Shown: positions 1-64,000 of the stretch, piece by piece
Layout of the letters: every line of letters starts with the position of its first letter
Position numbering within the stretch: the first letter of the stretch is position 1
DNA from: Plantibacter flavus
Lineage (GTDB): Bacteria; Actinomycetota; Actinomycetes; Actinomycetales; Microbacteriaceae
DNA length: 64,000 bases
Reading direction: 5' to 3'
Assembly (NCBI RefSeq): GCF_002024505.1
Contig: NZ_CP019402.1
Coordinates: 682,001 to 746,000, forward strand
Program-made: the position numbers and the translations under genes
The notes under the pieces: model-generated
The model's input: the letters and a program-made list of their open reading frames with translations, nothing else
The model's database searches: none
What the model was told of the DNA's origin: nothing

Positions 1-225
1 GATGATGATCGCGATCTCGCCCTCGAAGGCGAGCAGTTCCGCGCCGGCCGGGCGCTCGATGGTGCCGCCCGTGCTCGAGACAGAGGACCACGGCTTGAGG
101 AAGTACGAGGGGTGCTCCGGCGTGCGGCCGCGCTGGGCCGCCCGTGACGGGTAGTTGAGGTGGACGGCGATGATCTTGCCGCCCCCGCTGTTCGGGAGAC
201 CTTCGATGCTCTGGTGGCTGCTCAT
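1..225 (-). CDS. Fumarylacetoacetate hydrolase (FAH) family protein, HpaG-like, 3' part outside window
   Basis: The first 75 codons of this gene are visible; the rest runs off the left edge. The ATG at 225 is preceded by a GAGGA ribosome site. The peptide begins MSSHQSIEG and continues through KIIAVHLNYPSRAAQRG and then FEGEIAIII, which is the opening of FAH-type hydrolases and decarboxylases (N-terminal strand, then the acidic FEGE turn before the catalytic domain). In the homoprotocatechuate pathway the FAH-family HpaG decarboxylates and isomerises the substrate that HpaH then hydrates. hpaI and hpaH lie directly upstream on the same strand, so an HpaG-type role is likely. It has its own promoter region with a GTATAC palindrome at 253-264. 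The exact substrate cannot be read from this fragment. Confidence 0.75.
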   Translation of the reverse strand, partial: MSSHQSIEGLPNSGGGKIIAVHLNYPSRAAQRGRTPEHPSYFLKPWSSVSSTGGTIERPAGAELLAFEGEIAIII

Positions 226-252
226 CACACGTCCTCGTCGTCGGTATCCAGA

Positions 253-264
253 ATCGTATACGAT
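253..264. promoter_or_regulatory. 12-bp perfect palindromic operator candidate
   Basis: ATCGTATACGAT is a perfect palindrome lying 28 bp upstream of the FAH-family start codon and just after the hpaI stop codon. A near-identical copy sits in the hpaH/transporter divergent promoter at 1951-1962. The shape is typical of GntR-family or related dimeric repressor sites; the cognate regulator is not established. Confidence 0.6.
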
Positions 265-284
265 CTGGACGCAGTGGGAAAGGG

Positions 285-1097
285 TCAGTACCCGTCGCTG
301 CGGCTCGTATCACTCCGGCCGTCGATGAAGCGCTCCGCCAACTGCTCGGATGCGCGGGCGAGGAGCGACACATCCGCACCGACGAGGACGAAGGACGCCC
401 CGCGGTCGAGGTAGTGCTCGGCCATGCCGGGGTCGAAGGCGTTCACGCCGGCCGACTTCCCCGCGGCGGCGGCGGCATCGAGCACCCGCTCGACAGCGCT
501 GACCACGGTGGGGTGCCCCTGCTGACCGAGCAGTCCGAGCGACGCCGAGAGGTCGGCCGGACCGACGAACACCGCGTCCACGCCGTCGACCGCGAGGATG
601 TCCTCGACCTGCTCGACCGCCTCCGCCGACTCGATCTGCACCGTGAGCGACACCGAATCGTCCGCCTGCGCGAGGTAGTCGTCGATCCGGTTCCAGCGGG
701 AGGACCTCGCGAGCGCGCTGCCGACCCCACGGACGCCCTGAGGCGGGTAGCGCACGGCCTGCACGAGCGCCGCCGCCTGCTCGGCCGACGACACCATGGG
801 CACGATGAGGTTCTGCGCCCCGAGGTCGAGCACCCGCTTGATGACGACCGCGTCGCCGAACGGCACCCGCACCAGCGGACACACCGGGAAAGCGGCGACC
901 ACCTGCAGCTGCAGTTGGATGCTCTCCAGGGTGTTCGCCGAGTGCTCGCCGTCGATGAGGAGCAGGTCGAGGCCGCTGCCCGCAGCGATCTCCGCCGCGA
1001 TCGGGCTCCCCGACACCACCCACATCCCGACGAGGGGTCGGTCCGCGGTGCGCAGGCGCTCGCCGAAGGTCGGCGGCAGGGTCATTCGAATCGGCAT
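285..1097 (-). CDS. hpaI: 4-hydroxy-2-oxoheptane-1,7-dioate aldolase (HpcH/HpaI family)
   Basis: This 270-aa class II aldolase cleaves 4-hydroxy-2-oxoheptanedioate to pyruvate and succinic semialdehyde, the last carbon-carbon cleavage of homoprotocatechuate breakdown. The family catalytic set is present: His52 in IDGEHS, Arg77 in LVRVPFG, Glu156 in QIESAEA and Asp182 in GPADLSAS. These are the E. coli HpaI positions shifted by seven. The ATG at 1097 has GGGAG seven bases upstream and overlaps hpaH by 16 bp. A second ATG at 1085 would give a four-base ATGA overlap but lacks a ribosome site. It is cotranscribed with hpaH. Related 2-keto-3-deoxy sugar acid aldolases are an alternative, but the hpaH neighbour favours HpaI. 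Confidence 0.88.
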   Translation of the reverse strand: MPIRMTLPPTFGERLRTADRPLVGMWVVSGSPIAAEIAAGSGLDLLLIDGEHSANTLESIQLQLQVVAAFPVCPLVRVPFGDAVVIKRVLDLGAQNLIVPMVSSAEQAAALVQAVRYPPQGVRGVGSALARSSRWNRIDDYLAQADDSVSLTVQIESAEAVEQVEDILAVDGVDAVFVGPADLSASLGLLGQQGHPTVVSAVERVLDAAAAAGKSAGVNAFDPGMAEHYLDRGASFVLVGADVSLLARASEQLAERFIDGRSDTSRSDGY

Positions 1098-1864
1098 GTC
1101 ACGGCTCCCAGTCCCTGGTATTCGGCGTGGACGGTGTCGCCCCGTTCGACCCACATCGGTCTCGTGAACGACCCCGACAGGATGATCTCCCCGGCGGCGA
1201 GACTCCCGCCGTGCTGGGCGAGCTTGCCCGCGAGCCACGCGACGCCGAGTGCCGGGTGCCCGAGGACGGCGCCGGCGACCCCGGACTCCTCGATGGTCTG
1301 GTTTCGGTAGAGCAGGGCCGAGACCCATCGCGGATCGATCGCGTCGGGGCGGACGGGCGTTCCGCCGAGCACCATGGCGCCGAGGGCCGCGTTGTCGGCG
1401 ATGGTGTCGACGATCGTGCGACCGTCGAGTTCGATGTGGGAGTTGAGGACCTCGAGCGCGGGGACGATGTGGTCGGTCGCGTCGAGCACCTCGAAGATCG
1501 TGCAGTGCGGTCCCTGCAGCGGGCGTCCGAGGACGAACGCCAGCTCGACCTCCACGCGGACGTTGGAGTAGGCGTCGAAGTCGAGCGTCGCGCCCGAGTC
1601 GAAGACCTGGTCGTCGAGGATGACGCCGTAGTCGGGTTCGGAGATCCCGGTGGCCTGCTGCATCGCCTTCGAGGTGAGACCGATCTTGTGGCCGACGACG
1701 CGCCGACCTGCGGCGACGCGGCGTTCGGCCCAGAGCGCCTGCACGGCATAAGAGTCCTCGACGGTCATGTCCGGGTGCCGGGCGGTGAGGAGGGGGACGA
1801 CGCTCCGCTCCTCGTGCGCCGCCGCCAGCTCGTCGGCGATCGCCTGTCGTTCGTGATCCTGCAT
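1082..1864 (-). CDS. hpaH: 2-oxo-hept-4-ene-1,7-dioate hydratase
   Basis: The 260-aa product matches the HpaH/MhpD hydratase family along its whole length, with GHKIGLTSKAMQ, EPDYGVILDDQVF, VEVELAFVLGRPL and the closing GDTVHAEYQGLGAVTCRF. HpaH adds water to 2-oxohept-4-enedioate to make the substrate of HpaI. Conserved acidic residues of the metal site (the VEVELAF glutamates) are intact. It is the first gene of a leftward operon with hpaI. The promoter region is shared with the divergent transporter at 2022 and carries a GTATAC palindrome. The upstream HPC enzymes (HpaD, HpaE) are not in the window and may lie to the left. Confidence 0.9.
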   Translation of the reverse strand: MQDHERQAIADELAAAHEERSVVPLLTARHPDMTVEDSYAVQALWAERRVAAGRRVVGHKIGLTSKAMQQATGISEPDYGVILDDQVFDSGATLDFDAYSNVRVEVELAFVLGRPLQGPHCTIFEVLDATDHIVPALEVLNSHIELDGRTIVDTIADNAALGAMVLGGTPVRPDAIDPRWVSALLYRNQTIEESGVAGAVLGHPALGVAWLAGKLAQHGGSLAAGEIILSGSFTRPMWVERGDTVHAEYQGLGAVTCRFE

Positions 1865-1950
1865 CGCGTCCCGTCCTCATCTGCGTCGACTGCGGCCTGC
1901 GATCACGATACGGTGCGTCGTCGTCGACTGCCTCTTGCGCGGTGAGCACG

Positions 1951-1962
1951 ATTGTATACGAT
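1951..1962. promoter_or_regulatory. Operator candidate between hpaH and the transporter
   Basis: ATTGTATACGAT differs at one base from the perfect palindrome at 253-264 and lies in the divergent promoter between hpaH and the transporter gene. A second GTGTACA element follows at about 1967-1973, and TACATT there could be the -10 for the rightward gene. Two copies at the two promoters of one pathway suggest a common repressor. Confidence 0.6.
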
Positions 1963-2021
1963 GTGGTGTACATTCTGGCGGTCCAATGGCGGGCCGCGAC
2001 GGACAAAGGGGTCTCGAGACA

Positions 2022-3395
2022 ATGACAACCGCATCACTGGCGCGAGCGACGACGCCCGCGGAACTCCGGCGCGTGGCCTTCGCCACCGTCATCGGCACCA
2101 CGGTCGAGTGGTACGACTTCTTCCTCTACGCGAGCGCCGCCGGACTCGTCTTCTCGCAGCTCTTCTTCCAACCGGCAGGACCGCAGGCCGCGCTGTTGCT
2201 GTCGTTCGCGACCGTCGGCGTCAGTTTCCTGTTCCGGCCGCTCGGCGCGTTCGTCGCCGGGCACTTCGGCGATCGCATCGGCCGGAAGAAGATGCTCGTC
2301 ATCACGCTCTTCCTCATGGGAGCTGCCACGACGCTCATCGGTCTGCTGCCGACCTACGACCAGATCGGGATCATCGCCCCCGCCCTGCTCGTGTTCCTCC
2401 GAATCCTGCAGGGGTTGTCGACCGGCGGCGAGTGGGGCGGCGCCGTCCTCATGGCCGTCGAGCACGCGCCCACCGGCCGCCGCGGCCGGTTCGGGGCGTT
2501 CCCGCAGATCGGCGTCCCGATCGGACTGCTCCTCGCCTCCGGCATGCTCGCCCTCATGACGGGCGTGATCTCGCCCGGCGCGGCGTTCCTCGAGTGGGGC
2601 TGGCGGTTCCCGTTCCTGCTGAGCTTCGTCCTGATCATCGTCGGTTACGTCGTGCGACGGAAGGTCGACGAGAGCCCCGTCTTCGTCGCCCTCGCCCGCA
2701 ACAAGGAGCGTCGCCGGGTCCCGATCGTCGAGCTCTTCCGGCACCACTGGCTGCTCGTGCTGCTCGCGGCGCTCACCTTCGCCGGCAACAACGCCGCCGG
2801 CTACATGACCACGGGCGGCTACATCCAGAACTACGCGACGACGCCGCTCGCCGACGGCGGCCTGGTGGGTATGGAGCGGACACCGGTCCTGCTCGCGGTC
2901 ACCGGGTCGGCCATCGTCTGGCTGATCGTCACGTGGTTCGCGGGCTCGCTCTCCGACCGGATCGGCCGACGCAACACCTACATCATCGGCTGGGTCGCGT
3001 TCCTGGCCACCGTCTTCGTGCTCTTCCCGCTCGTGAACACCGGTGACCCGTGGCTGTTGTTCCTCGGGCTCGCGCTGTTCACGATCGGCAACGGCTTCAC
3101 CTACGGGCCGCAGGCGGCGTACTTCGCCGAGCTCTTCCCCGCATCGATCCGCTACACGGGCGTCTCGGTCACCTACGCGATCGGCGCCATCCTCGGCGGA
3201 GCGTTCGCCCCGACGATCGCGACCTGGCTGGTGCAGGTCACGGGGTCGTCGACGAGTGTCGCGTTCTACATCGCCGGCATGATCGTCATCGCCTTCGCGG
3301 CGACCCTCCTCCTTCGCGACCGCACGGGCATCCCGCTCGGTGGCGAAGCGGAGGACGAGCAAAGCCGTGGTCAGGTCTACGGCGCGCGGAGGTAG
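2022..3395 (+). CDS. MFS transporter, metabolite:H+ symporter (MHS) family
   Basis: The 457-aa protein is a 12-helix major facilitator. The N-terminal TTVEWYDFFLYASAAGLVF and the HFGDRIGRKKML loop are signatures of the MHS group (ShiA, ProP, KgtP, alpha-ketoglutarate/aromatic acid permeases), as is the PASIRYTGVSVTYAIG segment late in the protein. The start chosen is the ATG at 2022, preceded by AAGGGG; upstream in-frame codons give no family sequence. It diverges from the HPC genes and shares their operator, so it probably imports an aromatic acid or other carboxylate feeding that pathway. The substrate is inferred only from context. Confidence 0.85.
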   Translation: MTTASLARATTPAELRRVAFATVIGTTVEWYDFFLYASAAGLVFSQLFFQPAGPQAALLLSFATVGVSFLFRPLGAFVAGHFGDRIGRKKMLVITLFLMGAATTLIGLLPTYDQIGIIAPALLVFLRILQGLSTGGEWGGAVLMAVEHAPTGRRGRFGAFPQIGVPIGLLLASGMLALMTGVISPGAAFLEWGWRFPFLLSFVLIIVGYVVRRKVDESPVFVALARNKERRRVPIVELFRHHWLLVLLAALTFAGNNAAGYMTTGGYIQNYATTPLADGGLVGMERTPVLLAVTGSAIVWLIVTWFAGSLSDRIGRRNTYIIGWVAFLATVFVLFPLVNTGDPWLLFLGLALFTIGNGFTYGPQAAYFAELFPASIRYTGVSVTYAIGAILGGAFAPTIATWLVQVTGSSTSVAFYIAGMIVIAFAATLLLRDRTGIPLGGEAEDEQSRGQVYGARR

Positions 3396-3401
3396 CCGCG
3401 G

Positions 3402-4100
3402 TCAGACCGACGACGCGATGGTCGCGGCCCCCTCGATGAGGCGGGCCGCGATGTCGGCTTCGGAGCGGCTGCTGGAGACGTAGACGACCGCGAGGGCGCC
3501 TGCCGGCGAGCCGTGCACAGCGAGTGGGACCGCGACGGCGCGGAGACCGGTGATGACCTCGTCGTGGCTCGACGCCCAGCCGTGTTCGCGGACCGCTGCC
3601 AGCTCGGCGCGGTGGTCGTCGTCGAGGGTGTCCGGCCACTGCGCCTCGGAGAGGCGGGACGCGATGGCCTTGCCGGGCGCGCCGACACCGACCGGGTGCC
3701 GGGTGCCGGGTCGCTGCGCGATCGACCCCATCGTGTGCCGTGGCTCGACGCCGACGAGCGTGACGATCTCGTCGCCGTCCAGCACGGTGAGGAAGCAGGT
3801 CATGCCGAGCTCGTTCGCGATGGCCGTCAGCTCGGGCAGGGCGGCGGCCTGCAGATCGTGGGAGACACCGGCGGCGAGGGCTGCCAGGCGCGATCCGAGT
3901 GCGATCCGTCCCGTACCGTCGCGGACGACCAGGCGGTGGTCTTCGAGCGTGCGCAGGAGCCGGTAGGTGACACTCCGGTGCAGGCCGAGCGTCGCGCTCA
4001 GGGTGTCGATCGTGAGCGGGGTGCGCGCGTCGGCCAGGACCTCGAGGATCCGGATGCCGCGTGAGAGCGTCTGGGAGTGGGCGCTGCTGGCATCGGTCAC
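3402..4100 (-). CDS. IclR-family transcriptional regulator
   Basis: The 232-aa protein has an N-terminal winged helix (SRGIRILEVLADARTPLTID, then LHRSVTYRLLRTLE as recognition helix, about residues 10-75) and a C-terminal IclR effector-binding domain (about 80-230). IclR proteins often control aromatic catabolism. It is convergent with the transporter gene, seven bases away. The start is GTG at 4100; TACTGT six bases upstream suggests a leaderless transcript. It may act on the GTATAC palindromes of the HPC genes, but IclR sites are usually different, so this is only a possibility. Confidence 0.85.
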   Translation of the reverse strand: MTDASSAHSQTLSRGIRILEVLADARTPLTIDTLSATLGLHRSVTYRLLRTLEDHRLVVRDGTGRIALGSRLAALAAGVSHDLQAAALPELTAIANELGMTCFLTVLDGDEIVTLVGVEPRHTMGSIAQRPGTRHPVGVGAPGKAIASRLSEAQWPDTLDDDHRAELAAVREHGWASSHDEVITGLRAVAVPLAVHGSPAGALAVVYVSSSRSEADIAARLIEGAATIASSV

Positions 4101-4148
4101 GCTCCGACAGTACCGACTGACGGCCCGCGCGCCCGGAGTTCCGGTGCC

Positions 4149-5033
4149 TCAGTCGTCGATCGGGTAGGCGACGAAGGCGAACCGTGAGCTGTCGGGGGAC
4201 CAGCTGTTCACGTTGAGGGTGCCCTGCCCGCCGAACAGTGGGTAGCGACGGAGCGGGGTCGCCCAGTCGTCGGTCGAAACGAGCCGGACCTCGACGTCGA
4301 GGTCGGCCGGGTGCCCGATCGTGCCGGCGGGGAAGGCGATGTACGAGGCCAGTCGGGCGTCGGGGGAGAGGTGCGGGAACCAGTCGACGGTGTCGCTCAC
4401 GACGAGCTGCTCGAGCTCGCCGCCGGCGTCGGGGATCCGCGCGAGCTGCGCATGGCCGGGGCCGGTGCCGAAGTGTTCCGTGTTGCAGAACAGCCATCGG
4501 CCGTCGGGCGACCATTCCGGACCGTCGAGGTGGCCGTCGCCGGTGTCGAGGACGGTGACGGGGCCGCCGCCCTCGACCGCCGGAGCGATCGCGAGTCGAC
4601 CGGGGTGCTCGAAGCCTTCGAGCTCGACGTACGCGATCCGCGTGCCGTCCGGGGAGACGCCGTGGAGGAAGTGCCACCGGTCGTCGTCGGCGGTGAGCTT
4701 CGTGACCGGCCCGCCGGTGATGGCGCCGCGGTAGATGTGACCGTCCATCGCCGAGAGGAGGATGTGCTCGCCGTCGGGGTCGAGGACGTGGTCGTTGTTG
4801 AGTTCGGGGAGGCCGAGGAACTCGATCGGCGCGAGCCCGGCGGTCGGATCGTCGACCGGGAGCGCCCAGAGCCGCCCGTTGCCGTTGAGGAGCAGCGTCC
4901 GGCCGTCGAGCGACCAGTTCGGTGCTTCGACGAGGAGCTCGTCGGTCTCGAAGAGGAGCACGGGCGCATCATCGTGCGGCCCGCCGAGCAGGATGCTGGA
5001 ACGCTGGCCGGGGGCGAGGGTGCGGAAGGTCAT
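4149..5033 (-). CDS. TolB-like beta-propeller protein (PD40 repeats)
   Basis: The 294-aa protein consists of repeated WSLDGRTLL, LDPDGEHILLSA, VSPDGTRIAYVE, WSPDGRWLFCN, LSPDARLASYIAF and WSPDSSRFAFVA units, the PD40 blades of TolB-like propellers. There is no signal peptide or membrane segment, so it is probably cytoplasmic, unlike periplasmic TolB. Related actinobacterial proteins are annotated as TolB-like or biopolymer transporters without proven function. A GGAGGACG ribosome site precedes the ATG at 5033. It ends close to the divergent IclR gene and shows no operon partner. Confidence 0.8.
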   Translation of the reverse strand: MTFRTLAPGQRSSILLGGPHDDAPVLLFETDELLVEAPNWSLDGRTLLLNGNGRLWALPVDDPTAGLAPIEFLGLPELNNDHVLDPDGEHILLSAMDGHIYRGAITGGPVTKLTADDDRWHFLHGVSPDGTRIAYVELEGFEHPGRLAIAPAVEGGGPVTVLDTGDGHLDGPEWSPDGRWLFCNTEHFGTGPGHAQLARIPDAGGELEQLVVSDTVDWFPHLSPDARLASYIAFPAGTIGHPADLDVEVRLVSTDDWATPLRRYPLFGGQGTLNVNSWSPDSSRFAFVAYPIDD

Positions 5034-5099
5034 GCGCCCATCGTCCTCCAGTCCGTCGTGATCCGGGAGGATCGTTCCTCCCGGATCACGATCCGATGG

Positions 5100-5672
5100 C
5101 TACTTGACGAGCGCGAACCCCGCGGTCCAGGAGATCTTCTCCGAGGCCGCCAGCGTGAGCTGCAGGAAGCCGATCGCCTCGAGTTCGTGGGCGCGCTTCA
5201 GCGACCCGGCGTCGACGGCCTCGAGGCCTCCGGCGGTCACGAGCTGCTGGAGTGCGGCCTTGGCGTCGGCGTCGTCCCCGGCGATGAGGACCGTGGTGGC
5301 CACGTCGCCGACCTGCTTCGATGCGAGGGTCGCGGCGAAGTTCGTGTTGAAGGCCTTGAGGACGTGGGAGCTCGGGAGCTTCGCCTGCAGTTCCGCTGCA
5401 GCCGAGCTGCCCGCGGGGACGGTGAGGGCGTCGAAGGTCGAGAAGTCGAGGGGGTTGGTGATGTCGACGACGACCTTGCCCGCGAGCTGGTCGGCGTACT
5501 GCTCGACGATCGTCGCGAGGGCGGGGTAGGGGACCGCGAGGACGACGACGTCGCCGGTGATGGTGCCGGTCTCGGCCGACCCGAGGTGGTCGACGGAGGC
5601 GCCGCCTGCTGCGAGGACGCCGGCGATGGCGCTGCCCATGTTGCCGGTTCCGAAGATGGTGACGTTCGTCAT
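5100..5672 (-). CDS. NAD(P)-binding reductase, F420H2:NADP oxidoreductase-like
   Basis: The 190-aa protein starts with a Rossmann fold, TIFGTGNMGSAIAGVLAAGG, followed by VVLAVPYPAL and the segment VVDITNPLDFS, then KAFNTNFAATL. This is the NADPH-dependent F420 reductase-like group of small NAD(P)-binding proteins. Many act as dinucleotide-dependent reductases of unknown substrate. The ATG at 5672 has an ideal GAAGGAG ribosome site. It diverges from the MarR gene at 5778 and the gap holds two MarR-type operators, so it is very likely repressed by that MarR. A redox or antibiotic-stress role is plausible but not shown. Confidence 0.8.
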   Translation of the reverse strand: MTNVTIFGTGNMGSAIAGVLAAGGASVDHLGSAETGTITGDVVVLAVPYPALATIVEQYADQLAGKVVVDITNPLDFSTFDALTVPAGSSAAAELQAKLPSSHVLKAFNTNFAATLASKQVGDVATTVLIAGDDADAKAALQQLVTAGGLEAVDAGSLKRAHELEAIGFLQLTLAASEKISWTAGFALVK

Positions 5673-5711
5673 GACGATGCTCCTTCTCGTGGCCGCCTGG
5701 TCACGGGTCAA

Positions 5712-5762
5712 TTGGTTGTTGGTACAACTAACGTAACACCGGTTAGTTGTAGGCGCAACTAT
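5712..5762. promoter_or_regulatory. Two MarR-type operators in divergent promoter
   Basis: Two copies of the same inverted repeat occur: TTGGTTG-N6-CAACTAA (5712-5731) and TTAGTTG-N6-CAACTAT (5743-5762). Their centres are 31 bp apart, about three helical turns. They fill the space between the reductase and MarR start codons and fit dimeric MarR binding that represses both genes. Confidence 0.75.
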
Positions 5763-5777
5763 TGCTACGCTGGAGTC

Positions 5778-6260
5778 ATGACCGAGACGCGATGGCTGAG
5801 CGACGACGAGCAACGCTCCTGGGTGCGCTTCGCCGCGGTGCTCGAACTCCTGCCGGCCGCGCTCGACCTCCAGCTCACGCGGGACGAGCACCTGACGCAT
5901 TTCGACTACTTCACGCTCGCGATGCTGTCCGAGACCCCGGGCCGCACGCTGCGCACCTCGGCGCTCGCGGCACGGACGAATGCGACGCTGCCCCGCTTGT
6001 CGCGGGTGCTGACGCGCTTGGAGGAGGCCGGCTTCGTGGCGCGGACACCGTGCCCGGAGGATCGACGGGCGACGAACGTGACGCTCACCGATGCGGGCTG
6101 GGACAAGGTCGTCCAGGCTGCGCCGGGCCACGTCGAGCACGTGCGATCCCTGGTCCTCGACGCACTGACGCCGGCGCAGATCGAGCAGCTCGGCGAGATC
6201 TCCGCCGCCCTCCTGACGAAACTCGACCCAGACGGACGGATGTTCGCCAGCGAGGCCTGA
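5778..6260 (+). CDS. MarR-family transcriptional regulator
   Basis: The 160-aa protein has the MarR fold: dimerisation helix, then the winged helix (RTSALAARTNATLPRLSRVLTRLEEAGFV, about 60-95) and the wing with the conserved DRRATNVTLTDAG. The ATG at 5778 is preceded by TACGCT with a six-base gap, so the mRNA is probably leaderless. It faces the reductase gene across two matching operators and is therefore likely autoregulated. The inducing ligand is unknown. Confidence 0.88.
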   Translation: MTETRWLSDDEQRSWVRFAAVLELLPAALDLQLTRDEHLTHFDYFTLAMLSETPGRTLRTSALAARTNATLPRLSRVLTRLEEAGFVARTPCPEDRRATNVTLTDAGWDKVVQAAPGHVEHVRSLVLDALTPAQIEQLGEISAALLTKLDPDGRMFASEA

Positions 6261-6354
6261 TCTCCGTCACCTGGGGGATTCGCGGCGCTCGAGGGCTGCG
6301 TAGCGTGGGGCTCGACGTCGCGGACACCACCGAGCGCGACGCGGATCGGAGCGA

Positions 6355-6639
6355 ATGATGACCGGATCGACGCAGCCCGAACCTGCACCATACGGGGACG
6401 AGGCGCCCCAGGGCGGTCCCGCCGCGGCGGAGCCCGAATCGACGCCTCCGCCCACGTCACTCAACGGTCAGACGACCTCGGTCTGGTACTTCGTCGGTGC
6501 GACGTTCCTCTTCGCCGGGCCCCTGATCTTCGGTGTCGACGACTTCGGGTTCTTCCGGATCATCACCCTCGTCCTCGGGGCGGTCGTCATGGTCGCCGGG
6601 TTCGTCGTGCTGCGACGCGAGAGCGGCAAGCGGTCCTGA
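6355..6639 (+). CDS. Small membrane protein of unknown function
   Basis: This 94-aa protein has a proline-rich polar N-terminus (about residues 1-40) and two hydrophobic helices, SVWYFVGATFLFAGPLIFGV and FFRIITLVLGAVVMVAGFVV, ending RRESGKRS. It is a probable inner-membrane protein with a cytoplasmic Pro-rich tail. A GGAGCG precedes tandem ATG codons at 6355 and 6358; either may be used. I do not recognise a named family, though such two-helix proteins are common in Micrococcales. Confidence 0.65.
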   Translation: MMTGSTQPEPAPYGDEAPQGGPAAAEPESTPPPTSLNGQTTSVWYFVGATFLFAGPLIFGVDDFGFFRIITLVLGAVVMVAGFVVLRRESGKRS

Positions 6640-6667
6640 GAGCGCTGACGCCGGGTCGGTCCGCCAA

Positions 6668-6715
6668 CCGTTCAATCGGCGGGCCGTTCAATCGGCGAGC
6701 CGTTCAATCGGCGAG
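6668..6715. repeat. Three 16-bp tandem repeats across a stop codon
   Basis: Three head-to-tail copies of CCGTTCAATCGGCGAG (the first with one change) run from 6668 to 6715. The innermost copy contains the TGA stop and last codons of the leftward aminotransferase gene. The outer two copies therefore duplicate the end of the gene, each carrying an extra stop. Confidence 0.85.
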
Positions 6716-7912
6716 GAAGGCCCTGATGCCGTCGAGCAGGCGGTCGACGTCCTCGTCCGAGGTGTACGGGGCGACGCCGACGCGGAGGCCTCCGACGTCG
6801 TCGAGGCCCAGCGCCGCGAACGGCTCGATCGCGTAGAACGAGCCGGCCGGTGCGAGGACGTCGCGAGCGGCGAGGAAGGCGGCCGCATCGGCTGCACGCC
6901 TGCCGGGGAACGTCATGAACAGCGTCGCCGTGCGTTCTGCGGCCCGCGAGTGCAGCTCGACGAGCGGGCCGAGCTCCGCGAGGGCGCCTTCGATGCGGGT
7001 GCGCAGCGCGAGTTCCCGTTCGTGGACGGCTGCGGCGGAGGCGACCAGACGGTCGCGTCTCGTCGTGGCGTCACCGGGGTCGATCGACGCGAGCACGCCG
7101 ATGGCCGCCGTCACGCCGCCCATGAGCTCGTAGGGCAGCGTGCCGAACTCGAAGCGCTCCGGCACACCGTTCGTCGACGGCAGCAGCTTGTCCGGGTGGA
7201 TCGACTCGAGCAGCGCCGGCGACGCGGCGAGGACACCGCAGTGCGGCCCGAAGAACTTGTACGGCGAGCAGACGAAGAAGTCGGCATCGAGGGCCTCGAC
7301 GTCGACGACGTGGTGCGCCGTGTAGTGGACGCCGTCGACCCAGACGAGCGCGCCGACCGCGTGCGCCCGATCGGCGATCGTCCGCACCGGCGGGATTGTG
7401 CCCAGGAGGTTCGACGCAGCGGTCACGGCGACGAGCCTCGTCCGTTCAGTGACGAGGTCGTCGAGGTCGGCGAGGTCGAGCTCGCCCGTCGCCGGGTCCA
7501 GGTCGATCCAGCGCACGGTCGCGCCTGTGCGGTCCGCCGCCTGCACCCACGGGCGCACGTTCGCGTCGTGGTCGAGTCGGGACAGGACGATCTCGTCGCC
7601 GGCGATCCAGCCGCGCGACAGATGCCTGGAGAAGTCGTACGTGAGCTGGGTCGCGCTCCGACCGTAGACGATGCCCCGCTCCTCCGCGGCGAGCAGGTCG
7701 GCGCACGCTGCGCGGAAGGCGGTCACGGCGTCGTCCGCCCGACGCTCGGACGCGACCGACGAACCCCGGTTGGACAGTGGCCCGGTGAGGGTGTCGAGGA
7801 TGGCCTGGCCGACGGCGAGCGGCGTCTGGGTGCCGCCGGGGCCGTCGAAGTGGGCGATGCCCGAGGCGAGGGACGGGAACGCGGTGCGGAGGAGGGCGAC
7901 GTCGAGGGTCAT
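6704..7912 (-). CDS. Cysteine desulfurase-like protein (class V aminotransferase)
   Basis: The 402-aa protein is a PLP-dependent class V enzyme. It begins like the TIGR01976-type cysteine desulfurase-like family (AFPSLASGIAHFDGPGGTQTP), carries the PLP aspartate in WVDGVH (Asp193) and the Schiff-base lysine in SPYKFFGPHCG (Lys219). It lacks an obvious flexible active-site cysteine loop like that of IscS or SufS, so its true substrate is uncertain; isopenicillin epimerase-like and kynureninase-like members are alternatives. It stands alone on the minus strand and its stop codon is inside a tandem repeat. Confidence 0.82.
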   Translation of the reverse strand: MTLDVALLRTAFPSLASGIAHFDGPGGTQTPLAVGQAILDTLTGPLSNRGSSVASERRADDAVTAFRAACADLLAAEERGIVYGRSATQLTYDFSRHLSRGWIAGDEIVLSRLDHDANVRPWVQAADRTGATVRWIDLDPATGELDLADLDDLVTERTRLVAVTAASNLLGTIPPVRTIADRAHAVGALVWVDGVHYTAHHVVDVEALDADFFVCSPYKFFGPHCGVLAASPALLESIHPDKLLPSTNGVPERFEFGTLPYELMGGVTAAIGVLASIDPGDATTRRDRLVASAAAVHERELALRTRIEGALAELGPLVELHSRAAERTATLFMTFPGRRAADAAAFLAARDVLAPAGSFYAIEPFAALGLDDVGGLRVGVAPYTSDEDVDRLLDGIRAFLAD

Positions 7913-7990
7913 ACGTCCATCCTGCCGCGCCGGGAGGCAGAACGTGCGGATCGCGGGAGCGAGCGCGCTACCGCTTGATACAGTGCCGGT

Positions 7991-8101
7991 GTGTCCATGC
8001 TCATCGCTCCGCCCCGTGTCGGGCGTCTGGAGGTCGTCGGCGTCCGCAACGCCGGCCCGAGAGAGCGGTCCATCCGGTCGACCACCTCGCCCACCCGGTG
8101 A
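7991..8101 (+). CDS. Possible short leaderless leader ORF upstream of the FBP gene
   Basis: The 326-bp gap 7913-8238 has no clear gene. It does contain TACAGT six bases before a GTG at 7991, the same spacing seen at many leaderless starts here. That GTG opens a 36-codon frame (MSMLIAPPRVGRLEVVGVRN...) ending at 8101. The FBP gene follows 137 bp later. It could be a leader peptide, the remains of a gene, or chance. I do not recognise the peptide. Confidence 0.25.
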   Translation: MSMLIAPPRVGRLEVVGVRNAGPRERSIRSTTSPTR

Positions 8102-8238
8102 GGACGTCGGCCTCGTCCATCGCGCTCGTCCGAGCGACGACGACGGGGCCGCGCACCCTGACGTACCCGCCGCAGCGCATCGACGCGCGGAGGGCTTCCC
8201 GCCGTCTCCCCGACGGCCCAGCCGAAACCGGTGAACCC

Positions 8239-8733
8239 ATGATCCCCCTGAACGAATCCCAGATCCGTGCCTCCTTCGTCAACGCATCGCGCAAGGAGGT
8301 CAGTGACGTGAGCCTTCCCGTCGACCTCGACGCGATCGACTTCGAGGTGCGTGACTTCCTCGGCTGGCGCGACAAGAAGCTGCCGCGACGCGCGTACGTG
8401 GTCACGATCGTCGACGGCGAACCCGTCGGCATCCTCCTCCGACAGGCCGACGCGACACCCCGCACCCGGCCGCAGTGCGCGTGGTGCCAGGACATCACGC
8501 TCAGCAACGACGTCGTGTTCTACAGCGCGAAGCGGGCCGGGCAGGCCGGCAAGAACGGCGACACCGTCGGCACGCTGGTCTGCGCCGACTTCCAGTGCTC
8601 GGCCAACGTGCGGAAGCTGCCACCGCTCGCCTACGTCGGTTTCGACGCGGAGGCGGCCCGCCAGGAGCGCATCGCGACGCTCGGCGTCCGTGCCGCCTCC
8701 TTCGCCTCCTCGGTCCTGAACGGCGTCGGTTGA
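8239..8733 (+). CDS. FBP (FusB-like) treble-clef zinc-finger protein
   Basis: This 164-aa protein has the C-terminal FBP domain found in FusB/FusC, proteins that bind elongation factor EF-G and rescue ribosomes stalled by fusidic acid. The zinc ligands are visible as Cys80-x2-Cys83 (CAWCQD) and Cys115-x4-Cys120 (CADFQC), with the typical SAKRAGQAGKNGDTVGTLVC between them. The start at 8239 gives the family's usual N-terminus (MIPLNESQIRASFVNASRKE). There is no strong ribosome site. In actinobacteria such genes are widespread and a resistance role is usually untested. A palindromic repeat follows the stop. Confidence 0.82.
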   Translation: MIPLNESQIRASFVNASRKEVSDVSLPVDLDAIDFEVRDFLGWRDKKLPRRAYVVTIVDGEPVGILLRQADATPRTRPQCAWCQDITLSNDVVFYSAKRAGQAGKNGDTVGTLVCADFQCSANVRKLPPLAYVGFDAEAARQERIATLGVRAASFASSVLNGVG

Positions 8734-8737
8734 GCTC

Positions 8738-8796
8738 CTGAGTCGCCCGGATCTGCACGAATTGCGGCCGGCTCCGCGCAGATTCGGGCGACTCAG
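8738..8796. repeat. Intergenic palindromic repeat, family A copy 1
   Basis: The arms CTGAGTCGCCCGGATCTGC (8738-8756) and GCAGATTCGGGCGACTCAG (8778-8796) are 19 bp with one mismatch, separated by 21 bp. Two further copies lie at 10408-10465 and 23546-23604. Each begins within a few bases of a stop codon. It could form a terminator-like hairpin, but conservation of the sequence suggests a REP-like element. Confidence 0.85.
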
Positions 8797-8823
8797 TCTG
8801 GTGCTCCGTGGTTGGATCGATGC

Positions 8824-9702
8824 ATGGGCGAGCACAGGGGTCACGAGCACCGACGTCAGCGGACGCTCACCACCAGCGGATGGCATGACTTCTGGGCGAA
8901 GGGCGGGATCGGCCGGGCGTTCCTGCTGGCCATCGTCTACCTCGCCCTGTACCTCGGGGCCGGCTGGGTCGTCGGGCAGCTCTTCACATCGCAGATCGGT
9001 GAGAACCTCTTCGCGACCCCGCAGAGCGTGTTCTTCGGGCTCATGCTGCCGCTCATCGTCGGTTCCCTCGTCCTGGCCGGGTTCGTGCTCTCGGTCGGCT
9101 GGTTCCGGGAGCTGTTCGCGAAGCAGCCGATCCGCGGACGCTGGTGGATGTGGGCCGCTCCGATCGTGATCCTCGCCGCGGTCGTCCTGCGGTTGCTCGG
9201 CATCGACTACGGGAGCTACGAGGGTTCTGTGGTCGTGGTCGCGATGCTGTCCGGCGTGTTCATCGGGTTCGCCGAGGAGATCCTGACCCGCGGACTGGTC
9301 GCGAAGATGCTGCGCGACGCCGGGAGTTCGGAGTGGATCGTGATGGTGATCTCCTCGCTGGTCTTCGCGCTGCTGCACGCCTCCAACCTCCTGTCGGGCC
9401 AGCCGGTCGTGACCGTGCTCGTGACCGTCGTCTACACCTTCGGATTCGGCGTGTGCATGTACCTGACGCTCCGGGTGACCGGCAACCTCATCTGGCCGAT
9501 CCTGATCCACGGACTCTACGACCCGACGCTCTTCCTCTCGACCGGTGGGATCGACCACGCGGGAGCGGCCGCCGGTCAGAGCGTGTTCCTGGCGATCGCC
9601 GGTCCGGCCAACCTGCTCATCATGCTCGTGGCCGTGATCGGCTTGATCTTCGTCCGTGGGCACGTGCAGGCCCACCCGGCCGACGACGTGCTGCGGCCGT
9701 AG
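8824..9702 (+). CDS. CPBP-family intramembrane metalloprotease
   Basis: The 292-aa membrane protein has about eight hydrophobic helices and the CPBP (Abi/Rce1-like) motifs: Glu151-Glu152 with Arg156 in EEILTRG, His185 in FALLHASN and His229 in LIHGLYDP. These bind the catalytic metal. Bacterial members are implicated in peptide processing and bacteriocin self-immunity, but most have no proven substrate. The ATG at 8824 follows a repeat element by only 27 bp; an in-frame TTG at 8812 is the alternative start. Confidence 0.85.
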   Translation: MGEHRGHEHRRQRTLTTSGWHDFWAKGGIGRAFLLAIVYLALYLGAGWVVGQLFTSQIGENLFATPQSVFFGLMLPLIVGSLVLAGFVLSVGWFRELFAKQPIRGRWWMWAAPIVILAAVVLRLLGIDYGSYEGSVVVVAMLSGVFIGFAEEILTRGLVAKMLRDAGSSEWIVMVISSLVFALLHASNLLSGQPVVTVLVTVVYTFGFGVCMYLTLRVTGNLIWPILIHGLYDPTLFLSTGGIDHAGAAAGQSVFLAIAGPANLLIMLVAVIGLIFVRGHVQAHPADDVLRP

Positions 9703-9745
9703 GCCGAACGGGTCTCGTCGACCGGCCACCAGTACGCTCGGACGG

Positions 9746-10411
9746 ATGACCACCGCGCGGCAGTACCCGGCGACGATCGCCGCGCCGGTCGAGCACGAAC
9801 TCGTGATCAAGAAGTCGCGCTTCCTCGGCCTCGCCCACCCGGTCGCGTCGCCGGAGGACGCGGAAGCGGTGATCGCGCGGGTGAAGAAGCAGGCGTGGGA
9901 CGCGCGACACCACTGCGTCGCGATGGTCACCGGGCTGCTCGGCGACCAGGCCCGCTCGTCCGACGACGGTGAACCGTCCGGCACGGCGGGGATGCCGATC
10001 CTCGAGGTCATCCGGCGGCGCGAGCTGACCGACGTGGTGGTCGTCGTCACGCGGTACTTCGGCGGCGTCAAACTCGGGGCCGGTGGGCTCGTCCGCGCGT
10101 ACTCCTCGGCGGCCTCCGAGACGCTCGACCTCGCCTCGCTCGTGCGCCGTGAGACTCTGACCCGCGCGACCCTCGTCGTCCCCCACGCCGACGCCGGGCG
10201 GTACGACAACCTGCTGCGCGATTGGGCCGCTACCCACGGTGCGACGCTCGGTGAGCCGGTCTACGGGGCGCAGGCTGAGCTGGAACTGTGGGTGCCGCCG
10301 GCGGAGCTCGAGCGGCTCCAAGCGGACGTCGCTTCGGCCTCCAACGGTTCGCTCGTCGTGGCCGTCGGGGAGGAGCGCGTCGTCGACGTCCCCGCCGGCA
10401 GACCTCGCTGA
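9746..10411 (+). CDS. YigZ/IMPACT-family protein
   Basis: The 221-aa protein shows the UPF0029 N-terminal domain (KKSRFLGLAHPV, then DDGEPSGTAGMPILEVI and VVVVTRYFGGVKLGAGGLVRAY) and a C-terminal DUF1949-like domain. The family is related to eukaryotic IMPACT, a translational regulator; in bacteria the role is unknown. TACGCT seven bases before the ATG suggests a leaderless transcript. Its stop codon lies inside a palindromic repeat. Confidence 0.88.
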   Translation: MTTARQYPATIAAPVEHELVIKKSRFLGLAHPVASPEDAEAVIARVKKQAWDARHHCVAMVTGLLGDQARSSDDGEPSGTAGMPILEVIRRRELTDVVVVVTRYFGGVKLGAGGLVRAYSSAASETLDLASLVRRETLTRATLVVPHADAGRYDNLLRDWAATHGATLGEPVYGAQAELELWVPPAELERLQADVASASNGSLVVAVGEERVVDVPAGRPR

Positions 10412-10465
10412 GTCGCCCGGATCTGCGCGAAATCCGCCGGATTCTGAACAGATCCGGGCGACTCA
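10408..10465. repeat. Intergenic palindromic repeat, family A copy 2
   Basis: CTGAGTCGCCCGGATCTGC (10408-10426) is identical to copy 1, and the right arm CAGATCCGGGCGACTCA (10449-10465) is its exact complement over 17 bases. The TGA of the YigZ gene is bases 2-4 of the left arm, so the element forms the 3' end of the gene. Confidence 0.85.
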
Positions 10466-10496
10466 CCGGAACGGGCGATCCCGATAGGGTCGGACC

Positions 10497-11108
10497 ATGC
10501 ACACCGACGTGACCCGCATCGACGGGCTTCCCGACCTCGCCTGGACCTCGACCCGCGGAATCGCCGCGTTCGACGCCGATGCCGGAGCGCTCACCCTCAC
10601 CTCCGCCGCCGGCGTCGACTGGAGCAACAGCTCGCTCGGTGGGCCGCGTGAGTTGCGTGCCACGGCGCTCGCCTTCGACGCACCCGAACACTTCACGCTC
10701 TCGGCGCGGATCGCGGTCGTGAGCGAGCGCAGCACCTTCGACGCCGGCGCCCTCGCACTCTGGATCGACGACGAGCACTGGGCCAAGCTCTGCTTCGAGC
10801 AGTCGCCGCAGGGGCAGGCGATGGTGGTGAGCGTCGTGACGAACACCTGGTCGGACGACGTGAACTCGACGCACGTCGCGGCCGACCACGTGTGGATGCG
10901 TGTCAGTCGTCTCGGTGAGGCGTGGGCGTTCCACAGCTCGACCGACGGCGTCACGTGGGACTTCGTCCGGGTCTTCCGTCTGCACAGCGACGCCCCGGTG
11001 CGCGTCGGCTTCCTCTCGCAGGCGCCGCTCGGTCCACCCTGCGAGGCGCGGTTCGACGAGATCGCCTTCGGAGCAGCACCCCCGACGGACCTCCGCGACG
11101 GGAGCTAG
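10497..11108 (+). CDS. DUF1349 (concanavalin A-like fold) protein
   Basis: The 203-aa protein is a DUF1349 beta-sandwich, with LSARIAVVSERSTFDAGALALWIDDEHWAKLCFE, the segment VSRLGEAWAFHSSTDGVTWDFVRVF and VRVGFLSQAP typical of the family. Yeast homologues were once named regulators of enolase expression, but no biochemical activity is known. It is cytoplasmic with no signal sequence. TAGGGT six bases before the ATG points to a leaderless transcript. Confidence 0.85.
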   Translation: MHTDVTRIDGLPDLAWTSTRGIAAFDADAGALTLTSAAGVDWSNSSLGGPRELRATALAFDAPEHFTLSARIAVVSERSTFDAGALALWIDDEHWAKLCFEQSPQGQAMVVSVVTNTWSDDVNSTHVAADHVWMRVSRLGEAWAFHSSTDGVTWDFVRVFRLHSDAPVRVGFLSQAPLGPPCEARFDEIAFGAAPPTDLRDGS

Positions 11109-11141
11109 TCGTCCTCGACCGGTGCGACCGCGGGTCCGGAG

Positions 11142-11177
11142 TTGACGTATCGGAACCTATCTTCCTATAGTGGCTCC
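11142..11177 (+). promoter_or_regulatory. PadR promoter with palindromic operator
   Basis: TTGACG (11142-11147) and TATAGT (11166-11171) are spaced by 18 bp, and the ATG follows the -10 by six bases, so the mRNA starts at or near the start codon. The spacer and -10 contain TATCGGAA-N6-TTCCTATA (11148-11169), an inverted repeat with one mismatch. It is well placed for PadR autorepression. Confidence 0.75.
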
Positions 11178-11555
11178 ATGGCACGCAGACGACCCGGCAC
11201 GCTCTTCCCGCTCGAGCTCGACATCCTCGACGTCGGCACCGTGTTGCAGGCGACCGATGGGAGCTTCTACGGGTTCGCCCTCGCCAAGCAGCTCGCCGAA
11301 GCCGGGGATGCCGCCCTCACTGCGCACGGCACGCTCTACAAGGCCCTGTCACGGATGGCGGATGCCGGCCTGATCGAGGCGACGTGGGAGGCTCCGGAGG
11401 TCGCCGAGGCGGAGGGCCGCCCCCGTCGACGGCTGTATCGGATCACGGGCGAAGGCGCGACGGCCAGGGATCGTGAGCACGCGAGGATCGCCGGTGAGCA
11501 GGCCTCCGCGGCGAGGCCGGCGGGTGCGGCGTGGACGCAGGGGGCGATCGCATGA
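11178..11555 (+). CDS. PadR-family transcriptional regulator
   Basis: The 125-aa protein is a PadR winged helix: FPLELDILDVGTVLQATDGSFYGFALAKQL, the recognition region AHGTLYKALSRMADAGLIEATWE and the wing RRRLYRITGEG. It lacks a long C-terminal dimerisation domain, as in the short PadR-s2 type. It leads an operon in which each gene overlaps the next by ATGA (11552, 12310). PadR proteins in such operons usually control the membrane proteins encoded behind them. Confidence 0.88.
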   Translation: MARRRPGTLFPLELDILDVGTVLQATDGSFYGFALAKQLAEAGDAALTAHGTLYKALSRMADAGLIEATWEAPEVAEAEGRPRRRLYRITGEGATARDREHARIAGEQASAARPAGAAWTQGAIA

Positions 11556-12313
11556 CCGCCGTCCGGACACCGGAGTACCGCACGGCCGCCCACCGCGTCC
11601 TGAACTGGTGCGGGTGGTACACCCGAGACCTCTCGCCCGACGTCGCCGGGGAGCGCCGCGACGAGATCGCCTCCGACCTGCACGAGCACGCCGTCTGGGC
11701 CCAGGAGACGGGCGTCACGCCACAGCGGCTCCGGCGCGACATCATGCTGCGGGCCATCCGCGGGATCCCGCACGACCTCTCGTGGCGCTCCGGGCAGTTG
11801 CGCGCGGGCCACGGCGTCGATCCGATGCCGCTCGGCATGCGGCGGGCCGGTGATGTCCTCGCAGCGCTCGTGGTGACCGGCGGCGTCCTGGTCACGGGAG
11901 CGGCACTGTTCCTCCTCGTCCGGATCCTGCGTGCTCTCGTCATCGGCGACGTCGTCGAGGTGCCGATGGGCGCGCTCGGTGTGGCGATCGCCGCGGTCCT
12001 GGGCATCGTGGGGCTCGTGCTGTCGCTGCGGCGACGCAGTCGATGGCTCGGCGCGGGGCTCCTGGCGCCCGCAGCGGTCCTCATCGGCGTGCTCGCGGGC
12101 GACATCATGTACCGCGTCAGCGCGACCGGCGTGCTCATCGTGTCCCGCCTGAGCTCGCACGGCGCCGGATTCGAACCGTGGTGGGTGATGAGCGTGGCGA
12201 TCGGGGTCGGGGCGGCGCTCGGGTTCATCGGAGCCGCGGTGTGGTGGTGGCCGGGGGGTCGCCGAACGACGGAACGGGACGCAGTGGCGTCGATGCAGGG
12301 GGAGACGGTATGA
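11552..12313 (+). CDS. Membrane protein in PadR operon
   Basis: The 253-aa protein has a cytoplasmic N-terminal region of about 95 residues resembling the HAAS-type signalling domain that accompanies PadR regulators (RRDEIASDLHEHAVWAQ, RLRRDIMLRAIRGIPHDLSWR). Four hydrophobic helices follow, between about residues 100 and 240. It overlaps padR by four bases, so translation is coupled. In the family this domain is thought to interact with PadR or sense envelope state. The specific role is unknown. Confidence 0.75.
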   Translation: MTAVRTPEYRTAAHRVLNWCGWYTRDLSPDVAGERRDEIASDLHEHAVWAQETGVTPQRLRRDIMLRAIRGIPHDLSWRSGQLRAGHGVDPMPLGMRRAGDVLAALVVTGGVLVTGAALFLLVRILRALVIGDVVEVPMGALGVAIAAVLGIVGLVLSLRRRSRWLGAGLLAPAAVLIGVLAGDIMYRVSATGVLIVSRLSSHGAGFEPWWVMSVAIGVGAALGFIGAAVWWWPGGRRTTERDAVASMQGETV

Positions 12314-12954
12314 GCGGCAGCGAGATCCACGACGGGCCGGACGCGGCGCAGGAGGCGGCACCCGTCCGCCGGAGTTCCGGAATGCTCCGACGACGGATCG
12401 GGCTCGGCATCGCGATGAGCGGGGTGCTCGCGGTGGCGGCAGGCGGGGTGTTCATCGGGGTGTCGAACGCCCAGGCGGCCGCTGACGACGCCCGATCCCT
12501 CGAAGCGGTCGCCGAGGCCGCCGCGTCGCTCGACGACCTCCCGCCCGTCGAACCCGTGGTGCCCGCGGATCCCGCTGCCACGCCGGACGCTGGCGAACCC
12601 GTCTCGCCGGCGTCCGGAGTCGACTACTCGCAGACGCCGGAGGGCTGGTTCGACGCGACCACCGATCCGGCGGACATCCCACCCAGCTCCGACCCGGGAT
12701 TCCGTGACGGGATCTGGGAAGCACAACAGCAGATCATCGCGAAGTGCATGGCTGATCAGGGGTTCTGGTACGCCTGGACGAACGAACCCTCCAAGATCCT
12801 CGATCCGCTCTTCGGCATGGTCATGTCGGAGTCGTCCGATGCGGCGTTCCTGGCCCGGTGGGGAACGAACCCCGACGATCAACCGTACGACTGGAAGCTC
12901 GCCGGCTGCCACGGCTACGCCGTCCACGTCACCGGGATGGACGACGCCCACTGA
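12310..12954 (+). CDS. Membrane-anchored or secreted protein in PadR operon
   Basis: The 214-aa protein has a basic N-terminus, one hydrophobic segment (GLGIAMSGVLAVAAGGVFIG, about residues 37-56) and an Ala-rich ANAQAAADD-like region that could be a signal peptidase site. A proline/aspartate-rich linker follows, and then a C-terminal domain with two cysteines (KCMADQGFWYAW and AGCHGYAVHV) that may form a disulfide outside the cell. I do not recognise a named family. It is translationally coupled to the gene before it. Confidence 0.7.
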   Translation: MSGSEIHDGPDAAQEAAPVRRSSGMLRRRIGLGIAMSGVLAVAAGGVFIGVSNAQAAADDARSLEAVAEAAASLDDLPPVEPVVPADPAATPDAGEPVSPASGVDYSQTPEGWFDATTDPADIPPSSDPGFRDGIWEAQQQIIAKCMADQGFWYAWTNEPSKILDPLFGMVMSESSDAAFLARWGTNPDDQPYDWKLAGCHGYAVHVTGMDDAH

Positions 12955-13005
12955 CGCCGTTGATCGGCGGCGCCGGCGTCCGACGCCGGTGCTAGCGTCG
13001 CCCGC

Positions 13006-13599
13006 ATGAGAATTCTGTTGATCGGAGCCAGTGGACAGGTCGGACGAGCGGCGCAGGACGCCCTCGCGGAACGTCACGAGGTGATCGCGGTGTCACGCTC
13101 GACCGCGCCTGCCGTCGACACCACCGACGAGGCGTCGGTCGAGGCGCTGTTCGCCGAGGTGGGCGAGGTCGACGCGGTGATCGTCGCCGTCGGCTCGGTC
13201 CCGTTCAAGCCTGTGGGGGAGCTGACGCGCGACGACTACCGCGCGGCCTTCCTCGGCAAGGTGCTCAGCCAGCTCGACGTCGTGCGGATCGGGACGCCGT
13301 TCGTCCGCGACGGCGGCTCCTTCACGCTCACGACGGGCATCCTCGCCCGCGAGCCGATCGCGACCGGTGCGGCGGCCTCGATGGCCAACGGAGCGGTCGA
13401 GTCCTTCGTGATCGGTGCCGCCCCGGAACTCCCACGCGGCATCCGCATCAACGCCGTCAGCCCCACGGTGCTCGCCGAGGCCACCGGCTACCACGACGCG
13501 TTCCCGGGCTTCCCGCCCGTCGCCTCCGACGTGGTCGGCCTCGCCTTCGTGCGCGCCATCGAGGGTGTCGGCACCGGTCGGGTGCTCGCGCTGGACTGA
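13006..13599 (+). CDS. Short-chain dehydrogenase-like protein lacking the catalytic tyrosine
   Basis: The 197-aa protein has the SDR nucleotide motif GASGQVG (7-13), the VIVAVGSVPF strand and the closing segment NAVSPTVLAEA. It is short for an SDR. At the usual YxxxK position the sequence reads AAASMANGAVESF, so both catalytic Tyr and Lys are absent. Family members of this short type (for example those annotated as short chain dehydrogenase near YwnB-like proteins) share this. It may bind NAD(P) without classic reductase chemistry. TAGCGT seven bases upstream suggests a leaderless start. Confidence 0.78.
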   Translation: MRILLIGASGQVGRAAQDALAERHEVIAVSRSTAPAVDTTDEASVEALFAEVGEVDAVIVAVGSVPFKPVGELTRDDYRAAFLGKVLSQLDVVRIGTPFVRDGGSFTLTTGILAREPIATGAAASMANGAVESFVIGAAPELPRGIRINAVSPTVLAEATGYHDAFPGFPPVASDVVGLAFVRAIEGVGTGRVLALD

Positions 13600-13616
13600 G
13601 CCGTCCCGGCACTCCC

Positions 13617-13671
13617 GAGGGGAGGCATGTCGTCGTCCGGCCGTCCGTCAGGCGACGATCCGCCTCCCCTC
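13617..13671. terminator. Hairpin terminator candidate
   Basis: GAGGGGAGGC (13617-13626) pairs with GCCTCCCCTC (13662-13671), and the inner GTCGTCG/CGACGA segments extend the stem. It lies just after the SDR-like stop codon and before the next gene. There is no U-tract, which is usual in this genome. Confidence 0.55.
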
Positions 13672-13716
13672 AGTCGCGCTCTCGACGCGGCCGACACCCA
13701 GCGCTAGGGTCGGCAC

Positions 13717-14130
13717 ATGACCCGCTTCCTGCTGAGCATCGCCGTCAGTCTGCTGTCCTCGGCGATCGGGCTGCTCGTCGCGGACTGGGTCGTACCCGGC
13801 GTCCGCTTGTCGCTCGGCGGTTTCGTCATCGCCGTCGTCGTCTTCACGATCGCGCAGGGCGTCCTCGGGCCCTTCATCCTGCGCCTCGCGCGGCGCTACG
13901 CCTCAGCGATCCTCGGCGGCATCGGACTCGTGACGACGCTCGTGTCGTTGTTCGTCGCGTCGATCCTCCCCGGCGGCCTCCACATCCGCGGTGTCCTCGC
14001 CTGGGTGCTCGCACCGCTGGTGGTGTGGCTGGTCACGGCGCTCGGGAGCTGGATCCTCGGTTGGGCGCTCATCACGCGACGGTTCGGCGACCGGGATCGC
14101 GATCGAGGCGGCAAGCGCACGAAGCGGTAG
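13717..14130 (+). CDS. Phage holin family IV-like membrane protein
   Basis: The 137-aa protein has four hydrophobic helices and a basic C-terminal tail (RRFGDRDRDRGGKRTKR). The arrangement, with DWVVPGVRL in the first loop, is that of the four-helix mycobacterial-type holin superfamily IV found as ordinary chromosomal genes in actinobacteria. No phage genes are near, so it is not evidence of a prophage. TAGGGT six bases before the ATG implies a leaderless transcript. Confidence 0.8.
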   Translation: MTRFLLSIAVSLLSSAIGLLVADWVVPGVRLSLGGFVIAVVVFTIAQGVLGPFILRLARRYASAILGGIGLVTTLVSLFVASILPGGLHIRGVLAWVLAPLVVWLVTALGSWILGWALITRRFGDRDRDRGGKRTKR

Positions 14131-14153
14131 GCGGCGGCGGAGCCCGGACGGGA

Positions 14154-15446
14154 TCAGCGGCCGGCGGCCAAGGCGGCTGCCAGCTCGACGCGGCTCGCCA
14201 CGCCGAGCTTCCGCAGGACGTTCGCGATGTGGAACTTCACGGTGTTCTCGCTGATGGTGAGGGTCTCGGCGATCGCCCGGTTCCGTGCTCCTCCGGCGGC
14301 CAGCTCGGCGACGCGCCATTCGCGCTCGGTCAACGCGGCGGCCGCCGAGTCGGAACGTGTCTGGGCTGCGGGCGGTGGGTCGAGCGGAAGCGTCACGTGC
14401 AGTTCCGAACCCCACCCGGGCGTCGCCTGGACATCGAGACTGCCGCGGAGTGCGGCGACGCGAGCGCCGAGCTGCTGCACACTCGGGGTGTCGACGGTCA
14501 ACTCGCCGGGGCCGTCGTCGCGGATGCCGATGAGCAGGTTGCTGCCGTCGCAGTCCCACTGCACCCGGACCCGCCCGACCGAGGACTGCTCGACGAGTGC
14601 GAGGACGGTGCCGCGGACGATCGCCCGTCCGGCGTGCGCCACTTCACCGGGGAGGGCCCGGCCGTCGACGGGCGGCTCGATGAACTGGACCTCGGGACCG
14701 CCGAAGCGGGCCAGCGGACGGAGATCCTCGCGGAGTCTGGCGAAGGCGCGCGCGACCGGTTCCTCGGCCAGTTGGCGGTCGCGGTCGGACACCGCCCGCA
14801 GCTCGACCATCGCGGCCGAGGCGATCTCGGTCACCGCCGTTCGGGCGTCCTCCGCCGACGTCTGCCGTGACCGGGTGACGGCGAGGATCGACTCCAGTGT
14901 CGTCGCATGGGCGTCGGTGAGTTCCGCGATGGCGCCGGCCCGCTCGCTCGACGCCGCCCGCGAGTCACGGAGGTAGTCGGGGGCCGCCGTCGCGACCTGC
15001 TGCCGGATACCGGCCGCGACGACCTCCCACAGGGCGCCGATGAGCCGGTCGTCGATCGACCCCTGTGGGTCGGTCAGGACGAGGAGGGCGCCGGTGTCGG
15101 CGAGCCACGCGGCGATCGGACGTTCCGCGCCTGCGATCACCGCCGACGTCGGCCGGTCGGCGTGTGGGTCGGCATCGGCGGTCACAGCGGTGGCCGGGCC
15201 GCGCGGGGTGCGCTGTCGGACCGCGTCGAGCTCGGCGATCGTGACGCCCTCGACGATCGCGGGGTCGCCGGCCTTCTTCCGGGGGCGGCCGGTGCAGTCC
15301 TCAGTGAAGATCACGAGCGCGGAATGGGCGACGACCGGCTCGAGGACCTCCCGGAACGCACCGGCGATGCGCAGCAGCGAGCTGGATGCGACGGAGGCCA
15401 GGCCGTCGAGCAGCTCGACCGGGTAGGTGACAGAGCGTTCGATCAT
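14154..15446 (-). CDS. LuxR-type regulator with ATPase-like domain
   Basis: The 430-aa protein combines a GAF-like N-terminal half (about 1-200), a histidine-kinase-type ATPase-like domain (about 250-360, with IGIRDDGPGELT as the G1-like box and WGSELHVTLPL at its end) and a LuxR helix-turn-helix at the C-terminus (LTEREWRVAELAAGGARNRAIAETL, then ISENTVKFHIANVLRKLGV). No phosphoacceptor His in a DHp helix and no receiver domain are evident, so it looks like a one-component regulator. It diverges from hxlB-hxlA and probably controls them. TAGGGT six bases before the ATG suggests leaderless translation. Confidence 0.82.
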   Translation of the reverse strand: MIERSVTYPVELLDGLASVASSSLLRIAGAFREVLEPVVAHSALVIFTEDCTGRPRKKAGDPAIVEGVTIAELDAVRQRTPRGPATAVTADADPHADRPTSAVIAGAERPIAAWLADTGALLVLTDPQGSIDDRLIGALWEVVAAGIRQQVATAAPDYLRDSRAASSERAGAIAELTDAHATTLESILAVTRSRQTSAEDARTAVTEIASAAMVELRAVSDRDRQLAEEPVARAFARLREDLRPLARFGGPEVQFIEPPVDGRALPGEVAHAGRAIVRGTVLALVEQSSVGRVRVQWDCDGSNLLIGIRDDGPGELTVDTPSVQQLGARVAALRGSLDVQATPGWGSELHVTLPLDPPPAAQTRSDSAAAALTEREWRVAELAAGGARNRAIAETLTISENTVKFHIANVLRKLGVASRVELAAALAAGR

Positions 15447-15528
15447 GTCCGCACCCTATCCCATCCGCCTCCTCCCACCCGTTCGGGTAGGTGAAACCGT
15501 TCGGCCGAGCAGCGGTGCACCTACCCGA
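15421..15528. promoter_or_regulatory. Regulator boxes between luxR-type gene and hxlB
   Basis: TCGGGTAGGTG (15483-15493) and CACCTACCCGA (15518-15528) are a perfect 11-bp inverted repeat with a 24-bp spacer, in front of hxlB. A third copy of GGGTAGGTGA lies at 15421-15430, inside the start of the divergent regulator gene. The repeats are likely binding sites for the LuxR-type protein. Confidence 0.7.
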
Positions 15529-15547
15529 TCACGCCCAGGATGGAGGG

Positions 15548-16159
15548 ATGTCGAACCCCTCCGTCCCTCCATCCACGTCGGTGACGCCTGCGACCTCGAC
15601 GGTCCAAGGGGCGCTCGCCGCGATCGACGCCGATCTGCATCGCACCGTGTCGAGCCTGCTGGAGGCCGATCCGGCGTCGTTCGCCGGCGCACTCGAGCGC
15701 CTGCGAACGGCGGACCGCGTGTTCGTGTCCGGTGCCGGGCGTTCCGGTCTCGCGCTCCGGATGACCGCGATGCGACTCATGCACCTCGGGCTCACCGTGC
15801 ACGTCGTCGGCGAGACGACGACCCCCGCGATCGCCGCCGGTGATGTCCTGCTCGTCGCCAGCGGCTCCGGCACGACGACGGGCGTGGTGCGCGCCGCGGA
15901 CACGGCCGTCTCCGTCGGGGCGCAGGTGGTCGCCATCACGACCGACCCAGCATCCCCGCTCGCCGAGCTGGCCGCCGAGACGATCATCGTCCCCGCCGCG
16001 CAGAAGACCGACCACGGCGGCACGCGTTCCGTGCAGTACTCGGGCAGCCTCTTCGAGCAGGCAGTCATGCTGCTCGGCGACGCGTTCTTCCATGCGCTCT
16101 GGCAGTCGGACGGTGTCAGTGCCGAGGAGCTGTGGCCGCGCCACGCGAACCTCGAGTAG
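15548..16159 (+). CDS. hxlB: 6-phospho-3-hexuloisomerase
   Basis: The 203-aa protein is a SIS-domain isomerase: RVFVSGAGRSGLALRMTAMRLMHLG, then VGETTTPAIAAGDVLLVASGSGTT and the end segment YSGSLFEQAVMLLGDAFFHAL, all characteristic of PHI/HxlB. It converts hexulose-6-phosphate to fructose-6-phosphate in the ribulose monophosphate pathway. It is followed 70 bp later by hxlA. Together the two remove formaldehyde by fixing it to ribulose-5-phosphate. Here the order is isomerase first. The long N-terminal Ser/Thr/Pro tail (about 20 residues) is unusual; the ATG at 15548 has AGGA and GGAGG upstream. Confidence 0.92.
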   Translation: MSNPSVPPSTSVTPATSTVQGALAAIDADLHRTVSSLLEADPASFAGALERLRTADRVFVSGAGRSGLALRMTAMRLMHLGLTVHVVGETTTPAIAAGDVLLVASGSGTTTGVVRAADTAVSVGAQVVAITTDPASPLAELAAETIIVPAAQKTDHGGTRSVQYSGSLFEQAVMLLGDAFFHALWQSDGVSAEELWPRHANLE

Positions 16160-16229
16160 TCGCTCCGATCTTTTCCAACGCGCCCGGCAGACGTCGGACG
16201 CCTCCCATCACGACAGAAAGCAGCACCAC

Positions 16230-16856
16230 ATGAAGCTCCAGGTAGCCATGGACGTCCTCACCACCGAGGCAGCCCTCGAACTCGCCGGGAAGGTCGCGCC
16301 CTACGTCGACATCCTCGAGCTCGGCACACCCCTCATCAAGAGCGAGGGCCTGCGTGCCGTCACCGCGGTCAAGGACGCCCACCCCGACAAGATCGTGTTC
16401 GCCGACCTCAAGACCATGGACGCCGGTGAGCTCGAAGCCGACATCGCCTTCTCCGCCGGTGCGGACATCGTCACCGTCCTCGGAACCGCAGGTGACAGCA
16501 CGATCGTCGGCGCCGTGAAGGCCGCGAAGGCGCACGGCAAGTCCGTCGTCGTCGACCTCATCGGGGTCGCCGACAAGGTGCAGCGCGCCAAGGAGGTCAC
16601 CGCTCTCGGCGCCGCATTCGTCGAGATGCACGCCGGTCTCGACGAGCAGGCGGAGGAGGGCTTCACCTTCCAGACGCTCCTGTCCGACGGTGAAGCGGCC
16701 GCCGTGCCGTTCTCGGTCGCCGGTGGCGTGAACGTGTCGACGATCGCGTCGGTGCAGCAGGCGGGCGCGCAGGTCGCGGTCGCCGGTGGGGCAATCTACT
16801 CGGCCGACGACCCGGCGGCTTCCGCAGCAGCACTGCGCGCGGCAATCGTCGCCTAA
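16230..16856 (+). CDS. hxlA: 3-hexulose-6-phosphate synthase
   Basis: The 208-aa protein is a TIM-barrel decarboxylase/aldolase of the OMPDC superfamily. The DILELGTPLIKSEG, FADLKTMDAGELEAD (the DxK motif is DLKTMD), and VAGGVNVSTIASVQQAGAQVAVAGGAIY segments identify it as HPS. It condenses formaldehyde with ribulose-5-phosphate. An AGAAAG sequence lies upstream of the ATG. In non-methylotrophs this pair serves formaldehyde detoxification, for example from aromatic demethylation. A nested palindrome follows the stop. Confidence 0.94.
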   Translation: MKLQVAMDVLTTEAALELAGKVAPYVDILELGTPLIKSEGLRAVTAVKDAHPDKIVFADLKTMDAGELEADIAFSAGADIVTVLGTAGDSTIVGAVKAAKAHGKSVVVDLIGVADKVQRAKEVTALGAAFVEMHAGLDEQAEEGFTFQTLLSDGEAAAVPFSVAGGVNVSTIASVQQAGAQVAVAGGAIYSADDPAASAAALRAAIVA

Positions 16857-16891
16857 CCCCTCCGCCAACCCCGCATTCGTCGGGTTGGCCA

Positions 16892-16992
16892 GCGCGGTGC
16901 GCTGACGTGAGCGCGGTGCATCGGACGTGAGCGCGGGTCTCCAGAGACCCGCGCTCACGGCTCCGGGGCGCGCTCGGGTCAGCGCACCGCGC
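16892..16992. repeat. Nested palindromic element, family C copy 1
   Basis: The outer arms GCGCGGTGCGCTGA (16892-16905) and TCAGCGCACCGCGC (16979-16992) are exact complements. Inside, CGTGAGCGCGGGTCTC (16926-16941) and GAGACCCGCGCTCACG (16944-16959) form a perfect hairpin with a two-base centre. A second copy with the same order is at 19009-19138. It sits between hxlA and the esterase gene; the remainder of the 269-bp gap shows nothing else. Confidence 0.85.
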
Positions 16993-17125
16993 CGGCGTCT
17001 CGGGTGGGTCGGCTGGGTGAAGTCCGAACATCGGACGGGATTCGGGTGCGACGCGGCATACTGGGCGGATCACCACGCGACGCTCGTCGGATGAGCGCGC
17101 AGCCGAGTACCCGGAGGATCCGCCG

Positions 17126-18649
17126 ATGACGACCGATTCCAGCCCAGAGCAACCCATCGCACAGACGTCCTCGGGAGCGGTTCGCGGCACGCGCCGCGCC
17201 GACGGGTCGGTCGCCTTCCTCGGCATCCCGTTCGCCGAGCCGCCGATCGGAGCGAGACGGTTCCAGGCCCCCGAGCCCAGGGCGCCCTGGGACGGTGTCC
17301 TCGACGCGACCGCCTGCGGTGCGACACCGCAGCGGAAGGCCATGGCCGAGATCACGACGATCCCGGAACCGTCGATCCCCGGCGACTCGACGCTCAACGT
17401 CAACGTCTTCACACCCGACCCGACTCCGACCGACGAGGGCGCCGGCCTGCCCGTCCTCGTGTGGATCCACGGCGGCGGCTTCATCGCCGGGTCGCCCGCG
17501 AGCCCCTGGTACGACGGCCGGGCCTTCAACCGCGACGGCGTCGTCACGGTCTCGGTGTCCTACCGCCTCGGCTTCGACGGCTTCGGCTGGCTGCCCGACG
17601 CCCCTGCCAACCGCGGTGTGCTCGACTGGATCCTCGCGCTCGAGTGGGTGCGCGACAACATCGCGGCGTTCGGTGGTGACCCGCAGCGGGTCACGATCGC
17701 CGGCCAGTCCGCCGGCGGCGGGTCCGTCATGACCCTGCTCACGGTCCCGTCGGCCAGGCACCTGTTCGAGCGGGCGATCTCGGTGTCCGGAGTGCCCGGC
17801 GACGTCCCGCTCGTCGAGGCGCAGGCCCTGACCGCGCGACTCGCCGAGCACCTCGGGGTGCCCGCAACCCTGGCCGGTTTCGCGAGCGTCTCGGAGGCGA
17901 CGCTGATCGAGGCTCAGGGCTTCGAGGCCGTCCCCGGTGGGGCGACCGATCCGGAGTCCGTGCTCCGAGGGATGACGACGATGAACGGCCGCCTCGGTCT
18001 CGGGCCGGTGGTCGACGGCGAGCTGGTCGTCGACACCGTCGAAGCGGGCATGATCGCGGGACGAGGTGCGGACAAGCCGTTGCTCGTCAGCGCGACCCGA
18101 GAGGAGTTCGCCGGGTTCTTCACCGGTCGGCTCGACGAGTTCGACGCCGTGGCGCCGACGCGTGCCCTCGAGCTCATGGGTGTGCCGGAGCCGCTCGCCG
18201 AGGCGTACGTCGCGACCCAGCCCGGCGAACGCACGGGACTCGTCGCGGGTCGCTTCGTGAGCGACGTCATGTTCCGGGAGCGCGTCATCCGCTGGCTGGC
18301 GCTGCGTGACGACGCCGAGACCTGGGTGTCCGACTTCGTGTGGCGCTCGGCGGTGAGCGGGATCGCGGAGCACTGCCTCGACGTCCCGTTCATCTTCGAC
18401 GTGCTCGACGACCCGGACGTCACCCGGGTGGCGGGCCCGCACGCGCCGCAGGAGCTGGCTGATCGGGTCCACGGTGCAGTCGTGGCGTTCGTCCGAGACG
18501 GGTCACCGGGCTGGTCGAGGTCCGACCGCGACGCCTCCGGGATCGAGGTGTTCGACGCGGCCGGGGCACCGACGGTCGAACCGTTCGCGAGTGCACGCGT
18601 CCTCGCAGCGGCGAAGCGACTCGGGGAAGCGGCATCGACACCGTCCTGA
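17126..18649 (+). CDS. Type B carboxylesterase
   Basis: The 507-aa alpha/beta-hydrolase has the carboxylesterase/lipase hallmarks: VAFLGIPFAEPPIGARRF near the start, the oxyanion segment VWIHGGGFIAGS, and the nucleophile elbow GQSAGGG with Ser195. The acid and base partners (Glu and His late in the protein) are not certain by eye. It is cytoplasmic, without a signal peptide. A GGAGGATCC ribosome site precedes the ATG. Paranitrobenzyl-esterase-type enzymes of this family act on broad small esters; the natural substrate is unknown. It is not in an obvious operon. Confidence 0.87.
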   Translation: MTTDSSPEQPIAQTSSGAVRGTRRADGSVAFLGIPFAEPPIGARRFQAPEPRAPWDGVLDATACGATPQRKAMAEITTIPEPSIPGDSTLNVNVFTPDPTPTDEGAGLPVLVWIHGGGFIAGSPASPWYDGRAFNRDGVVTVSVSYRLGFDGFGWLPDAPANRGVLDWILALEWVRDNIAAFGGDPQRVTIAGQSAGGGSVMTLLTVPSARHLFERAISVSGVPGDVPLVEAQALTARLAEHLGVPATLAGFASVSEATLIEAQGFEAVPGGATDPESVLRGMTTMNGRLGLGPVVDGELVVDTVEAGMIAGRGADKPLLVSATREEFAGFFTGRLDEFDAVAPTRALELMGVPEPLAEAYVATQPGERTGLVAGRFVSDVMFRERVIRWLALRDDAETWVSDFVWRSAVSGIAEHCLDVPFIFDVLDDPDVTRVAGPHAPQELADRVHGAVVAFVRDGSPGWSRSDRDASGIEVFDAAGAPTVEPFASARVLAAAKRLGEAASTPS

Positions 18650-18753
18650 CGGACCTGGGCACCCGACTCGTAGGACGAATCGGACCGTTCTGCCAGGGGG
18701 TGTGGCTGTGAGGCGTCCCGCGTTACCGTCGGGACACGAGGAAAGGAATCAGC

Positions 18754-18930
18754 ATGAGCGACCCACGAGACGAGATGGACGACCCGATCGGCGACGCGCA
18801 GGAGGCGATCTCCCGATCGCTGCCCGACAACGCTCCCGGGAGCGACGATCCGATGGCGGCGCCGACGGTCGACGAGCCGGGCTCCGAGCCCGGTGACGGT
18901 GACCCCGCCGACCAGCCGGGCCTCCTCTAG
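18754..18930 (+). CDS. Small acidic protein, unknown
   Basis: A 58-codon gene begins MSDPRDEMDDPIGDAQEAI and ends PADQPGLL. It has an excellent AGGAAAGGA ribosome site ahead of the ATG. The peptide is rich in Asp, Glu, Pro and Gly and is likely disordered and cytoplasmic. I know no function. The strong start signal and consistent composition make it a real gene rather than a chance frame. Confidence 0.65.
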   Translation: MSDPRDEMDDPIGDAQEAISRSLPDNAPGSDDPMAAPTVDEPGSEPGDGDPADQPGLL

Positions 18931-19008
18931 CGCGGCTCGCCCGGGACGGTCTTCGGCTCGGGAATCCCTGGTCAGCGCGGTGCTGTCGACCGAGCTGTGG
19001 TGATTCGG

Positions 19009-19138
19009 TGCCAGCGCGGTGCGCTGGCCCGAACACCCGGGATCAGGCCTGAGCGCGGCCCATACGCGTGAGCGCGACCCTCCGGAGACCCGCGCTCACG
19101 CGTGTGGTCCGCGCTCGCGTCAGCGCACCGCGCTGGCA
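19009..19138. repeat. Nested palindromic element, family C copy 2
   Basis: TGCCAGCGCGGTGCGCTG (19009-19026) pairs exactly with CAGCGCACCGCGCTGGCA (19121-19138). Between them ACGCGTGAGCGCG (19064-19076) pairs with CGCGCTCACGCGT (19091-19103). The same GGTCAGCGCGGTGC motif also begins at 18970. It fills most of the 352-bp stretch 18931-19282; the remaining 140 bp before the next gene shows no further feature. Confidence 0.85.
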
Positions 19139-19282
19139 CACACCGACACGGTGGATGGCGGAGGTGTGCAACGCGGGGGCGCTCCGCGCGCGTAGCGGAA
19201 CGACTTCGGACGATGTCAACCCCCGCGACGGAATGGTCGGGCCCCCATACGGTGGACGGAGTTCTGCGAAAGGAGCTTCACC

Positions 19283-19447
19283 ATGAACATCCTGCTCATC
19301 ATCGTCATCGTCGTTGCCATCGTTCTCGCCATCACCGGTGGGTTCGTCCAGTCCCTCAACTTCCTGCTGTGGGTCGGCCTCGTGCTGCTCGCGATCGCGA
19401 TCATCGCGTTCCTGATCAGGACGATCACGGGTCGCAAGGCGCTCTAA
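19283..19447 (+). CDS. Small two-helix membrane protein
   Basis: The 54-aa protein is almost entirely two hydrophobic helices (MNILLIIVIVVAIVLAITGG and FLLWVGLVLLAIAIIAFLI) with a short basic tail RTITGRKAL. A GAAAGGAG ribosome site precedes the ATG at 19283. Short two-helix proteins of this design, often annotated as hypothetical, are common in actinobacteria. A hairpin follows the stop. Confidence 0.75.
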   Translation: MNILLIIVIVVAIVLAITGGFVQSLNFLLWVGLVLLAIAIIAFLIRTITGRKAL

Positions 19448-19463
19448 CTCGAATTCGAGTCCA

Positions 19464-19499
19464 CGAAGCGGTCGGTCCCTCCGGGGGCCGGCCGCTTCG
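19464..19499 (+). terminator. Hairpin terminator
   Basis: CGAAGCGGTCGG (19464-19475) pairs with CCGGCCGCTTCG (19488-19499), one wobble pair, with a 12-base loop, 16 bp after the stop codon of the small membrane protein gene and ahead of the convergent amidotransferase gene. Confidence 0.7.
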
Positions 19500-19537
19500 C
19501 TGTGTCCGGGGTGGTGCGTCCGGGCGGGATCCGAGCC

Positions 19538-20287
19538 CTATCGCAATGACGGATCGACGCTCGTCCGTCGGAGCACCGCGTCGGCGAAGGCCCCGAACAA
19601 CCGCTCGCCGGCTTCGCGCATCGGCCCCGCCACGGCGGCGACCTCGGACCGCAGCCGGTCGGCCGCCTCGTCCGCGGTCCCGGCGATGAACGGCAGGTCG
19701 CGGAGCATGAGCGGTTCCGCGAGCCATCGGTCGAGCATCGGCGGGTCGACCTCGAGGTGGAACTGCGTCGCGAAGACCCGGTCCTCGATCCGGAACGCCT
19801 GGTTCGGCGTCGACGGCGACGACGCGAGCACTGTCGCCCCATGCGGAGCCTCGACGACGTCGCCATGCCAGTGCAGCACCGGTAGCCGCTCTCCGCGCAT
19901 ACCGAGTTCGCTCTCGGTCAGGAGTTCGACGTCGCCGACACCCACCTCATGCGCCGCCGCCGAGTGGAGGGTGGCGCCGAGGGCCGTAGCGATGAGCTGG
20001 TGCCCGAGGCAGATCCCGAACACCGGGATGCCGAGTACCGCCGCATCGCGCACGAGCTGCGCTTCGAGCCCGAGACCCGGGTGCTCCTCCACGTCGAGCG
20101 CGCCCATCGGGCCACCGAGGAGGACGAGCCCGTCGAACCCGGTGATCTCGCGCGCCGGCGGCAGCTCACGGCGCTCGACGACCGTGTCCAGCGTCCAGTC
20201 GATCCCCGATGCCGTCAGCACCTCGCCGAGCACCGCCGGTCGCTCCCAGGGGACGTGCTGCAGGATGAGGACGTGCGGTCTGGTCAT
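19538..20287 (-). CDS. Class I glutamine amidotransferase-like protein
   Basis: The 249-aa protein has a GATase1 domain with the nucleophile Cys93 in GICLGHQL and the partners His177 and Glu179 in ATQFHLEV, so the hydrolase triad is intact. It stands alone without a synthetase subunit, as in the GMP synthase-like family that includes gamma-glutamyl hydrolase-type enzymes. Its substrate may be glutamine or a gamma-glutamyl compound; the C-terminal 60 residues are family-specific. A GGAGGCC ribosome site precedes the ATG. Confidence 0.83.
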
Positions 20288-20424
20288 CGGAGGCCTCCAG
20301 GTCGCTGGGGTGGCGCGACCGGTCTCCGCCGGGTCGCGGAGGTCGTCACCGTGGGAGCATCGTAGCGAATCCGGGCGCCGCCACCGGCCCGAGGCTTCAG
20401 GCTCCCGGCCGATACACTGTCACC

Positions 20425-21015
20425 GTGCTGCTCTCGGACCGTGACATCAAAGCCGAACTCGACGCCTCCCGCATCGCGCTCGACCCCTACTCGCCGGAGA
20501 TGATCCAGCCGTCGTCCATCGACGTGCGCCTCGATCGCTTCTTCCGCCTCTTCGACAACCACAAGTACCCCTTCATCGATCCCGCGGAGGATCAGCCCGA
20601 GCTGACGCGCCTCATCGAGACGCTGCCGAACGAGCCGTTCATCCTGCACCCCGGCGAGTTCGTCCTGGGGTCCACGTACGAGCGGGTGTCCCTCCCGGAC
20701 GACGTCGCCGCACGCCTCGAGGGCAAGAGTTCGCTCGGTCGTCTCGGTCTCCTCACGCACTCGACCGCCGGCTTCATCGACCCGGGCTTCACGGGCCATG
20801 TCACCCTCGAGCTCAGCAACGTCGCGACGCTGCCGATCAAGCTCTGGCCGGGGATGAAGATCGGTCAGATGTGCTTCTTCCGGCTCACGTCACCGGCCGA
20901 GCGCCCGTACGGGTCGAGCGAGTACAGTTCCAGGTATCAGGGACAGCGTGGACCCACCGCCTCCCGTTCCTTCCAGAACTTCCACCGGACCGACGTCGGC
21001 GAGACGCAACGCTGA
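20425..21015 (+). CDS. dcd: dCTP deaminase
   Basis: The 196-aa protein is a trimeric dUTPase-fold deaminase. The motifs [43 protein letters not shown] (EGKSSLGR is the active-site loop) and [21 protein letters not shown] are all present. Actinobacterial enzymes of this type often also hydrolyse dUTP to dUMP. The start is a GTG at 20425 with TACACT six bases upstream, so the mRNA is probably leaderless. It supplies dUMP for thymidylate synthesis. Confidence 0.94.
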
Positions 21016-21078
21016 CGTCGGACTGAGGCGGGTGTCCCGACGACGGACGAACAGGTGGACCAGCAGAAAGGCCCCGCC

Positions 21079-21606
21079 ATGAGCACGTCAAAGCGACCCG
21101 ACTTCGCCCGCGCGATCACCGCCGACGGGCCGACGCCGCTCTACCCGCGTCGCATGGTCCGGTTCGGGCAGTTCGTCGGATCCTGGGACGTCCACTCGAA
21201 GCGCCTCGACGACGAGAGCGGCGAGTGGGTCGAGTCCGACTTCCGTTGGATCGTGTCGTACATCCTCGAAGGGCGTGCCGTGCAGGACGTCCAGCTCGTC
21301 GCGAACGACGCGGAGCCGTCGGGCTGGGAGACGGTCAGCACGGCTCTCCGCGTGTACGACCGGTTGATGGGCGCCTGGCGCGTGAACTACGTCGAGCCAC
21401 GGCGCGGCGAGTTCTGCCAGCTCGTCGCGACGCCGCACCGCTCCGACGGCATCCGCCAGGACGGCACGCGGAACGACGACAAGCTCATCCGGTGGAACTT
21501 CAGCGGCATCACCGAGGACTCGTACACCTGGGAGAGCTGGGTGTCCGACGACGAGGGCGCGACCTGGTGGCTGCAGGAGCACAACGAGGGTCGCCGCATC
21601 GCCTGA
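21079..21606 (+). CDS. Uncharacterised protein, DUF1579-like
   Basis: The 175-aa protein has a lipocalin-like arrangement with FVGSWDVHSKRL, FRWIVSYILEGRAVQD and STALRVYDRLMGAWRVNYVEP, which resembles the DUF1579 family. It ends with an acidic, tryptophan-rich strand (DSYTWESWVSDDEGATWWLQE). No catalytic residues are recognised. An AGAAAG ribosome site precedes the ATG at 21079. It may be cotranscribed with dcd (63 bp gap). Confidence 0.65.
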   Translation: MSTSKRPDFARAITADGPTPLYPRRMVRFGQFVGSWDVHSKRLDDESGEWVESDFRWIVSYILEGRAVQDVQLVANDAEPSGWETVSTALRVYDRLMGAWRVNYVEPRRGEFCQLVATPHRSDGIRQDGTRNDDKLIRWNFSGITEDSYTWESWVSDDEGATWWLQEHNEGRRIA

Positions 21607-21630
21607 GTGGCTCCGTCTCCACCGCGACAC

Positions 21631-22116
21631 TCAGGTGTCGGTGCGCGCCAGGCGCTCCAGGAACGACGCCAGCCGCTCGCGCTCGGCCGTGGAGAAGCCG
21701 TCGAGGATGCGCTCCTCGGCGGCGAGGTGATCGGGCAGGGCCGCTTCGACGAGGCGCTTGCCGGCCGGGGTGAGGGCGACGACCGTGCCGCGCCCGTCCT
21801 GCTCGCTCGGACGGCGCGTCACGAGACCGCGCTCGACGAGCTTGTTCACGCGCTGGGCGATCGCACTCGACGTCACCATCGACCAGTGCGCGAGGTCCTT
21901 CGGCGCGAGTTCGTGCGGTGAGCCCGAGCGGAGGAGGGTCGCGAGCACGTCGAACGACGCGCTGTCGAGCCCGTGCTCGGCGAAGGTCGAGGAGAGGCGT
22001 GCGTCGACCGCCGTCGCGGCCCGTGACAGGCGTCCGATGACGGCCATGGGTGAGACGTCGAGATCGGGTCGCTCGGTCCGCCACTGGCCCAGGATGTCGT
22101 CGACGCGCGTGCTCAT
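21631..22116 (-). CDS. MarR-family regulator of the EamA exporter
   Basis: The 161-aa protein has the MarR winged helix (PKDLAHWSMVTSSAIAQRVNKLVERGLVTRR) and the wing sequence DGRGTVVALTPAG. It diverges from an EamA exporter gene with two matching direct-repeat operators between. TATGCT six bases before the ATG (minus strand) suggests a leaderless transcript. The inducer is probably the exporter's substrate. Confidence 0.88.
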   Translation of the reverse strand: MSTRVDDILGQWRTERPDLDVSPMAVIGRLSRAATAVDARLSSTFAEHGLDSASFDVLATLLRSGSPHELAPKDLAHWSMVTSSAIAQRVNKLVERGLVTRRPSEQDGRGTVVALTPAGKRLVEAALPDHLAAEERILDGFSTAERERLASFLERLARTDT

Positions 22117-22133
22117 CCGGCCAGCATAGTGAT

Positions 22134-22173
22134 TTGCTTAGTGCTGAGCTATTATTGCTCAGTGCTTAGCAAT
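22134..22173. promoter_or_regulatory. Direct pair of MarR operators overlapping the exporter start
   Basis: TTGCTTAGTGCTGAGCTAT (22134-22152) and TTGCTCAGTGCTTAGCAAT (22155-22173) are near-identical 19-bp sites, each itself an inverted repeat GCTYAG-TG-CTKAGC. They are 21 bp apart, two helical turns. The second covers the GTG start codon of the exporter and TATTAT at 22150-22155 is its -10. Confidence 0.8.
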
Positions 22174-23106
22174 CAACTCCGCATCGCCGCCGTCACCGCC
22201 ATCGCCCCGATCAGCTGGGGGACGACCTACCTCGTCACGAGCGAACTGCTCCCGCCAGGACGACCGCTGCTGGCAGCCGTGCTCCGGGCGCTGCCTGCGG
22301 GCCTCCTGCTCCTCGCGATCACACGAACCCTCCCGGTCGGCGGCTGGTGGTGGCGATCGCTCGTGCTCGGCACGCTCAACATCGGTGCCTTCTTCGCGTT
22401 CCTCTTCCTCGCCGCCTACCGACTGCCCGGCGGGGTCGCCGCGACCATGGGGGCGATCGGCCCGGTGCTCGTCGCCGTGCTCGCGAGCCTGCTGGTGGGG
22501 GAGACGTTGACCGTGCGCCGGGTCGTCGCGGGATTCGCCGGAGTGGCCGGCGTCGCGCTGATCGTGCTGCAGGCCGACGCCCGTCTCGATGTGATCGGCG
22601 TCGTCGCCGCACTCGCCGGTGCTGCGTCGATGTCGCTCGGATCGGTGCTGAGCAAGCGGTGGGGGAGACCCGAGGTCGGCCGCCGGATCGGCACGCGCCG
22701 ATGCGCGGACCCGGACCCGTCCGAGGTCAGCGGCGCACCGGTCTCCGGCCTCGCATCGACCGCCTGGCAGCTCGTCGCCGGCGGCATCGTGCTCGTGCCG
22801 GTGCTGCTCATCGTCGAGGGGCTCCCATCGGCCGCCCCGGACGCAGCTGCGATCGGCGGATACGCCTACCTCTCCCTCGTGGGCACAGCCCTCGCCTACA
22901 CCCTGTGGTTCCGTGGCATCGCAGCGCTGCCCGTCGGGTCCGTGTCGTTCCTCGGCCTCCTGAGTCCCGTCGTCGCCGTGCTGGCAGGCCTCGTGGTCCT
23001 CGGCGAGGCACTGAGCCTCGGACAAGTGCTCGGAATCGGGGTCGTCGCCGGCTCTCTCGTCCTGGTCTTCACCGCGAGGCGGCCCCGGGCCATACTGAGC
23101 GCATGA
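22162..23106 (+). CDS. EamA-family (DMT) exporter
   Basis: The 314-aa protein has ten hydrophobic helices and the two EamA repeats (APISWGTTYLVTSELLPPG, and in the second half YAYLSLVGTALAYTLWFRGIAAL). Members export amino acids, nucleosides or drugs. The GTG at 22162 with TATTAT six bases upstream is the likely leaderless start; GTG codons at 22129 and 22141 are alternatives within the operator. A charged stretch of about 25 residues (RWGRPEVGRRIGTRRCADP) interrupts the loop between halves. It is repressed by the divergent MarR. Confidence 0.85.
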   Translation: MLSNQLRIAAVTAIAPISWGTTYLVTSELLPPGRPLLAAVLRALPAGLLLLAITRTLPVGGWWWRSLVLGTLNIGAFFAFLFLAAYRLPGGVAATMGAIGPVLVAVLASLLVGETLTVRRVVAGFAGVAGVALIVLQADARLDVIGVVAALAGAASMSLGSVLSKRWGRPEVGRRIGTRRCADPDPSEVSGAPVSGLASTAWQLVAGGIVLVPVLLIVEGLPSAAPDAAAIGGYAYLSLVGTALAYTLWFRGIAALPVGSVSFLGLLSPVVAVLAGLVVLGEALSLGQVLGIGVVAGSLVLVFTARRPRAILSA

Positions 23107-23540
23107 GATTCCGCACCGTCATCGAACTCCAGGGCAACAACACCGGCATCCTCGTCCCCGACGCCGTCGTCGAGGGCCTGGATCGTGGCAAGCGCGTGCC
23201 CGTCGTCGTCACCGTCGGTGCGACCACCTACCGCAGCACCATCACGCCGATGGGCGGCCGGTACCTGATCGCGCTGAGCGCCGCCAACCGCGCCGCCGCC
23301 GGGGTCGCGGGAGGGGACGAGGTCGAGGTGGACCTCGAGCTCGACGAGGCACCGCGCGTGTTCCCGTTGCCGCCCGAGCTCGAGACGGCGCTCGCGGGAG
23401 ACGAGCAGGCGCTCGCCGCCTACGGAGCCCTGTCGTTCAGCCGTCAGCGCGCGCTGGCCGAGCCGGTCGCGCTGGCGAAGACGGATGCGACGCGAGACAA
23501 GCGGATCGCCGCGGCCGTCGACGCACTCCGCGGCGCCTGA
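23103..23540 (+). CDS. DUF1905 / YdeI-like protein
   Basis: The 145-aa protein has an N-terminal DUF1905 beta-barrel (FRTVIELQGNNTGILVPDAVVE, GGRYLIALSAANRAAAGVAGGDEVEVDLELD) and a C-terminal YdeI/OmpD-associated helix pair. It overlaps the exporter gene by ATGA, so translation is coupled. The family is widespread and uncharacterised, with some members tied to bacteriocin tolerance. Its link to the exporter substrate is inference. Confidence 0.8.
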   Translation: MRFRTVIELQGNNTGILVPDAVVEGLDRGKRVPVVVTVGATTYRSTITPMGGRYLIALSAANRAAAGVAGGDEVEVDLELDEAPRVFPLPPELETALAGDEQALAAYGALSFSRQRALAEPVALAKTDATRDKRIAAAVDALRGA

Positions 23541-23545
23541 CCTCG

Positions 23546-23604
23546 CTCAGTCGCCTGAATCTGCTCGAAAACCGGGGCGATCCGTGCAGATCCGGGCGGC
23601 TCAG
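23546..23604. repeat. Intergenic palindromic repeat, family A copy 3
   Basis: CTCAGTCGCCTGAATCTGC (23546-23564) and GCAGATCCGGGCGGCTCAG (23586-23604) are related to copies 1 and 2 with a few changes. The leftward idi stop codon (23601-23603) is part of the right arm. It separates the convergent DUF1905 and idi genes. Confidence 0.75.
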
Positions 23605-24146
23605 CGGGCCGTGGACTCCGCGAGCAGCGGCACGACGAGCGGCAGCTGGAGCGTCAGCCACGGGCTGAACGCGAAGGGTGCCTGCTCGACGGACGCCAAG
23701 AGCGATTCGGGCTCGGCCCAGGCCCACTCCACGACCTCGTCGGGGTTCGGCTCGGGCGTCGCGTCCGTGTAGGCGACGTAGACCGGGCAGATCTCGTACT
23801 CGACCACGCCCGAGGCGTCGACGGCGCGATACCGGAAGTCGGGCAGCACCAGTTCCGGCGCGGAGATCGGCAGGCCCAGTTCGGCACTCGCCCGACGCAG
23901 CACGGCGTCCACGCTGTCCTCGTCCGGGCCGGGGTGTCCGCAGAACGAGTTCGTCCAGACGCCCGGCCACGTGAGCTTCGAGAGCGCGCGCCGGGTCACG
24001 AGGATGCGTCCGTCGGGCCCGATGACGTGGCAGGAGAACGCGAGGTGGAGTGGCGTCTCCAGCGTGTGGACGGTCGCCTTCGGCGTGGTGCCGATGCGGG
24101 TGCCGTCCTCGGCGAGCAGGACGACGAGTTCTTCGGGTACCGACAT
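23601..24146 (-). CDS. idi: Isopentenyl-diphosphate delta-isomerase, type I
   Basis: The 181-aa Nudix enzyme interconverts IPP and DMAPP, giving the C5 starter for carotenoids. The catalytic Cys69 in NSFCGHP and Glu116 in VVEYEIC match the family, and the metal ligands (His33, His40, His71) lie in the expected places. It diverges from crtE with an 85-bp gap. A hairpin CCCCGA-TCGGGG lies just upstream of its start in the minus-strand leader (24159-24172). Confidence 0.92.
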   Translation of the reverse strand: MSVPEELVVLLAEDGTRIGTTPKATVHTLETPLHLAFSCHVIGPDGRILVTRRALSKLTWPGVWTNSFCGHPGPDEDSVDAVLRRASAELGLPISAPELVLPDFRYRAVDASGVVEYEICPVYVAYTDATPEPNPDEVVEWAWAEPESLLASVEQAPFAFSPWLTLQLPLVVPLLAESTAR

Positions 24147-24231
24147 GCGTCCATTCTCCCCGACGATCGGGGCGAACGCGAATGGACAGCTAGCGTACTA
24201 ATCTCACCGCTCCGTGAAGTAGCCTCGTGAT

Positions 24232-25305
24232 ATGGAGACCCACCACGTCGTCGACGTGCCCTATCGACAACAGCATCAGGTCGAGGATGCCCTCGAGCGT
24301 TTCCTCGAACTGGCGAAGACGCAGGCGGTGTCGTTCGGCGGCGCCGGCTACCTGCGGCTCTGGGAGACCATCGAGCGCAGCATGGCCGGCGGCAAGCGGT
24401 TCCGTCCCCGGATGGTCATGACGGCGTACGAGGCGCTGGGTGGCGAGGACATCGTCGCGGCCGCCCACGTCGCGGCCGCCTACGAACTCCTGCACACCGC
24501 GCTGATCGTCCACGACGACGTGATCGACCGCGACTTCGTCCGGCGCGGCAGCCCCAACGTCTCCGGTAGCTACCGCGACATCGCGCAGACCGCGGGCATC
24601 CCGCTGCCGCTCGCCGAGCACCGCGGCATGTCCGTCGCCGTCATCGCGGGCGACCTCGCCCTGTCCGCGTCCTACCGTCTGATCGACCGCGCCGGGAGCG
24701 CCGACTCGGTCCGCACCCGCCTCCGCGAGATCCTCGACGACGCCATCTCCGCTTCGGCAGCCGGTGAGCTCGCCGACGTCGACTTCACGGTCGGCGGCGT
24801 CGTCCCGACGGTCGACGACATCATCCGCATGGAGCGCCTGAAGACCGCCTACTACTCGTTCGAGGCGCCACTGCAGTCGGGTGGTGTCCTGGCCGGTGCT
24901 CCGGAGGCGACGATCGACGCGCTCGGGGCCTTCGGGCAGCAGATCGGCATCGCCTACCAGATCATCGACGACGTCCTCGGCGTCTTCGGCGACTCGAAGA
25001 CGACCGGCAAGACGACGATCGGCGACCTCCGCGAGGGCAAGCTGACGGTCATGGTGGCGTTCGCAGCGGAGCAGCCCGAGTGGCACGCCGTCGAGCACCT
25101 CTTCGGCGACCCGGACCTCGACGAGGAGGGTGCCGCCGTCCTGCGCGACGTCCTCACGACGACGGGCGCCCGCCAGCACGCGACCCTGCTGGCCGGTGAC
25201 TACGCCAACCGCGCCTGGGAACAGCTGGCCTCGCCGAGCATCCCGGCGCAGCTCCGCGACGAGCTCCGCCCCATCGTCGCCACCGTGCTCGAGCGGTCGC
25301 GATGA
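24232..25305 (+). CDS. crtE: Geranylgeranyl diphosphate synthase
   Basis: The 357-aa trans-prenyl synthase has the first aspartate-rich motif DDVID (95-99) and the second DDVLG (246-250), with GGKRFRP at residues 53-59. It makes the C20 precursor for phytoene. It opens a six-gene operon in which every gene overlaps the next by one to four bases. TAGCCT six bases before the ATG suggests a leaderless start. Confidence 0.92.
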   Translation: METHHVVDVPYRQQHQVEDALERFLELAKTQAVSFGGAGYLRLWETIERSMAGGKRFRPRMVMTAYEALGGEDIVAAAHVAAAYELLHTALIVHDDVIDRDFVRRGSPNVSGSYRDIAQTAGIPLPLAEHRGMSVAVIAGDLALSASYRLIDRAGSADSVRTRLREILDDAISASAAGELADVDFTVGGVVPTVDDIIRMERLKTAYYSFEAPLQSGGVLAGAPEATIDALGAFGQQIGIAYQIIDDVLGVFGDSKTTGKTTIGDLREGKLTVMVAFAAEQPEWHAVEHLFGDPDLDEEGAAVLRDVLTTTGARQHATLLAGDYANRAWEQLASPSIPAQLRDELRPIVATVLERSR

Positions 25306-26270
25306 CCGCAGCAGGGGACGGGACCGGGCGACCCACGGACGACGCCTCGGCGGTCGGCGACGCACGACAGCTCTACGACCGGGTCGCGCAGGAGACCGCC
25401 AGCATCGTCATCCGTCGGTACTCCACGTCCTTCGGTCTGGCGGCCAGGCTGCTGGGTGGCGACATCCGCCAGGACGTCGAGAACGTGTACGCGCTCGTGC
25501 GGATCGCCGACGAGATCGTCGACGGTGTGGCCGCGGCCGCGGGGCTCGACCCCGAGCGGGTCCTCCGCATGCTCGACGCGCTCGAGCGGGACACCGAGGA
25601 CGCGATGGAGACGGGATACAGCAGCAACCTCGTCGTCCACGCCTTCGCCATCTCGGCGCGGTCCGCGGGCATCGAGACCGACCTCACACGTCCGTTCTTC
25701 GCGTCCATGCGTGCGGACCTCTCGCGCACCGTCCACACCCCGGAGACGTTCCGCGACTACGTGTACGGCTCCGCCGAGGTCGTCGGGCTCATGTGCCTGC
25801 GGATCTTCCTGCGCGGCCACGACGTCGACGACGCCCAGCGCGCCGCGTTCGTCGTCGGCGCCAGGAGTCTCGGTGCCGCCTTCCAGAAGGTCAACTTCCT
25901 GCGCGACCTCTCGGCCGACCACGACGAGCTCGGACGCAGCTACTTCCCGGGTGTCGCCGTCGACGAGCTCAGCGAGGCGCAGAAGCACAGCCTGCTCGAC
26001 GACATCGAAGCCGATCTCGACCGTTCGGCAGCGGTCCTCGGACGGCTGCCGAAGTCGAGCCGTCGCGCGGTCGCCCTCGCCCAGGAACTCTTCTCGGAAC
26101 TCGCCCGACGCATCCGGACGACGCCGGCCTCGGCCCTCGTCCGCACGCGTGTCCGGGTACCCGACCCGGTCAAGCTCCGCATCGCCGCCGGTGCGCTCGC
26201 CGGCCGCACGCCAGCCACGACCGGCACCACCGCCTCCATCCCGACGATCGACGAGAGTTCGCAGTCATGA
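25302..26270 (+). CDS. crtB: Phytoene synthase
   Basis: The 322-aa squalene/phytoene synthase joins two GGPP molecules head-to-head. YSTSFGLAARLL, the first Asp motif ADEIVDG, and QKVNFLRDLSADHDELGRSYFP (second Asp motif) are visible. It overlaps crtE by ATGA and crtI by four bases. The C-terminal 30 residues are low-complexity Thr/Ala/Pro, not part of the fold. Confidence 0.93.
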   Translation: MTAAGDGTGRPTDDASAVGDARQLYDRVAQETASIVIRRYSTSFGLAARLLGGDIRQDVENVYALVRIADEIVDGVAAAAGLDPERVLRMLDALERDTEDAMETGYSSNLVVHAFAISARSAGIETDLTRPFFASMRADLSRTVHTPETFRDYVYGSAEVVGLMCLRIFLRGHDVDDAQRAAFVVGARSLGAAFQKVNFLRDLSADHDELGRSYFPGVAVDELSEAQKHSLLDDIEADLDRSAAVLGRLPKSSRRAVALAQELFSELARRIRTTPASALVRTRVRVPDPVKLRIAAGALAGRTPATTGTTASIPTIDESSQS

Positions 26271-27847
26271 CCCCCTCCCACAACCGCACCGTCGTCATCG
26301 GCGGCGGCATCAGCGGTCTCGCCACCGCAGCCCTCCTCGCCCGCGACGGCCAGCGGGTCACGCTGCTCGAACGACGCGAGGTGCTCGGCGGCCGCGCCGG
26401 CACCTGGGAGCAGGACGGCTTCACCTTCGACACCGGCCCGAGCTGGTACCTCATGCCGGAGGTCTTCGACCACTTCTACCGGCTGCTCGGCACCTCCGCC
26501 GCCGAGCAGCTCGACCTCGGTCGACTCGATCCGGCCTACCGTGTCTACTCGGAGGGCCGCGACGGACACCTCGACCTCGCCGCCGACCGGGCCGGCAACC
26601 TCGCCCTGTTCGAGTCGGTCGAGCCCGGTGCCGGCGCGAAGATGGACGAGTACCTCCGCAGCGCGAAGGAGACGTACGAGATCGCCATCCGGAGCTTCCT
26701 GTACACGACGTTCGAGTCGTACCGGACGCTCGCGAGCCGTGAGGTCCTCGCCCGGATGCCGAAGCTCGCGAAGCTCCTGACGGAGGACCTCGACACCCTG
26801 GCCGCGCGCACCGTCTCCGACGTCCGGTTGCAGCAGATCCTCGGCTACCCGGCCGTGTTCCTCGGCTCATCGCCCTTCGAGGCGCCGAGCATGTACCACC
26901 TCATGAGCTACCTCGACCTCGAGGACGGCGTGCTCTACCCGCAGGGCGGCTTCTCGCGGATCATCGACACGATCGCCGAGCTCGCCCGCGCCGAGGGTGT
27001 GGAGATCATCACGGGCGCCGAGGTCACCGGCATCACCACGATGCCCGCCGGCCGCCGCGCCAGGGTCGACGGCGTCAACTACCTCGACGCCGACGGTCGT
27101 CGGCAGCTGCTCCGCGCCGACCGGGTCGTGTCCGCCGCCGACCTGCACCACACCGAGACGACGCTGCTGCCCCGCGAACTCCAGACCTACCCGGCCGAGT
27201 ACTGGGAGAAGCGCACGGCCGGTCCCGGAGCCGTGCTCGTCATGCTCGGCGTCCGCGGCGAGCTGCCGGAGCTCCTGCACCACAGCCTGTTCTTCACGGC
27301 CGACTGGCGCGACAACTTCGGCCGCATCTTCGGCGAGGAGACGAGCGTGCCCGACCCCGCGTCGCTCTACGTCTGCCGCCCGAGCGCGACCGATGCCGGC
27401 GTCGCACCCGACGGCCACGAGAACCTGTTCATCCTGGTCCCGGTCCCGGCCGACCCGTCCATCGGTGGCGGGGGAGACGCGCGGGTCGCGGAGATCGGCG
27501 ACGCCGCCATCGCACAGATCGCCGAGTGGGCCGGCGTCCCCGACCTCGCCGAGCGCATCGTGGTGCGTCGCGACGTCGGACCAGCCGACTTCGCGACCGA
27601 CCTCAACGTCTGGAAGGGCACCGCCCTCGGACCGGCGCACATCCTCTCGCAGAGCGCGATGTTCCGGAGCGGCAACGTCAGCAAGAAGGTCGACGGCCTG
27701 TTCTACACCGGTGGCTCCACCATCCCGGGCATCGGCCTGCCGATGTGCCTCATCAGCGCGGAGCTCGTCGTGAAGCGCATGCGCGGCGACCTCACCACCG
27801 GACCGATGGCTGAGCCGTTGCGCGCGCGCGCCGAGGCGACCGGCTGA
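26267..27847 (+). CDS. crtI: Phytoene desaturase
   Basis: The 526-aa flavoprotein desaturates phytoene to lycopene. The FAD-binding VVIGGGISGLATAALLARDG (9-28), the substrate-entry LGGRAGTWEQDGFTFDTGPSWYL and the C-terminal FYTGGSTIPGIGLPMCLISA signature are complete. The start ATG at 26267 overlaps the crtB stop. It ends TGATG with crtYe. Confidence 0.95.
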   Translation: MTPSHNRTVVIGGGISGLATAALLARDGQRVTLLERREVLGGRAGTWEQDGFTFDTGPSWYLMPEVFDHFYRLLGTSAAEQLDLGRLDPAYRVYSEGRDGHLDLAADRAGNLALFESVEPGAGAKMDEYLRSAKETYEIAIRSFLYTTFESYRTLASREVLARMPKLAKLLTEDLDTLAARTVSDVRLQQILGYPAVFLGSSPFEAPSMYHLMSYLDLEDGVLYPQGGFSRIIDTIAELARAEGVEIITGAEVTGITTMPAGRRARVDGVNYLDADGRRQLLRADRVVSAADLHHTETTLLPRELQTYPAEYWEKRTAGPGAVLVMLGVRGELPELLHHSLFFTADWRDNFGRIFGEETSVPDPASLYVCRPSATDAGVAPDGHENLFILVPVPADPSIGGGGDARVAEIGDAAIAQIAEWAGVPDLAERIVVRRDVGPADFATDLNVWKGTALGPAHILSQSAMFRSGNVSKKVDGLFYTGGSTIPGIGLPMCLISAELVVKRMRGDLTTGPMAEPLRARAEATG

Positions 27848-28200
27848 TGGGTCTGCTGTACCTGCTGGCGCTGCTCGTCTCGATCACCGGGATGGTCATG
27901 CTCGACCGGCGGTTCCGGCTGTTCTTCTGGGCCGACCGACGGCGGGCCGCGATCATCCTGCCGATCGGCGTCGTGTTCTTCCTCGTGTGGGACCTGCTCG
28001 GTATCGGCACCGGCATCTTCTTCCGCGGTGAGACGGCGTTCATGACCGGGCTCCAGGTCGCGCCCGAGCTGCCGATCGAGGAGGTCTTCTTCCTGACGCT
28101 GCTCTGCTACCTCACGATGAACCTGTTCGGTGCGGCGCGACACACGCTCGGCCGGGTGGCCCGCCGGACGACCGGCGCCGCCGAGGTGAGTGGACGATGA
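27847..28200 (+). CDS. crtYe: C50 carotenoid cyclase subunit CrtYe-like
   Basis: This 117-aa membrane protein has three hydrophobic helices with PIEEVFFLTLLCYLTMNLF, the signature of one half of the heterodimeric lycopene/C50 carotenoid cyclases (CrtYe/Yg/LbtB). With its partner it cyclises the ends of the elongated C50 chain. Whether the rings are epsilon, gamma or beta cannot be told by eye. Confidence 0.88.
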   Translation: MGLLYLLALLVSITGMVMLDRRFRLFFWADRRRAAIILPIGVVFFLVWDLLGIGTGIFFRGETAFMTGLQVAPELPIEEVFFLTLLCYLTMNLFGAARHTLGRVARRTTGAAEVSGR

Positions 28201-28577
28201 CCTACTGGGCCCTCAACGCATGGTTCCTCGCCGTCGTGGCGGTCATCGCCCTGCTGGCGGTCGTGCGGCTCGATCGACGCCGTGCGAACGGATCGCGGTC
28301 CGCCGGCCTGACGGCGGGCACCTGGCTGCTCGCGGTGGGCGGTGGGCTCGTCGTCCTCCTGCTCATGACCGCGCTGTTCGACAACATCATGATCGGCATC
28401 GGGCTCGTCGGCTACGACCCGGCACTCATCTCCGGCGCCTTCGTCGGCATCGCGCCCCTCGAGGACTTCGCCTACGCCATCGCCGCGGCCGTCCTGCTCC
28501 CGTCCCTCTGGGTGCTCCTCGAGCGCCGAACCCCTGCTCCCGTCTCCCCATCCCCGTCCCAGGAGGACCCGGCATGA
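28197..28577 (+). CDS. crtYf: C50 carotenoid cyclase subunit CrtYf-like
   Basis: The 126-aa membrane protein has the partner motif FDNIMIGIGLVGYDPALISG followed by APLEDFAYAIAAAVLLPSLW, characteristic of CrtYf/Yh. It is needed together with CrtYe for ring closure. A short Pro/Ser tail ends the protein. ATGA overlaps link it to both neighbours. Confidence 0.88.
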   Translation: MTYWALNAWFLAVVAVIALLAVVRLDRRRANGSRSAGLTAGTWLLAVGGGLVVLLLMTALFDNIMIGIGLVGYDPALISGAFVGIAPLEDFAYAIAAAVLLPSLWVLLERRTPAPVSPSPSQEDPA

Positions 28578-29440
28578 ACCGACTCGGCCAGCTCGTGCTG
28601 TCCTCCCGACCGCTGTCGTGGATCAACACCGCCTACCCGTTCGCAGCGGCGTACCTGCTGACCACGCGCGAGCTCGACCTCACCTTCTGGCTCGGGACGC
28701 TGTACTTCCTCATCCCGTACAACCTCGCGATGTACGGCATCAACGACGTCTTCGACTACGAGTCCGACCTGCGGAACCCGCGCAAGGGCGGCGTCGAGGG
28801 CGCGGTCCTGGACCGTCGGATGCACCGGTTGACGATCTTCGCGGCGATCGTGACGAACGTCCCGTTCCTCGTCTACCTCGTCGTCATCGGGTCGCCGCTG
28901 TCGTGGCTCGTCCTCGGGATCAGCGTGTTCGCGCTCATCGCGTACAGCGCGCCCGGCCTGCGGTTCAAGGAGCGGCCGTTCATCGACTCGCTCACCTCGA
29001 GCACGCACTTCGTGAGCCCGGCGGTCTACGGCCTCGTCCTCGCCGGTGCGGTGTTCACCCCCGCACTCTGGGCACTGCTCGTCGGCTACTTCCTTTGGGG
29101 GATCGCCAGCCACGCCTTCGGTGCAGTGCAGGACATCATCGCCGACCGGGAGGGCGGGATCGGCTCGATCGCGACGGTCATCGGTGCGGCGGCGACCGTC
29201 CGGTTCGCCTTCGTCGCCTACCTCGCGGGTGGTGCGCTGATGCTCGTGACCCCGTGGCCCATCCCGTTGGCTGGCCTGCTCGCACTGCCCTACGCCGCGA
29301 GTGTGCTGCCGTTCTGGAACCTCCGCGAGGAAGACGCCGAGCGGGCCAACGCGGGCTGGAAGCGGTTCCTCCGCCTCAACTTCCTGACGGGCTTCCTCGT
29401 CACGATGCTCATCATCTGGTACTGGTTCCTGACGTCCTGA
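28574..29440 (+). CDS. crtEb: Lycopene elongase (UbiA-type prenyltransferase)
   Basis: The 288-aa integral membrane enzyme of the UbiA superfamily adds two dimethylallyl units to lycopene to form the C50 skeleton (as in flavuxanthin). NDVFDYESDLRNPRKGG (residues 57-73) is the first diphosphate motif and QDIIADREGGIGSIATVIG the second. It is the last gene of the operon; a palindromic repeat follows. Confidence 0.9.
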   Translation: MNRLGQLVLSSRPLSWINTAYPFAAAYLLTTRELDLTFWLGTLYFLIPYNLAMYGINDVFDYESDLRNPRKGGVEGAVLDRRMHRLTIFAAIVTNVPFLVYLVVIGSPLSWLVLGISVFALIAYSAPGLRFKERPFIDSLTSSTHFVSPAVYGLVLAGAVFTPALWALLVGYFLWGIASHAFGAVQDIIADREGGIGSIATVIGAAATVRFAFVAYLAGGALMLVTPWPIPLAGLLALPYAASVLPFWNLREEDAERANAGWKRFLRLNFLTGFLVTMLIIWYWFLTS

Positions 29441-29458
29441 CCGGAACCCGCGACCCTG

Positions 29459-29520
29459 TCTCAGGAGTCCCCGGGCGCGCCGCAGGCGTTGCGCCGCGCC
29501 ACGCCCGGGTTCTCCTGAGA
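29459..29520. repeat. TCAGGAG/CTCCTGA palindromic element, family B
   Basis: TCTCAGGAG (29459-29467) and CTCCTGAGA (29512-29520) are perfect complements, and inside them CCCGGGCG-like arms pair with CGCCCGGG. It is the probable terminator of the carotenoid operon and of the leftward lyase gene. Family relatives are at 38488, 40361 and 40471. Confidence 0.7.
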
Positions 29521-29539
29521 ACGGGTCGTCAGTCGAGGA

Positions 29540-30340
29540 TCAGAGCTCGAAGGAGAAGCCGAGGTCCTCGGGGTACTCGCCGAGCTCGGTGAGGCCTGTC
29601 GCCGCACGCTGGAGGGCGGCGAGCGTCAGGCCGAGGGTGCCGGGGCCGAAGCTGACGCGCGAGACGCCGAGTTCGGCCAGGCGCTTGAGCGGGACCGCGC
29701 CGGGGTAGCCGATGACCGAGATGCGTCCGTGCACCTGCTCGATGGCCTTGGCGACGAGTTCCTCCGTACCGAGTCCGAGGAAGAAGACGACGTCCGCACC
29801 GGCCTCGAGGTAGGCGTTGGCGCGAGCGACGGCCTCGTCCCACGCCTCAGGGTCACCGGCGAGGGTGTCGACCCGGGCGTTGATGACGAGCGGGATGCCG
29901 GCGTCCTCGGCTCCGGCGCGAGCGGCGGCGACGCGGGCCGCGGCCTCCTCGATCGGGAACTGCGGGGCCTTCGCGGCACCGACGGAGTCCTCGAGGTTGA
30001 TCCCGACGGCACCCGACTCGACGATGAGGCGGCGGACGTTCTCACGAACGCCGGCCGCGTCGGACGCGTAGCCCTTCTCGAAGTCGATCGTCACCGGCAG
30101 GTCGACGGCGCCCACGATGATCTTCGCGGCGGCGATCGCCTCGTCGACGTCGAGGCCACCGCCGTCTTCGAGCCCACGGACGTTCGACACCGAGTGGCTC
30201 GCCGAAGCGAGGGCGACGACGCCGGGGGCCTCGGAGACGACCTTCGCGGTGATGGCGTCCCAGACGTTGGTGACGATGAGCGGGGAACCCGGCTCGTGGA
30301 GGGAGTTGAGGAGGACGGCTTTGGCATGCTGATCAGTCAT
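29540..30340 (-). CDS. Isocitrate lyase/PEP mutase-family protein
   Basis: The 266-aa TIM-barrel protein has the ICL/PEPM signatures: VVALASASHSVSNVRGLEDG, LPVTIDFEKGYA (metal Asp region), VGINLEDSVG and LVINARVDTLAG. It probably cleaves or forms a carbon-carbon bond next to a 2-keto acid or phosphonate. The key catalytic Cys loop of isocitrate or methylisocitrate lyase (KKCGH) is absent, so it is not one of those. Substrate unknown. Confidence 0.82.
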   Translation of the reverse strand: MTDQHAKAVLLNSLHEPGSPLIVTNVWDAITAKVVSEAPGVVALASASHSVSNVRGLEDGGGLDVDEAIAAAKIIVGAVDLPVTIDFEKGYASDAAGVRENVRRLIVESGAVGINLEDSVGAAKAPQFPIEEAAARVAAARAGAEDAGIPLVINARVDTLAGDPEAWDEAVARANAYLEAGADVVFFLGLGTEELVAKAIEQVHGRISVIGYPGAVPLKRLAELGVSRVSFGPGTLGLTLAALQRAATGLTELGEYPEDLGFSFEL

Positions 30341-30545
30341 GTCCGCAGTCTGCCAGCGGACGTCGGCCGCCTAGCCGACAAGCGTCGAGAATTCAGGGAA
30401 CGTTCGGGTTCGATGCGGTTGCCGGCTCCTGTGGGGCGCTCCCGTGACGCAAGACGAGGGCGCTCCGTGCGTCATCCCACGCCGCCGGTGAACCGGGCGG
30501 GCAGGATGCCGTGCGTATCATTGGTGGCCGAAGGAAGGCGCTCCC

Positions 30546-31655
30546 ATGACGAAACCGCCGACGGTCTACGACGTCGCGCACCACGCCGGCGTCTCCATCG
30601 CGACGGTCTCGCGGGTGCTCAGCCGCCCTGACGACGTGAAACCGGCCACCCGAGACCGCGTGCTCGCCTCGGTCGGTGAACTCGGGTACGTCCCGAGTGG
30701 AGCCGCACGAGGGCTCGCCGCGCGCCGTACCGGCGTCATCGGCCTGTTCTTCCAGGGGCTCGACGCGATGGACGACCTCGGGGACATCGCCCTCGAGGGC
30801 GACGAGGCGGCGGCCGGGGGAGCGCGCATCGTCCGCGATATCCCGGAGCGGACCGACACACGGACGCTCAACCTCTACTTCGACGAGGTGCTGCGCGGCT
30901 GCGAGCTGGAGTCCTGGCGGAGCGGGTTCGCGCTGCTCGTCGGCGTCGGACGCGGGTCCACGGCGACGCAGACCGTGCGCGACATGGCGGGTCGGGTGGA
31001 CGGCCTCATGGTGCTGGCCGGGAGCGCCAGCGAGGAGGAGCTCGCGCGCCTGTCGCGGCACGTCCCGATCGTCGTGATGGCAGGGCCCCGGCGCGGTGAC
31101 GACCTCGACCACGTCTCCGTGAGCAACGCCGAGGGGATGCGCACGCTCACCGCGCACCTCATCGACGACCTCGGTGCCCGGGAGCTCGAATATGTGGCCG
31201 GGAGCCTCGGCTCGCCCGATGATGCCGAGCGCTGGAGCGGGTTCCGCGCGGCTCTCGCGGATCGGTCGCTCGAGGCGCCGGAGGAGCCGACCCTCCGCGG
31301 CGACTTCACGCGGGAGGGTGGGCGACGGGTCGGTCGGGAGCTGTTCCGACGAGACGGACTGCCGCGGGCCGTCGTGTGCGCCAACGACCAGATGGCGCTC
31401 GGCGTGATCGACGCCGCCAGGATCGCCGGGGTCGCGGTCCCGGACGAGCTCATCGTCACCGGCTTCGACGGCATCGACGCCGGCCGCCTGTCCGCTCCGA
31501 GGCTCACGACGGTCCGGCAGCCGATGGAGACGCTCGGCCGGGTCTCCGTGCAGGCGCTCGCCCGTCGCCTCGCCGAGCCGAAGCTGCCCGCGATGTCCGT
31601 CCGACTCCCCGTGGAGGTCGTCCTCCGCGAGAGCTCCGAGTCGATCACGTCCTGA
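30546..31655 (+). CDS. LacI-family transcriptional regulator
   Basis: The 369-aa protein has the LacI helix-turn-helix with hinge (VYDVAHHAGVSIATVSRVLSRPDDVKPATRDRV) and a periplasmic-binding-like effector domain (about 62-345). A segment (residues ~70-120) is longer than in most LacI proteins. It precedes the ABC transporter/GH1 operon and an operator-like palindrome covers that operon's promoter. Ligand is probably a beta-glucoside or oligosaccharide. AAGGAAGG precedes the start. Confidence 0.9.
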   Translation: MTKPPTVYDVAHHAGVSIATVSRVLSRPDDVKPATRDRVLASVGELGYVPSGAARGLAARRTGVIGLFFQGLDAMDDLGDIALEGDEAAAGGARIVRDIPERTDTRTLNLYFDEVLRGCELESWRSGFALLVGVGRGSTATQTVRDMAGRVDGLMVLAGSASEEELARLSRHVPIVVMAGPRRGDDLDHVSVSNAEGMRTLTAHLIDDLGARELEYVAGSLGSPDDAERWSGFRAALADRSLEAPEEPTLRGDFTREGGRRVGRELFRRDGLPRAVVCANDQMALGVIDAARIAGVAVPDELIVTGFDGIDAGRLSAPRLTTVRQPMETLGRVSVQALARRLAEPKLPAMSVRLPVEVVLRESSESITS

Positions 31656-31770
31656 TCATCGCCTCCCCTCGCGTTCACCATTCAGGAAGCCCGCGGCGTG
31701 CCGCGGACGCGTCCGTCCGCCGCGAGGCCGCCAGGCCGAGGCTCTCCTGGATTGCGAACAGGAGCGGGAT

Positions 31771-31810
31771 GTCCGACACGGGTTGCGTCGGACAATGTAT
31801 GCGCTTACAC
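31771..31810 (+). promoter_or_regulatory. Promoter and LacI operator for ABC/GH1 operon
   Basis: A short hairpin (GTCCGAC 31771-31777 with GTCGGAC 31787-31793) is followed by TTGCGT (31783-31788), a 16-bp spacer and TACACT (31805-31810). TGTATGCGCTTACA (31796-31809) is a nearly perfect LacI-type palindrome with a GCGC centre, placed over the spacer and -10. It should be bound by the upstream LacI protein. Confidence 0.7.
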
Positions 31811-31844
31811 TCAACCGGTACAGACTTCAGCAAGGACGGTGGCG

Positions 31845-33521
31845 ATGACGCACACGACGCACGAGCGGACCAAGGTCCGCAGGCGCAGACGACTCGGAGC
31901 AGCGGCGATGATCGCCGCGGCGGCCTTGCTCGTCTCCGGCTGCAGCATCCAGATCAAGAGCGAGCCGGATCCCTCGATCCCCGCCGACACGATGCTGCTG
32001 GCCTCCGACAAGGGCACCCCGATGCTCGAGCGGAACTTCAACCCCTACCTCGTGAACAAGCGCTCGGCCTCGAGCTACATCTACGAGCCGCTCGTGATCA
32101 TCAACGTGCTCGACGGCAAGGAGACGCCGTGGCTCGCCGAGAAGGTCGACCTCCCGGACGCCCGCACGATCGACTACACGATCCGCGACGGCGCCACCTG
32201 GTCCGACGGTGAGGCCTTCACCCCTGAGGACGTCAAGTTCACCTTCGACCTCATCAAGCAGTACCCGACACTCGATCAGAAGGGCGCCTGGCAGCACATC
32301 GACACGATCGAGGTGAAGGGCCAGCACGTCATCATGCACCTGCTCGACGACGACGCTCCCGCGGCCGACATCGTCTCGCAGACGCTCATCGTCCCGGAGC
32401 ACATCTGGAAGGACGTCAAGAGCCCCGACACCTGGCGGAACCCGAACCCGGTCGGCACCGGTCCGTACGTCCTCGGCAACTACACCTCGCAGCAGTACAC
32501 GATGGACAAGAACGAGACGTACTGGCAGGCCGACAAGATCGAGGTCAACCACCTCGTGATCCCCGCGGCCACCGGTGAACTCGACATCGTCACGAAGGGC
32601 TTCGACTGGGCGTACTCGTTCCTGTCGAACGTCGAAGGCACCTGGGTTGCGGCCAACGACCACAACAAGTTCTGGTTCCCGCCGGGAGGCGTGATCGGGC
32701 TCGTGCCCAACATGGACGTCGCCCCCTTCGACAACGTGGACGTCCGTCGCGGCATCGCCCTGGCGCTCGACCGCGACAAGATCGCCGATGCGGCGACCGA
32801 GGGCTACCTCGGTGCCGCCGGCCAGTCGAGCCTCATGCTCCCCAACCAGGAGGACGAACTCGACCCGACGCTGCCGAACCAGGGCATGATCACGCAGGAC
32901 ACCGCCGGCGCCCTCGAAGCCTTCGCGGCCGCCGGGTACACCCAGCAGGGTGGCAAGCTCGTCGACGCGGCGGGCAAGCAGTTCAGCTTCTCGATCACGA
33001 CCGCCAACGGCTACGCGGACTGGCTCCGCGCGGTTCAGGAGGTCCGCAAGGAGCTCGGCGCCCTCGGCATCGACGTGCAGATCAAGCAGCCGCAGCCGCC
33101 GGGGTACCAGCAGGCCATCCAGAGCGGTGACTTCCAGGTCGCGATGGGCGGAATGGGCAACGGCATCATGTTCCAGGGCTTCAACAACAGCTTCAACAGC
33201 GAGTTCGCGAAGCCGATCGGTGAGACGACGTCCAGCAACTTCGGTCGCTACCGCAACCCGCAGATGGACCAGCTGCTCGCCCAGTACAAGGAGACGACCG
33301 ACGAGGCCACCCGTCTCGGGCTGAGTCACCAGATGCAGCAGATCGTCTACAGCGACTTCCCGGTCATCGGCATGTACTACGGCGGACTCTGGGGTCTCTA
33401 CAACGACAAGAAGTTCACCGGCTGGCCCGATGCGGACAATCCGTACGCACCGCTCCAGACCTACGACCAGACCCCGCTCCTCGTGTTCACGCACCTCAAG
33501 CTCCGGAAGGACGGTGAGTGA
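31845..33521 (+). CDS. ABC transporter substrate-binding lipoprotein, family 5
   Basis: The 558-aa protein has a lipoprotein signal with lipobox LLVSGC and lipidation Cys33. The body is an SBP_bac_5 (DppA/OppA-like) protein (NPNPVGTGPYVLGNYTSQQYTMDKNETYWQADKIE is its landmark). Members bind dipeptides or, in some actinobacteria and Thermotoga, beta-glucan oligosaccharides. The GH1 gene at the end of the operon favours oligosaccharide. The ATG at 31845 follows a 35-bp leader. Confidence 0.9.
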   Translation: MTHTTHERTKVRRRRRLGAAAMIAAAALLVSGCSIQIKSEPDPSIPADTMLLASDKGTPMLERNFNPYLVNKRSASSYIYEPLVIINVLDGKETPWLAEKVDLPDARTIDYTIRDGATWSDGEAFTPEDVKFTFDLIKQYPTLDQKGAWQHIDTIEVKGQHVIMHLLDDDAPAADIVSQTLIVPEHIWKDVKSPDTWRNPNPVGTGPYVLGNYTSQQYTMDKNETYWQADKIEVNHLVIPAATGELDIVTKGFDWAYSFLSNVEGTWVAANDHNKFWFPPGGVIGLVPNMDVAPFDNVDVRRGIALALDRDKIADAATEGYLGAAGQSSLMLPNQEDELDPTLPNQGMITQDTAGALEAFAAAGYTQQGGKLVDAAGKQFSFSITTANGYADWLRAVQEVRKELGALGIDVQIKQPQPPGYQQAIQSGDFQVAMGGMGNGIMFQGFNNSFNSEFAKPIGETTSSNFGRYRNPQMDQLLAQYKETTDEATRLGLSHQMQQIVYSDFPVIGMYYGGLWGLYNDKKFTGWPDADNPYAPLQTYDQTPLLVFTHLKLRKDGE

Positions 33522-34501
33522 CCGTGTACATGGTGCGCAAACTCGGCCTCTTCGTCCTCACCCTGTGGGCGGCGGTCACGCTGAACTTCCTCCTGCCGCG
33601 GCTCATGCCCGGCTCACCGACGGACGCCGCGATCGCGAAGCTCGCCCAGAACGGTCCGGTCTCCGCGGCCACGCGTGCGGCGATCGAGGCCCAACTCGGT
33701 GTCCCCGGCGGCAACCTCTGGGAGCAGTACGTCACGTACCTCCACCAGGTCGTCACGCTCGACTTCGGGGTGTCGTACACCTTCTTCCCGCAGTCGGTCG
33801 GCGAGCTCATCTGGCAGGCGTTCCCGTACACGATCATCCTGCTCGGGATCGTGACGATCGTCGCCTTCATCCTCGGCACGCTCATCGGCGTACTCGCGGC
33901 CTGGCGGCGGAACACCTGGCTCGACGCGCTGCCGACGCTGAGCGGCACCTTCGCCAGCACGTTCCCGTACTTCTGGACCGCGCTGCTCCTGCTGTTCTTC
34001 GCCGGCTACGTCCTCCACTGGTTCCCGACCTCGGGTGCCTTCGGGCCGACGGCGACGCCCGCCTTCACCTGGGACTTCATCGTCGACGTCGCGTACCACG
34101 CGGTGCTGCCGGCGCTGACGATCCTCGTGACGAGCCTCGGCGGCTGGATCATCGGCATGCGCAACGCGATGATCAACACCCTCGGTGACGATTACGTGAC
34201 CTTCGCCGAGGCCAACGGCCTCCGTGGTCGCACGGTCGCCATCAAGTACGCGGCCCGCAACGCGATCCTCCCGAACCTCACCGGCTTCGGGCTCGCGCTC
34301 GGCGGGGTGGTCGGCGGCTCGATCCTCGTGGAGCAGGTCTTCGGCTACCCGGGCATCGGCTTCCTCCTGTTCAACGCGGTGATCGGACAGGACTACCCGC
34401 TCATGCAGGCGCTCTTCCTGCTCATCACGGTGAGCGTGCTCGTCGCCAACTTCCTCGTCGACATCCTGTACGGCGTACTCGACCCAAGGACCCGCCGATG
34501 A
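33518..34501 (+). CDS. ABC transporter permease, DppB-like
   Basis: The 327-aa permease has six helices and the binding-protein-dependent motif (FAEANGLRGRTVAIKYAARNAILPNLTGFGLALGG). LFGTPGSP-like PGSPTDAAIAKLAQNG precedes the long periplasmic loop typical of DppB/OppB. Start is GTG at 33518, overlapping the lipoprotein stop by four bases. Confidence 0.92.
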   Translation: MTVYMVRKLGLFVLTLWAAVTLNFLLPRLMPGSPTDAAIAKLAQNGPVSAATRAAIEAQLGVPGGNLWEQYVTYLHQVVTLDFGVSYTFFPQSVGELIWQAFPYTIILLGIVTIVAFILGTLIGVLAAWRRNTWLDALPTLSGTFASTFPYFWTALLLLFFAGYVLHWFPTSGAFGPTATPAFTWDFIVDVAYHAVLPALTILVTSLGGWIIGMRNAMINTLGDDYVTFAEANGLRGRTVAIKYAARNAILPNLTGFGLALGGVVGGSILVEQVFGYPGIGFLLFNAVIGQDYPLMQALFLLITVSVLVANFLVDILYGVLDPRTRR

Positions 34502-35418
34502 CCACCACACAGCACGTCAAGACACTGCAGTCCGACCAGGCCGTGCGTCCGCCGAGGAAGTTCGCCTTCATCGGCCGATCGGCGGCGACGCTCTGGGCCA
34601 ACTGGAAGTCCCGCCTCGGGCTGATCATCCTCGCGTTCTTCATCCTCGTCGCGATCTTCGCCCCGGTGCTCGCACCGTACGGCGCGAGCCAGGACGGGTT
34701 CCCCCGGAACGCCGACTCGAGCCCCGAGCACTGGTTCGGGACGACGGCGGCGGGCGAGGACGTCCTCAGCCAGCTCATCTACGGTTCGCAGATCAGCGTC
34801 ACGGTCGGTTTCATCGCCGGCATCCTGTCGACGATCGTCGCCGTGCTGATCGGCCTCAGCTGGGGCTACATCAAGGGCTTCGGCGCCGAGGTCGTGAACT
34901 TCATCGTCAACCTGTTCCTCGTGGTGCCCGGCCTGCCGCTCATGATCGTCATCGCCGCGTACCTCCAGAACGGTGGGCTCGTGATGATCGTCGCGGTCAT
35001 CGTGATCACCGGGTGGGCGTGGGGTGCCCGCGTGCTCCGCAGCCAGACGCAGTCGCTGCGTTCGCGTGACTTCGTGACCGCGGCCCGCTTCTCCGGCGAT
35101 CGACCGTTCCGCATCGTGTTCAACGAGATCCTCCCGAACATGACGTCCCTCATCGCCGGCGGCTTCTTCGGTGCCGCGACGAGCGCGATCCTCGCGGAGG
35201 CCGGCCTCGAGTTCCTCGGCCTCGGCGACTCGTCGATCGTCAGCTGGGGCACCATCCTCTACTGGGCGCAGAACTCCAACGCCCTGCTCACCGGTCAGTG
35301 GATCCTCCTCTTCGCCCCCGGTCTCTGCATCGCGCTCCTCGCGATGAGCCTCACCCTCATCAACTTCGGTGTCGACGCGATCAGCAACCCGCGCCTCCGT
35401 GAAGGGAAGTCACGATGA
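34498..35418 (+). CDS. ABC transporter permease, DppC-like
   Basis: The 306-aa permease begins with a cytoplasmic tail and a first helix LGLIILAFFILVAIFAPVLAP, then the HWFGTTAAGEDVLSQLIYG segment of DppC-type proteins. The EAA loop is AARFSGDRPFRIVFNEILPNM. ATGA overlap with the previous permease. Confidence 0.92.
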   Translation: MTTTQHVKTLQSDQAVRPPRKFAFIGRSAATLWANWKSRLGLIILAFFILVAIFAPVLAPYGASQDGFPRNADSSPEHWFGTTAAGEDVLSQLIYGSQISVTVGFIAGILSTIVAVLIGLSWGYIKGFGAEVVNFIVNLFLVVPGLPLMIVIAAYLQNGGLVMIVAVIVITGWAWGARVLRSQTQSLRSRDFVTAARFSGDRPFRIVFNEILPNMTSLIAGGFFGAATSAILAEAGLEFLGLGDSSIVSWGTILYWAQNSNALLTGQWILLFAPGLCIALLAMSLTLINFGVDAISNPRLREGKSR

Positions 35419-37184
35419 ACGCCGTCAACCTCCAGGCCGAGAGCGCATCCTCGCCGGCAGCCGGGACCGGAGCGCTCCTCGAGGTCCGCGACCTGTCCGT
35501 GGTCTACGAGTCCGTCGGCGCCGCGCCGGTCCAGGCGGTCGACCACGTGTCGTTCTCCGTCGGTGCCGGTGAGTTCATCGGGCTCGTCGGCGAGTCCGGC
35601 TCCGGGAAGTCGACGCTCGGCTTCGCGGCCACCCGCCTGCAGAAGCCGCCGGCCCGCATCAACGGCGGGCAGATCCTCTTCGGCGGCAAGGACATCCGCG
35701 AGCTCGGCGACGAGGCGCTCCGTGAGCAGCGTCAGGGCGGGTTCGCCATGGTGCTGCAGTCGGGCATGAACGCGCTCAACCCGGTCCGCACGATCCGCAA
35801 CCATTTCGTCGACATCTTCAAGGCGCACGGTCACGTCTCCCGCGACCGCTGGGACGCCCGGATGGCCGAGCTGGTCGGCAAGGTCGGGCTGACGCCGCAG
35901 GTGCTCGCCCGCTTCCCCGGTGAGCTGTCCGGCGGCATGCGTCAGCGCGTGTCCATCGCGCTGGCCCTGTCGCTCGAGCCCCGCCTCATGGTGTTCGACG
36001 AGCCGACCACCGCGCTCGACGTCCTCGTGCAGCACGCGATCATGGACACGATCACCGAGCTGCAGCAGGCCGAGGGGTTCACCGCCATCCTCATCAGCCA
36101 CGACCTCGGCGTCGTGCTCGAGGCGACGCAGCGTGTGCTCGTCATGCACGAGGGCCGCATCGTCGAGGACGCCCCGAGCCGCGACATCCTCGAGCGTCCG
36201 CAGGACCCGTACACGCGGATGCTGCTCAGCCACTACGCCGACCCACGCGCCGCGGTCGTCGAGCTGCCCGGTTTCCCGTCGCGGGCGAACCGCGGGACGG
36301 CTCCCGTCTCCGGCACGACCACGAGCGTCCCGACTGCGACGAGCGCGAGCTCCGAGTCGGGGAAGGCGTCGTCGCGTGCCGGTCGCTCGGCGGAGTCGGC
36401 GGTCATCGTCGACGCCGTCTCGAAGGTCTACCCGCCGCCGCGTCGCGGTGAGTCCGCGGTGACGGCCGTCGACGACGTGTCGTTCACGCTCGAACCCGGT
36501 CAGTCGCTCGCGCTCGTCGGGGCCTCGGGCTCCGGCAAGTCGACTATCGCGAAGCTCATCACGGGCATCGAGAAGCCGACGTCCGGTGCGGTCCGCTTCG
36601 GCGACCTCGACGTCGCTCAGCTGAACCGCAAGGGCATCCGGAACCTGCACAAGAACGTGCAGATGATCTTCCAGGACCCGTATGCGGCGCTCAACCCGCT
36701 GCACACGGTCGAGTACACCCTCACCCGTCCGGTGGTGAACTTCACCGGGCTGAAGGGTGACGCGGTGCGCAAGCGCGTGCTCGAACTCCTCGAGACGGTG
36801 GGCCTCTCGCCCGTCGAGCAGTTCGCGGCGAAGCTGCCCCACCAGCTCTCCGGTGGACAGCGGCAGCGCGTCGTGATCGCCCGGGCGCTCGCGAGCGACC
36901 CGCAGGTGCTCATCGCCGACGAGCCCGTGTCGATGCTCGACGTGTCGCTGCGTGCCGGTGTGCTCGCGCTGCTCGAGGACCTGCGTGAGCAGTGGGGCGT
37001 CTCGATGCTCTACATCACGCACGACCTGCTGTCGGCGCGACTCGTGACCGACAACATCATGGTCCTCAACCAGGGTCGTGTCGTCGAACGTGGCGAGACC
37101 GCGCACGTCCTGCAGCACCCGCAGGATCCTTACACGATCCAGCTGCTCGACGCCGTCCCCAACCCGGCCCGCGCCAAGCGCTGA
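35415..37184 (+). CDS. Fused two-domain ABC transporter ATPase (DppD-DppF type)
   Basis: The 589-aa protein contains two complete ATPase cassettes. Walker A motifs are GESGSGKST (59-67) and GASGSGKST (368-376); the signatures are LSGGM and LSGGQ, and each half has a DEP Walker B. A Ser/Thr/Ala-rich linker (about residues 290-330) joins them. It energises the upstream permeases. Fusion of D and F subunits is common in this family. Confidence 0.92.
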   Translation: MNAVNLQAESASSPAAGTGALLEVRDLSVVYESVGAAPVQAVDHVSFSVGAGEFIGLVGESGSGKSTLGFAATRLQKPPARINGGQILFGGKDIRELGDEALREQRQGGFAMVLQSGMNALNPVRTIRNHFVDIFKAHGHVSRDRWDARMAELVGKVGLTPQVLARFPGELSGGMRQRVSIALALSLEPRLMVFDEPTTALDVLVQHAIMDTITELQQAEGFTAILISHDLGVVLEATQRVLVMHEGRIVEDAPSRDILERPQDPYTRMLLSHYADPRAAVVELPGFPSRANRGTAPVSGTTTSVPTATSASSESGKASSRAGRSAESAVIVDAVSKVYPPPRRGESAVTAVDDVSFTLEPGQSLALVGASGSGKSTIAKLITGIEKPTSGAVRFGDLDVAQLNRKGIRNLHKNVQMIFQDPYAALNPLHTVEYTLTRPVVNFTGLKGDAVRKRVLELLETVGLSPVEQFAAKLPHQLSGGQRQRVVIARALASDPQVLIADEPVSMLDVSLRAGVLALLEDLREQWGVSMLYITHDLLSARLVTDNIMVLNQGRVVERGETAHVLQHPQDPYTIQLLDAVPNPARAKR

Positions 37185-37202
37185 AGCGGACCCTCCCGCG
37201 TC

Positions 37203-37257
37203 CGTTCGCCCGTTTTTGGGCGAGCGAACGCTCGTTCGCCCTAAAAGGGGCGAACGA
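37203..37257 (+). promoter_or_regulatory. Two adjacent hairpins between ATPase and GH1 genes
   Basis: CGTTCGCCC (37203-37211) pairs with a slightly interrupted GGGCGAGCGAACG (37218-37230); then TCGTTCGCCC (37232-37241) pairs perfectly with GGGCGAACGA (37248-37257) with the loop TAAAAG. They may form a partial terminator/processing site that sets the GH1 level within the operon. Confidence 0.55.
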
Positions 37258-37284
37258 ATCGCACGACGAACAGGAGCAACACCC

Positions 37285-38463
37285 GTGCTGACCTTCCCCG
37301 ACGGCTTCCTCTGGGGCGCCGCCACCGCTGCCCACCAGATCGAGGGCAACAACATCAACAGCAACTGGTGGGTGCACGAGCACGAAGCCGGGACGAACAT
37401 CGTCGAGCCCTCGGGCGACGCGATGGACAGCTACCACCGCTACCGCGAGGACATGCAGCTGCTCGCCGACGCCGGGCTCAACACCTACCGGTTCAGCATC
37501 GAGTGGGCGCGGATCGAGCCCGAGCGCGGCATCGTCTCGCGTGCCGAGGTCGACCACTACCGTCGCATGGTCGACACCGCGCACGAGCTGGGACTCAACC
37601 CGGTCGTCACGCTCATGCACTTCACGGTGCCGCGCTGGTTCGAGCGCGACGGGTTCTGGCGGGCGAAGGACGCCGCCGACCTCTTCGCGCGGTACACCGA
37701 GCTCACCCTGCCGATCGTCGGCGAGGGCGTCGAACACGTCTGCACCATCAACGAGCCGAACATCGCCGCGATGCTCGCCGGTGGTGAGGACGCGGCGAAC
37801 CTCGTCGCGTACGGCCTGCCGAACCCGGATCTCTTCGTGGCCGACGCGCTCCTCGAGTCCCACAAGCGTTCGCGCGAGGTGCTCTCGCAGGTGTCCGGCC
37901 TGAAGTCCGGCTGGACCATCGCGACGCAGGCGTTCCGGTCGAACGGTGAGCCCGGCTCCGACGAGATGCTGCGCGAGTACGGCTACCCGCGTGACGACTG
38001 GTACCTCGAGCAGTCCGCCGGCGACGACTTCCTCGGTGTCCAGGCGTACACGCGCACGTTCATCGGGCCGAAGGGTCCGCTGCCCGTCGAGGACGGCGTC
38101 GAGACGACGCTCACCGGTTGGGAGTTCTACCCGCCGGCCGCAGCCGAGGGTGTGCGGAGCGCCTGGGAGCTGTCGGGCGGGGTGCCGATCATGATCACCG
38201 AGAACGGCATCGCGACCTCGGACGACACGCGTCGGATCGACTACACGGACGGCGCCCTGCGCGAGCTGCACGCCTGCATCCAGGACGGGATCCAGCTCGA
38301 GGGGTACCTCCACTGGAGCGCGCTCGACAACTACGAGTGGGCGAGCGGCTTCCGGCCGACCTTCGGTCTCATCGCCGTCGACCGTGAGACCTTCGTGCGT
38401 ACGCCGAAGCCGAGCCTCGCGTGGCTCGGGAACGTCGCGAAGGCGAACGGCCTCACGGAGTAG
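37285..38463 (+). CDS. GH1 beta-glucosidase
   Basis: The 392-aa protein is a family 1 glycoside hydrolase. FPDGFLWGAATAAHQIEGN opens it; TINEPN holds the acid/base Glu and ITENGIA holds the nucleophile Glu; HWSALDNYEWASGF is the aglycone/phosphate region without the residues of 6-phospho enzymes. The start is GTG at 37285 after AGGAG. It is shorter than typical (about 450 aa), with several loops trimmed. It acts in the cytoplasm on sugars brought in by the ABC importer. Confidence 0.9.
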   Translation: MLTFPDGFLWGAATAAHQIEGNNINSNWWVHEHEAGTNIVEPSGDAMDSYHRYREDMQLLADAGLNTYRFSIEWARIEPERGIVSRAEVDHYRRMVDTAHELGLNPVVTLMHFTVPRWFERDGFWRAKDAADLFARYTELTLPIVGEGVEHVCTINEPNIAAMLAGGEDAANLVAYGLPNPDLFVADALLESHKRSREVLSQVSGLKSGWTIATQAFRSNGEPGSDEMLREYGYPRDDWYLEQSAGDDFLGVQAYTRTFIGPKGPLPVEDGVETTLTGWEFYPPAAAEGVRSAWELSGGVPIMITENGIATSDDTRRIDYTDGALRELHACIQDGIQLEGYLHWSALDNYEWASGFRPTFGLIAVDRETFVRTPKPSLAWLGNVAKANGLTE

Positions 38464-38487
38464 TTGAAGCCCCCGGTGCCGTCCCCA

Positions 38488-38754
38488 ACTCAGGAGATGT
38501 CCGGTGTGTCGGGCTCGTGTGGGTGGCGACACGCGACGGAGTCCTGAGAACGGGGCGTCGGGGTCGGGTGTGGTCCGTTCGTCCCCGACTCGGGAGATGT
38601 CCGGTGTGTCGGGCTCGTGTGGGTGGCGACGCGCGGCGGAGTGCTGAGAACGGGGCGTCGGGGTCGGGTGTGGTCCGTTCGTCCCCGACTCGGGAGATGT
38701 CCGGTGTGTCGGGCTCGTGTGGGTGGCGACACGCGTCGGAGTCCTGAGAACGGG
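38488..38754. repeat. Three tandem copies of a 100-bp palindromic repeat, family B
   Basis: Copies begin at 38488, 38588 and 38688, with period exactly 100 bp; the third stops after about 67 bp. The first unit starts ACTCAGGAGATGTCC (the other two read ACTCGGG) and each holds GGTGTGTCGGGCTCG and ends GGAGTSCTGAGAACGG. Differences are a few bases. The unit ends are complementary (TCAGGAG/CTCCTGA type). This, with the terminator, occupies the 394-bp gap 38464-38857. Confidence 0.9.
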
Positions 38755-38772
38755 ATGGTTGGTCGAACGGAG

Positions 38773-38806
38773 AGAGCCCCGGGTGGCGATTGCTGCCCGG
38801 GGCTCT
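38773..38806. terminator. Bidirectional hairpin terminator
   Basis: AGAGCCCCGGG (38773-38783) and CCCGGGGCTCT (38796-38806) are perfect 11-bp complements with a 12-base loop, between the convergent GH1 and MarR-like genes. Confidence 0.75.
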
Positions 38807-38857
38807 GTGCATGGTGGTCGGCTGGGGTCCGCATGGGCGGAAGATGCCGGCGGCCGG

Positions 38858-39619
38858 TCAGCGCTCGCTGCGAGGGCCGCGACCGAAGCGACCACGCGGG
38901 CCGTGCTCGTGCGCCGTGTGCTCGTCCCGGCCGAAGGCTCGGGCGATGCTCTCGAGGCTGGCGAGCGTCGTCGCGAGGTCCTCGGGTGAGACGGCGTCGG
39001 CGACGGTCTGGCTGACCGCGTCGACCTTGGTGCGGAGCGCGTCGTGCGCCGCGCGACCGGTATCGGTCAGGGTGATGCCGTCGGTGTCGACGATGACCCA
39101 GCCGCGAGCGGCGAAGTCCATGACGATGTCCGCGGTCGATCGACGAGGACCGCGGTGGTGGCCGTGGCCGGGACCGAACGGTGCGCCGCCGGGTCGGTGA
39201 TCACGACCGAAGCCGGGACCGTACTCGTGGCCGCGCCCGAGGGCCCGATCGTGAGCGGGGCGGCCGTGCTCGTGGTCGCCCGGACGCTCGGCGGACACGG
39301 TGTCCGCGGTCGTCTCGGCGGTGCGCTCGGGGTGACCGAAGCCGCGACCGGGGCCGAACCCGCCGCGGCGGCCGAACCGTTCGGGGCCGCGCGGTCCGCG
39401 GCGGTGTGGCGGGAGCGCGGCGTCGATCTCCTCGACGCTCGAGGCGCCGGAGGCGATGAGCTCGAGGGTGCGCCAGCTGCGGCGGCCGAGGCCGTTGTCG
39501 GCGAGCACCTCGTGCATCGAGTGCTTGACCGCGTGGTCGACGGTGCGGAGCCAGAAGCCGAGCGGGCGCTCGGCGGTCGGGCTGGTGGACTGCTCTGGGG
39601 AAGTCGTGTGGGTGTTCAT
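38858..39619 (-). CDS. MarR-like regulator with His/Gly/Arg-rich insert
   Basis: The 253-aa protein starts MNTHTTSPEQSTSPTAERPLGF and carries a split winged-helix: helices DHAVKHSMHEVLADNGLGRRSWRTLELIASGASSVEEID come first, then about 85 residues of Gly/Arg/His repeats (HRRGPRGPERFGRRGGFGPGRG), then TADIVMDFAARGWVIVDTDGITLTDTGRAAHDAL as wing. A further GRFGRGPR tail ends it. AAGGAG precedes the ATG at 39619. It diverges from a similar gene and shares palindromic operator sequence. The His-rich segment suggests metal binding; unproven. Confidence 0.72.
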   Translation of the reverse strand: MNTHTTSPEQSTSPTAERPLGFWLRTVDHAVKHSMHEVLADNGLGRRSWRTLELIASGASSVEEIDAALPPHRRGPRGPERFGRRGGFGPGRGFGHPERTAETTADTVSAERPGDHEHGRPAHDRALGRGHEYGPGFGRDHRPGGAPFGPGHGHHRGPRRSTADIVMDFAARGWVIVDTDGITLTDTGRAAHDALRTKVDAVSQTVADAVSPEDLATTLASLESIARAFGRDEHTAHEHGPRGRFGRGPRSER

Positions 39620-39634
39620 GGGTGGTCTCCTTAT

Positions 39635-39677
39635 TTGCATGCTCTGTTACATGTAAATGTATAATGACATGTATGTC
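39635..39677. promoter_or_regulatory. Divergent promoter with palindromes between the two MarR-like genes
   Basis: TATAAT (39660-39665) is a perfect -10 for the rightward gene, with TTGCAT (39635-39640) 19 bp upstream. TTACATGTAA (39647-39656) is a perfect palindrome, and GACATGTATGTC (39666-39677) another, covering the ATG at 39673. They are likely binding sites for one or both regulators. Confidence 0.75.
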
Positions 39678-40329
39678 CGACGATCGTCAAGCGCAGCCCA
39701 GCGAACCCACAGCAACCGACCCGGTGGAGATGATCGAGCAGGCCCTCGTCCAGATCCGACGGGACCAGTCAGGCCGTCGGTTCGGCAGACGTGGTGGGCG
39801 CGGAGGGCTCGGTCATCACCACCACGATGAGCACGGGGACGGTCATCGGCACGACGTCGACGGCGGCGCTGAGGACGAACGTGGACGTGGGCGCGGTCCG
39901 GGCTTCGGGCCCGGCTTCGGTGGGCCCTGGGGTCCTGGCGGTGGTGCCCGTCACCCGCGCGAGCAGGCGATCGCCCAGGCGGCTCGGTTCCGGATGCTGG
40001 ACGCGCTCGCTCGTGACGATGCGGCCGGTGGCATGGGGATCAGTGCGCTCGCGGAGTCGATCGGCGTCGACCAGCCGCGGGCGAGTCGGCTCGTGGCCGA
40101 AGCGACGAAGCGCGGCGAGGTCGCTCGCGCGGTCGACCCGAACGACGGTCGACGCAGCGTGGTGCAGCTGAGCGCCGCCGGCCGCGCGGTCCTGCAGGAG
40201 GCGCACCGGGGTCGACGCGACGCGGTCACGACCGCGCTCTCGGGGTTCACACCGGAGGAGGCGGCGCAGTTCGCCGCCTTCCTCGAGCGCTTCGTCGCCG
40301 CGTGGCCGCGCCCCGACACCGACCGGTAG
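39673..40329 (+). CDS. MarR-family regulator with His-rich N-terminal region
   Basis: The 218-aa protein has a His/Asp/Gly/Arg-rich N-terminal stretch (RRGGRGGLGHHHHDEHGDGH, then GFGPGFGGPWGPGGG, about residues 35-95) followed by a MarR winged helix (ISALAESIGVDQPRASRLVAEATKRGEVARAVDPNDGRRSVVQLSAAG). The ATG at 39673 lies seven bases after TATAAT, so the transcript is leaderless; an ATG at 39664 is an alternative. Pairing with the divergent homologue suggests a two-repressor switch, perhaps metal-responsive. Confidence 0.82.
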   Translation: MSDDRQAQPSEPTATDPVEMIEQALVQIRRDQSGRRFGRRGGRGGLGHHHHDEHGDGHRHDVDGGAEDERGRGRGPGFGPGFGGPWGPGGGARHPREQAIAQAARFRMLDALARDDAAGGMGISALAESIGVDQPRASRLVAEATKRGEVARAVDPNDGRRSVVQLSAAGRAVLQEAHRGRRDAVTTALSGFTPEEAAQFAAFLERFVAAWPRPDTDR

Positions 40330-40360
40330 CTCGCCCGCCTGATCCTCGACTCCGGGTTCG

Positions 40361-40438
40361 CAATTCAGGAGCGTCCCGGTGAGTCGAGCTGGATCATCCT
40401 CTCGGTGGCCGGACGCGCCGGCGCGCGCCTGAGTTCTG
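40361..40438. repeat. TCAGGAG/CCTGAGTT palindromic element, family B
   Basis: CAATTCAGGAGCG (40361-40373) faces CGCGCCTGAGTTCTG (about 40422-40436). It is one of two adjacent elements that fill the 253-bp gap 40330-40582. Confidence 0.6.
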
Positions 40439-40470
40439 CACAATCGGACCCGCCCGGTCCATGCGGTCCG

Positions 40471-40548
40471 CAATTCAGGAGGAGTCAGGTGTGTCGGCCT
40501 TGGGGGTGGCGGTCTCGGGGGCAGAACCGCCGGGGCGCTCCTGAGTTG
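40471..40548. repeat. TCAGGAG/CTCCTGA palindromic element, family B
   Basis: CAATTCAGGAG (40471-40481) and CTCCTGAGTTG (40538-40548) pair with one mismatch. Inside it shares GGTGTGTCGG and GGGTGGCG with the 100-bp tandem units at 38488, so it belongs to the same family. Confidence 0.75.
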
Positions 40549-40582
40549 TGAACCGTGAGGCGGCATCGGGACCCCGCCCTCG

Positions 40583-41353
40583 CTACTCGGGGCGGAGGCG
40601 GAGCTCCTGCATCCCGCCGTCGACGGCGATCGAGGTGCCGGTCGTCGAGCCTGATCGCGGGCTCGCCAGGTAAGCGACGGCACCGGCGACCTCGGTCGCG
40701 GCGACGAGTCGGCCATGCGGCTGGCGTGCCTCGAGCGCGGCGCGCTCGGCGGCCGGGTCTGGCGCGCTGTCGAGCAGTCGGCCCACCCACGGGGTGTCCG
40801 CCGTGCCCGGGTTCACACAGTTGACCCGGACGCCTTCGCGCAGGTGGTCGGCGGCCATCGCGCGCGTCAAGGACAGCACGGCCCCCTTCGTCGCCGTGTA
40901 GAGCGCGCGCTGGGGGAGTCCCGCCGTCGCGGCGATCGACGCGGTGTTCACGATCACGGCCGACGGCGACTCGCGCAGGTGTGGGAGGGCCGCGCGCGTC
41001 ACGCGAGCCATGCCGACGACGTTGATGTCGAAGACGCGGTGCCACTCGTCGTCGTCGTTCGACTCGACGGTGCCCTGCGCACCGATACCGGCGTTGTTCA
41101 CGACGATGTCGAGGCGACCGAACCGTGCCACGACGGCGTCGATCGCCGCGCGTACCGACGCATCGTCGGCGACGTTCGCCCGCACCGACAGGCGGGTGGC
41201 GGAGTCCTCGTCGGGTGAGGGGTTCAGGTCGAGGATCGCGACGCTCGCACCATCGGCGGCGAGGCGTTCGACGATGGCGGCGCCGATCCCCGAAGCGCCG
41301 CCGGTGACGATCGCGACGAGTCCGTCAAGCTCGCCGGTGTCTCCGGCGCTCAT
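40583..41353 (-). CDS. SDR, 2-keto-3-deoxy-L-fuconate dehydrogenase
   Basis: The 256-aa protein is a classical short-chain dehydrogenase: IVTGGASGIGAAIVERL at the N-terminus, NNAG, and the catalytic YTATKG motif with Tyr and Lys. In the L-fucose locus it fits oxidation of 2-keto-3-deoxy-L-fuconate to the 2,4-diketo compound. It overlaps the FAH gene by ATGA and is transcribed after it. Assignment rests on the neighbours; the family is broad. Confidence 0.82.
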   Translation of the reverse strand: MSAGDTGELDGLVAIVTGGASGIGAAIVERLAADGASVAILDLNPSPDEDSATRLSVRANVADDASVRAAIDAVVARFGRLDIVVNNAGIGAQGTVESNDDDEWHRVFDINVVGMARVTRAALPHLRESPSAVIVNTASIAATAGLPQRALYTATKGAVLSLTRAMAADHLREGVRVNCVNPGTADTPWVGRLLDSAPDPAAERAALEARQPHGRLVAATEVAGAVAYLASPRSGSTTGTSIAVDGGMQELRLRPE

Positions 41354-42252
41354 GCGCGGGCTCCGAGTGCCTCGGCCGGCTTGGCAGACGGCGCGATTCC
41401 AGGGACCGGGTCGACGAACCGCTGTCGCTGGCGGCCGAGGCCCTCGATCTCGACCTCGCAGACGTCGCCCGGTGCGAGGTAGGGGAACCGGCCGGAGAGC
41501 GCGACGCCCTCGGGTGTGCCGGTCAGGACGAGGTCGCCGGGTTCGAGCTGCAGGTACTGGCTCAGGTGCCAGATGACCGTGGCGACGTCGAAGATGAGGT
41601 CGGCCGTGCTCGAGTCCTGACGCGGTTCGCCGTTGACCCAGCTGCGGAGTCGCAGGGTACCGGCGTCGACCTCGTCCGGCGTCACGAGCCACGGGCCGGT
41701 CGGGTTGAAGCCCGGAGCGCACTTGCCCTTCGACCACTGACCACCACTCGCCGCCATCTGGAAGTCGCGCTCCGACACGTCGTTCGCGGTGACGAAGCCG
41801 GCGATGCGGCCGAGGGCGTCCTCAGGGCTGTCGAGGTAGGAGGTGCGCTCGCCGATGACGACGCCCAGCTCGACCTCCCAGTCGGTCTTCGTGCTACCTC
41901 GCGGGATGCGGACGTCGTCGTTCGGGCCGACGACCGTGTTGGGCGTCTTCAGGAACATGATCGGGATCTCGGGCGGAGCGGATCCGGACTCCGCCGCATG
42001 CGCCGCGTAGTTCATCCCGATGCAGACGACCGCGCTCGGCCGGGCGATCGGCGCGCCGATCCGGAGCTCGTCGGCGCCGTCGAGGACGGGGAGCGCACCC
42101 GACTCGAGGGCGGCGCGAACCTGATCGACGCCGCCGCCGGCGAGGAACGCTCCGTCGATGTCGGGGGTGATCGATCGGAGGTCGTAGGCGGTGTCGCCCG
42201 CGAACACGACGGGGGTCTCCCCGTCCACGGGGCCGAGTCTGGCGAAGCGCAT
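41350..42252 (-). CDS. FAH-family 2,4-diketo-3-deoxy-L-fuconate hydrolase
   Basis: The 300-aa protein is a full fumarylacetoacetate hydrolase-family enzyme. CIGMNYAAHAAESG, the metal-binding EVELGVVIGE and NDVSERDFQ, and LTGTPEGVALSG are visible. It is expected to cleave 2,4-diketo-3-deoxy-L-fuconate to pyruvate and lactate. The ATG at 42252 has GGAAGGACC ahead. It leads the leftward half of the fucose locus. Confidence 0.82.
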   Translation of the reverse strand: MRFARLGPVDGETPVVFAGDTAYDLRSITPDIDGAFLAGGGVDQVRAALESGALPVLDGADELRIGAPIARPSAVVCIGMNYAAHAAESGSAPPEIPIMFLKTPNTVVGPNDDVRIPRGSTKTDWEVELGVVIGERTSYLDSPEDALGRIAGFVTANDVSERDFQMAASGGQWSKGKCAPGFNPTGPWLVTPDEVDAGTLRLRSWVNGEPRQDSSTADLIFDVATVIWHLSQYLQLEPGDLVLTGTPEGVALSGRFPYLAPGDVCEVEIEGLGRQRQRFVDPVPGIAPSAKPAEALGARA

Positions 42253-42371
42253 GCTGGTCCTTCCGGTTCCGCCGGTGCCCGCGTGCGGACCCGGCTCCGT
42301 AGCCGATAACGTCTGAACTCTACCCTCCACGCCGACCGCCGCGACAGCTCTTTTCGGCTGGAATGAGCGCA

Positions 42372-42399
42372 TTGACAGTCCAGACATCGGATGTCTAAG
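42372..42399 (+). promoter_or_regulatory. Promoter with GntR/FCD-type operator
   Basis: TTGACA (42372-42377) is followed by a palindrome AGACAT-CGG-ATGTCT (42382-42396) with 6-bp arms that overlaps the -10 region (TCTAAG at 42394-42399). This form is common for FCD-class GntR repressors of sugar acid pathways. The site lies between the two divergent fucose operons. Confidence 0.65.
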
Positions 42400-42432
42400 C
42401 TCGGTGGCACCAGCCCGAAGGAGCATGCCGAC

Positions 42433-43722
42433 GTGAGTACCATCATCGGATTCGAGACGCACGACGTCCGGTTCCCGACCTCCACCACCCTCGACGGCTC
42501 AGACGCCATGAACCCCGACCCCGACTACTCCGCCGCCTACCTGCGGCTGGTGACGGACGCGGACGACGGCCACGAGGGCCACGGCTTCGTCTTCACGATC
42601 GGACGCGGCAACGACGTCGAGGTCGCTGCCATCCACGCCCTCCGCGAGCACCTCATCGGTCGCGAGGTCGAGCCCGTGCTCGACGCCCTCGGAGCCTTCT
42701 GGCGCGAACTCGTCTACGACTCCCAGCTCCGTTGGCTCGGTCCCGAGAAGGGCGTCATGCACATGGCGATCGGCGCCGTCGTCAACGCGCTCTGGGACCT
42801 CAAGGCCAAACGTGCCGGCCTGCCGCTCTGGCGGCTGCTCGCCACGATGACGCCGGAGGAGCTCGTCGAGCTCGTCGACTTCCGCTACCTGAGCGACGTC
42901 CTCACCCCGGACGACGCCCTCGCGATCCTCCGTCGCGCCGAACCGGGACGGGAGGCCAGGATCGAGGCCCTGCTCGCAGCCGGGTACCCCGCCTACACGA
43001 CCACGCCCGGGTGGCTCGGCTACTCCGACGAGAAGCTCGACCGTCTGTGTCGCGAAGCGGTCGCGGACGGGTTCGCGCAGGTCAAACTCAAGGTCGGCGG
43101 GCACGTGGAAGACGACGTCCGTCGCCTCGCCATCGCCCGGAACGCGGTGGGACCCGACATCCGGATCGCGGTCGACGCCAATCAGCGTTGGGACGTCGCG
43201 GAGGCGATCGACTGGATGTCCCGACTCGCCCCCTACGACATCGCCTGGATCGAGGAGCCGACGAGCCCCGACGACATCCTCGGCCACGCGGCGATCGCGC
43301 GCGGCGTCGCCCCGATCCCGGTCGCGACCGGCGAGCACATGGCCAACCGCATCATGTTCAAGCAGTTCCTGCAGGCCGACGCCCTCCAGGTGCTCCAGAT
43401 CGACTCCACGCGGGTCGCCGGCGTGAACGAGAACATCACGATCCTGCTCCTGGCCGCGAAGTTCGGTGTCCCGGTCTGCCCGCACGCCGGTGGTGTCGGG
43501 CTGTGCGAAGCGGTGCAGCACCTCTCGATGTTCGACTTCATCGCCGTGTCCGGGAGCGAAGATGGACGCATGATCGAATTCGTCGACCACCTGCACGAGC
43601 ACTTCGTCGAGCCCGTCGAGATCGTCGCCGGGCGGTACCGCGCGCCGCTCGCCCCCGGCGGCGGTTCGGAGATGCTCGCGACGTCGATCGCCGAATTCAC
43701 CTTCCGGGGCGCCGGTGCCTGA
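42433..43722 (+). CDS. fucD: L-fuconate dehydratase (enolase superfamily)
   Basis: The 429-aa protein belongs to the mandelate racemase/enolase superfamily. Lys in [11 protein letters not shown], the metal ligands in [19 protein letters not shown] and ATGEHMANR, and the His base in CPHAGGVGL are all present in order, matching FucD rather than other sugar acid dehydratases. It makes 2-keto-3-deoxy-L-fuconate. The start chosen is GTG at 42433, with GAAGGAG upstream; earlier in-frame codons run into the promoter. Confidence 0.9.
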
Positions 43723-44668
43723 CCTGCTCGTCCCGCGGCTCGCGTACGGCGCCGCCAATCTCGGCAACCTCTACCGCGAGCTCAGCGATGAGGAGGCCTG
43801 GGCGATCCTCGATGCGGCCTGGGAACACGGCGTCCGCTTCTACGACACGGCTCCGCACTACGGCCTCGGTCTCTCCGAGCGTCGGCTCGGCGCCTTCCTG
43901 CGGACGAAACCGCGCGACGAGTACGTCCTGTCCACCAAGGTCGGCCGTCTCCTCGTGCCGAACCCCGCGGGGGAGGGTGCGCTCGATACCGACAACGACT
44001 TCGTCGTCCCGGCGACCGTGCGGCGCGAGTGGGACGCGAGCGAGGCCGGCGTGCGGCGCTCGCTCGACGAGTCCCTCGAACGACTCGGACTCGGCCACGT
44101 CGACGTGCTCTACCTCCACGACCCCGAACGCAACGATCCGGAGTCCGGGATCTCCGAAGGGATACCGGCGCTCGCCGCACTCCGCGACGAAGGACTCGTC
44201 GGCGCGGTCGGGATCGGATCGATGGACGTCGCGTCCCTGCTCGCCGCGGTGCGCACGGGCCTGACCGACCTCATCATGATCGCCGGACGGTACACGCTCG
44301 CCGAGCAACCGGCGGCCGACGAGCTGCTGCCCGCCTGTCTGGAACACGGCGTCGGGGTGGTCGCCGCCTCGGTGTTCAACTCGGGCCTGCTGGCCCGCGC
44401 CGTGCCGGACCCGGATGGCCGCTACGAGTACGGTGCCGTCCCGCCGGAGGTCTTCGACCGCGCCGTCGACATCGCCGAGATCTGCCGTCGGTTCGACGTC
44501 GAACTGCCCGCAGCCGCCCTCCAGTTCCCGCTCCGCCACCCTGCCGTGCGGACGGTCGCGGTCGGCGCCTCGCGGCCGGAGCAGATCATCCAGAACGTGG
44601 AGCGCTTCGAGGCACCGATCCCCGAGACCTTCTGGACGGAGCTGCGCACCAGAGGGCTGCTCGGCTGA
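43715..44668 (+). CDS. Aldo/keto reductase, L-fucose dehydrogenase
   Basis: The 317-aa AKR has the catalytic set: Asp and Tyr in YDTAPHYG, Lys in STKVGRLL, His in LYLHDPE. It is of the D-threo-aldose/L-fucose 1-dehydrogenase and pyridoxal dehydrogenase-like group, which oxidises L-fucose to the lactone. It overlaps fucD by eight bases (GTG at 43715) and the lactonase by TGATG. Confidence 0.86.
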
Positions 44669-45525
44669 TGCGGACGATCGACGCGCACCTCCATCTGTGG
44701 AATCGCGCCGACGGGTATCACTGGCTCGCTTCGGCCGACGAGTCGCTTCGCGAGGACTTCACGCCGGAGCGTGCGGCCGCAGAGCTGCAGGCGGCCGGCG
44801 TCGATGCGGCGATCCTCGTCCAGGCCGACGACACCGAGCTCGACACGATGTCCATGCTCAGTGCATCGGACGCTTTCGATTGGGTGGCCGGCGTCGTCGG
44901 CTGGGTGCCGATCGACGACGCGAAGCGGGCCGAGGTGCTGCTCGACCGTTGGGGCGCGCATCCACGGTTCCGCGGCATTCGTCAGCTGCTGCACGACGAT
45001 CCCCGGGACGGCCTGCTCCTGGCCGCCCCCGCCCGCCGGTTGGCGGCGGTCCTCGCGGACCGTGGGCTTCCGCTCGACCTCCCGAACGCCTTCCCGCGCC
45101 TGCTCAGCGACGCCACCGGACTCGCGCGGCTGGAGGAGGGGCTGACGCTCGTCGTCGACCACCTCGCGAAGCCGCCGCGCGACGACGAGGCCTTCGAACG
45201 CTGGGCGACCGAGCTGGCCGCGGCGGCGGAGCCACCGAACGTGGTCGCGAAGGTGTCCGGCCTCAACCGTGCCGGTCGGCCGTTCGTGGCGGCCGACGTG
45301 CGTCGGGCCTGGGACACCGCGCTCGCCTGCTTCGGGCCCGAGCGGTTGATGCTCGGCAGTGACTGGCCGATGACCGTCACGAGCGGCGGGTACGGTGCGG
45401 TCTGGCACGAGCTGTCCGGTCTCGTCGACGAATTGTCGCCGTCGGAACGCGATGCACTCCGTGGCGGGACGGCGACGCGCGTCTACCGGCTCGACCCCCG
45501 CGGGCCGTCGGCGACGACGGACTGA
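44668..45525 (+). CDS. L-fucono-1,5-lactonase (amidohydrolase family)
   Basis: The 285-aa TIM-barrel amidohydrolase opens with [20 protein letters not shown] and ends with the LMLGSDWPMTV metal-site Asp segment, as in the COG3618 lactonases. It hydrolyses L-fuconolactone to L-fuconate. Overlap TGATG with the AKR gene shows translational coupling. Confidence 0.88.
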   Translation: MRTIDAHLHLWNRADGYHWLASADESLREDFTPERAAAELQAAGVDAAILVQADDTELDTMSMLSASDAFDWVAGVVGWVPIDDAKRAEVLLDRWGAHPRFRGIRQLLHDDPRDGLLLAAPARRLAAVLADRGLPLDLPNAFPRLLSDATGLARLEEGLTLVVDHLAKPPRDDEAFERWATELAAAAEPPNVVAKVSGLNRAGRPFVAADVRRAWDTALACFGPERLMLGSDWPMTVTSGGYGAVWHELSGLVDELSPSERDALRGGTATRVYRLDPRGPSATTD

Positions 45526-45573
45526 CATGATCGGGCAGACGGATGGACACGGAACCATGACGAGGAGGTCACC

Positions 45574-45990
45574 ATGCTGACAGGGATCGACCCGGTGCTG
45601 AGCGGCGAACTGCTGCTGCACCTGGACGCGATGGGGCATTCGGACACGGTGGTGATCGCCGACGCGCACTTCCCGGCCGCTCGACTCGGCGAACGCGTCG
45701 TCGTGCTCCCGACGCTGTCGACGCCGGAGGTCCTCCGGGCGGTGCGCACGGTGATCCCGCTCGACGACGAACCCGTGCTCGACCTCATGACGAGTGCCGA
45801 CGGCACGGTGCTCGACGTCCAGCGGGAACTCATCGCCGCCGCCGGCACGACCGAGGACGCCGTGCGTTTCGTCGACCGGTTCGCCTACTACGACGAGGCC
45901 GCCACAGCCTTCCTCATCATCCGCACGGGCGAGACCAGGACCTACGGGAACGTCACGCTGCGGAAGGGCCTCGTGACGCGCACGGCGTGA
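45574..45990 (+). CDS. fucU: L-fucose mutarotase
   Basis: The 138-aa RbsD/FucU protein has LHLDAMGHSDTVVIADAHFPA with the catalytic His, and the C-terminal YYDEAATAFLIIRTGETRTYGNVTLRKG. It interconverts the anomers of L-fucose, feeding the dehydrogenase. It lies 48 bp after the lactonase and ends the operon. Confidence 0.92.
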   Translation: MLTGIDPVLSGELLLHLDAMGHSDTVVIADAHFPAARLGERVVVLPTLSTPEVLRAVRTVIPLDDEPVLDLMTSADGTVLDVQRELIAAAGTTEDAVRFVDRFAYYDEAATAFLIIRTGETRTYGNVTLRKGLVTRTA

Positions 45991-46005
45991 AGCGGTTCGG
46001 TGCGG

Positions 46006-46416
46006 TCACCAGCAGAGCGCGACGATCGCGACGCCGACCACACCGTAGACACCGGCCTGGACCTGCCGCCGGCGGTCCTTCGGCGCGACCGCGGTCTCGA
46101 CCGTCGCCCCGTGCTCGTCGAGTGAGCGCTTCGGTTTGGGCGCGTGCCACGGGAGTGACCGCCAGCGCAGGGCGGCTCCGGCGAGTCCGAAGCCGATGAT
46201 CGCGACGGCGATGACCCACGCCCAGGACCAGACGCCGACCGGCGCGGCGAGGGCGCGCACGAGGGCGAGGATCACGATGCTGTCGACCGCGTCGGCGACC
46301 AGCCGGTAGCGCTCGGTCGCCGCCCAGCGTCCCGTACTCCACGCATGCGCGACCTGGAGGGCGAGGAACCAGGCGATGACGAGGGCGACGACGGCGGGTA
46401 TGAGGATCTCGATCAT
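46006..46416 (-). CDS. Membrane protein, unknown
   Basis: The 136-aa protein has about four hydrophobic helices (MIEILIPAVVALVIAWFLAL, VDSIVILALVRALAAPVGVW, SWAWVIAVAIIGFGLAGAAL, VQAGVYGVVGVAIVALCW). A hydrophilic loop with RRRQ precedes the last helix. It overlaps the serine hydrolase gene by four bases, so it is the last gene of the ArsR operon. I recognise no family. Confidence 0.7.
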   Translation of the reverse strand: MIEILIPAVVALVIAWFLALQVAHAWSTGRWAATERYRLVADAVDSIVILALVRALAAPVGVWSWAWVIAVAIIGFGLAGAALRWRSLPWHAPKPKRSLDEHGATVETAVAPKDRRRQVQAGVYGVVGVAIVALCW

Positions 46417-47510
46417 CGTGCTGCTCCGATCTGCTCGAGGAGGGCGACACCGGCCGCATCGACCGACTCCTGGGTCGCCGAGACGAGGACCACCGTGGTG
46501 CCGGTCGCCGGGACGACGCCGACGAAGGAGGCGAAGCCGCCCGTGGCGCCGTTGTGCCAGACGAGGTCCTCACCGTCGATCGCCTTCCGATCGGTGATCC
46601 AGGCCCAGCCGATCTCGCGATCGCCGAACGCCGTCTGTGGGGCGAGCGCCCCGATGCCCGGCGCGCTGCCGTCGGCCAGTCGTTCCGCGAAGCGGGCGAG
46701 ATCCGCCGTGTCCGAGCGGATGCCACCGGCAGGCCCGATCGCCGTGCCGGTCCATGCTGCGGCGGTCCGTCCGCCGGCGGTCTCACCGAGGAGGTCGTGG
46801 TCGCCGAGCTCTGCTGCATCGCTCACGGGGCTGGTCGAGTCGAGTCCCATCGGACCGGTGATCCGCTCCTCGAGGAGGTCGGCGTAGCTGGTGCCGGCGG
46901 CCGAGCCGAGGGCGGCGCCGAGCAGTTCGAAGCCGAGGTTGGAGTAGGTGCCCTTCGGGGTGTCGAGGGACGCGGACCGCGCCTGTTCGAGCAGCTTCTC
47001 GAGGTCCTCTCCGTACGGGTTCGCCGTCGTGAGTGCGAACCACGCTGAGGAGAGGATCGTCGAGAGATCCATCGGCAGGCGTGGCAGACCGGAGGTGTGG
47101 GTGGCGAGCTGCTCGAGGGTGACGTCCGCCGCGGGTGCGTCGCCCAGTTCGAGGAGGTCACCGAGCCTGGTGTCCGGGGTGACCTCGCCACGCTCGATCG
47201 CGTCGGCGAGCAACAGTCCCGTGAAGGCCTTGCTCACCGACCCGATCTCGAACCGGGCGTCCGGCTGGGCGCCGATCGTCGCGGTGCGGGTGCCGTCCGG
47301 GGTGACGACGACGGCCAGCACGGCCTTGCGGTCGGGGCCGGCGAGTTCGCGGACGGTCGCCGCGAGTTCGGCGTCGCCGGCGGCCTCCGCGGGAAGCGTC
47401 GAGGGTCCTGGTCGGAATACGAGTCCAGCCGCGAGGGCGACAGCGGTGCTGATGGCGGCGATGACCCAGACCCGTCTGGGTCGGGACGTGCTGCGTGGTG
47501 TGGCGGTCAT
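46413..47510 (-). CDS. Class C beta-lactamase-like serine hydrolase
   Basis: The 365-aa protein has an N-terminal membrane anchor or signal (VWVIAAISTAVALAAGLVF) and the serine hydrolase motifs SVSK (SxxK), YSN (YxN) and HNGATGG. It is a beta-lactamase-related D-aminopeptidase/esterase-type enzyme acting outside the membrane; true beta-lactamase activity is not implied. SD AGGAAGGA. It follows the ArsR gene by 25 bp. Confidence 0.85.
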   Translation of the reverse strand: MTATPRSTSRPRRVWVIAAISTAVALAAGLVFRPGPSTLPAEAAGDAELAATVRELAGPDRKAVLAVVVTPDGTRTATIGAQPDARFEIGSVSKAFTGLLLADAIERGEVTPDTRLGDLLELGDAPAADVTLEQLATHTSGLPRLPMDLSTILSSAWFALTTANPYGEDLEKLLEQARSASLDTPKGTYSNLGFELLGAALGSAAGTSYADLLEERITGPMGLDSTSPVSDAAELGDHDLLGETAGGRTAAAWTGTAIGPAGGIRSDTADLARFAERLADGSAPGIGALAPQTAFGDREIGWAWITDRKAIDGEDLVWHNGATGGFASFVGVVPATGTTVVLVSATQESVDAAGVALLEQIGAAR

Positions 47511-47535
47511 GCGGGGTCCTTCCTGGGGTCGGTGG

Positions 47536-48117
47536 TCATTCCATGGCGGCGACGGCGACGAGCAGCGGGACGAGTCGCATGGGTGGGACCGCGACCCGTC
47601 CGCGGCCGGCGGGTTGCAGCCAGCCGGCGGCGGTCAGGACGCGGACGTGGTGGTAGACCTGGCCGGTCGTCCCGATGCCGTCGAGTTCGCCGAGGTCCGC
47701 GAGTGCGGAGGTGCCGTTGGCGACGGCCAGGAGCAGCTGCAGCCGGACGGGGGAGCCGATGGCTGCGAGCCGCGATGCCGCGGTCGCGAGTGGACCGGAA
47801 CCTGCTGATTCCACGGCGTCGGGGTCGTCGCCGAGCGCGAGGAGGTCGTCGGTCGCTCTGGCGTACTGCCACTGCACGGGTCCGCCGTCGGCGACGACCG
47901 AGCCGGTGAAGAGGACCGCCCCGTGCTCGAGCTCGGCCGTGCGCTGTTCGAGCCCGTGGAGCGCCCAGAAGGTGTCGTCGGCATCGCCCGTCGCGGCTGC
48001 GGACGCAACCTCATCCGGTCGCTCGGTGGTCGTGTCCTCATCGGCCGGTCGGGCGAACACGGCGGCTTCGAGACGCGCGAGACGTGCCTCGTGATCGCCG
48101 GGGTCGATGGTCGTCAT
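47536..48117 (-). CDS. ArsR-like winged-helix regulator
   Basis: The 193-aa protein ends with an ArsR/HTH_20-type winged helix (IGSPVRLQLLLAVANGTSALADLGEL, GTTGQVYHHVRVLTAAGWL). The N-terminal half is acidic and unassigned. The start is ATG at 48117, with TACACT six bases upstream giving a leaderless transcript. A perfect palindrome lies just upstream. It leads an operon with a serine hydrolase and membrane protein. Confidence 0.8.
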   Translation of the reverse strand: MTTIDPGDHEARLARLEAAVFARPADEDTTTERPDEVASAAATGDADDTFWALHGLEQRTAELEHGAVLFTGSVVADGGPVQWQYARATDDLLALGDDPDAVESAGSGPLATAASRLAAIGSPVRLQLLLAVANGTSALADLGELDGIGTTGQVYHHVRVLTAAGWLQPAGRGRVAVPPMRLVPLLVAVAAME

Positions 48118-48123
48118 GACCCA

Positions 48124-48147
48124 AGTGTACAAATATCGTAATTACGA
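48124..48147 (-). promoter_or_regulatory. ArsR-gene promoter and palindrome
   Basis: Reading the minus strand, TACACT (48129-48124) is the -10, six bases from the start. TCGTAATTACGA (48136-48147) is a perfect 12-bp palindrome overlapping the spacer. It is likely the autoregulatory site. Confidence 0.7.
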
Positions 48148-48191
48148 AATCAAGCTGATGGACCCTTCGGTCGGCTCACCGGAGCCGTGCA

Positions 48192-49658
48192 TCAGGCCCG
48201 CGAGCTGAGCCGCCCCTGCTTCGCGTGCACCGGGATCAGCAGTCCGAGGCCGATGAGCAGCACGAGCACGATCCCGAGGATCCCCCAGAACTGCGCCCCG
48301 CCAAGCGTGACGAACAGTGCGAAGGCGGTCGGTGCGAGGAAGGACACGGCGCGGCCGGTCGTGGCGTAGAGGCCGAAGACCTCACCCTCGCGGCCCTCGG
48401 GGATGATGCGCGCCAGGAACGAGCGGCTCGCCGACTGTGCAGGGCCGACGAACAGGCACAGCATGAGCCCGAAGATCCAGAAGATCGTCGCGCCGCCCTC
48501 GTGGAGGAAGAACACGGCGCTTCCCGCGACGACGAGGCCGATGAGCGACGCGACGATGACGGGTTTCGGCCCCACCTTGTCGTCGAGCAGGCCGATCGTG
48601 ATCGTCGCGATCCCGGCGACGACGTTGGCGGCGATCGCGAAGATGATCACCTCGCCGGGTGAGAAGCCGAAGGTCCCTGCGGCCAGGACGCCACCGAAGG
48701 TGAAGACGCCGGCGAGCCCGTCGCGGAACACGGCGCTCGCGAGCAGGAAGTAGAGCGTCTGTCGGCTGTCGCGCCAGAGTTCCGCGATGCTCTTGGCGAG
48801 GACGCCGTAGGAGGCGAAGAACCCGACGTGCGGCCGGGCGACGGCCTGGGGCGCGTGGTACTCGGGCACGGCGAGCAGCACGGGCAGGGCGAAGACCCCG
48901 AACCACGCCGCGGACACGAGCATCGCGACGCGGACGTCCATGCCGTCCTCGCCGGTGACGCCGAAGAGTCCGACCTCGGGGGAGATGAAGCCGAAGTACA
49001 CGATGAGCAGCAGCACGATGCCGCCGATGTACCCCATGCCCCAGCCGAGACCGGAGACCTTGCCGATGGAGGTGGGCGTCGACACCTGGGCGAGCATCGC
49101 GTTGTAGTTGACGCCGGCGAACTCGAACACGATGTTGCCGACCGCGAGGAGGACGAGGCCCAGCCAGAGGAAGTCCGGATCGGGGGCGACGAAGAAGAGG
49201 AGCGCGGTGACCGCGACGACGACGTAGGTGTTGAAGCCGAGCCAGAACTTCCGTCGACCGGCGGAGTCCGACCGCTGGCCGACGACCGGCGCGAGGATCG
49301 CGATCAGCAGCCCGGCGGCCGCGAGCGCCCACCCGAGCGACGCCGACACCGCGGCCTCCTCGCCGAAGGAGTCGCTCGTCAGATAGACGGTGAACACGAA
49401 GGTGGTGACGACCGCGTTGAACGACGCCGAGCCCCAGTCCCACAGGCTCCACGCGAAGATGCGACCCTTCCGGCCCGCCTGCGCCTTCACTGCGGCGACC
49501 TGCGAGGTGTCGAGGTCGACGGTGGCCGCTGCGGCGTCGGGGGTGACGAGCGGTGGTGGCGGGAAGTTGCGGGGCCGGGATCCGAGACGCGGGGCCTCGT
49601 CGCCGTGCCCGCCTGTCCGGCCGGTGTCGTCGGTGCCACCTGGGGGAGTCGTGCTCAT
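48192..49658 (-). CDS. MFS transporter, UMF1/Atg22-like
   Basis: The 488-aa protein has a long polar N-terminus (about 65 residues) and 12 helices. WSLWDWGSASFNAVVTTFVFTVYL, VVGQRSDSAGRRKFWLG, and the GPAQSASRSFLARIIPEGREGEVFGLYATTGRA signature mark the UMF1 family of MFS proteins (Atg22-like). Substrate unknown, possibly amino acids. TAGCCT six bases before the ATG suggests a leaderless start. It faces away from the lanthipeptide operon. Confidence 0.85.
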   Translation of the reverse strand: MSTTPPGGTDDTGRTGGHGDEAPRLGSRPRNFPPPPLVTPDAAAATVDLDTSQVAAVKAQAGRKGRIFAWSLWDWGSASFNAVVTTFVFTVYLTSDSFGEEAAVSASLGWALAAAGLLIAILAPVVGQRSDSAGRRKFWLGFNTYVVVAVTALLFFVAPDPDFLWLGLVLLAVGNIVFEFAGVNYNAMLAQVSTPTSIGKVSGLGWGMGYIGGIVLLLIVYFGFISPEVGLFGVTGEDGMDVRVAMLVSAAWFGVFALPVLLAVPEYHAPQAVARPHVGFFASYGVLAKSIAELWRDSRQTLYFLLASAVFRDGLAGVFTFGGVLAAGTFGFSPGEVIIFAIAANVVAGIATITIGLLDDKVGPKPVIVASLIGLVVAGSAVFFLHEGGATIFWIFGLMLCLFVGPAQSASRSFLARIIPEGREGEVFGLYATTGRAVSFLAPTAFALFVTLGGAQFWGILGIVLVLLIGLGLLIPVHAKQGRLSSRA

Positions 49659-49710
49659 GCACTGAGGCTAGTGCCGCGTGGTGAACGGGCGGTAGCGCGG
49701 AGAGAGGCCC

Positions 49711-49739
49711 TTGCGGTCGACCATCTTAAACTCTACATT
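49711..49739 (+). promoter_or_regulatory. Promoter of lanthipeptide operon
   Basis: TTGCGG (49711-49716), a 17-bp spacer and TACATT (49734-49739) precede lanKC, followed by the ribosome site AAGGGAGG at 49753-49760. The region from 49720 is AT-rich compared with the flanks. No operator is obvious. Confidence 0.6.
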
Positions 49740-49767
49740 TGAAATATCAAACAAGGGAGGGCGCTTC

Positions 49768-52422
49768 GTGGACCAGAGGTATTTCCAGTTCAGTCATCCG
49801 GAGCTGCCCTTCTACTCGTCTGCGAAGGCGCAGCAGCGCGGCGACGGGTTCCAGCCACAAGGTATCCCCAACGACTGGCGGCGCTTCCGGCAAAACGGCT
49901 GGGAGATGTGCGCTCCACCAGACGTGGACCTACCCGTTCAGGGTTGGAAGATTCACGTCTCCGCGACTCCTGACGCGGCCGCTGAGACGCTGCAGGCCAC
50001 AGTTGACGTATGTGTGGCGATGAGCGCGTCGTTCAAGTTCGTTCCGACCCGCGACGGTCTCGTGGCACGAAACTCGAAGAGCGCCGACAGGGCTGCGAGC
50101 GGAAAGTTCGTGACTGTCTATCCGTGCGATGCTCATCAACTGGATCGCCTGATTGACACCCTCTCCGCATGTCTCAGTGGTCGGCCAGGACCATTCATCC
50201 TGAGCGATGTGAGAGTCGGCGACGGTCCGCTGTATCTCCGCTACGGCGGATTCATGCCCCTGATGGTCCCAGATGCAACCGATGAGCCCGTGCTTTCTCT
50301 CGTCGGCGATGGGTTCCGACTGATCGCCGACCTTCGCGTGCCGTACTTCGACATGCCTGCCGAGGTTCAAATGACGGACAAAGTACGACACGCCATCAAG
50401 ATCTTCCGTGAGGTGCCTGCCGAGCAGTCACCTCTCGATGACTATGACTTGCTCACCCCGCTGAAGTTCTCGAACAGCGGAGGAGTCTACGAGGCATCGT
50501 CAGGTGGAGGGGCCGTCCGCTCGATCGTGAAAGAAGCAAGGCCTCTTGCTGGCCTAGACGCGCGCGGACGCGATGCAGTCGAACGGCTCAATGTCGAGGG
50601 TGAAACGCTGTCGCACGTGGCACATCTTGAGATTGCTCCGCGGCCCATCCGGATGTTCACCGCTTGGGAACACCGCTTTCTCGAGATGGAGCACGTCCCA
50701 GGGGAGCCGCTGAGTGCATGGGGGGCGAAAAACTATCCATTCAGTCGGGAACGCCTGGCCAGTGATGAGCAGTCCCGCTTCGTCGATTGTGTGGATCGCA
50801 TCATGAGTTCGATCGAACGGTGCGTTGCGATGCTTCATCAGCAGGGAGCGGTTGCTGGTGATCTGCACCCCGGCAACGTCCTTGTGCTTGCCGACCTGTC
50901 GGTTCGCCTCATCGACCTCGAGGACGGACGGCAACCGAATAGTCGAACGCGGTCGAGCTTCAACGCGCTGGGTTACGCTCCGCCGGACGGGTACACCGCT
51001 GCAGAAGCTGACTGGTTCGCAGTGTCACGTATCGCCGCGTCCCTCTTCCAGGTCAACAGGTCGATCGAGATACTCGCCCCAGGTCACTGGTACAGGACTA
51101 TAGACATGGTCTCGGCGACGTTTGGCTCGAGGGCAGCGGAAATCATCCGTCGCGCTTGTGTCAAACTGCCGCGTGAATTGACGACTCAGGTCGAACTGAC
51201 ACCGGCCGAGTCGCCATCCGTGTGGGACGTTGAACGGCTGGGAGACCCAGTGACGCGTGATCGACTTGCTCAGGGTATTCTGGCGTCCCTCCGTGCAACG
51301 TCCGGCGCACTCTTTCCTGGCGATGTGGCCCAAGCCGACCCGTTCGGAACGGTGAACGTTGCGAACGGGGCTGCCGGAGTGTTGCTCTCCCTGGCGCGCG
51401 CGGATGTCGACATCACGTCAGACCTCACTGAATGGCTCGTCGCCGCGGCCGATACCTCACCTCCCGATACGAAACCCGGTTTGTTCAACGGCCTTGCGGG
51501 CGTCGCTGCAGCACTCAGCGAACTTGGTGCACACGATGCGGCGAAGCGCCATATCGATCGCTCATTGCAGGCGCGAGGCAGGACGCGTAGCCTCAACCTG
51601 TTCGGCGGACTCGCAGGGATCGGCCTGTCAGCCGTCGGCGCAGCGCTCGAGTATGAAGACTCGGAGTACTTCGAGATTGCGCTGGAGTGCGCCGCCCGCA
51701 TTTCGGCACAGCTGTTCTCCGACGGTGAATCCAGCGCATCTGAGGCACTCGACCGTCGGGCAGGGCTGTTGTTCGGATGGTCGGGTATCTCCTTGTTCTT
51801 GTCCACGCTCGCGCGACACCACGATGACTTCGGCGCAATGCGACTCGCTATCCGAGCAGTCGAGCGCGACCTTTCTCGGACGCGTTCTTACGCTGATGAC
51901 CTCGTGGGAATTGAGGACACGGAGAACGGGAGAACACTTCCGTATCTTGCCCGAGGCAGCGCGGGGGTTCTTGTGGCAATCGCGCAATTGCAGGACCGGG
52001 TCGACCTCGGTGACGACGTCTCGCTTGTGACAGCGGGACTGCGACGCGCCTGCGCGAGCCACACGTACGCGTTCTCTGGTCTCTTCAACGGCCGTGCGGG
52101 GATACTCGCAGCGCTCGCGGCTGATCGCGCTCCGATCGCTACTGACGGCGCTGAATTCCAACGAAGCGCTCTCGCTCACGACGCCTTGTGTTGGAGACGA
52201 TCGGTGCAGTTTCCCGGAGAGAACTACCTCCGATTGTCCAGCGACTTGGCGACTGGAAGTGCAGGTATCCTCGCCGCGCTCACAGCACAACGTCAAAGAG
52301 ACCTGTCCTGGCTGCCGCTGATGCAGCAGCCCGGGCTGTTCGAGCGAGCGCAGGGTTCGCTCGGTCTTGATCGGAGAGGAGGTGATGAACATGAACAAGG
52401 TTCTCGACCTTCAGCGCCGTGA
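49768..52422 (+). CDS. lanKC: Class III lanthipeptide synthetase LanKC
   Basis: The 884-aa protein has the three LanKC domains in order. Residues 1 to about 200 are the phospho-Ser/Thr lyase, with GWKIHVSAT (His63) and FKFVP (Lys90). Residues about 230-500 are the kinase, with Lys255 in VKEARP, GDLHPGN (Asp365, Asn370) and LIDLEDG (Asp383). The rest is the cyclase, with six LanC-type turns such as GLFNGLAGV, FGGLAGI, FGWSGIS, RGSAGV, FNGRAGI and TGSAGI. The LanC zinc Cys and CHG motifs are absent (WS and FNG instead), which defines class III not class IV. It phosphorylates, eliminates and cyclises the precursor encoded at its 3' end. The GTG start has AAGGGAGG seven bases away. Codon use is less GC-biased than neighbours. 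Confidence 0.95.
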   Translation: MDQRYFQFSHPELPFYSSAKAQQRGDGFQPQGIPNDWRRFRQNGWEMCAPPDVDLPVQGWKIHVSATPDAAAETLQATVDVCVAMSASFKFVPTRDGLVARNSKSADRAASGKFVTVYPCDAHQLDRLIDTLSACLSGRPGPFILSDVRVGDGPLYLRYGGFMPLMVPDATDEPVLSLVGDGFRLIADLRVPYFDMPAEVQMTDKVRHAIKIFREVPAEQSPLDDYDLLTPLKFSNSGGVYEASSGGGAVRSIVKEARPLAGLDARGRDAVERLNVEGETLSHVAHLEIAPRPIRMFTAWEHRFLEMEHVPGEPLSAWGAKNYPFSRERLASDEQSRFVDCVDRIMSSIERCVAMLHQQGAVAGDLHPGNVLVLADLSVRLIDLEDGRQPNSRTRSSFNALGYAPPDGYTAAEADWFAVSRIAASLFQVNRSIEILAPGHWYRTIDMVSATFGSRAAEIIRRACVKLPRELTTQVELTPAESPSVWDVERLGDPVTRDRLAQGILASLRATSGALFPGDVAQADPFGTVNVANGAAGVLLSLARADVDITSDLTEWLVAAADTSPPDTKPGLFNGLAGVAAALSELGAHDAAKRHIDRSLQARGRTRSLNLFGGLAGIGLSAVGAALEYEDSEYFEIALECAARISAQLFSDGESSASEALDRRAGLLFGWSGISLFLSTLARHHDDFGAMRLAIRAVERDLSRTRSYADDLVGIEDTENGRTLPYLARGSAGVLVAIAQLQDRVDLGDDVSLVTAGLRRACASHTYAFSGLFNGRAGILAALAADRAPIATDGAEFQRSALAHDALCWRRSVQFPGENYLRLSSDLATGSAGILAALTAQRQRDLSWLPLMQQPGLFERAQGSLGLDRRGGDEHEQGSRPSAP

Positions 52423-52528
52423 TGCGCATCGCGGCATCGGAACGCTAGGCAGCAACTGGAGCTGGTGGGCCTGCGGCGAAAACCAGCCGGAGAGTTCGGC
52501 CAGCCTGTTCGCGTGCGCGGGCGGCTGA
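52391..52528 (+). CDS. lanA: Class III lanthipeptide precursor (labyrinthopeptin-like)
   Basis: The 45-aa peptide starts MNKVLDLQ, holding the LxLQ leader motif recognised by LanKC enzymes. The predicted core follows Gly20 and contains SNWSWWAC (Ser21, Ser24, Cys28) and SSASLFAC (Ser35, Ser38, Cys42), each a Ser-x-x-Ser-x-x-x-Cys labionin (or lanthionine) motif, joined by GENQPE, with AGG at the end. The gene overlaps lanKC by 32 bp in another frame. An AGGAGGT site at 52377-52383 is seven bases from ATG 52391; the ATG at 52385 is too close. Mature labyrinthopeptin A2 is very similar in motif, but this core lacks its two extra cysteines. Leader cleavage site is inferred. Confidence 0.9.
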   Translation: MNKVLDLQRRDAHRGIGTLGSNWSWWACGENQPESSASLFACAGG

Positions 52529-52531
52529 TGA

Positions 52532-52549
52532 GGGGGGGGGGGGGGGGGG
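52532..52549 (+). repeat. Eighteen-base poly-G tract
   Basis: A run of 18 G residues starts three bases after the lanA stop codon and runs into the left arm of the hairpin 52546-52586. Such a tract is prone to slippage, and could also be an assembly error. It is outside lanA, so length change would not alter the precursor, but would alter short frames after it. Confidence 0.9.
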
Positions 52550-52586
52550 CTGCTGCGCACACGAGGACATCGAGCGCAGCAGCCCC
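52546..52586 (+). terminator. Strong hairpin between precursor and exporter genes
   Basis: GGGGCTGCTGCGC (52546-52558) and GCGCAGCAGCCCC (52574-52586) are exact 13-bp complements with a 15-base loop. Placed between lanA and the exporter, it probably acts as a partial terminator or 3' mRNA stabiliser that raises precursor over exporter levels. Confidence 0.75.
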
Positions 52587-52650
52587 GATGCTCACGACCG
52601 ACCTGAGCTGGTGGAGACACCGTGCCTGAACGACGAAAGACACTGCAACG

Positions 52651-53397
52651 ATGAGCCTTGAAGCACGCGATCTCTCCTTCAGCTATTCGCTGCATCGCCG
52701 CGACCCGGTCCACGTGTTGCGGGGGGTGAGTCTTTCTGTAGCCGCCGGTGAGTCGTTGGCGGTCGTCGGGCCCTCGGGATCCGGGAAGTCGACACTCCTG
52801 CACTGCCTATCTGGTCTCCGAGCTCCGACACGTGGAAGCGTCGTGGCGTTGGGGACGGAGCTGTCATCCCTGACCGAATGGGGTCGTTCCCGATTCCGGC
52901 GGCGGTCCGTCGGCTTCGTGTTCCAGGACTACAACCTGATCCCCTCCATCAACGCGCGGGACAACCTCGCGTTGCCCGCGCTCTTCGCCGGTCGCGCAGC
53001 CGGGCGTCAGGCGGTCGCAGATGTCGCCGCAGACATCGGACTGTCGTCGCGCCTCCGGCATCGCCCGGACGAGCTGTCAGGCGGTGAACGGCAGCGCGTC
53101 GCGATCGGCCGGGTGTTGCTGTCGCAGGCTGAATTGGTCTTCGCCGACGAACCCACCGGTGCACTTGACACGTCGTCAGGACGGGTCGTGCTCGACCTCC
53201 TGTTCGGATCGCTCGGTCCCGAACGCACGATGGTGATGGTGACCCATGACCTCGACGCTGCTGCGCGTGCGGATCGTGTGCTGGTCCTCTGTGACGGTTC
53301 CGTCCACGCTGAGCTGACGTCCGCCACCCCGGAGGCGCTCTGGTCCGCCATCGAAACGGCCCGCGCGGACAGTGTCCATACGTCCGTGGGAGCATGA
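52651..53397 (+). CDS. ABC transporter ATP-binding protein, lanthipeptide export
   Basis: The 248-aa ATPase is of the MacB/LolD type: GPSGSGKST Walker A, FVFQDYNLIPSINARDNLALP, the LSGGERQRVAIGR signature and the VFADEPTGALDTSSG Walker B. It overlaps the permease gene by ATGA. In class III loci such exporter pairs provide secretion or self-immunity for the product. Its codon use is normal high-GC. Confidence 0.9.
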   Translation: MSLEARDLSFSYSLHRRDPVHVLRGVSLSVAAGESLAVVGPSGSGKSTLLHCLSGLRAPTRGSVVALGTELSSLTEWGRSRFRRRSVGFVFQDYNLIPSINARDNLALPALFAGRAAGRQAVADVAADIGLSSRLRHRPDELSGGERQRVAIGRVLLSQAELVFADEPTGALDTSSGRVVLDLLFGSLGPERTMVMVTHDLDAAARADRVLVLCDGSVHAELTSATPEALWSAIETARADSVHTSVGA

Positions 53398-54773
53398 CGA
53401 TGGCCGGTCTCGTTCTCCGCACACTCCTGCATCAGTGGCGGGTGTGGATCTCCCTGCTCCTGTTCCTGGCACTCGCGAACGCGCTCCTTGTCAGCGTGGG
53501 AGTGCTCGTGGAGGCCGCCGGTCGGCTGCCCGTCCGGGAACAGCGCATCGTCCGGAATCTGAGCACGCCGATGTACGGGATGGCCTCGCTCGCGGTCTTC
53601 GTCATCACCTCGAGCGCGGTCTCCTTGGCGGTGCAACTCCAGCGTCGACCGTTCGCGACCTGGAAGCTCGCGGGGATGTCGTCAGTGCGGATCGCCGGCG
53701 TCCTTGTATCGCAGCTGATCGTGCTCGGGACCGTGGGCGGAGCGCTCGGGCTGCCACTGGCCCTATTGGTCGCACCGCGGTTCACCGGCTGGGTCCTGCA
53801 GGCCAACGCGGTCGCCGCGATCGTCGATGCCCCGGCGAGCACGCTGGTGCTCCTGTCGACCTGGGCACTGCTCATCGGCATCCTGTTGCTCGCCGGTCTG
53901 CAAGGTGCCGGCTCGATCCTCCGGGTACCGGCGGTCGACGCGGTCCTGAGCGCGGAAGTCGTCCGCCGTCGCCCGACCGCGTTCAGGCTCGCGCTCAGCC
54001 TGGTCATGTCGGCGGCGGTCCTCGCCGTGGCGGCCGGAATGGTCGGTACGGCGAGCGGCGACGTGTCCAGTCGGCTCGGTCTCCTAGTCGGCCTCGCGAT
54101 GCTCCTGTCGTTGCTGATCATCCCGCTGATCGCGCTGCACGTCTCGCGGATCGCTGCGATGTTCCTCGCGGCGTGGACATGGATCGTCCCACGTCGATGG
54201 TCGACGGCTTGGTACCTCGCGCGTCGTGGCTGCGCCTTCCGCTTGGATCGTGTAGGCGTCTCCCTCGTTCCGCTCTACGTCGCGGTCGCCCTCGCGAATT
54301 CGATCTACACCGTGTTCGAGACCGCCGATTCCGCCAGGAGGGCGGCCGGGCTTGTGTCCGCCGGCGAGCACGGCATCAACCACTCCGGTGTCTGGACCAT
54401 TCTCGGTCCGACGGTCGTCCTGGCGATCGCCGGCACCGCGACGGTCGTGGTGATGGCTGCTCGTGAGCGGGTGCACGAGCGGGCGCTGCTGGCTGTGGGC
54501 GGCGTCAGTCACCGCTCGATCGTCGGAGCCGGCGTCGTCGAAGCCTTCATGTATGCCGTGACCGCGACGTTCCTCGGGCTCCTGACGGCAGCGGCTGTCT
54601 CAGCGGTGGAGGCTGAGGCGTTCGGTCGCCTCGAAGAGGGGGCGCGCCCGGTGCTCGCCGTCGCGCCAGGCCTCGCGGTCGGCGCTGGAGGCTTCTGTGT
54701 GCTGGCTGCCGCCCTCGCTTTGCCCGCGGCGCTGGAGCATCGTCGAGCGGCGGTGGACAGGCTCCCTCGCTGA
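53394..54773 (+). CDS. FtsX-like ABC permease, lanthipeptide export
   Basis: The 459-aa protein has about ten hydrophobic helices in two FtsX-like halves. The first half contains VQLQRRPFATWKLAGMSSVRIAGVL and the second has MAARERVHERALLAVGGVSHRSIVGAGVVEAF, the cytoplasmic loops that contact the ATPase. It forms the transporter with the preceding gene. It ends about 57 bp before the HAIR site of the clpC-like gene, which starts a separate unit. Confidence 0.87.
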   Translation: MTMAGLVLRTLLHQWRVWISLLLFLALANALLVSVGVLVEAAGRLPVREQRIVRNLSTPMYGMASLAVFVITSSAVSLAVQLQRRPFATWKLAGMSSVRIAGVLVSQLIVLGTVGGALGLPLALLVAPRFTGWVLQANAVAAIVDAPASTLVLLSTWALLIGILLLAGLQGAGSILRVPAVDAVLSAEVVRRRPTAFRLALSLVMSAAVLAVAAGMVGTASGDVSSRLGLLVGLAMLLSLLIIPLIALHVSRIAAMFLAAWTWIVPRRWSTAWYLARRGCAFRLDRVGVSLVPLYVAVALANSIYTVFETADSARRAAGLVSAGEHGINHSGVWTILGPTVVLAIAGTATVVVMAARERVHERALLAVGGVSHRSIVGAGVVEAFMYAVTATFLGLLTAAAVSAVEAEAFGRLEEGARPVLAVAPGLAVGAGGFCVLAAALALPAALEHRRAAVDRLPR

Positions 54774-54829
54774 AGGTTCGCTGGGACGAGGATCGTTGCC
54801 GGGAATAGCTTCGGGCACCCCGCGTTGGA

Positions 54830-54850
54830 CTTGAGCGTACGACACTCAAG
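54830..54850 (+). promoter_or_regulatory. HAIR operator for the clpC-like gene
   Basis: CTTGAGC-N7-ACTCAAG matches the HspR-associated inverted repeat CTTGAGT-N7-ACTCAAG with one change. It lies upstream of the clpC-like gene, with the start GTG 20 bp further on. HspR itself is encoded at 61365. Confidence 0.85.
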
Positions 54851-54870
54851 TTTGAATCCAGGAGGTTCAC

Positions 54871-57453
54871 GTGCCCGAAGACTTCACCCAGGGCGGCGCA
54901 GCAGCAGACGGCGGATCGTCGTCGTTCGACGACTTCCTCGCCCGATACCTCGAGGGCGAGCGGGCGCGTTCGGCGCGGACCATCGACCTCAGCCGCTTCC
55001 TCACCGCGCGGACGCAGGAGATCCTGCAGCGCGCCGGCCGGTTCGCGCTCGAGCGCGGCCAGAACGAGCTCGACGCGCTGCACATCCTGCGCGTCATCGT
55101 GAGCGAGGAGCCCGCGAAGGACGCCGTCGCGCGCCTCGGCGTCGACCCGAAGGTCATCGCCAAGGCCGCCGAGCAGCGCCTGCCGCAGGCGTCCTCGCCG
55201 AGCGTCAAGGACCCGGCCATCACGCCGTCGGCCCAGCGCGCGCTGTTCCACGCCTACCAGGTGGCCCGCGCCGCCGGGTCGACCTACGTCGACCCCGAGC
55301 ACCTCTTCTTCGCGCTCGTCATCAACCAGGACTCGCCCGCCGGTGAGGTCCTCGCCCGCGCCGGCGTCACGGCGGAGGCGCTGACCCAGGGCATGCGCCA
55401 GACCGTCGGCGACCCCGGCGTCGCCACCGACGACCGGGACGACCGCGATGCGGACGACCTCGACTCGGACACCCCGATGATCGACCGCTTCGGCACCGAC
55501 CTCACGGCGCTCGCCGCCGGCGGGTCGCTCGACCCCGTCATCGGACGTTCCGAGGAGATCGAGCAGACCATCGAGATCCTCTCCCGCCGCACGAAGAACA
55601 ACCCCGTCCTCGTCGGCGAGGCCGGCGTCGGCAAGACGGCGGTCGTCGAGGGGCTCGCCCAGGCGATCGTCGACGGCGGCGTCCCGGAGCAGTTGCGCGG
55701 CAAGCGCGTCGTCTCACTCGACCTGCCGGCCATGGTCGCCGGAACCCGCTACCGCGGTGACTTCGAGGAGCGCCTCACCGGTCTGCTCGACGAGATCGCA
55801 GCCAACCGCTCCGAGCTGATCGTCTTCATCGACGAGGTCCACACCGTCGTCGGCGCCGGAGGTTCCGGCGAGGGCGGCATGGACGCCGGGAACATGCTCA
55901 AGCCGCGTCTCGCTCGCGGTGAGCTGCACCTCATCGGTGCGACCACGCTCCGTGAGTACCGCGGGATCGAGAAGGACCCGGCGCTCGAACGCCGCTTCCA
56001 GCCCGTGCGCGTCGGCGAGCCGTCGATCGAGGACGCCGTCCTCATCCTCGACGGTCTCCGTCCGGCGTACGAGGAGCACCACGACGTCCGCTTCACCGAC
56101 GACGCCCTCCGCGCAGCCGTCGAGCTCTCGGCCCGCTACCTGCCCGACCGCGTCCTGCCAGACAAGGCCATCGACCTCGTCGACCAGGCCGGAGCCCGGC
56201 TGCGGTTGCGGCTCGGGAAGGCGGTCGACGTGAGCGCCCTCGTCGAGGAGCTCGCGACACTCGAGGCGTCGAAGAACGCCGCCGTGTCGGCCGAGCACTA
56301 CGAGGAGGCCTCGCGCATCCGCGACGAGATCACCGCCGTCCAGGCGAAGCTCGACGCCGCTTCCAGCGGCCCCGGCGCGCGCACCGACCGCGACGCGGTC
56401 GTCGACGAGGCGCAGATCGCCGGCGTCGTGTCCCGTGCCACCGGCATCCCGGTCAGTCGGCTCACGGAGGGTGAGCGGGAACGTCTCGCCGGCCTCGAGG
56501 ACGAACTGCACGCTCGCGTCATCGGCCAGCACGACGCCGTGACCGCGGTCTCGAAGGCCGTCCGTCGCAACCGCACGGGCATGGGGGACGCGAACCGCCC
56601 TGTCGGCAGCTTCCTGTTCCTCGGCCCCACCGGCGTCGGCAAGACGGAACTCGCGAAGGCGCTCGCCGGATCCCTCTTCGCGGACGAGCACTCCGTGATC
56701 CGCTTCGACATGAGTGAGTTCGGCGAACGTCACACGGTGTCGCGACTCGTCGGTGCCCCTCCCGGGTACGTCGGGTTCGACGAGGCGGGCCAGCTCACCG
56801 AGCGCGTGCGTCGGAACCCCTACTCGATCGTGCTGTTCGACGAGATCGAGAAGGCGCACCCGGAGGTCTTCAACCTGCTCCTGCAGGTGCTCGACGACGG
56901 TCGCCTGACGGACGGTCAGGGGCGGACGATCGACTTCCGCAACACGGTCGTCGTCATGACGTCGAACCTCGGCTCCGAGTTCCTGACCTCGCGGTCCGGA
57001 GCGATGGGCTTCGTGGCCGGTGGCGCCGACGACCCGACGGGCTTCGGCTCCGAGGAGGCGCTGCGTGCCCGGGTCATGGGCAAACTGCGCGAAGCGATGC
57101 GTCCGGAGTTCCTCAACCGCATCGATGAGGTCGTCCTCTTCCGCAAGCTCGACCAGCAGCAGCTGCAGGAGATCGTCGGACTGATGCTCGGCCGTACGAC
57201 CGAGCGGTTGGCCGCACGCGGTGCGTCTCTCGAGACGACTCCGGAAGCGCTCACCCTCCTCGCGGAGCTCGGCTACGAGCCGGAGTACGGGGCACGTCCC
57301 CTGCGTCGCCTCATCCAGCGTGAGGTCGACGACCGCATCGCCGAGCTCGTCGTGGGCGGCGGGGTCGGCGACGGCTCGACCGTGCACGTCGACGCGGTCG
57401 GCGGGAAGATCGTCGTCACGGAGCGTTCCGTGGTGGTGGTGGACGCCGCCTAG
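54871..57453 (+). CDS. ClpC-like AAA+ chaperone/protease ATPase
   Basis: The 860-aa protein has a Clp N-domain (about residues 40-190), D1 with Walker A GEAGVGKT, a short linker with [15 protein letters not shown] resembling a UVR motif, and D2 with [12 protein letters not shown] and [21 protein letters not shown]. The linker is too short for the long coiled coil of ClpB, so ClpC-type is favoured. SGAMGF in D2 may be the ClpP-binding loop. It is under HspR-type control, as is ClpB in many actinobacteria. The GTG has AGGAGG upstream. A ClpB-like role cannot be excluded. Confidence 0.88.
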
Positions 57454-57467
57454 GCGGGGAAATGGAT

Positions 57468-57556
57468 CGACAGGCTCAGGGACCGGACCTCCGGACCCTG
57501 GGCCTGTCGTCACTCCCGGATTGTTCCCCGTCTCGGTCCCTGAGCTTGCCGAAGGG
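57468..57556. repeat. REP-like palindromes CGACAGGCTCAGGGACC type
   Basis: CGACAGGCTCAGGGACCGG faces CCGGACCCTGGGCCTGTCG across a four-base loop (57468-57509), an almost perfect hairpin. A separate inverted copy, GGTCCCTGAGCTTGCCGAAGGG, is at 57535-57556. The sequence CTTCGACAGGCTCAGGGACC is a very common intergenic repeat in Micrococcales. It probably also ends clpC transcription. With the HAIR sites it accounts for the 343-bp gap before dnaK. Confidence 0.75.
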
Positions 57557-57592
57557 CACCTGGGTCGTGGTCACCCTGGCCATCCGCTGGGA

Positions 57593-57613
57593 GTTGAGCC
57601 AGGCGGACTCAAC
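57593..57613 (+). promoter_or_regulatory. HAIR operator 1 of dnaK
   Basis: GTTGAGC-N7-ACTCAAC is an HAIR-type inverted repeat just upstream of the dnaK -35 (TTGACG at 57618-57623). Confidence 0.85.
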
Positions 57614-57617
57614 TTTC

Positions 57618-57665
57618 TTGACGTCGAAACCAGGCCTCGGTAGCATTGAGTCATCGGGGCTCAAG
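57618..57665 (+). promoter_or_regulatory. dnaK promoter and HAIR operator 2
   Basis: TTGACG (57618-57623), a 17-bp spacer and TAGCAT (57641-57646) form the promoter. ATTGAGT-N7-GCTCAAG (57645-57665) is a second HAIR overlapping the -10 and start site. With the first HAIR it brackets the promoter, as expected for HspR repression. A leader of about 140 bp follows. Confidence 0.85.
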
Positions 57666-57796
57666 TCTCGACGTCATACCAGCATCACCCCACCAATCAG
57701 CTCGGTGCCGAGCTCGTCGAGTCGGCCGGACGCCATCTGCATGCCGCCCGAGTCGACGAGTTCCGAACCGGCAGCCAACACAAGGAGAACCAACAC

Positions 57797-59659
<1,863 letters not shown>

Positions 59660-59661
59660 CC

Positions 59662-60336
59662 ATGACTGACGAGAACCAGAACCAGAACCAGGACGATCCC
59701 ATCATTCGTGACAAGCGACGGATCGACCCGGAGACCGGCGAGGTTCGTCAGCCTGGCACCGAGGGGGTTGACGCCGACGCGTCGGCCCCCTCGGGCGCAC
59801 CTGCCGAATCCGCCGACGCCGACGCACCGGCCGCCGACGACGAGCTGACCGTCGAGGACATCCTCAACGCGGCTCCCGAGGAGCCTGTTCAGGGCGGCGA
59901 CCTCTCCCCGGCCGAGCAGCTCGCTGCAGAACGCCTCGGCGACCTGCAGCGCGTCACGGCCGAGTACGCGAACTACCGGAAGCGCACCGAGGCCGGCCGT
60001 GAGGTGGAGCGCGAGCGCACCACCGGCGAGGTCGCCAAGGTCCTGCTCCCGGTGCTCGACGACCTCGACCGCGCTGAGAAGCACGGCGACCTCGAGGGTG
60101 ACGCCCCCTTCACGCAGATCGCGGCCAAGCTCCGCGGCGCTGCCGAGAAGCTCGGGCTGAAGCCGTTCGGAGCGGTCGGCGAGACCTTCGACCCCAACGT
60201 GCACGAGGCCATCTTCCAGCAGCCCACGCCGGGCGCCGAGGGCGAGACCGTCCTCGACGTCGTGGAGACCGGGTACCACCTGGGCTCCACCCTGCTGCGC
60301 GCCGCGAAGGTGGTCGTCGCGGTCCCGGCGAGCTAG
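59662..60336 (+). CDS. grpE: Nucleotide exchange factor GrpE
   Basis: The 224-aa protein starts with a long acidic disordered tail (about 80 residues), then the coiled-coil LAAERLGDLQRVTAEYANYRKRTEAGREVERERTTGEVAKVLLPVLDDLDRAEKH and the beta-wing ending HLGSTLLRAAKVVVAV. It exchanges ADP on DnaK. Two bases separate it from dnaK and two from dnaJ. Confidence 0.96.
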   Translation: MTDENQNQNQDDPIIRDKRRIDPETGEVRQPGTEGVDADASAPSGAPAESADADAPAADDELTVEDILNAAPEEPVQGGDLSPAEQLAAERLGDLQRVTAEYANYRKRTEAGREVERERTTGEVAKVLLPVLDDLDRAEKHGDLEGDAPFTQIAAKLRGAAEKLGLKPFGAVGETFDPNVHEAIFQQPTPGAEGETVLDVVETGYHLGSTLLRAAKVVVAVPAS

Positions 60337-60338
60337 CC

Positions 60339-61334
60339 ATGGCGAGTCAGGACTGGTTCGACAAGGACTTCTACAAGGTCCTCGGCGTCAAGAAGGACGT
60401 GACGCCCGCGGAGCTGAAGAAGGTCTACCGGAAGCTGGCCCGGCAGTATCACCCGGACTCCAACCCGGGTGATGCGAAGGCCGAGGCGAAGTTCAAGGAG
60501 ATCAGCGAGGCCCACTCGGTCCTCGGCGATCCCGAGCAGCGCAAGGAGTACGACGCCGTCCGCGCCATGGGCGGTGGAGCACGCTTCACCGCTCCGGGTG
60601 CCGGCGGCGGCCAGGGCGGCTTCGAGGACGTCTTCGGGTCGATGTTCGGTGGTGGTGGCGGTGGTCGCCAGAGCTACAGCTACCAGCAGACCCCGCAGGG
60701 GTACGAGGACATCCTCGGCGGCATGTTCGGCCAGGGTGGCTTCGGCCAGACCACCGGTGGCTTCCGCGGCTACGGCGGACCCACGCCCGGCCGCGACATC
60801 ACCGCGCACACGACGATCGACTTCATCACGGCCACGCAGGGCGACACCATCTCCCTGCAGACCTCCGAGGGACGCACCATCAAGGTGAAGATCCCGGCGG
60901 GCGTGTCGGATGGGCAGAAGATCCGCCTGCGCGGCAAGGGGCAGCCGAGTCCGGACGGCGGCGAACCCGGCGATATCGTGGTCACCGTGAGTGTCCGCAA
61001 GCATCCCGTGTTCGAACGCGACGGCCTGAACCTCCGCGTCACCGTGCCGGTCACCTTCGTGGAGGCCGCGCTCGGCGCCACGATCGAGGTTCCGACGCTC
61101 GGCGGCGACCCCGTCAAGCTGCGGGTCGCCCCCGGTACGCCGAGCGGTCGCGTCCTCCGCGTCAAGGGCCGCGGTGTCGCGACGACGAAGGGCACCGGCG
61201 ACCTCCTGGCCGTCGTGCAGATCGTCGTCCCGGCGCACCTCGGCGGCGAGGCCAAGGAAGCACTCGAACGGTTCCACGAGCTGGAGCCGAAGGACAACCC
61301 CCGCGACGAACTCATCGCTCGGGCTCGGGGCTAG
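60339..61334 (+). CDS. dnaJ: DnaJ co-chaperone without zinc finger
   Basis: The 331-aa protein has the J domain (FYKVLGVKKDVTPAELKKVYRKLARQYHPDSNPGDAKAE, HPD motif), a Gly/Phe-rich region (about 75-140) and two C-terminal beta domains (DGQKIRLRGKGQPSPDGGEPGDIVV). The four CxxCxGxG zinc-binding repeats are absent, so it is of the class B (CbpA/DnaJ2-like) type though it occupies the dnaJ position of the operon. Confidence 0.92.
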   Translation: MASQDWFDKDFYKVLGVKKDVTPAELKKVYRKLARQYHPDSNPGDAKAEAKFKEISEAHSVLGDPEQRKEYDAVRAMGGGARFTAPGAGGGQGGFEDVFGSMFGGGGGGRQSYSYQQTPQGYEDILGGMFGQGGFGQTTGGFRGYGGPTPGRDITAHTTIDFITATQGDTISLQTSEGRTIKVKIPAGVSDGQKIRLRGKGQPSPDGGEPGDIVVTVSVRKHPVFERDGLNLRVTVPVTFVEAALGATIEVPTLGGDPVKLRVAPGTPSGRVLRVKGRGVATTKGTGDLLAVVQIVVPAHLGGEAKEALERFHELEPKDNPRDELIARARG

Positions 61335-61364
61335 TAACCAGCAGCACACGGAAGGGCAGGGAGC

Positions 61365-61781
61365 ATGGACGAGCATTCGCCGGTCTTCGCGATCGCGATG
61401 GCTGCCGAGCTCGCCGGCATGCACCCGCAGACCCTCCGGCAGTACGACCGGCTCGGTCTCGTGTCGCCGACGCGGACCGCCGGGAAGTCGCGCAGGTACT
61501 CGATGCGCGACATCGCCCAGCTCCGTGAGGTGTCCAGGCTCAGTGCCGAGGGCGTCAGCCTCGAGGGCATCTCCCGCATCCTGACCCTGGAGAACGAGGT
61601 CAGCTCGCTCCAGGGTCGGGTGCGGGAGCTCGAGCACGCGCTCGCCAACGCCCTGCTGCGGACTCCGGGCAACCGGGTGTTCGCCGCAGGCATGGAGGGG
61701 AGCGTCGTCCCGATGCGGAGCGGTACCCGCACCCGTCGCCGGACCGAGGTCGTCGTCTGGCGGCCGTCGCTCTCCGAGTGA
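61365..61781 (+). CDS. hspR: Heat-shock repressor HspR (MerR family)
   Basis: The 138-aa MerR-type protein has AMAAELAGMHPQTLRQYDRLGLVSPTRTAGKSRRYSMRDIAQLREVSRLSAEGVSLEGI and a coiled-coil, lacking a long ligand domain, as in HspR. It binds the HAIR sites and uses DnaK as co-repressor. It closes the operon 30 bp after dnaJ. A strong terminator follows. Confidence 0.95.
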   Translation: MDEHSPVFAIAMAAELAGMHPQTLRQYDRLGLVSPTRTAGKSRRYSMRDIAQLREVSRLSAEGVSLEGISRILTLENEVSSLQGRVRELEHALANALLRTPGNRVFAAGMEGSVVPMRSGTRTRRRTEVVVWRPSLSE

Positions 61782-61797
61782 CCGACGAAAGCGCACT

Positions 61798-61830
61798 CGT
61801 GGTCGTCATCCCACATGGATGACGACCACG
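61798..61830 (+). terminator. Terminator of dnaK operon
   Basis: CGTGGTCGTCATCC (61798-61811) and GGATGACGACCACG (61817-61830) are perfect 14-bp complements with a five-base loop, 17 bp after the hspR stop. Confidence 0.9.
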
Positions 61831-61850
61831 GGTGCGCGTAGGGTTGGGGC

Positions 61851-62495
61851 ATGAGCGCGCAGCCCGTGGTGACGAAGCCGGACCCGGCGCAGACCGCACC
61901 CGCGACGGCCCGGAGGCGGCGCGGCGCCCGGCTGACCGGACTGACCGCCTACCCGCTCATGTACTTCGGTGTCGTCGCCGGCGTGCTTCCGCTGCTGACG
62001 CTCGTCGTGGTCGGCGCCCCGATCCTCGTCGGCGTCCTGCTCGGTGCGGGCGAGGCCGAATGGGTCGACGGCTTCTCGCGCGTGTTCGGGTTCATCCTGC
62101 TCTTCCTCACACCGCCGTTCGGTGCCTGGGTGTGGGGGTACGTCGCGCTCGGGGTCGTCGCCTTCCTCGGTGGCATCGCCCTCAGCCTGCGGATCCTGCG
62201 GCGTCACGGCGTGCGTCGCGCAGGAGCCGTCACGCACTGGGGCATGTGGGCCACCGTCCCGCTGCAGCTCATCTTCGCGGTCATCAGCCTCGTGATCGTG
62301 TTCGGTGCGATCGCGTCCGTCCGCGCCGAGGACGCCAGTGGCCTCGAGACCGTCCGCGCCTTCGGACAGGGCGTCGCCATCGCCACGGTCGTCAACCTCC
62401 TCGTCTCCGCCGGGCTCGGTGTCCTCGTCTTCCCGGCCGTCCTCCGGGCCGTGAAGGCGGAGAAGCCGGCTCGACGCGTCCGCCGACGCGGCTGA
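61851..62495 (+). CDS. Membrane protein, unknown
   Basis: The 214-aa protein has about four or five hydrophobic helices between residues 30 and 205 (YPLMYFGVVAGVLPLLTLVV, FGFILLFLTPPFGAWVWGYV, VPLQLIFAVISLVIVFGAIA, AIATVVNLLVSAGLGVLVFP) and a basic tail. I recognise no named family. TAGGGT six bases before the ATG gives a probable leaderless start. Confidence 0.72.
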   Translation: MSAQPVVTKPDPAQTAPATARRRRGARLTGLTAYPLMYFGVVAGVLPLLTLVVVGAPILVGVLLGAGEAEWVDGFSRVFGFILLFLTPPFGAWVWGYVALGVVAFLGGIALSLRILRRHGVRRAGAVTHWGMWATVPLQLIFAVISLVIVFGAIASVRAEDASGLETVRAFGQGVAIATVVNLLVSAGLGVLVFPAVLRAVKAEKPARRVRRRG

Positions 62496-62579
62496 CCACT
62501 GGACGGTGTCGGTCCCCGGGAGCAGAATCGCTGCATCAGCCGGTCCAGGCTGTGTCGCCGCTCCAGAAGGGAAGCAGCC

Positions 62580-62972
62580 ATGTCCACGCCGCCGGTCGCC
62601 GTCGATCCGCCCTCCATGTACACGAGCCCCGCCTTCGCGCAGGGCATGATCCTCCCGGCCGGCCCGACGCTGTTCATCGGCGGGCAGAACGGCGTCGACG
62701 CCGAGGGCACACTCCTCGACGGCCTCGGTCCGCAGACGGAACAGGCGCTCCGCAACGTCCTCACGGTGCTCGCCGAGGCCGGCTCCGGGCCGGAGCACGT
62801 CGCGAAGCTCACCATCTACCTCGCGCCAGGGATCGATCCGTCCGACGGCTACGCGGCGACCGCGGCGGTCTGGGGTGGTCGCCGGACCGCGGTGACGGTC
62901 GTCTCGGTCGCCCCGGCACGCCCGGGAGCGCTCGTCGAGATCGACGCCGTGGCGGCGGTTCCCGCGTCCTGA
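62580..62972 (+). CDS. RidA-family (YjgF/YER057c/UK114) protein
   Basis: The 130-aa protein has the RidA fold: SPAFAQGMILPAGPTLFIGGQNGVDAEG, and the closing PARPGALVEIDAVAAV. The catalytic Arg of true RidA (in the R-x-A/V segment) is not apparent near the end (APARPGAL holds one Arg), so it may be a Rid family member other than RidA. It probably acts on imines or a related metabolite. AGAAGGGAAG precedes the ATG. Confidence 0.8.
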   Translation: MSTPPVAVDPPSMYTSPAFAQGMILPAGPTLFIGGQNGVDAEGTLLDGLGPQTEQALRNVLTVLAEAGSGPEHVAKLTIYLAPGIDPSDGYAATAAVWGGRRTAVTVVSVAPARPGALVEIDAVAAVPAS

Positions 62973-63015
62973 CCGCGCGAACCTGTGCGCACGACCCGCC
63001 GGTTACGCTGAGGGG

Positions 63016-64000
63016 ATGCCCGAGTTCTCATTCGACGCGCTGCGCCGGTTCCCCGATCACGAGGCACCCAACCTCTTCGCCGTCGACGCGACCGATCGGC
63101 TCCTGCTCGACGAAGCGGCCGAGGCCCTGGCCGGGCGAGTGCCGACGCCCGGCGAGATCATCGTCGTCGGCGACGCCTACGGGGCCCTGACCCTCGGCGC
63201 CATCGCGCTCATAGGGGCGACGGACGTCCGGGTCCACCAGGACGCCGCCGTCGGAGAACGTGCCCTCGCAGCCAACGCCGAACGGCTCGGCATCGACGGC
63301 GGCTTCCGCAACCTGCCGCTCGGCGAAGAGCTGTTCTCCGGCGCATCGCTCGTCCTCCTCCAGTTGCCCAAGCACCTCGAGGCACTGCACGAGATCGCCG
63401 CCGCCGTGGCTCGTTGGAGCGCCGCAGACGTCCGCCTCCTGGCGGGTGGCCGGGTGAAACACCTGACGCCCGCGATGAACGAGGTCCTCGGTCGGAGCTT
63501 CTCGACCGTCACCGCGAGCCTCGCCCGGCAGAAGTCCCGGGTGCTCCGCGCCAGCGACCCGGTGACCGCCGCCGTCGAGGGAGAGCGTGACGAGGCCGAC
63601 ACCACGGCCTCGACCGCGCTGCGCACCGAGCACCATGCCGACATCGGCCTGACCATCGCCGCCGCCGGCGCGGCGTTCGCCGGCACGAAGCTCGACATCG
63701 GCACCCGCTTCCTGCTCGAGGCGCTGCCGGAGATCGCGCCCGACGCCCGGACGGCCATCGACCTCGGCTGCGGCACCGGCGTCCTCGCGGTGTCGCTCGC
63801 CATCGCCCGACCCGAGCTCGCGGTCATCGCGACCGACCAGTCGGCTGCAGCGGTCGCGTCGACCACCGCGACCATCGCCGCCAACGACGGCGCCGACCGC
63901 CGACTGGCCGAGCGCATCACGGTGCTCCGCGACGACGGCCTGTCGATGCAGCCGGACGCGTCAGCCGACCTCATCGTCCTGAACCCGCCCTTCCACAGCG
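63016..64000 (+). CDS. RsmC/RlmG-like rRNA methyltransferase, 3' part outside window
   Basis: Of this gene 328 codons are visible. The second half is a class I methyltransferase: AIDLGCGTGVLAVSLAI (SAM motif I) and LIVLNPPFHS (motif IV, NPPF, typical of guanine N2 methyltransferases acting on rRNA). The first half is the degenerate copy of the same fold seen in RsmC and RlmG. The end of the protein lies beyond the window. TACGCT six bases before the ATG suggests a leaderless start. Confidence 0.87.
   Translation, partial: MPEFSFDALRRFPDHEAPNLFAVDATDRLLLDEAAEALAGRVPTPGEIIVVGDAYGALTLGAIALIGATDVRVHQDAAVGERALAANAERLGIDGGFRNLPLGEELFSGASLVLLQLPKHLEALHEIAAAVARWSAADVRLLAGGRVKHLTPAMNEVLGRSFSTVTASLARQKSRVLRASDPVTAAVEGERDEADTTASTALRTEHHADIGLTIAAAGAAFAGTKLDIGTRFLLEALPEIAPDARTAIDLGCGTGVLAVSLAIARPELAVIATDQSAAAVASTTATIAANDGADRRLAERITVLRDDGLSMQPDASADLIVLNPPFHS

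Follow-up and report, generated by a model that had tools for sequence, protein, structure and literature searches.

Described class III peptides and the Plantibacter locus

Class III lanthipeptide precursors carry a leader recognition motif of the LxLQ type, described in PMC5719810, and core motifs of the form Ser-x2-Ser-x(2-5)-Cys, as defined in PMC11251773 and PMC8960859; according to the latter, known peptides commonly have two or three of them. The SapB/AmfS group is put at more than 4,000 sequences in PMC13380574. The same source reports durhapeptin, from Streptomyces durhamensis, for which mass spectrometry of an engineered variant supports two labionins. Its printed core, TGASTASLLSCVSAASVLLCL, has only the two ring cysteines, although one sentence of that text says four.

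The window analyzed here is a 64,000-nucleotide stretch of the Plantibacter flavus genome (contig NZ_CP019402.1, positions 682,001 to 746,000 of the forward strand). At 52391–52528 on its plus strand it encodes a 45-residue peptide, MNKVLDLQRRDAHRGIGTLGSNWSWWACGENQPESSASLFACAGG, in which the motifs SNWSWWAC and SSASLFAC are joined by the linker GENQPE and followed by the tail AGG, exactly as the first-pass annotation had read it. The peptide resembles durhapeptin in its two tandem Ser-x2-Ser-x3-Cys motifs, its LDLQ-containing leader and its LanKC synthetase, but the durhapeptin core is aliphatic with a one-residue linker, whereas the window core is aromatic and acidic with a linker of six. The SapB/AmfS family (NF033212 and PF19402) likewise has two motifs, an LxLQ leader and no disulfide cysteines, and its models are among the best family matches of the window peptide. 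Its linker is two residues long rather than six, however, and the peptide falls below both cut-offs (23.2 bits against 25 for NF033212, 22.6 against 24.3 for PF19402), as it does for NF038159, lanthi_III_b (26.6 against 30). Since the SapB/AmfS, RamS, and lanthi_III_b models are all below cut-off, we do not file the precursor with any of them. The window core is also less hydrophobic, with a GRAVY of −0.33 compared to 0.44 for one SapB-like core of the census described below.

Labyrinthopeptin A2 of Actinomadura namibiensis shares with the window peptide an aromatic first ring and a second ring with SLFAC. The two cores agree at 11 of 16 motif positions, the next best of the 48 strict census cores reaching 9; the motif itself accounts for six of the 16, and 32 of the 48 cores share 7. 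Labyrinthopeptin A2 reportedly has a one-residue linker, which is a cysteine, a further cysteine at its terminus, and a disulfide. The window peptide has none of these, its only cysteines being Cys28 and Cys42, and for want of the two disulfide cysteines it is not a member of the labyrinthopeptins. The label “labyrinthopeptin-like” in the first-pass annotation thus holds for the motif positions, but not for a disulfide-less labyrinthopeptin scaffold as the novelty.

Closer in linker are class III precursors with five residues between the motifs (loci L049, L050, L052 to L056, L058, L060, L062, L065, and L071 of the census are examples), which also have a longer polar linker, such as TPHEN, ESHTP, or GSVKP. 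Unlike the window peptide, they have aliphatic rings and a stretch rich in Gly ahead of the core, and their LanKCs lie in a separate clade. The lipolanthines, which contain avionin, have a Ser-x2-Ser-x2-Cys motif, and their clusters include a LanD decarboxylase, unlike the window, where both motifs are Ser-x2-Ser-x3-Cys and the unit is filled by the LanKC, precursor, and ABC transporter genes. By these sequence comparisons, what is individual to the window peptide is its aromatic core, the most similar to labyrinthopeptin A2 of the 48, together with a LanKC on a lone branch.

The LanKC synthetase

The LanKC gene, at 49768–52422 on the plus strand with a GTG start, encodes an 884-residue class III lanthionine synthetase with lyase, kinase, and LanC-like cyclase regions, and by its sequence it is intact. 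The protein scores 742 bits against NF038151, the class III LanKC equivalog model (cut-off 575), and only 324.7 bits against the class IV model NF038150 (cut-off 650). Its RamC_N (PF25816) and LANC_like (PF05147) domains are above cut-off, and a Pkinase match is below its own. The solved LanKC structure 8sap matches residues 5–858 of the 884, and other solved LanKCs are matched near full length as well. The translation contains GDLHPGN and IDLED, and the last 300 residues lack the CHG motif, a setting in which a metal-independent cyclase is expected according to PMC10604976. CHG was found in 11 of the 118 LanKC-like proteins of our set; all 11 are below the NF038151 cut-off, and we treated them as class IV. 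With VLDLQ fitting the LxLQ-type motif, two Ser-x2-Ser-x(2-5)-Cys motifs in the core, and this cognate synthetase, the earlier assignment to class III, with two labionin-type motifs, is borne out.

Outside the three Plantibacter genomes that carry it, the LanKC has at most 35% identity to any match in the family search. Plasmid matches number 73 records, all below 60% identity, with 32–35% among the 15 matches listed. A FastTree tree of 99 rows places the protein alone on a long branch. Its nearest relative there is the LanKC of L144, which has a linker of two (support 93, with a long-branch warning). A single LanKC was found in the host genome at E 1e-10.

The precursor gene

The leader region (52391–52450, plus strand) is taken as residues 1–20, with a putative boundary; VLDLQ spans residues 4–8, and LxLQ residues 5–8. 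The core region (52451–52525, plus strand) would comprise residues 21–45, with five serines and two cysteines. It is acidic and aromatic, with four Trp or Phe residues; for comparison with its GRAVY, labyrinthopeptin A2 has 0.51 and three other census cores have 0.40–1.43. If the core starts at Ser21, its calculated [M+H]+ is 2645.08 unmodified, 2573.04 with four waters lost, and 2555.03 with five lost. A Shine-Dalgarno-like GAGAGGAGG lies upstream of the start. An alternative in-frame ATG at 52385, two codons upstream, would add Met-Asn, and the mechanical open reading frame opens earlier still, at TTG 52367. The first 32 bases of the gene overlap the 3' end of the LanKC gene. A scan for a leader plus two motifs gave no peptide in 4,000,120 bases of sequence simulated from a third-order Markov model of the window and a single peptide, the precursor, in the window itself.

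The same precursor protein, residue for residue, is encoded in three of the seven Plantibacter genomes searched (the host, G001, and G005). Its DNA is identical in the window and G001; compared to G005 there are three synonymous changes, and 0 of 45 codons are protein-changing. In contrast, of the 884 codons of the LanKC gene, 127 differ synonymously and 80 change the protein between the window and G005 (Fisher p = 0.027 for protein changes per codon in precursor versus LanKC, on small numbers). That the peptide is unchanged in three genomes even though one LanKC has diverged to 91% shows that the open reading frame is a real gene, and we consider it highly probable, from its sequence and setting, that it is a functional class III precursor.

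Beyond these three genomes, no credible precursor homologue was found among 398 genomes of the family and 386 of the order, two draws that overlap. Weak matches with E values of 0.0006–0.01 occurred, 5 in the family and 11 in the order genomes; they cover 19–37 residues at 38–53% identity, and four contain stops. Neighboring precursors were sought around the five family-genome matches only. The host genome (G000) holds no second copy, its two other matches having E values of 0.36 and 1.8. The exact core strings had no match in the open-access literature searched, and the same literature yielded no paper joining Plantibacter and lanthipeptides. The sequence of the precursor appears to be new; its architecture is ordinary.

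A four-gene unit present or absent as a whole

Empty-site alignments define the cassette as an insertion/deletion unit of 5069 bp (49700–54768) between an MFS-type permease gene and a clpB-like gene, flanking names that we read from the sequence, without a family search. In four of the seven Plantibacter genomes the site is empty: position 49698/49699 is joined directly to 54769 across some 17 bases. Because the empty site is clean in all four, the genes within the 5.07 kb (the LanKC, the precursor, an ABC ATPase, and an FtsX-like permease) came or went together; there is no protease or regulator among them. The G+C content over the LanKC is 0.59–0.63, compared to 0.67–0.74 in most flanking windows, which suggests that the cassette was acquired from outside.

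The ATPase (248 residues, 52651–53397, plus strand) matches PF00005 with 111.9 bits; its best NCBIfam names are of the YbbA/LolD type, below their cut-offs, and it stands at the same place in the three cassette genomes. ATPases 30–47% identical to it occur beside some other LanKCs, including the second LanKC of three Plantibacter genomes, and identities in this range are common among ABC ATPases. The permease (458 residues, 53400–54773, plus strand) has FtsX-like domains (PF02687, 39.8 bits; cut-off 25.5), and its role would be export or self-protection. Matches to it were confined to the three cassette genomes, in a set in which most other loci cover only about 1.5 kb beside the LanKC.

Between the precursor and transporter genes, at 52532–52586 on the plus strand, an 18-G run precedes a hairpin whose stem is 13 bp long. 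The stretch 52515–52620 folds with a z of −3.71, none of 200 shuffles being as stable, and the stem is largely kept in two relatives. The hairpin may serve in RNA processing or in attenuation, and it could let the cell produce more precursor than transporter mRNA. Scans found no terminator-like site at the hairpin, and the only promoter candidate was weak and lies on the minus strand. The 18-G run itself (52532–52549) directly follows the precursor stop codon and is reduced to 6 and 5 G in two relatives; its length is due either to homopolymer slippage or to an error in the assembly.

Linker lengths among class III loci

We assembled a census of 124 loci and dropped 22 of them (11 with CHG, treated as class IV; nine that duplicate or closely copy another locus; L010, a copy of L006; and L019, a partial match), leaving 102 class III LanKC loci. 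Some loci below the NF038151 cut-off were kept, as were a few partial LanKCs (such as L110, L112, L113, and L115) and L073, which holds two LanKC genes. The genomes were an even draw, and the search for the pattern Ser/Thr-x2-Ser/Thr-x(2-3)-Cys twice, with an LxLQ-like leader, covered about 1.5 kb beside each LanKC. Sixty of the 102 loci have such a two-motif precursor, giving 77 distinct peptides, 48 of them with a strict Ser-x2-Ser-x3-Cys pair. The other 42 loci gave none; their precursors may be single-motif, farther away, of other kinds, or missed.

Not one of the 77 peptides has a Cys-Cys pair, so the missing disulfide cysteines are the rule among these class III precursors. The first-pass annotation had presented tandem rings without a disulfide as something new, a claim that is not supported, as this is the usual class III plan. 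Linkers have 0 (n=1), 1 (n=23), 2 (n=22), 3 (n=6), 4 (n=3), 5 (n=21), or 6 residues (n=1), lengths of 1, 2, or 5 accounting for 66 of the 77. The single linker of six is that of the window, the longest in the census by one residue. The count of six residues in place of one was correct as noted at the outset, but linkers one residue shorter are common.

With linker labels assigned to the tree by hand, and some loci having precursors of several lengths, twelve five-residue rows group with one four-residue row, fifteen two-residue rows group together, and nine one-residue rows group with one unlabeled row. Outside these groups lie other one-, two-, and five-residue rows, including L061, L144, L016, L011, L013, L014, L070, L074, L090, and L057. 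This suggests that linker length tends to follow LanKC clade, with exceptions, a testable idea on how LanKCs place rings in which the window enzyme is a separate point at six. Several five-residue-linker LanKCs rank directly after the Plantibacter rows in a phmmer-ordered list. A derivation of the long linker from kinship with those enzymes is nonetheless unsupported, as the tree puts the Plantibacter LanKC outside their clade; given the long-branch warning on the join with L144, we limit the claim to that.

Proposed pathway and alternative readings

We are confident, on the sequence evidence, that the window holds a class III lanthipeptide cassette that is self-contained and that is gained or lost as one block in Plantibacter. 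This reading draws on the equivalog match, the near full-length matches to solved LanKC structures, and the lack of CHG; on the 32-nucleotide overlap of the precursor with the LanKC gene, the unchanged precursor protein, and the clean empty site; and on the precursors of the same plan near LanKC in 60 of 102 loci. Counted against it are the scores below curated cut-offs for all three precursor models, the restriction of credible homologues to three genomes, and the lack of a protease or regulator gene in the cassette. The cassette product is very probably a modified peptide with two rings, new in itself but of a familiar kind, and with it Plantibacter contributes a class III lanthipeptide that has a new sequence and is probably functional.

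By analogy with the family, VLDLQ would dock the precursor on the LanKC, whose kinase would phosphorylate core serines and whose lyase would eliminate the phosphate to give dehydroalanines. The metal-free cyclase would then close one ring per motif (Ser21/Ser24/Cys28 and Ser35/Ser38/Cys42), as labionin or lanthionine, leaving the flexible six-residue linker between them. Class III clusters usually come without their own leader protease, according to PMC8960859 and PMC7268733, and a protease encoded outside the cassette would trim the leader; published examples are M16B pairs, AplP-like, and FlaP-like enzymes (PMC10604976, PMC5719810, and PMC8960859). The ABC pair would export the peptide or protect the cell. 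Our guess, by analogy, is a secreted membrane-active or signaling peptide with aromatic rings.

For ring type, we estimate that at least one labionin is reasonably probable, while the prediction that both rings are labionin is evenly balanced. The same cassette might instead make plain lanthionines of the SapB/AmfS type, or one ring of each, the middle serines remaining as dehydroalanine, and this we consider unlikely. SapB and AmfS are described as carrying two lanthionines (PMC13380574), and the motif can yield either lanthionine or labionin, depending on the peptide (PMC7268733). In ThurKC, PMC10604976 reports that the Ala variant of Asp771 lacks the labionin-ring peak, and this residue aligns with the Asn of GLFNG in the window LanKC. 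The GLFxG position varies (A, T, Q, R, N, and D) among the LanKCs listed, however, and so predicts little; we rejected it as a labionin/lanthionine discriminator. The aromatic core, moreover, is closest to a labionin peptide, labyrinthopeptin A2. That likeness could also point to a labyrinthopeptin ancestor whose two disulfide cysteines disappeared and whose linker was extended. Such descent would account for the best score of the 48, but it is very improbable: as noted above, six positions come with the motif and 32 of the 48 cores already reach 7, and the LanKC stands alone on a long branch, with a weakly joined nearest relative that has a linker of two, in a tree that was built without LabKC.

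Least probable of all is a dead or decaying cluster without product. Its patchy presence, in three of seven genomes, and the G run after the stop codon would fit decay. Against this, the LanKC frame is free of stops and the precursor is intact in all three cassette genomes, where the ATPase and permease also align end to end or nearly so, and the precursor protein stays unchanged while the LanKC varies. Returning to an active class III cassette, we regard as improbable a more specific form of it, a two-domain labionin peptide in which independent aromatic rings on a flexible hinge would each bind a membrane lipid head group, an untied divalent labyrinthopeptin. If it held, the LanKC would modify two distant ring sites, and the linker would be a handle on motif-to-motif movement. 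As the most labyrinthopeptin-like of the 48, the core would be a reasonable choice for asking whether lipids are bound without a disulfide.

Other LanKC loci

A second LanKC cluster, with 29% identity to the window LanKC, is present in three Plantibacter genomes (L162, about 5135–14477, in G001; L007 in G004; L009 in G005) and was not found in the genome of the window. The L162 precursor, MSALLSLQGLSNESGPEVGVFGSGISMWCDGDNSGISISCGPN, has two Ser-x2-Ser-x2-Cys motifs, the spacing of the lipolanthines, and its neighbors are a two-component system, an ABC ATPase, an FtsX permease, and a fused ABC exporter. In the L009 precursor, Arg replaces the first Ser of the second motif. L011 (G037), with a LanKC of the same family (f1), has a row of four or more candidate class III precursors, one with near-identical rings, STWSVAAC and STWSVVAC, separated by a single Ala. 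L070 and L074 each have five different candidate precursors with two or three motifs, sets that amount to a natural library for one enzyme.
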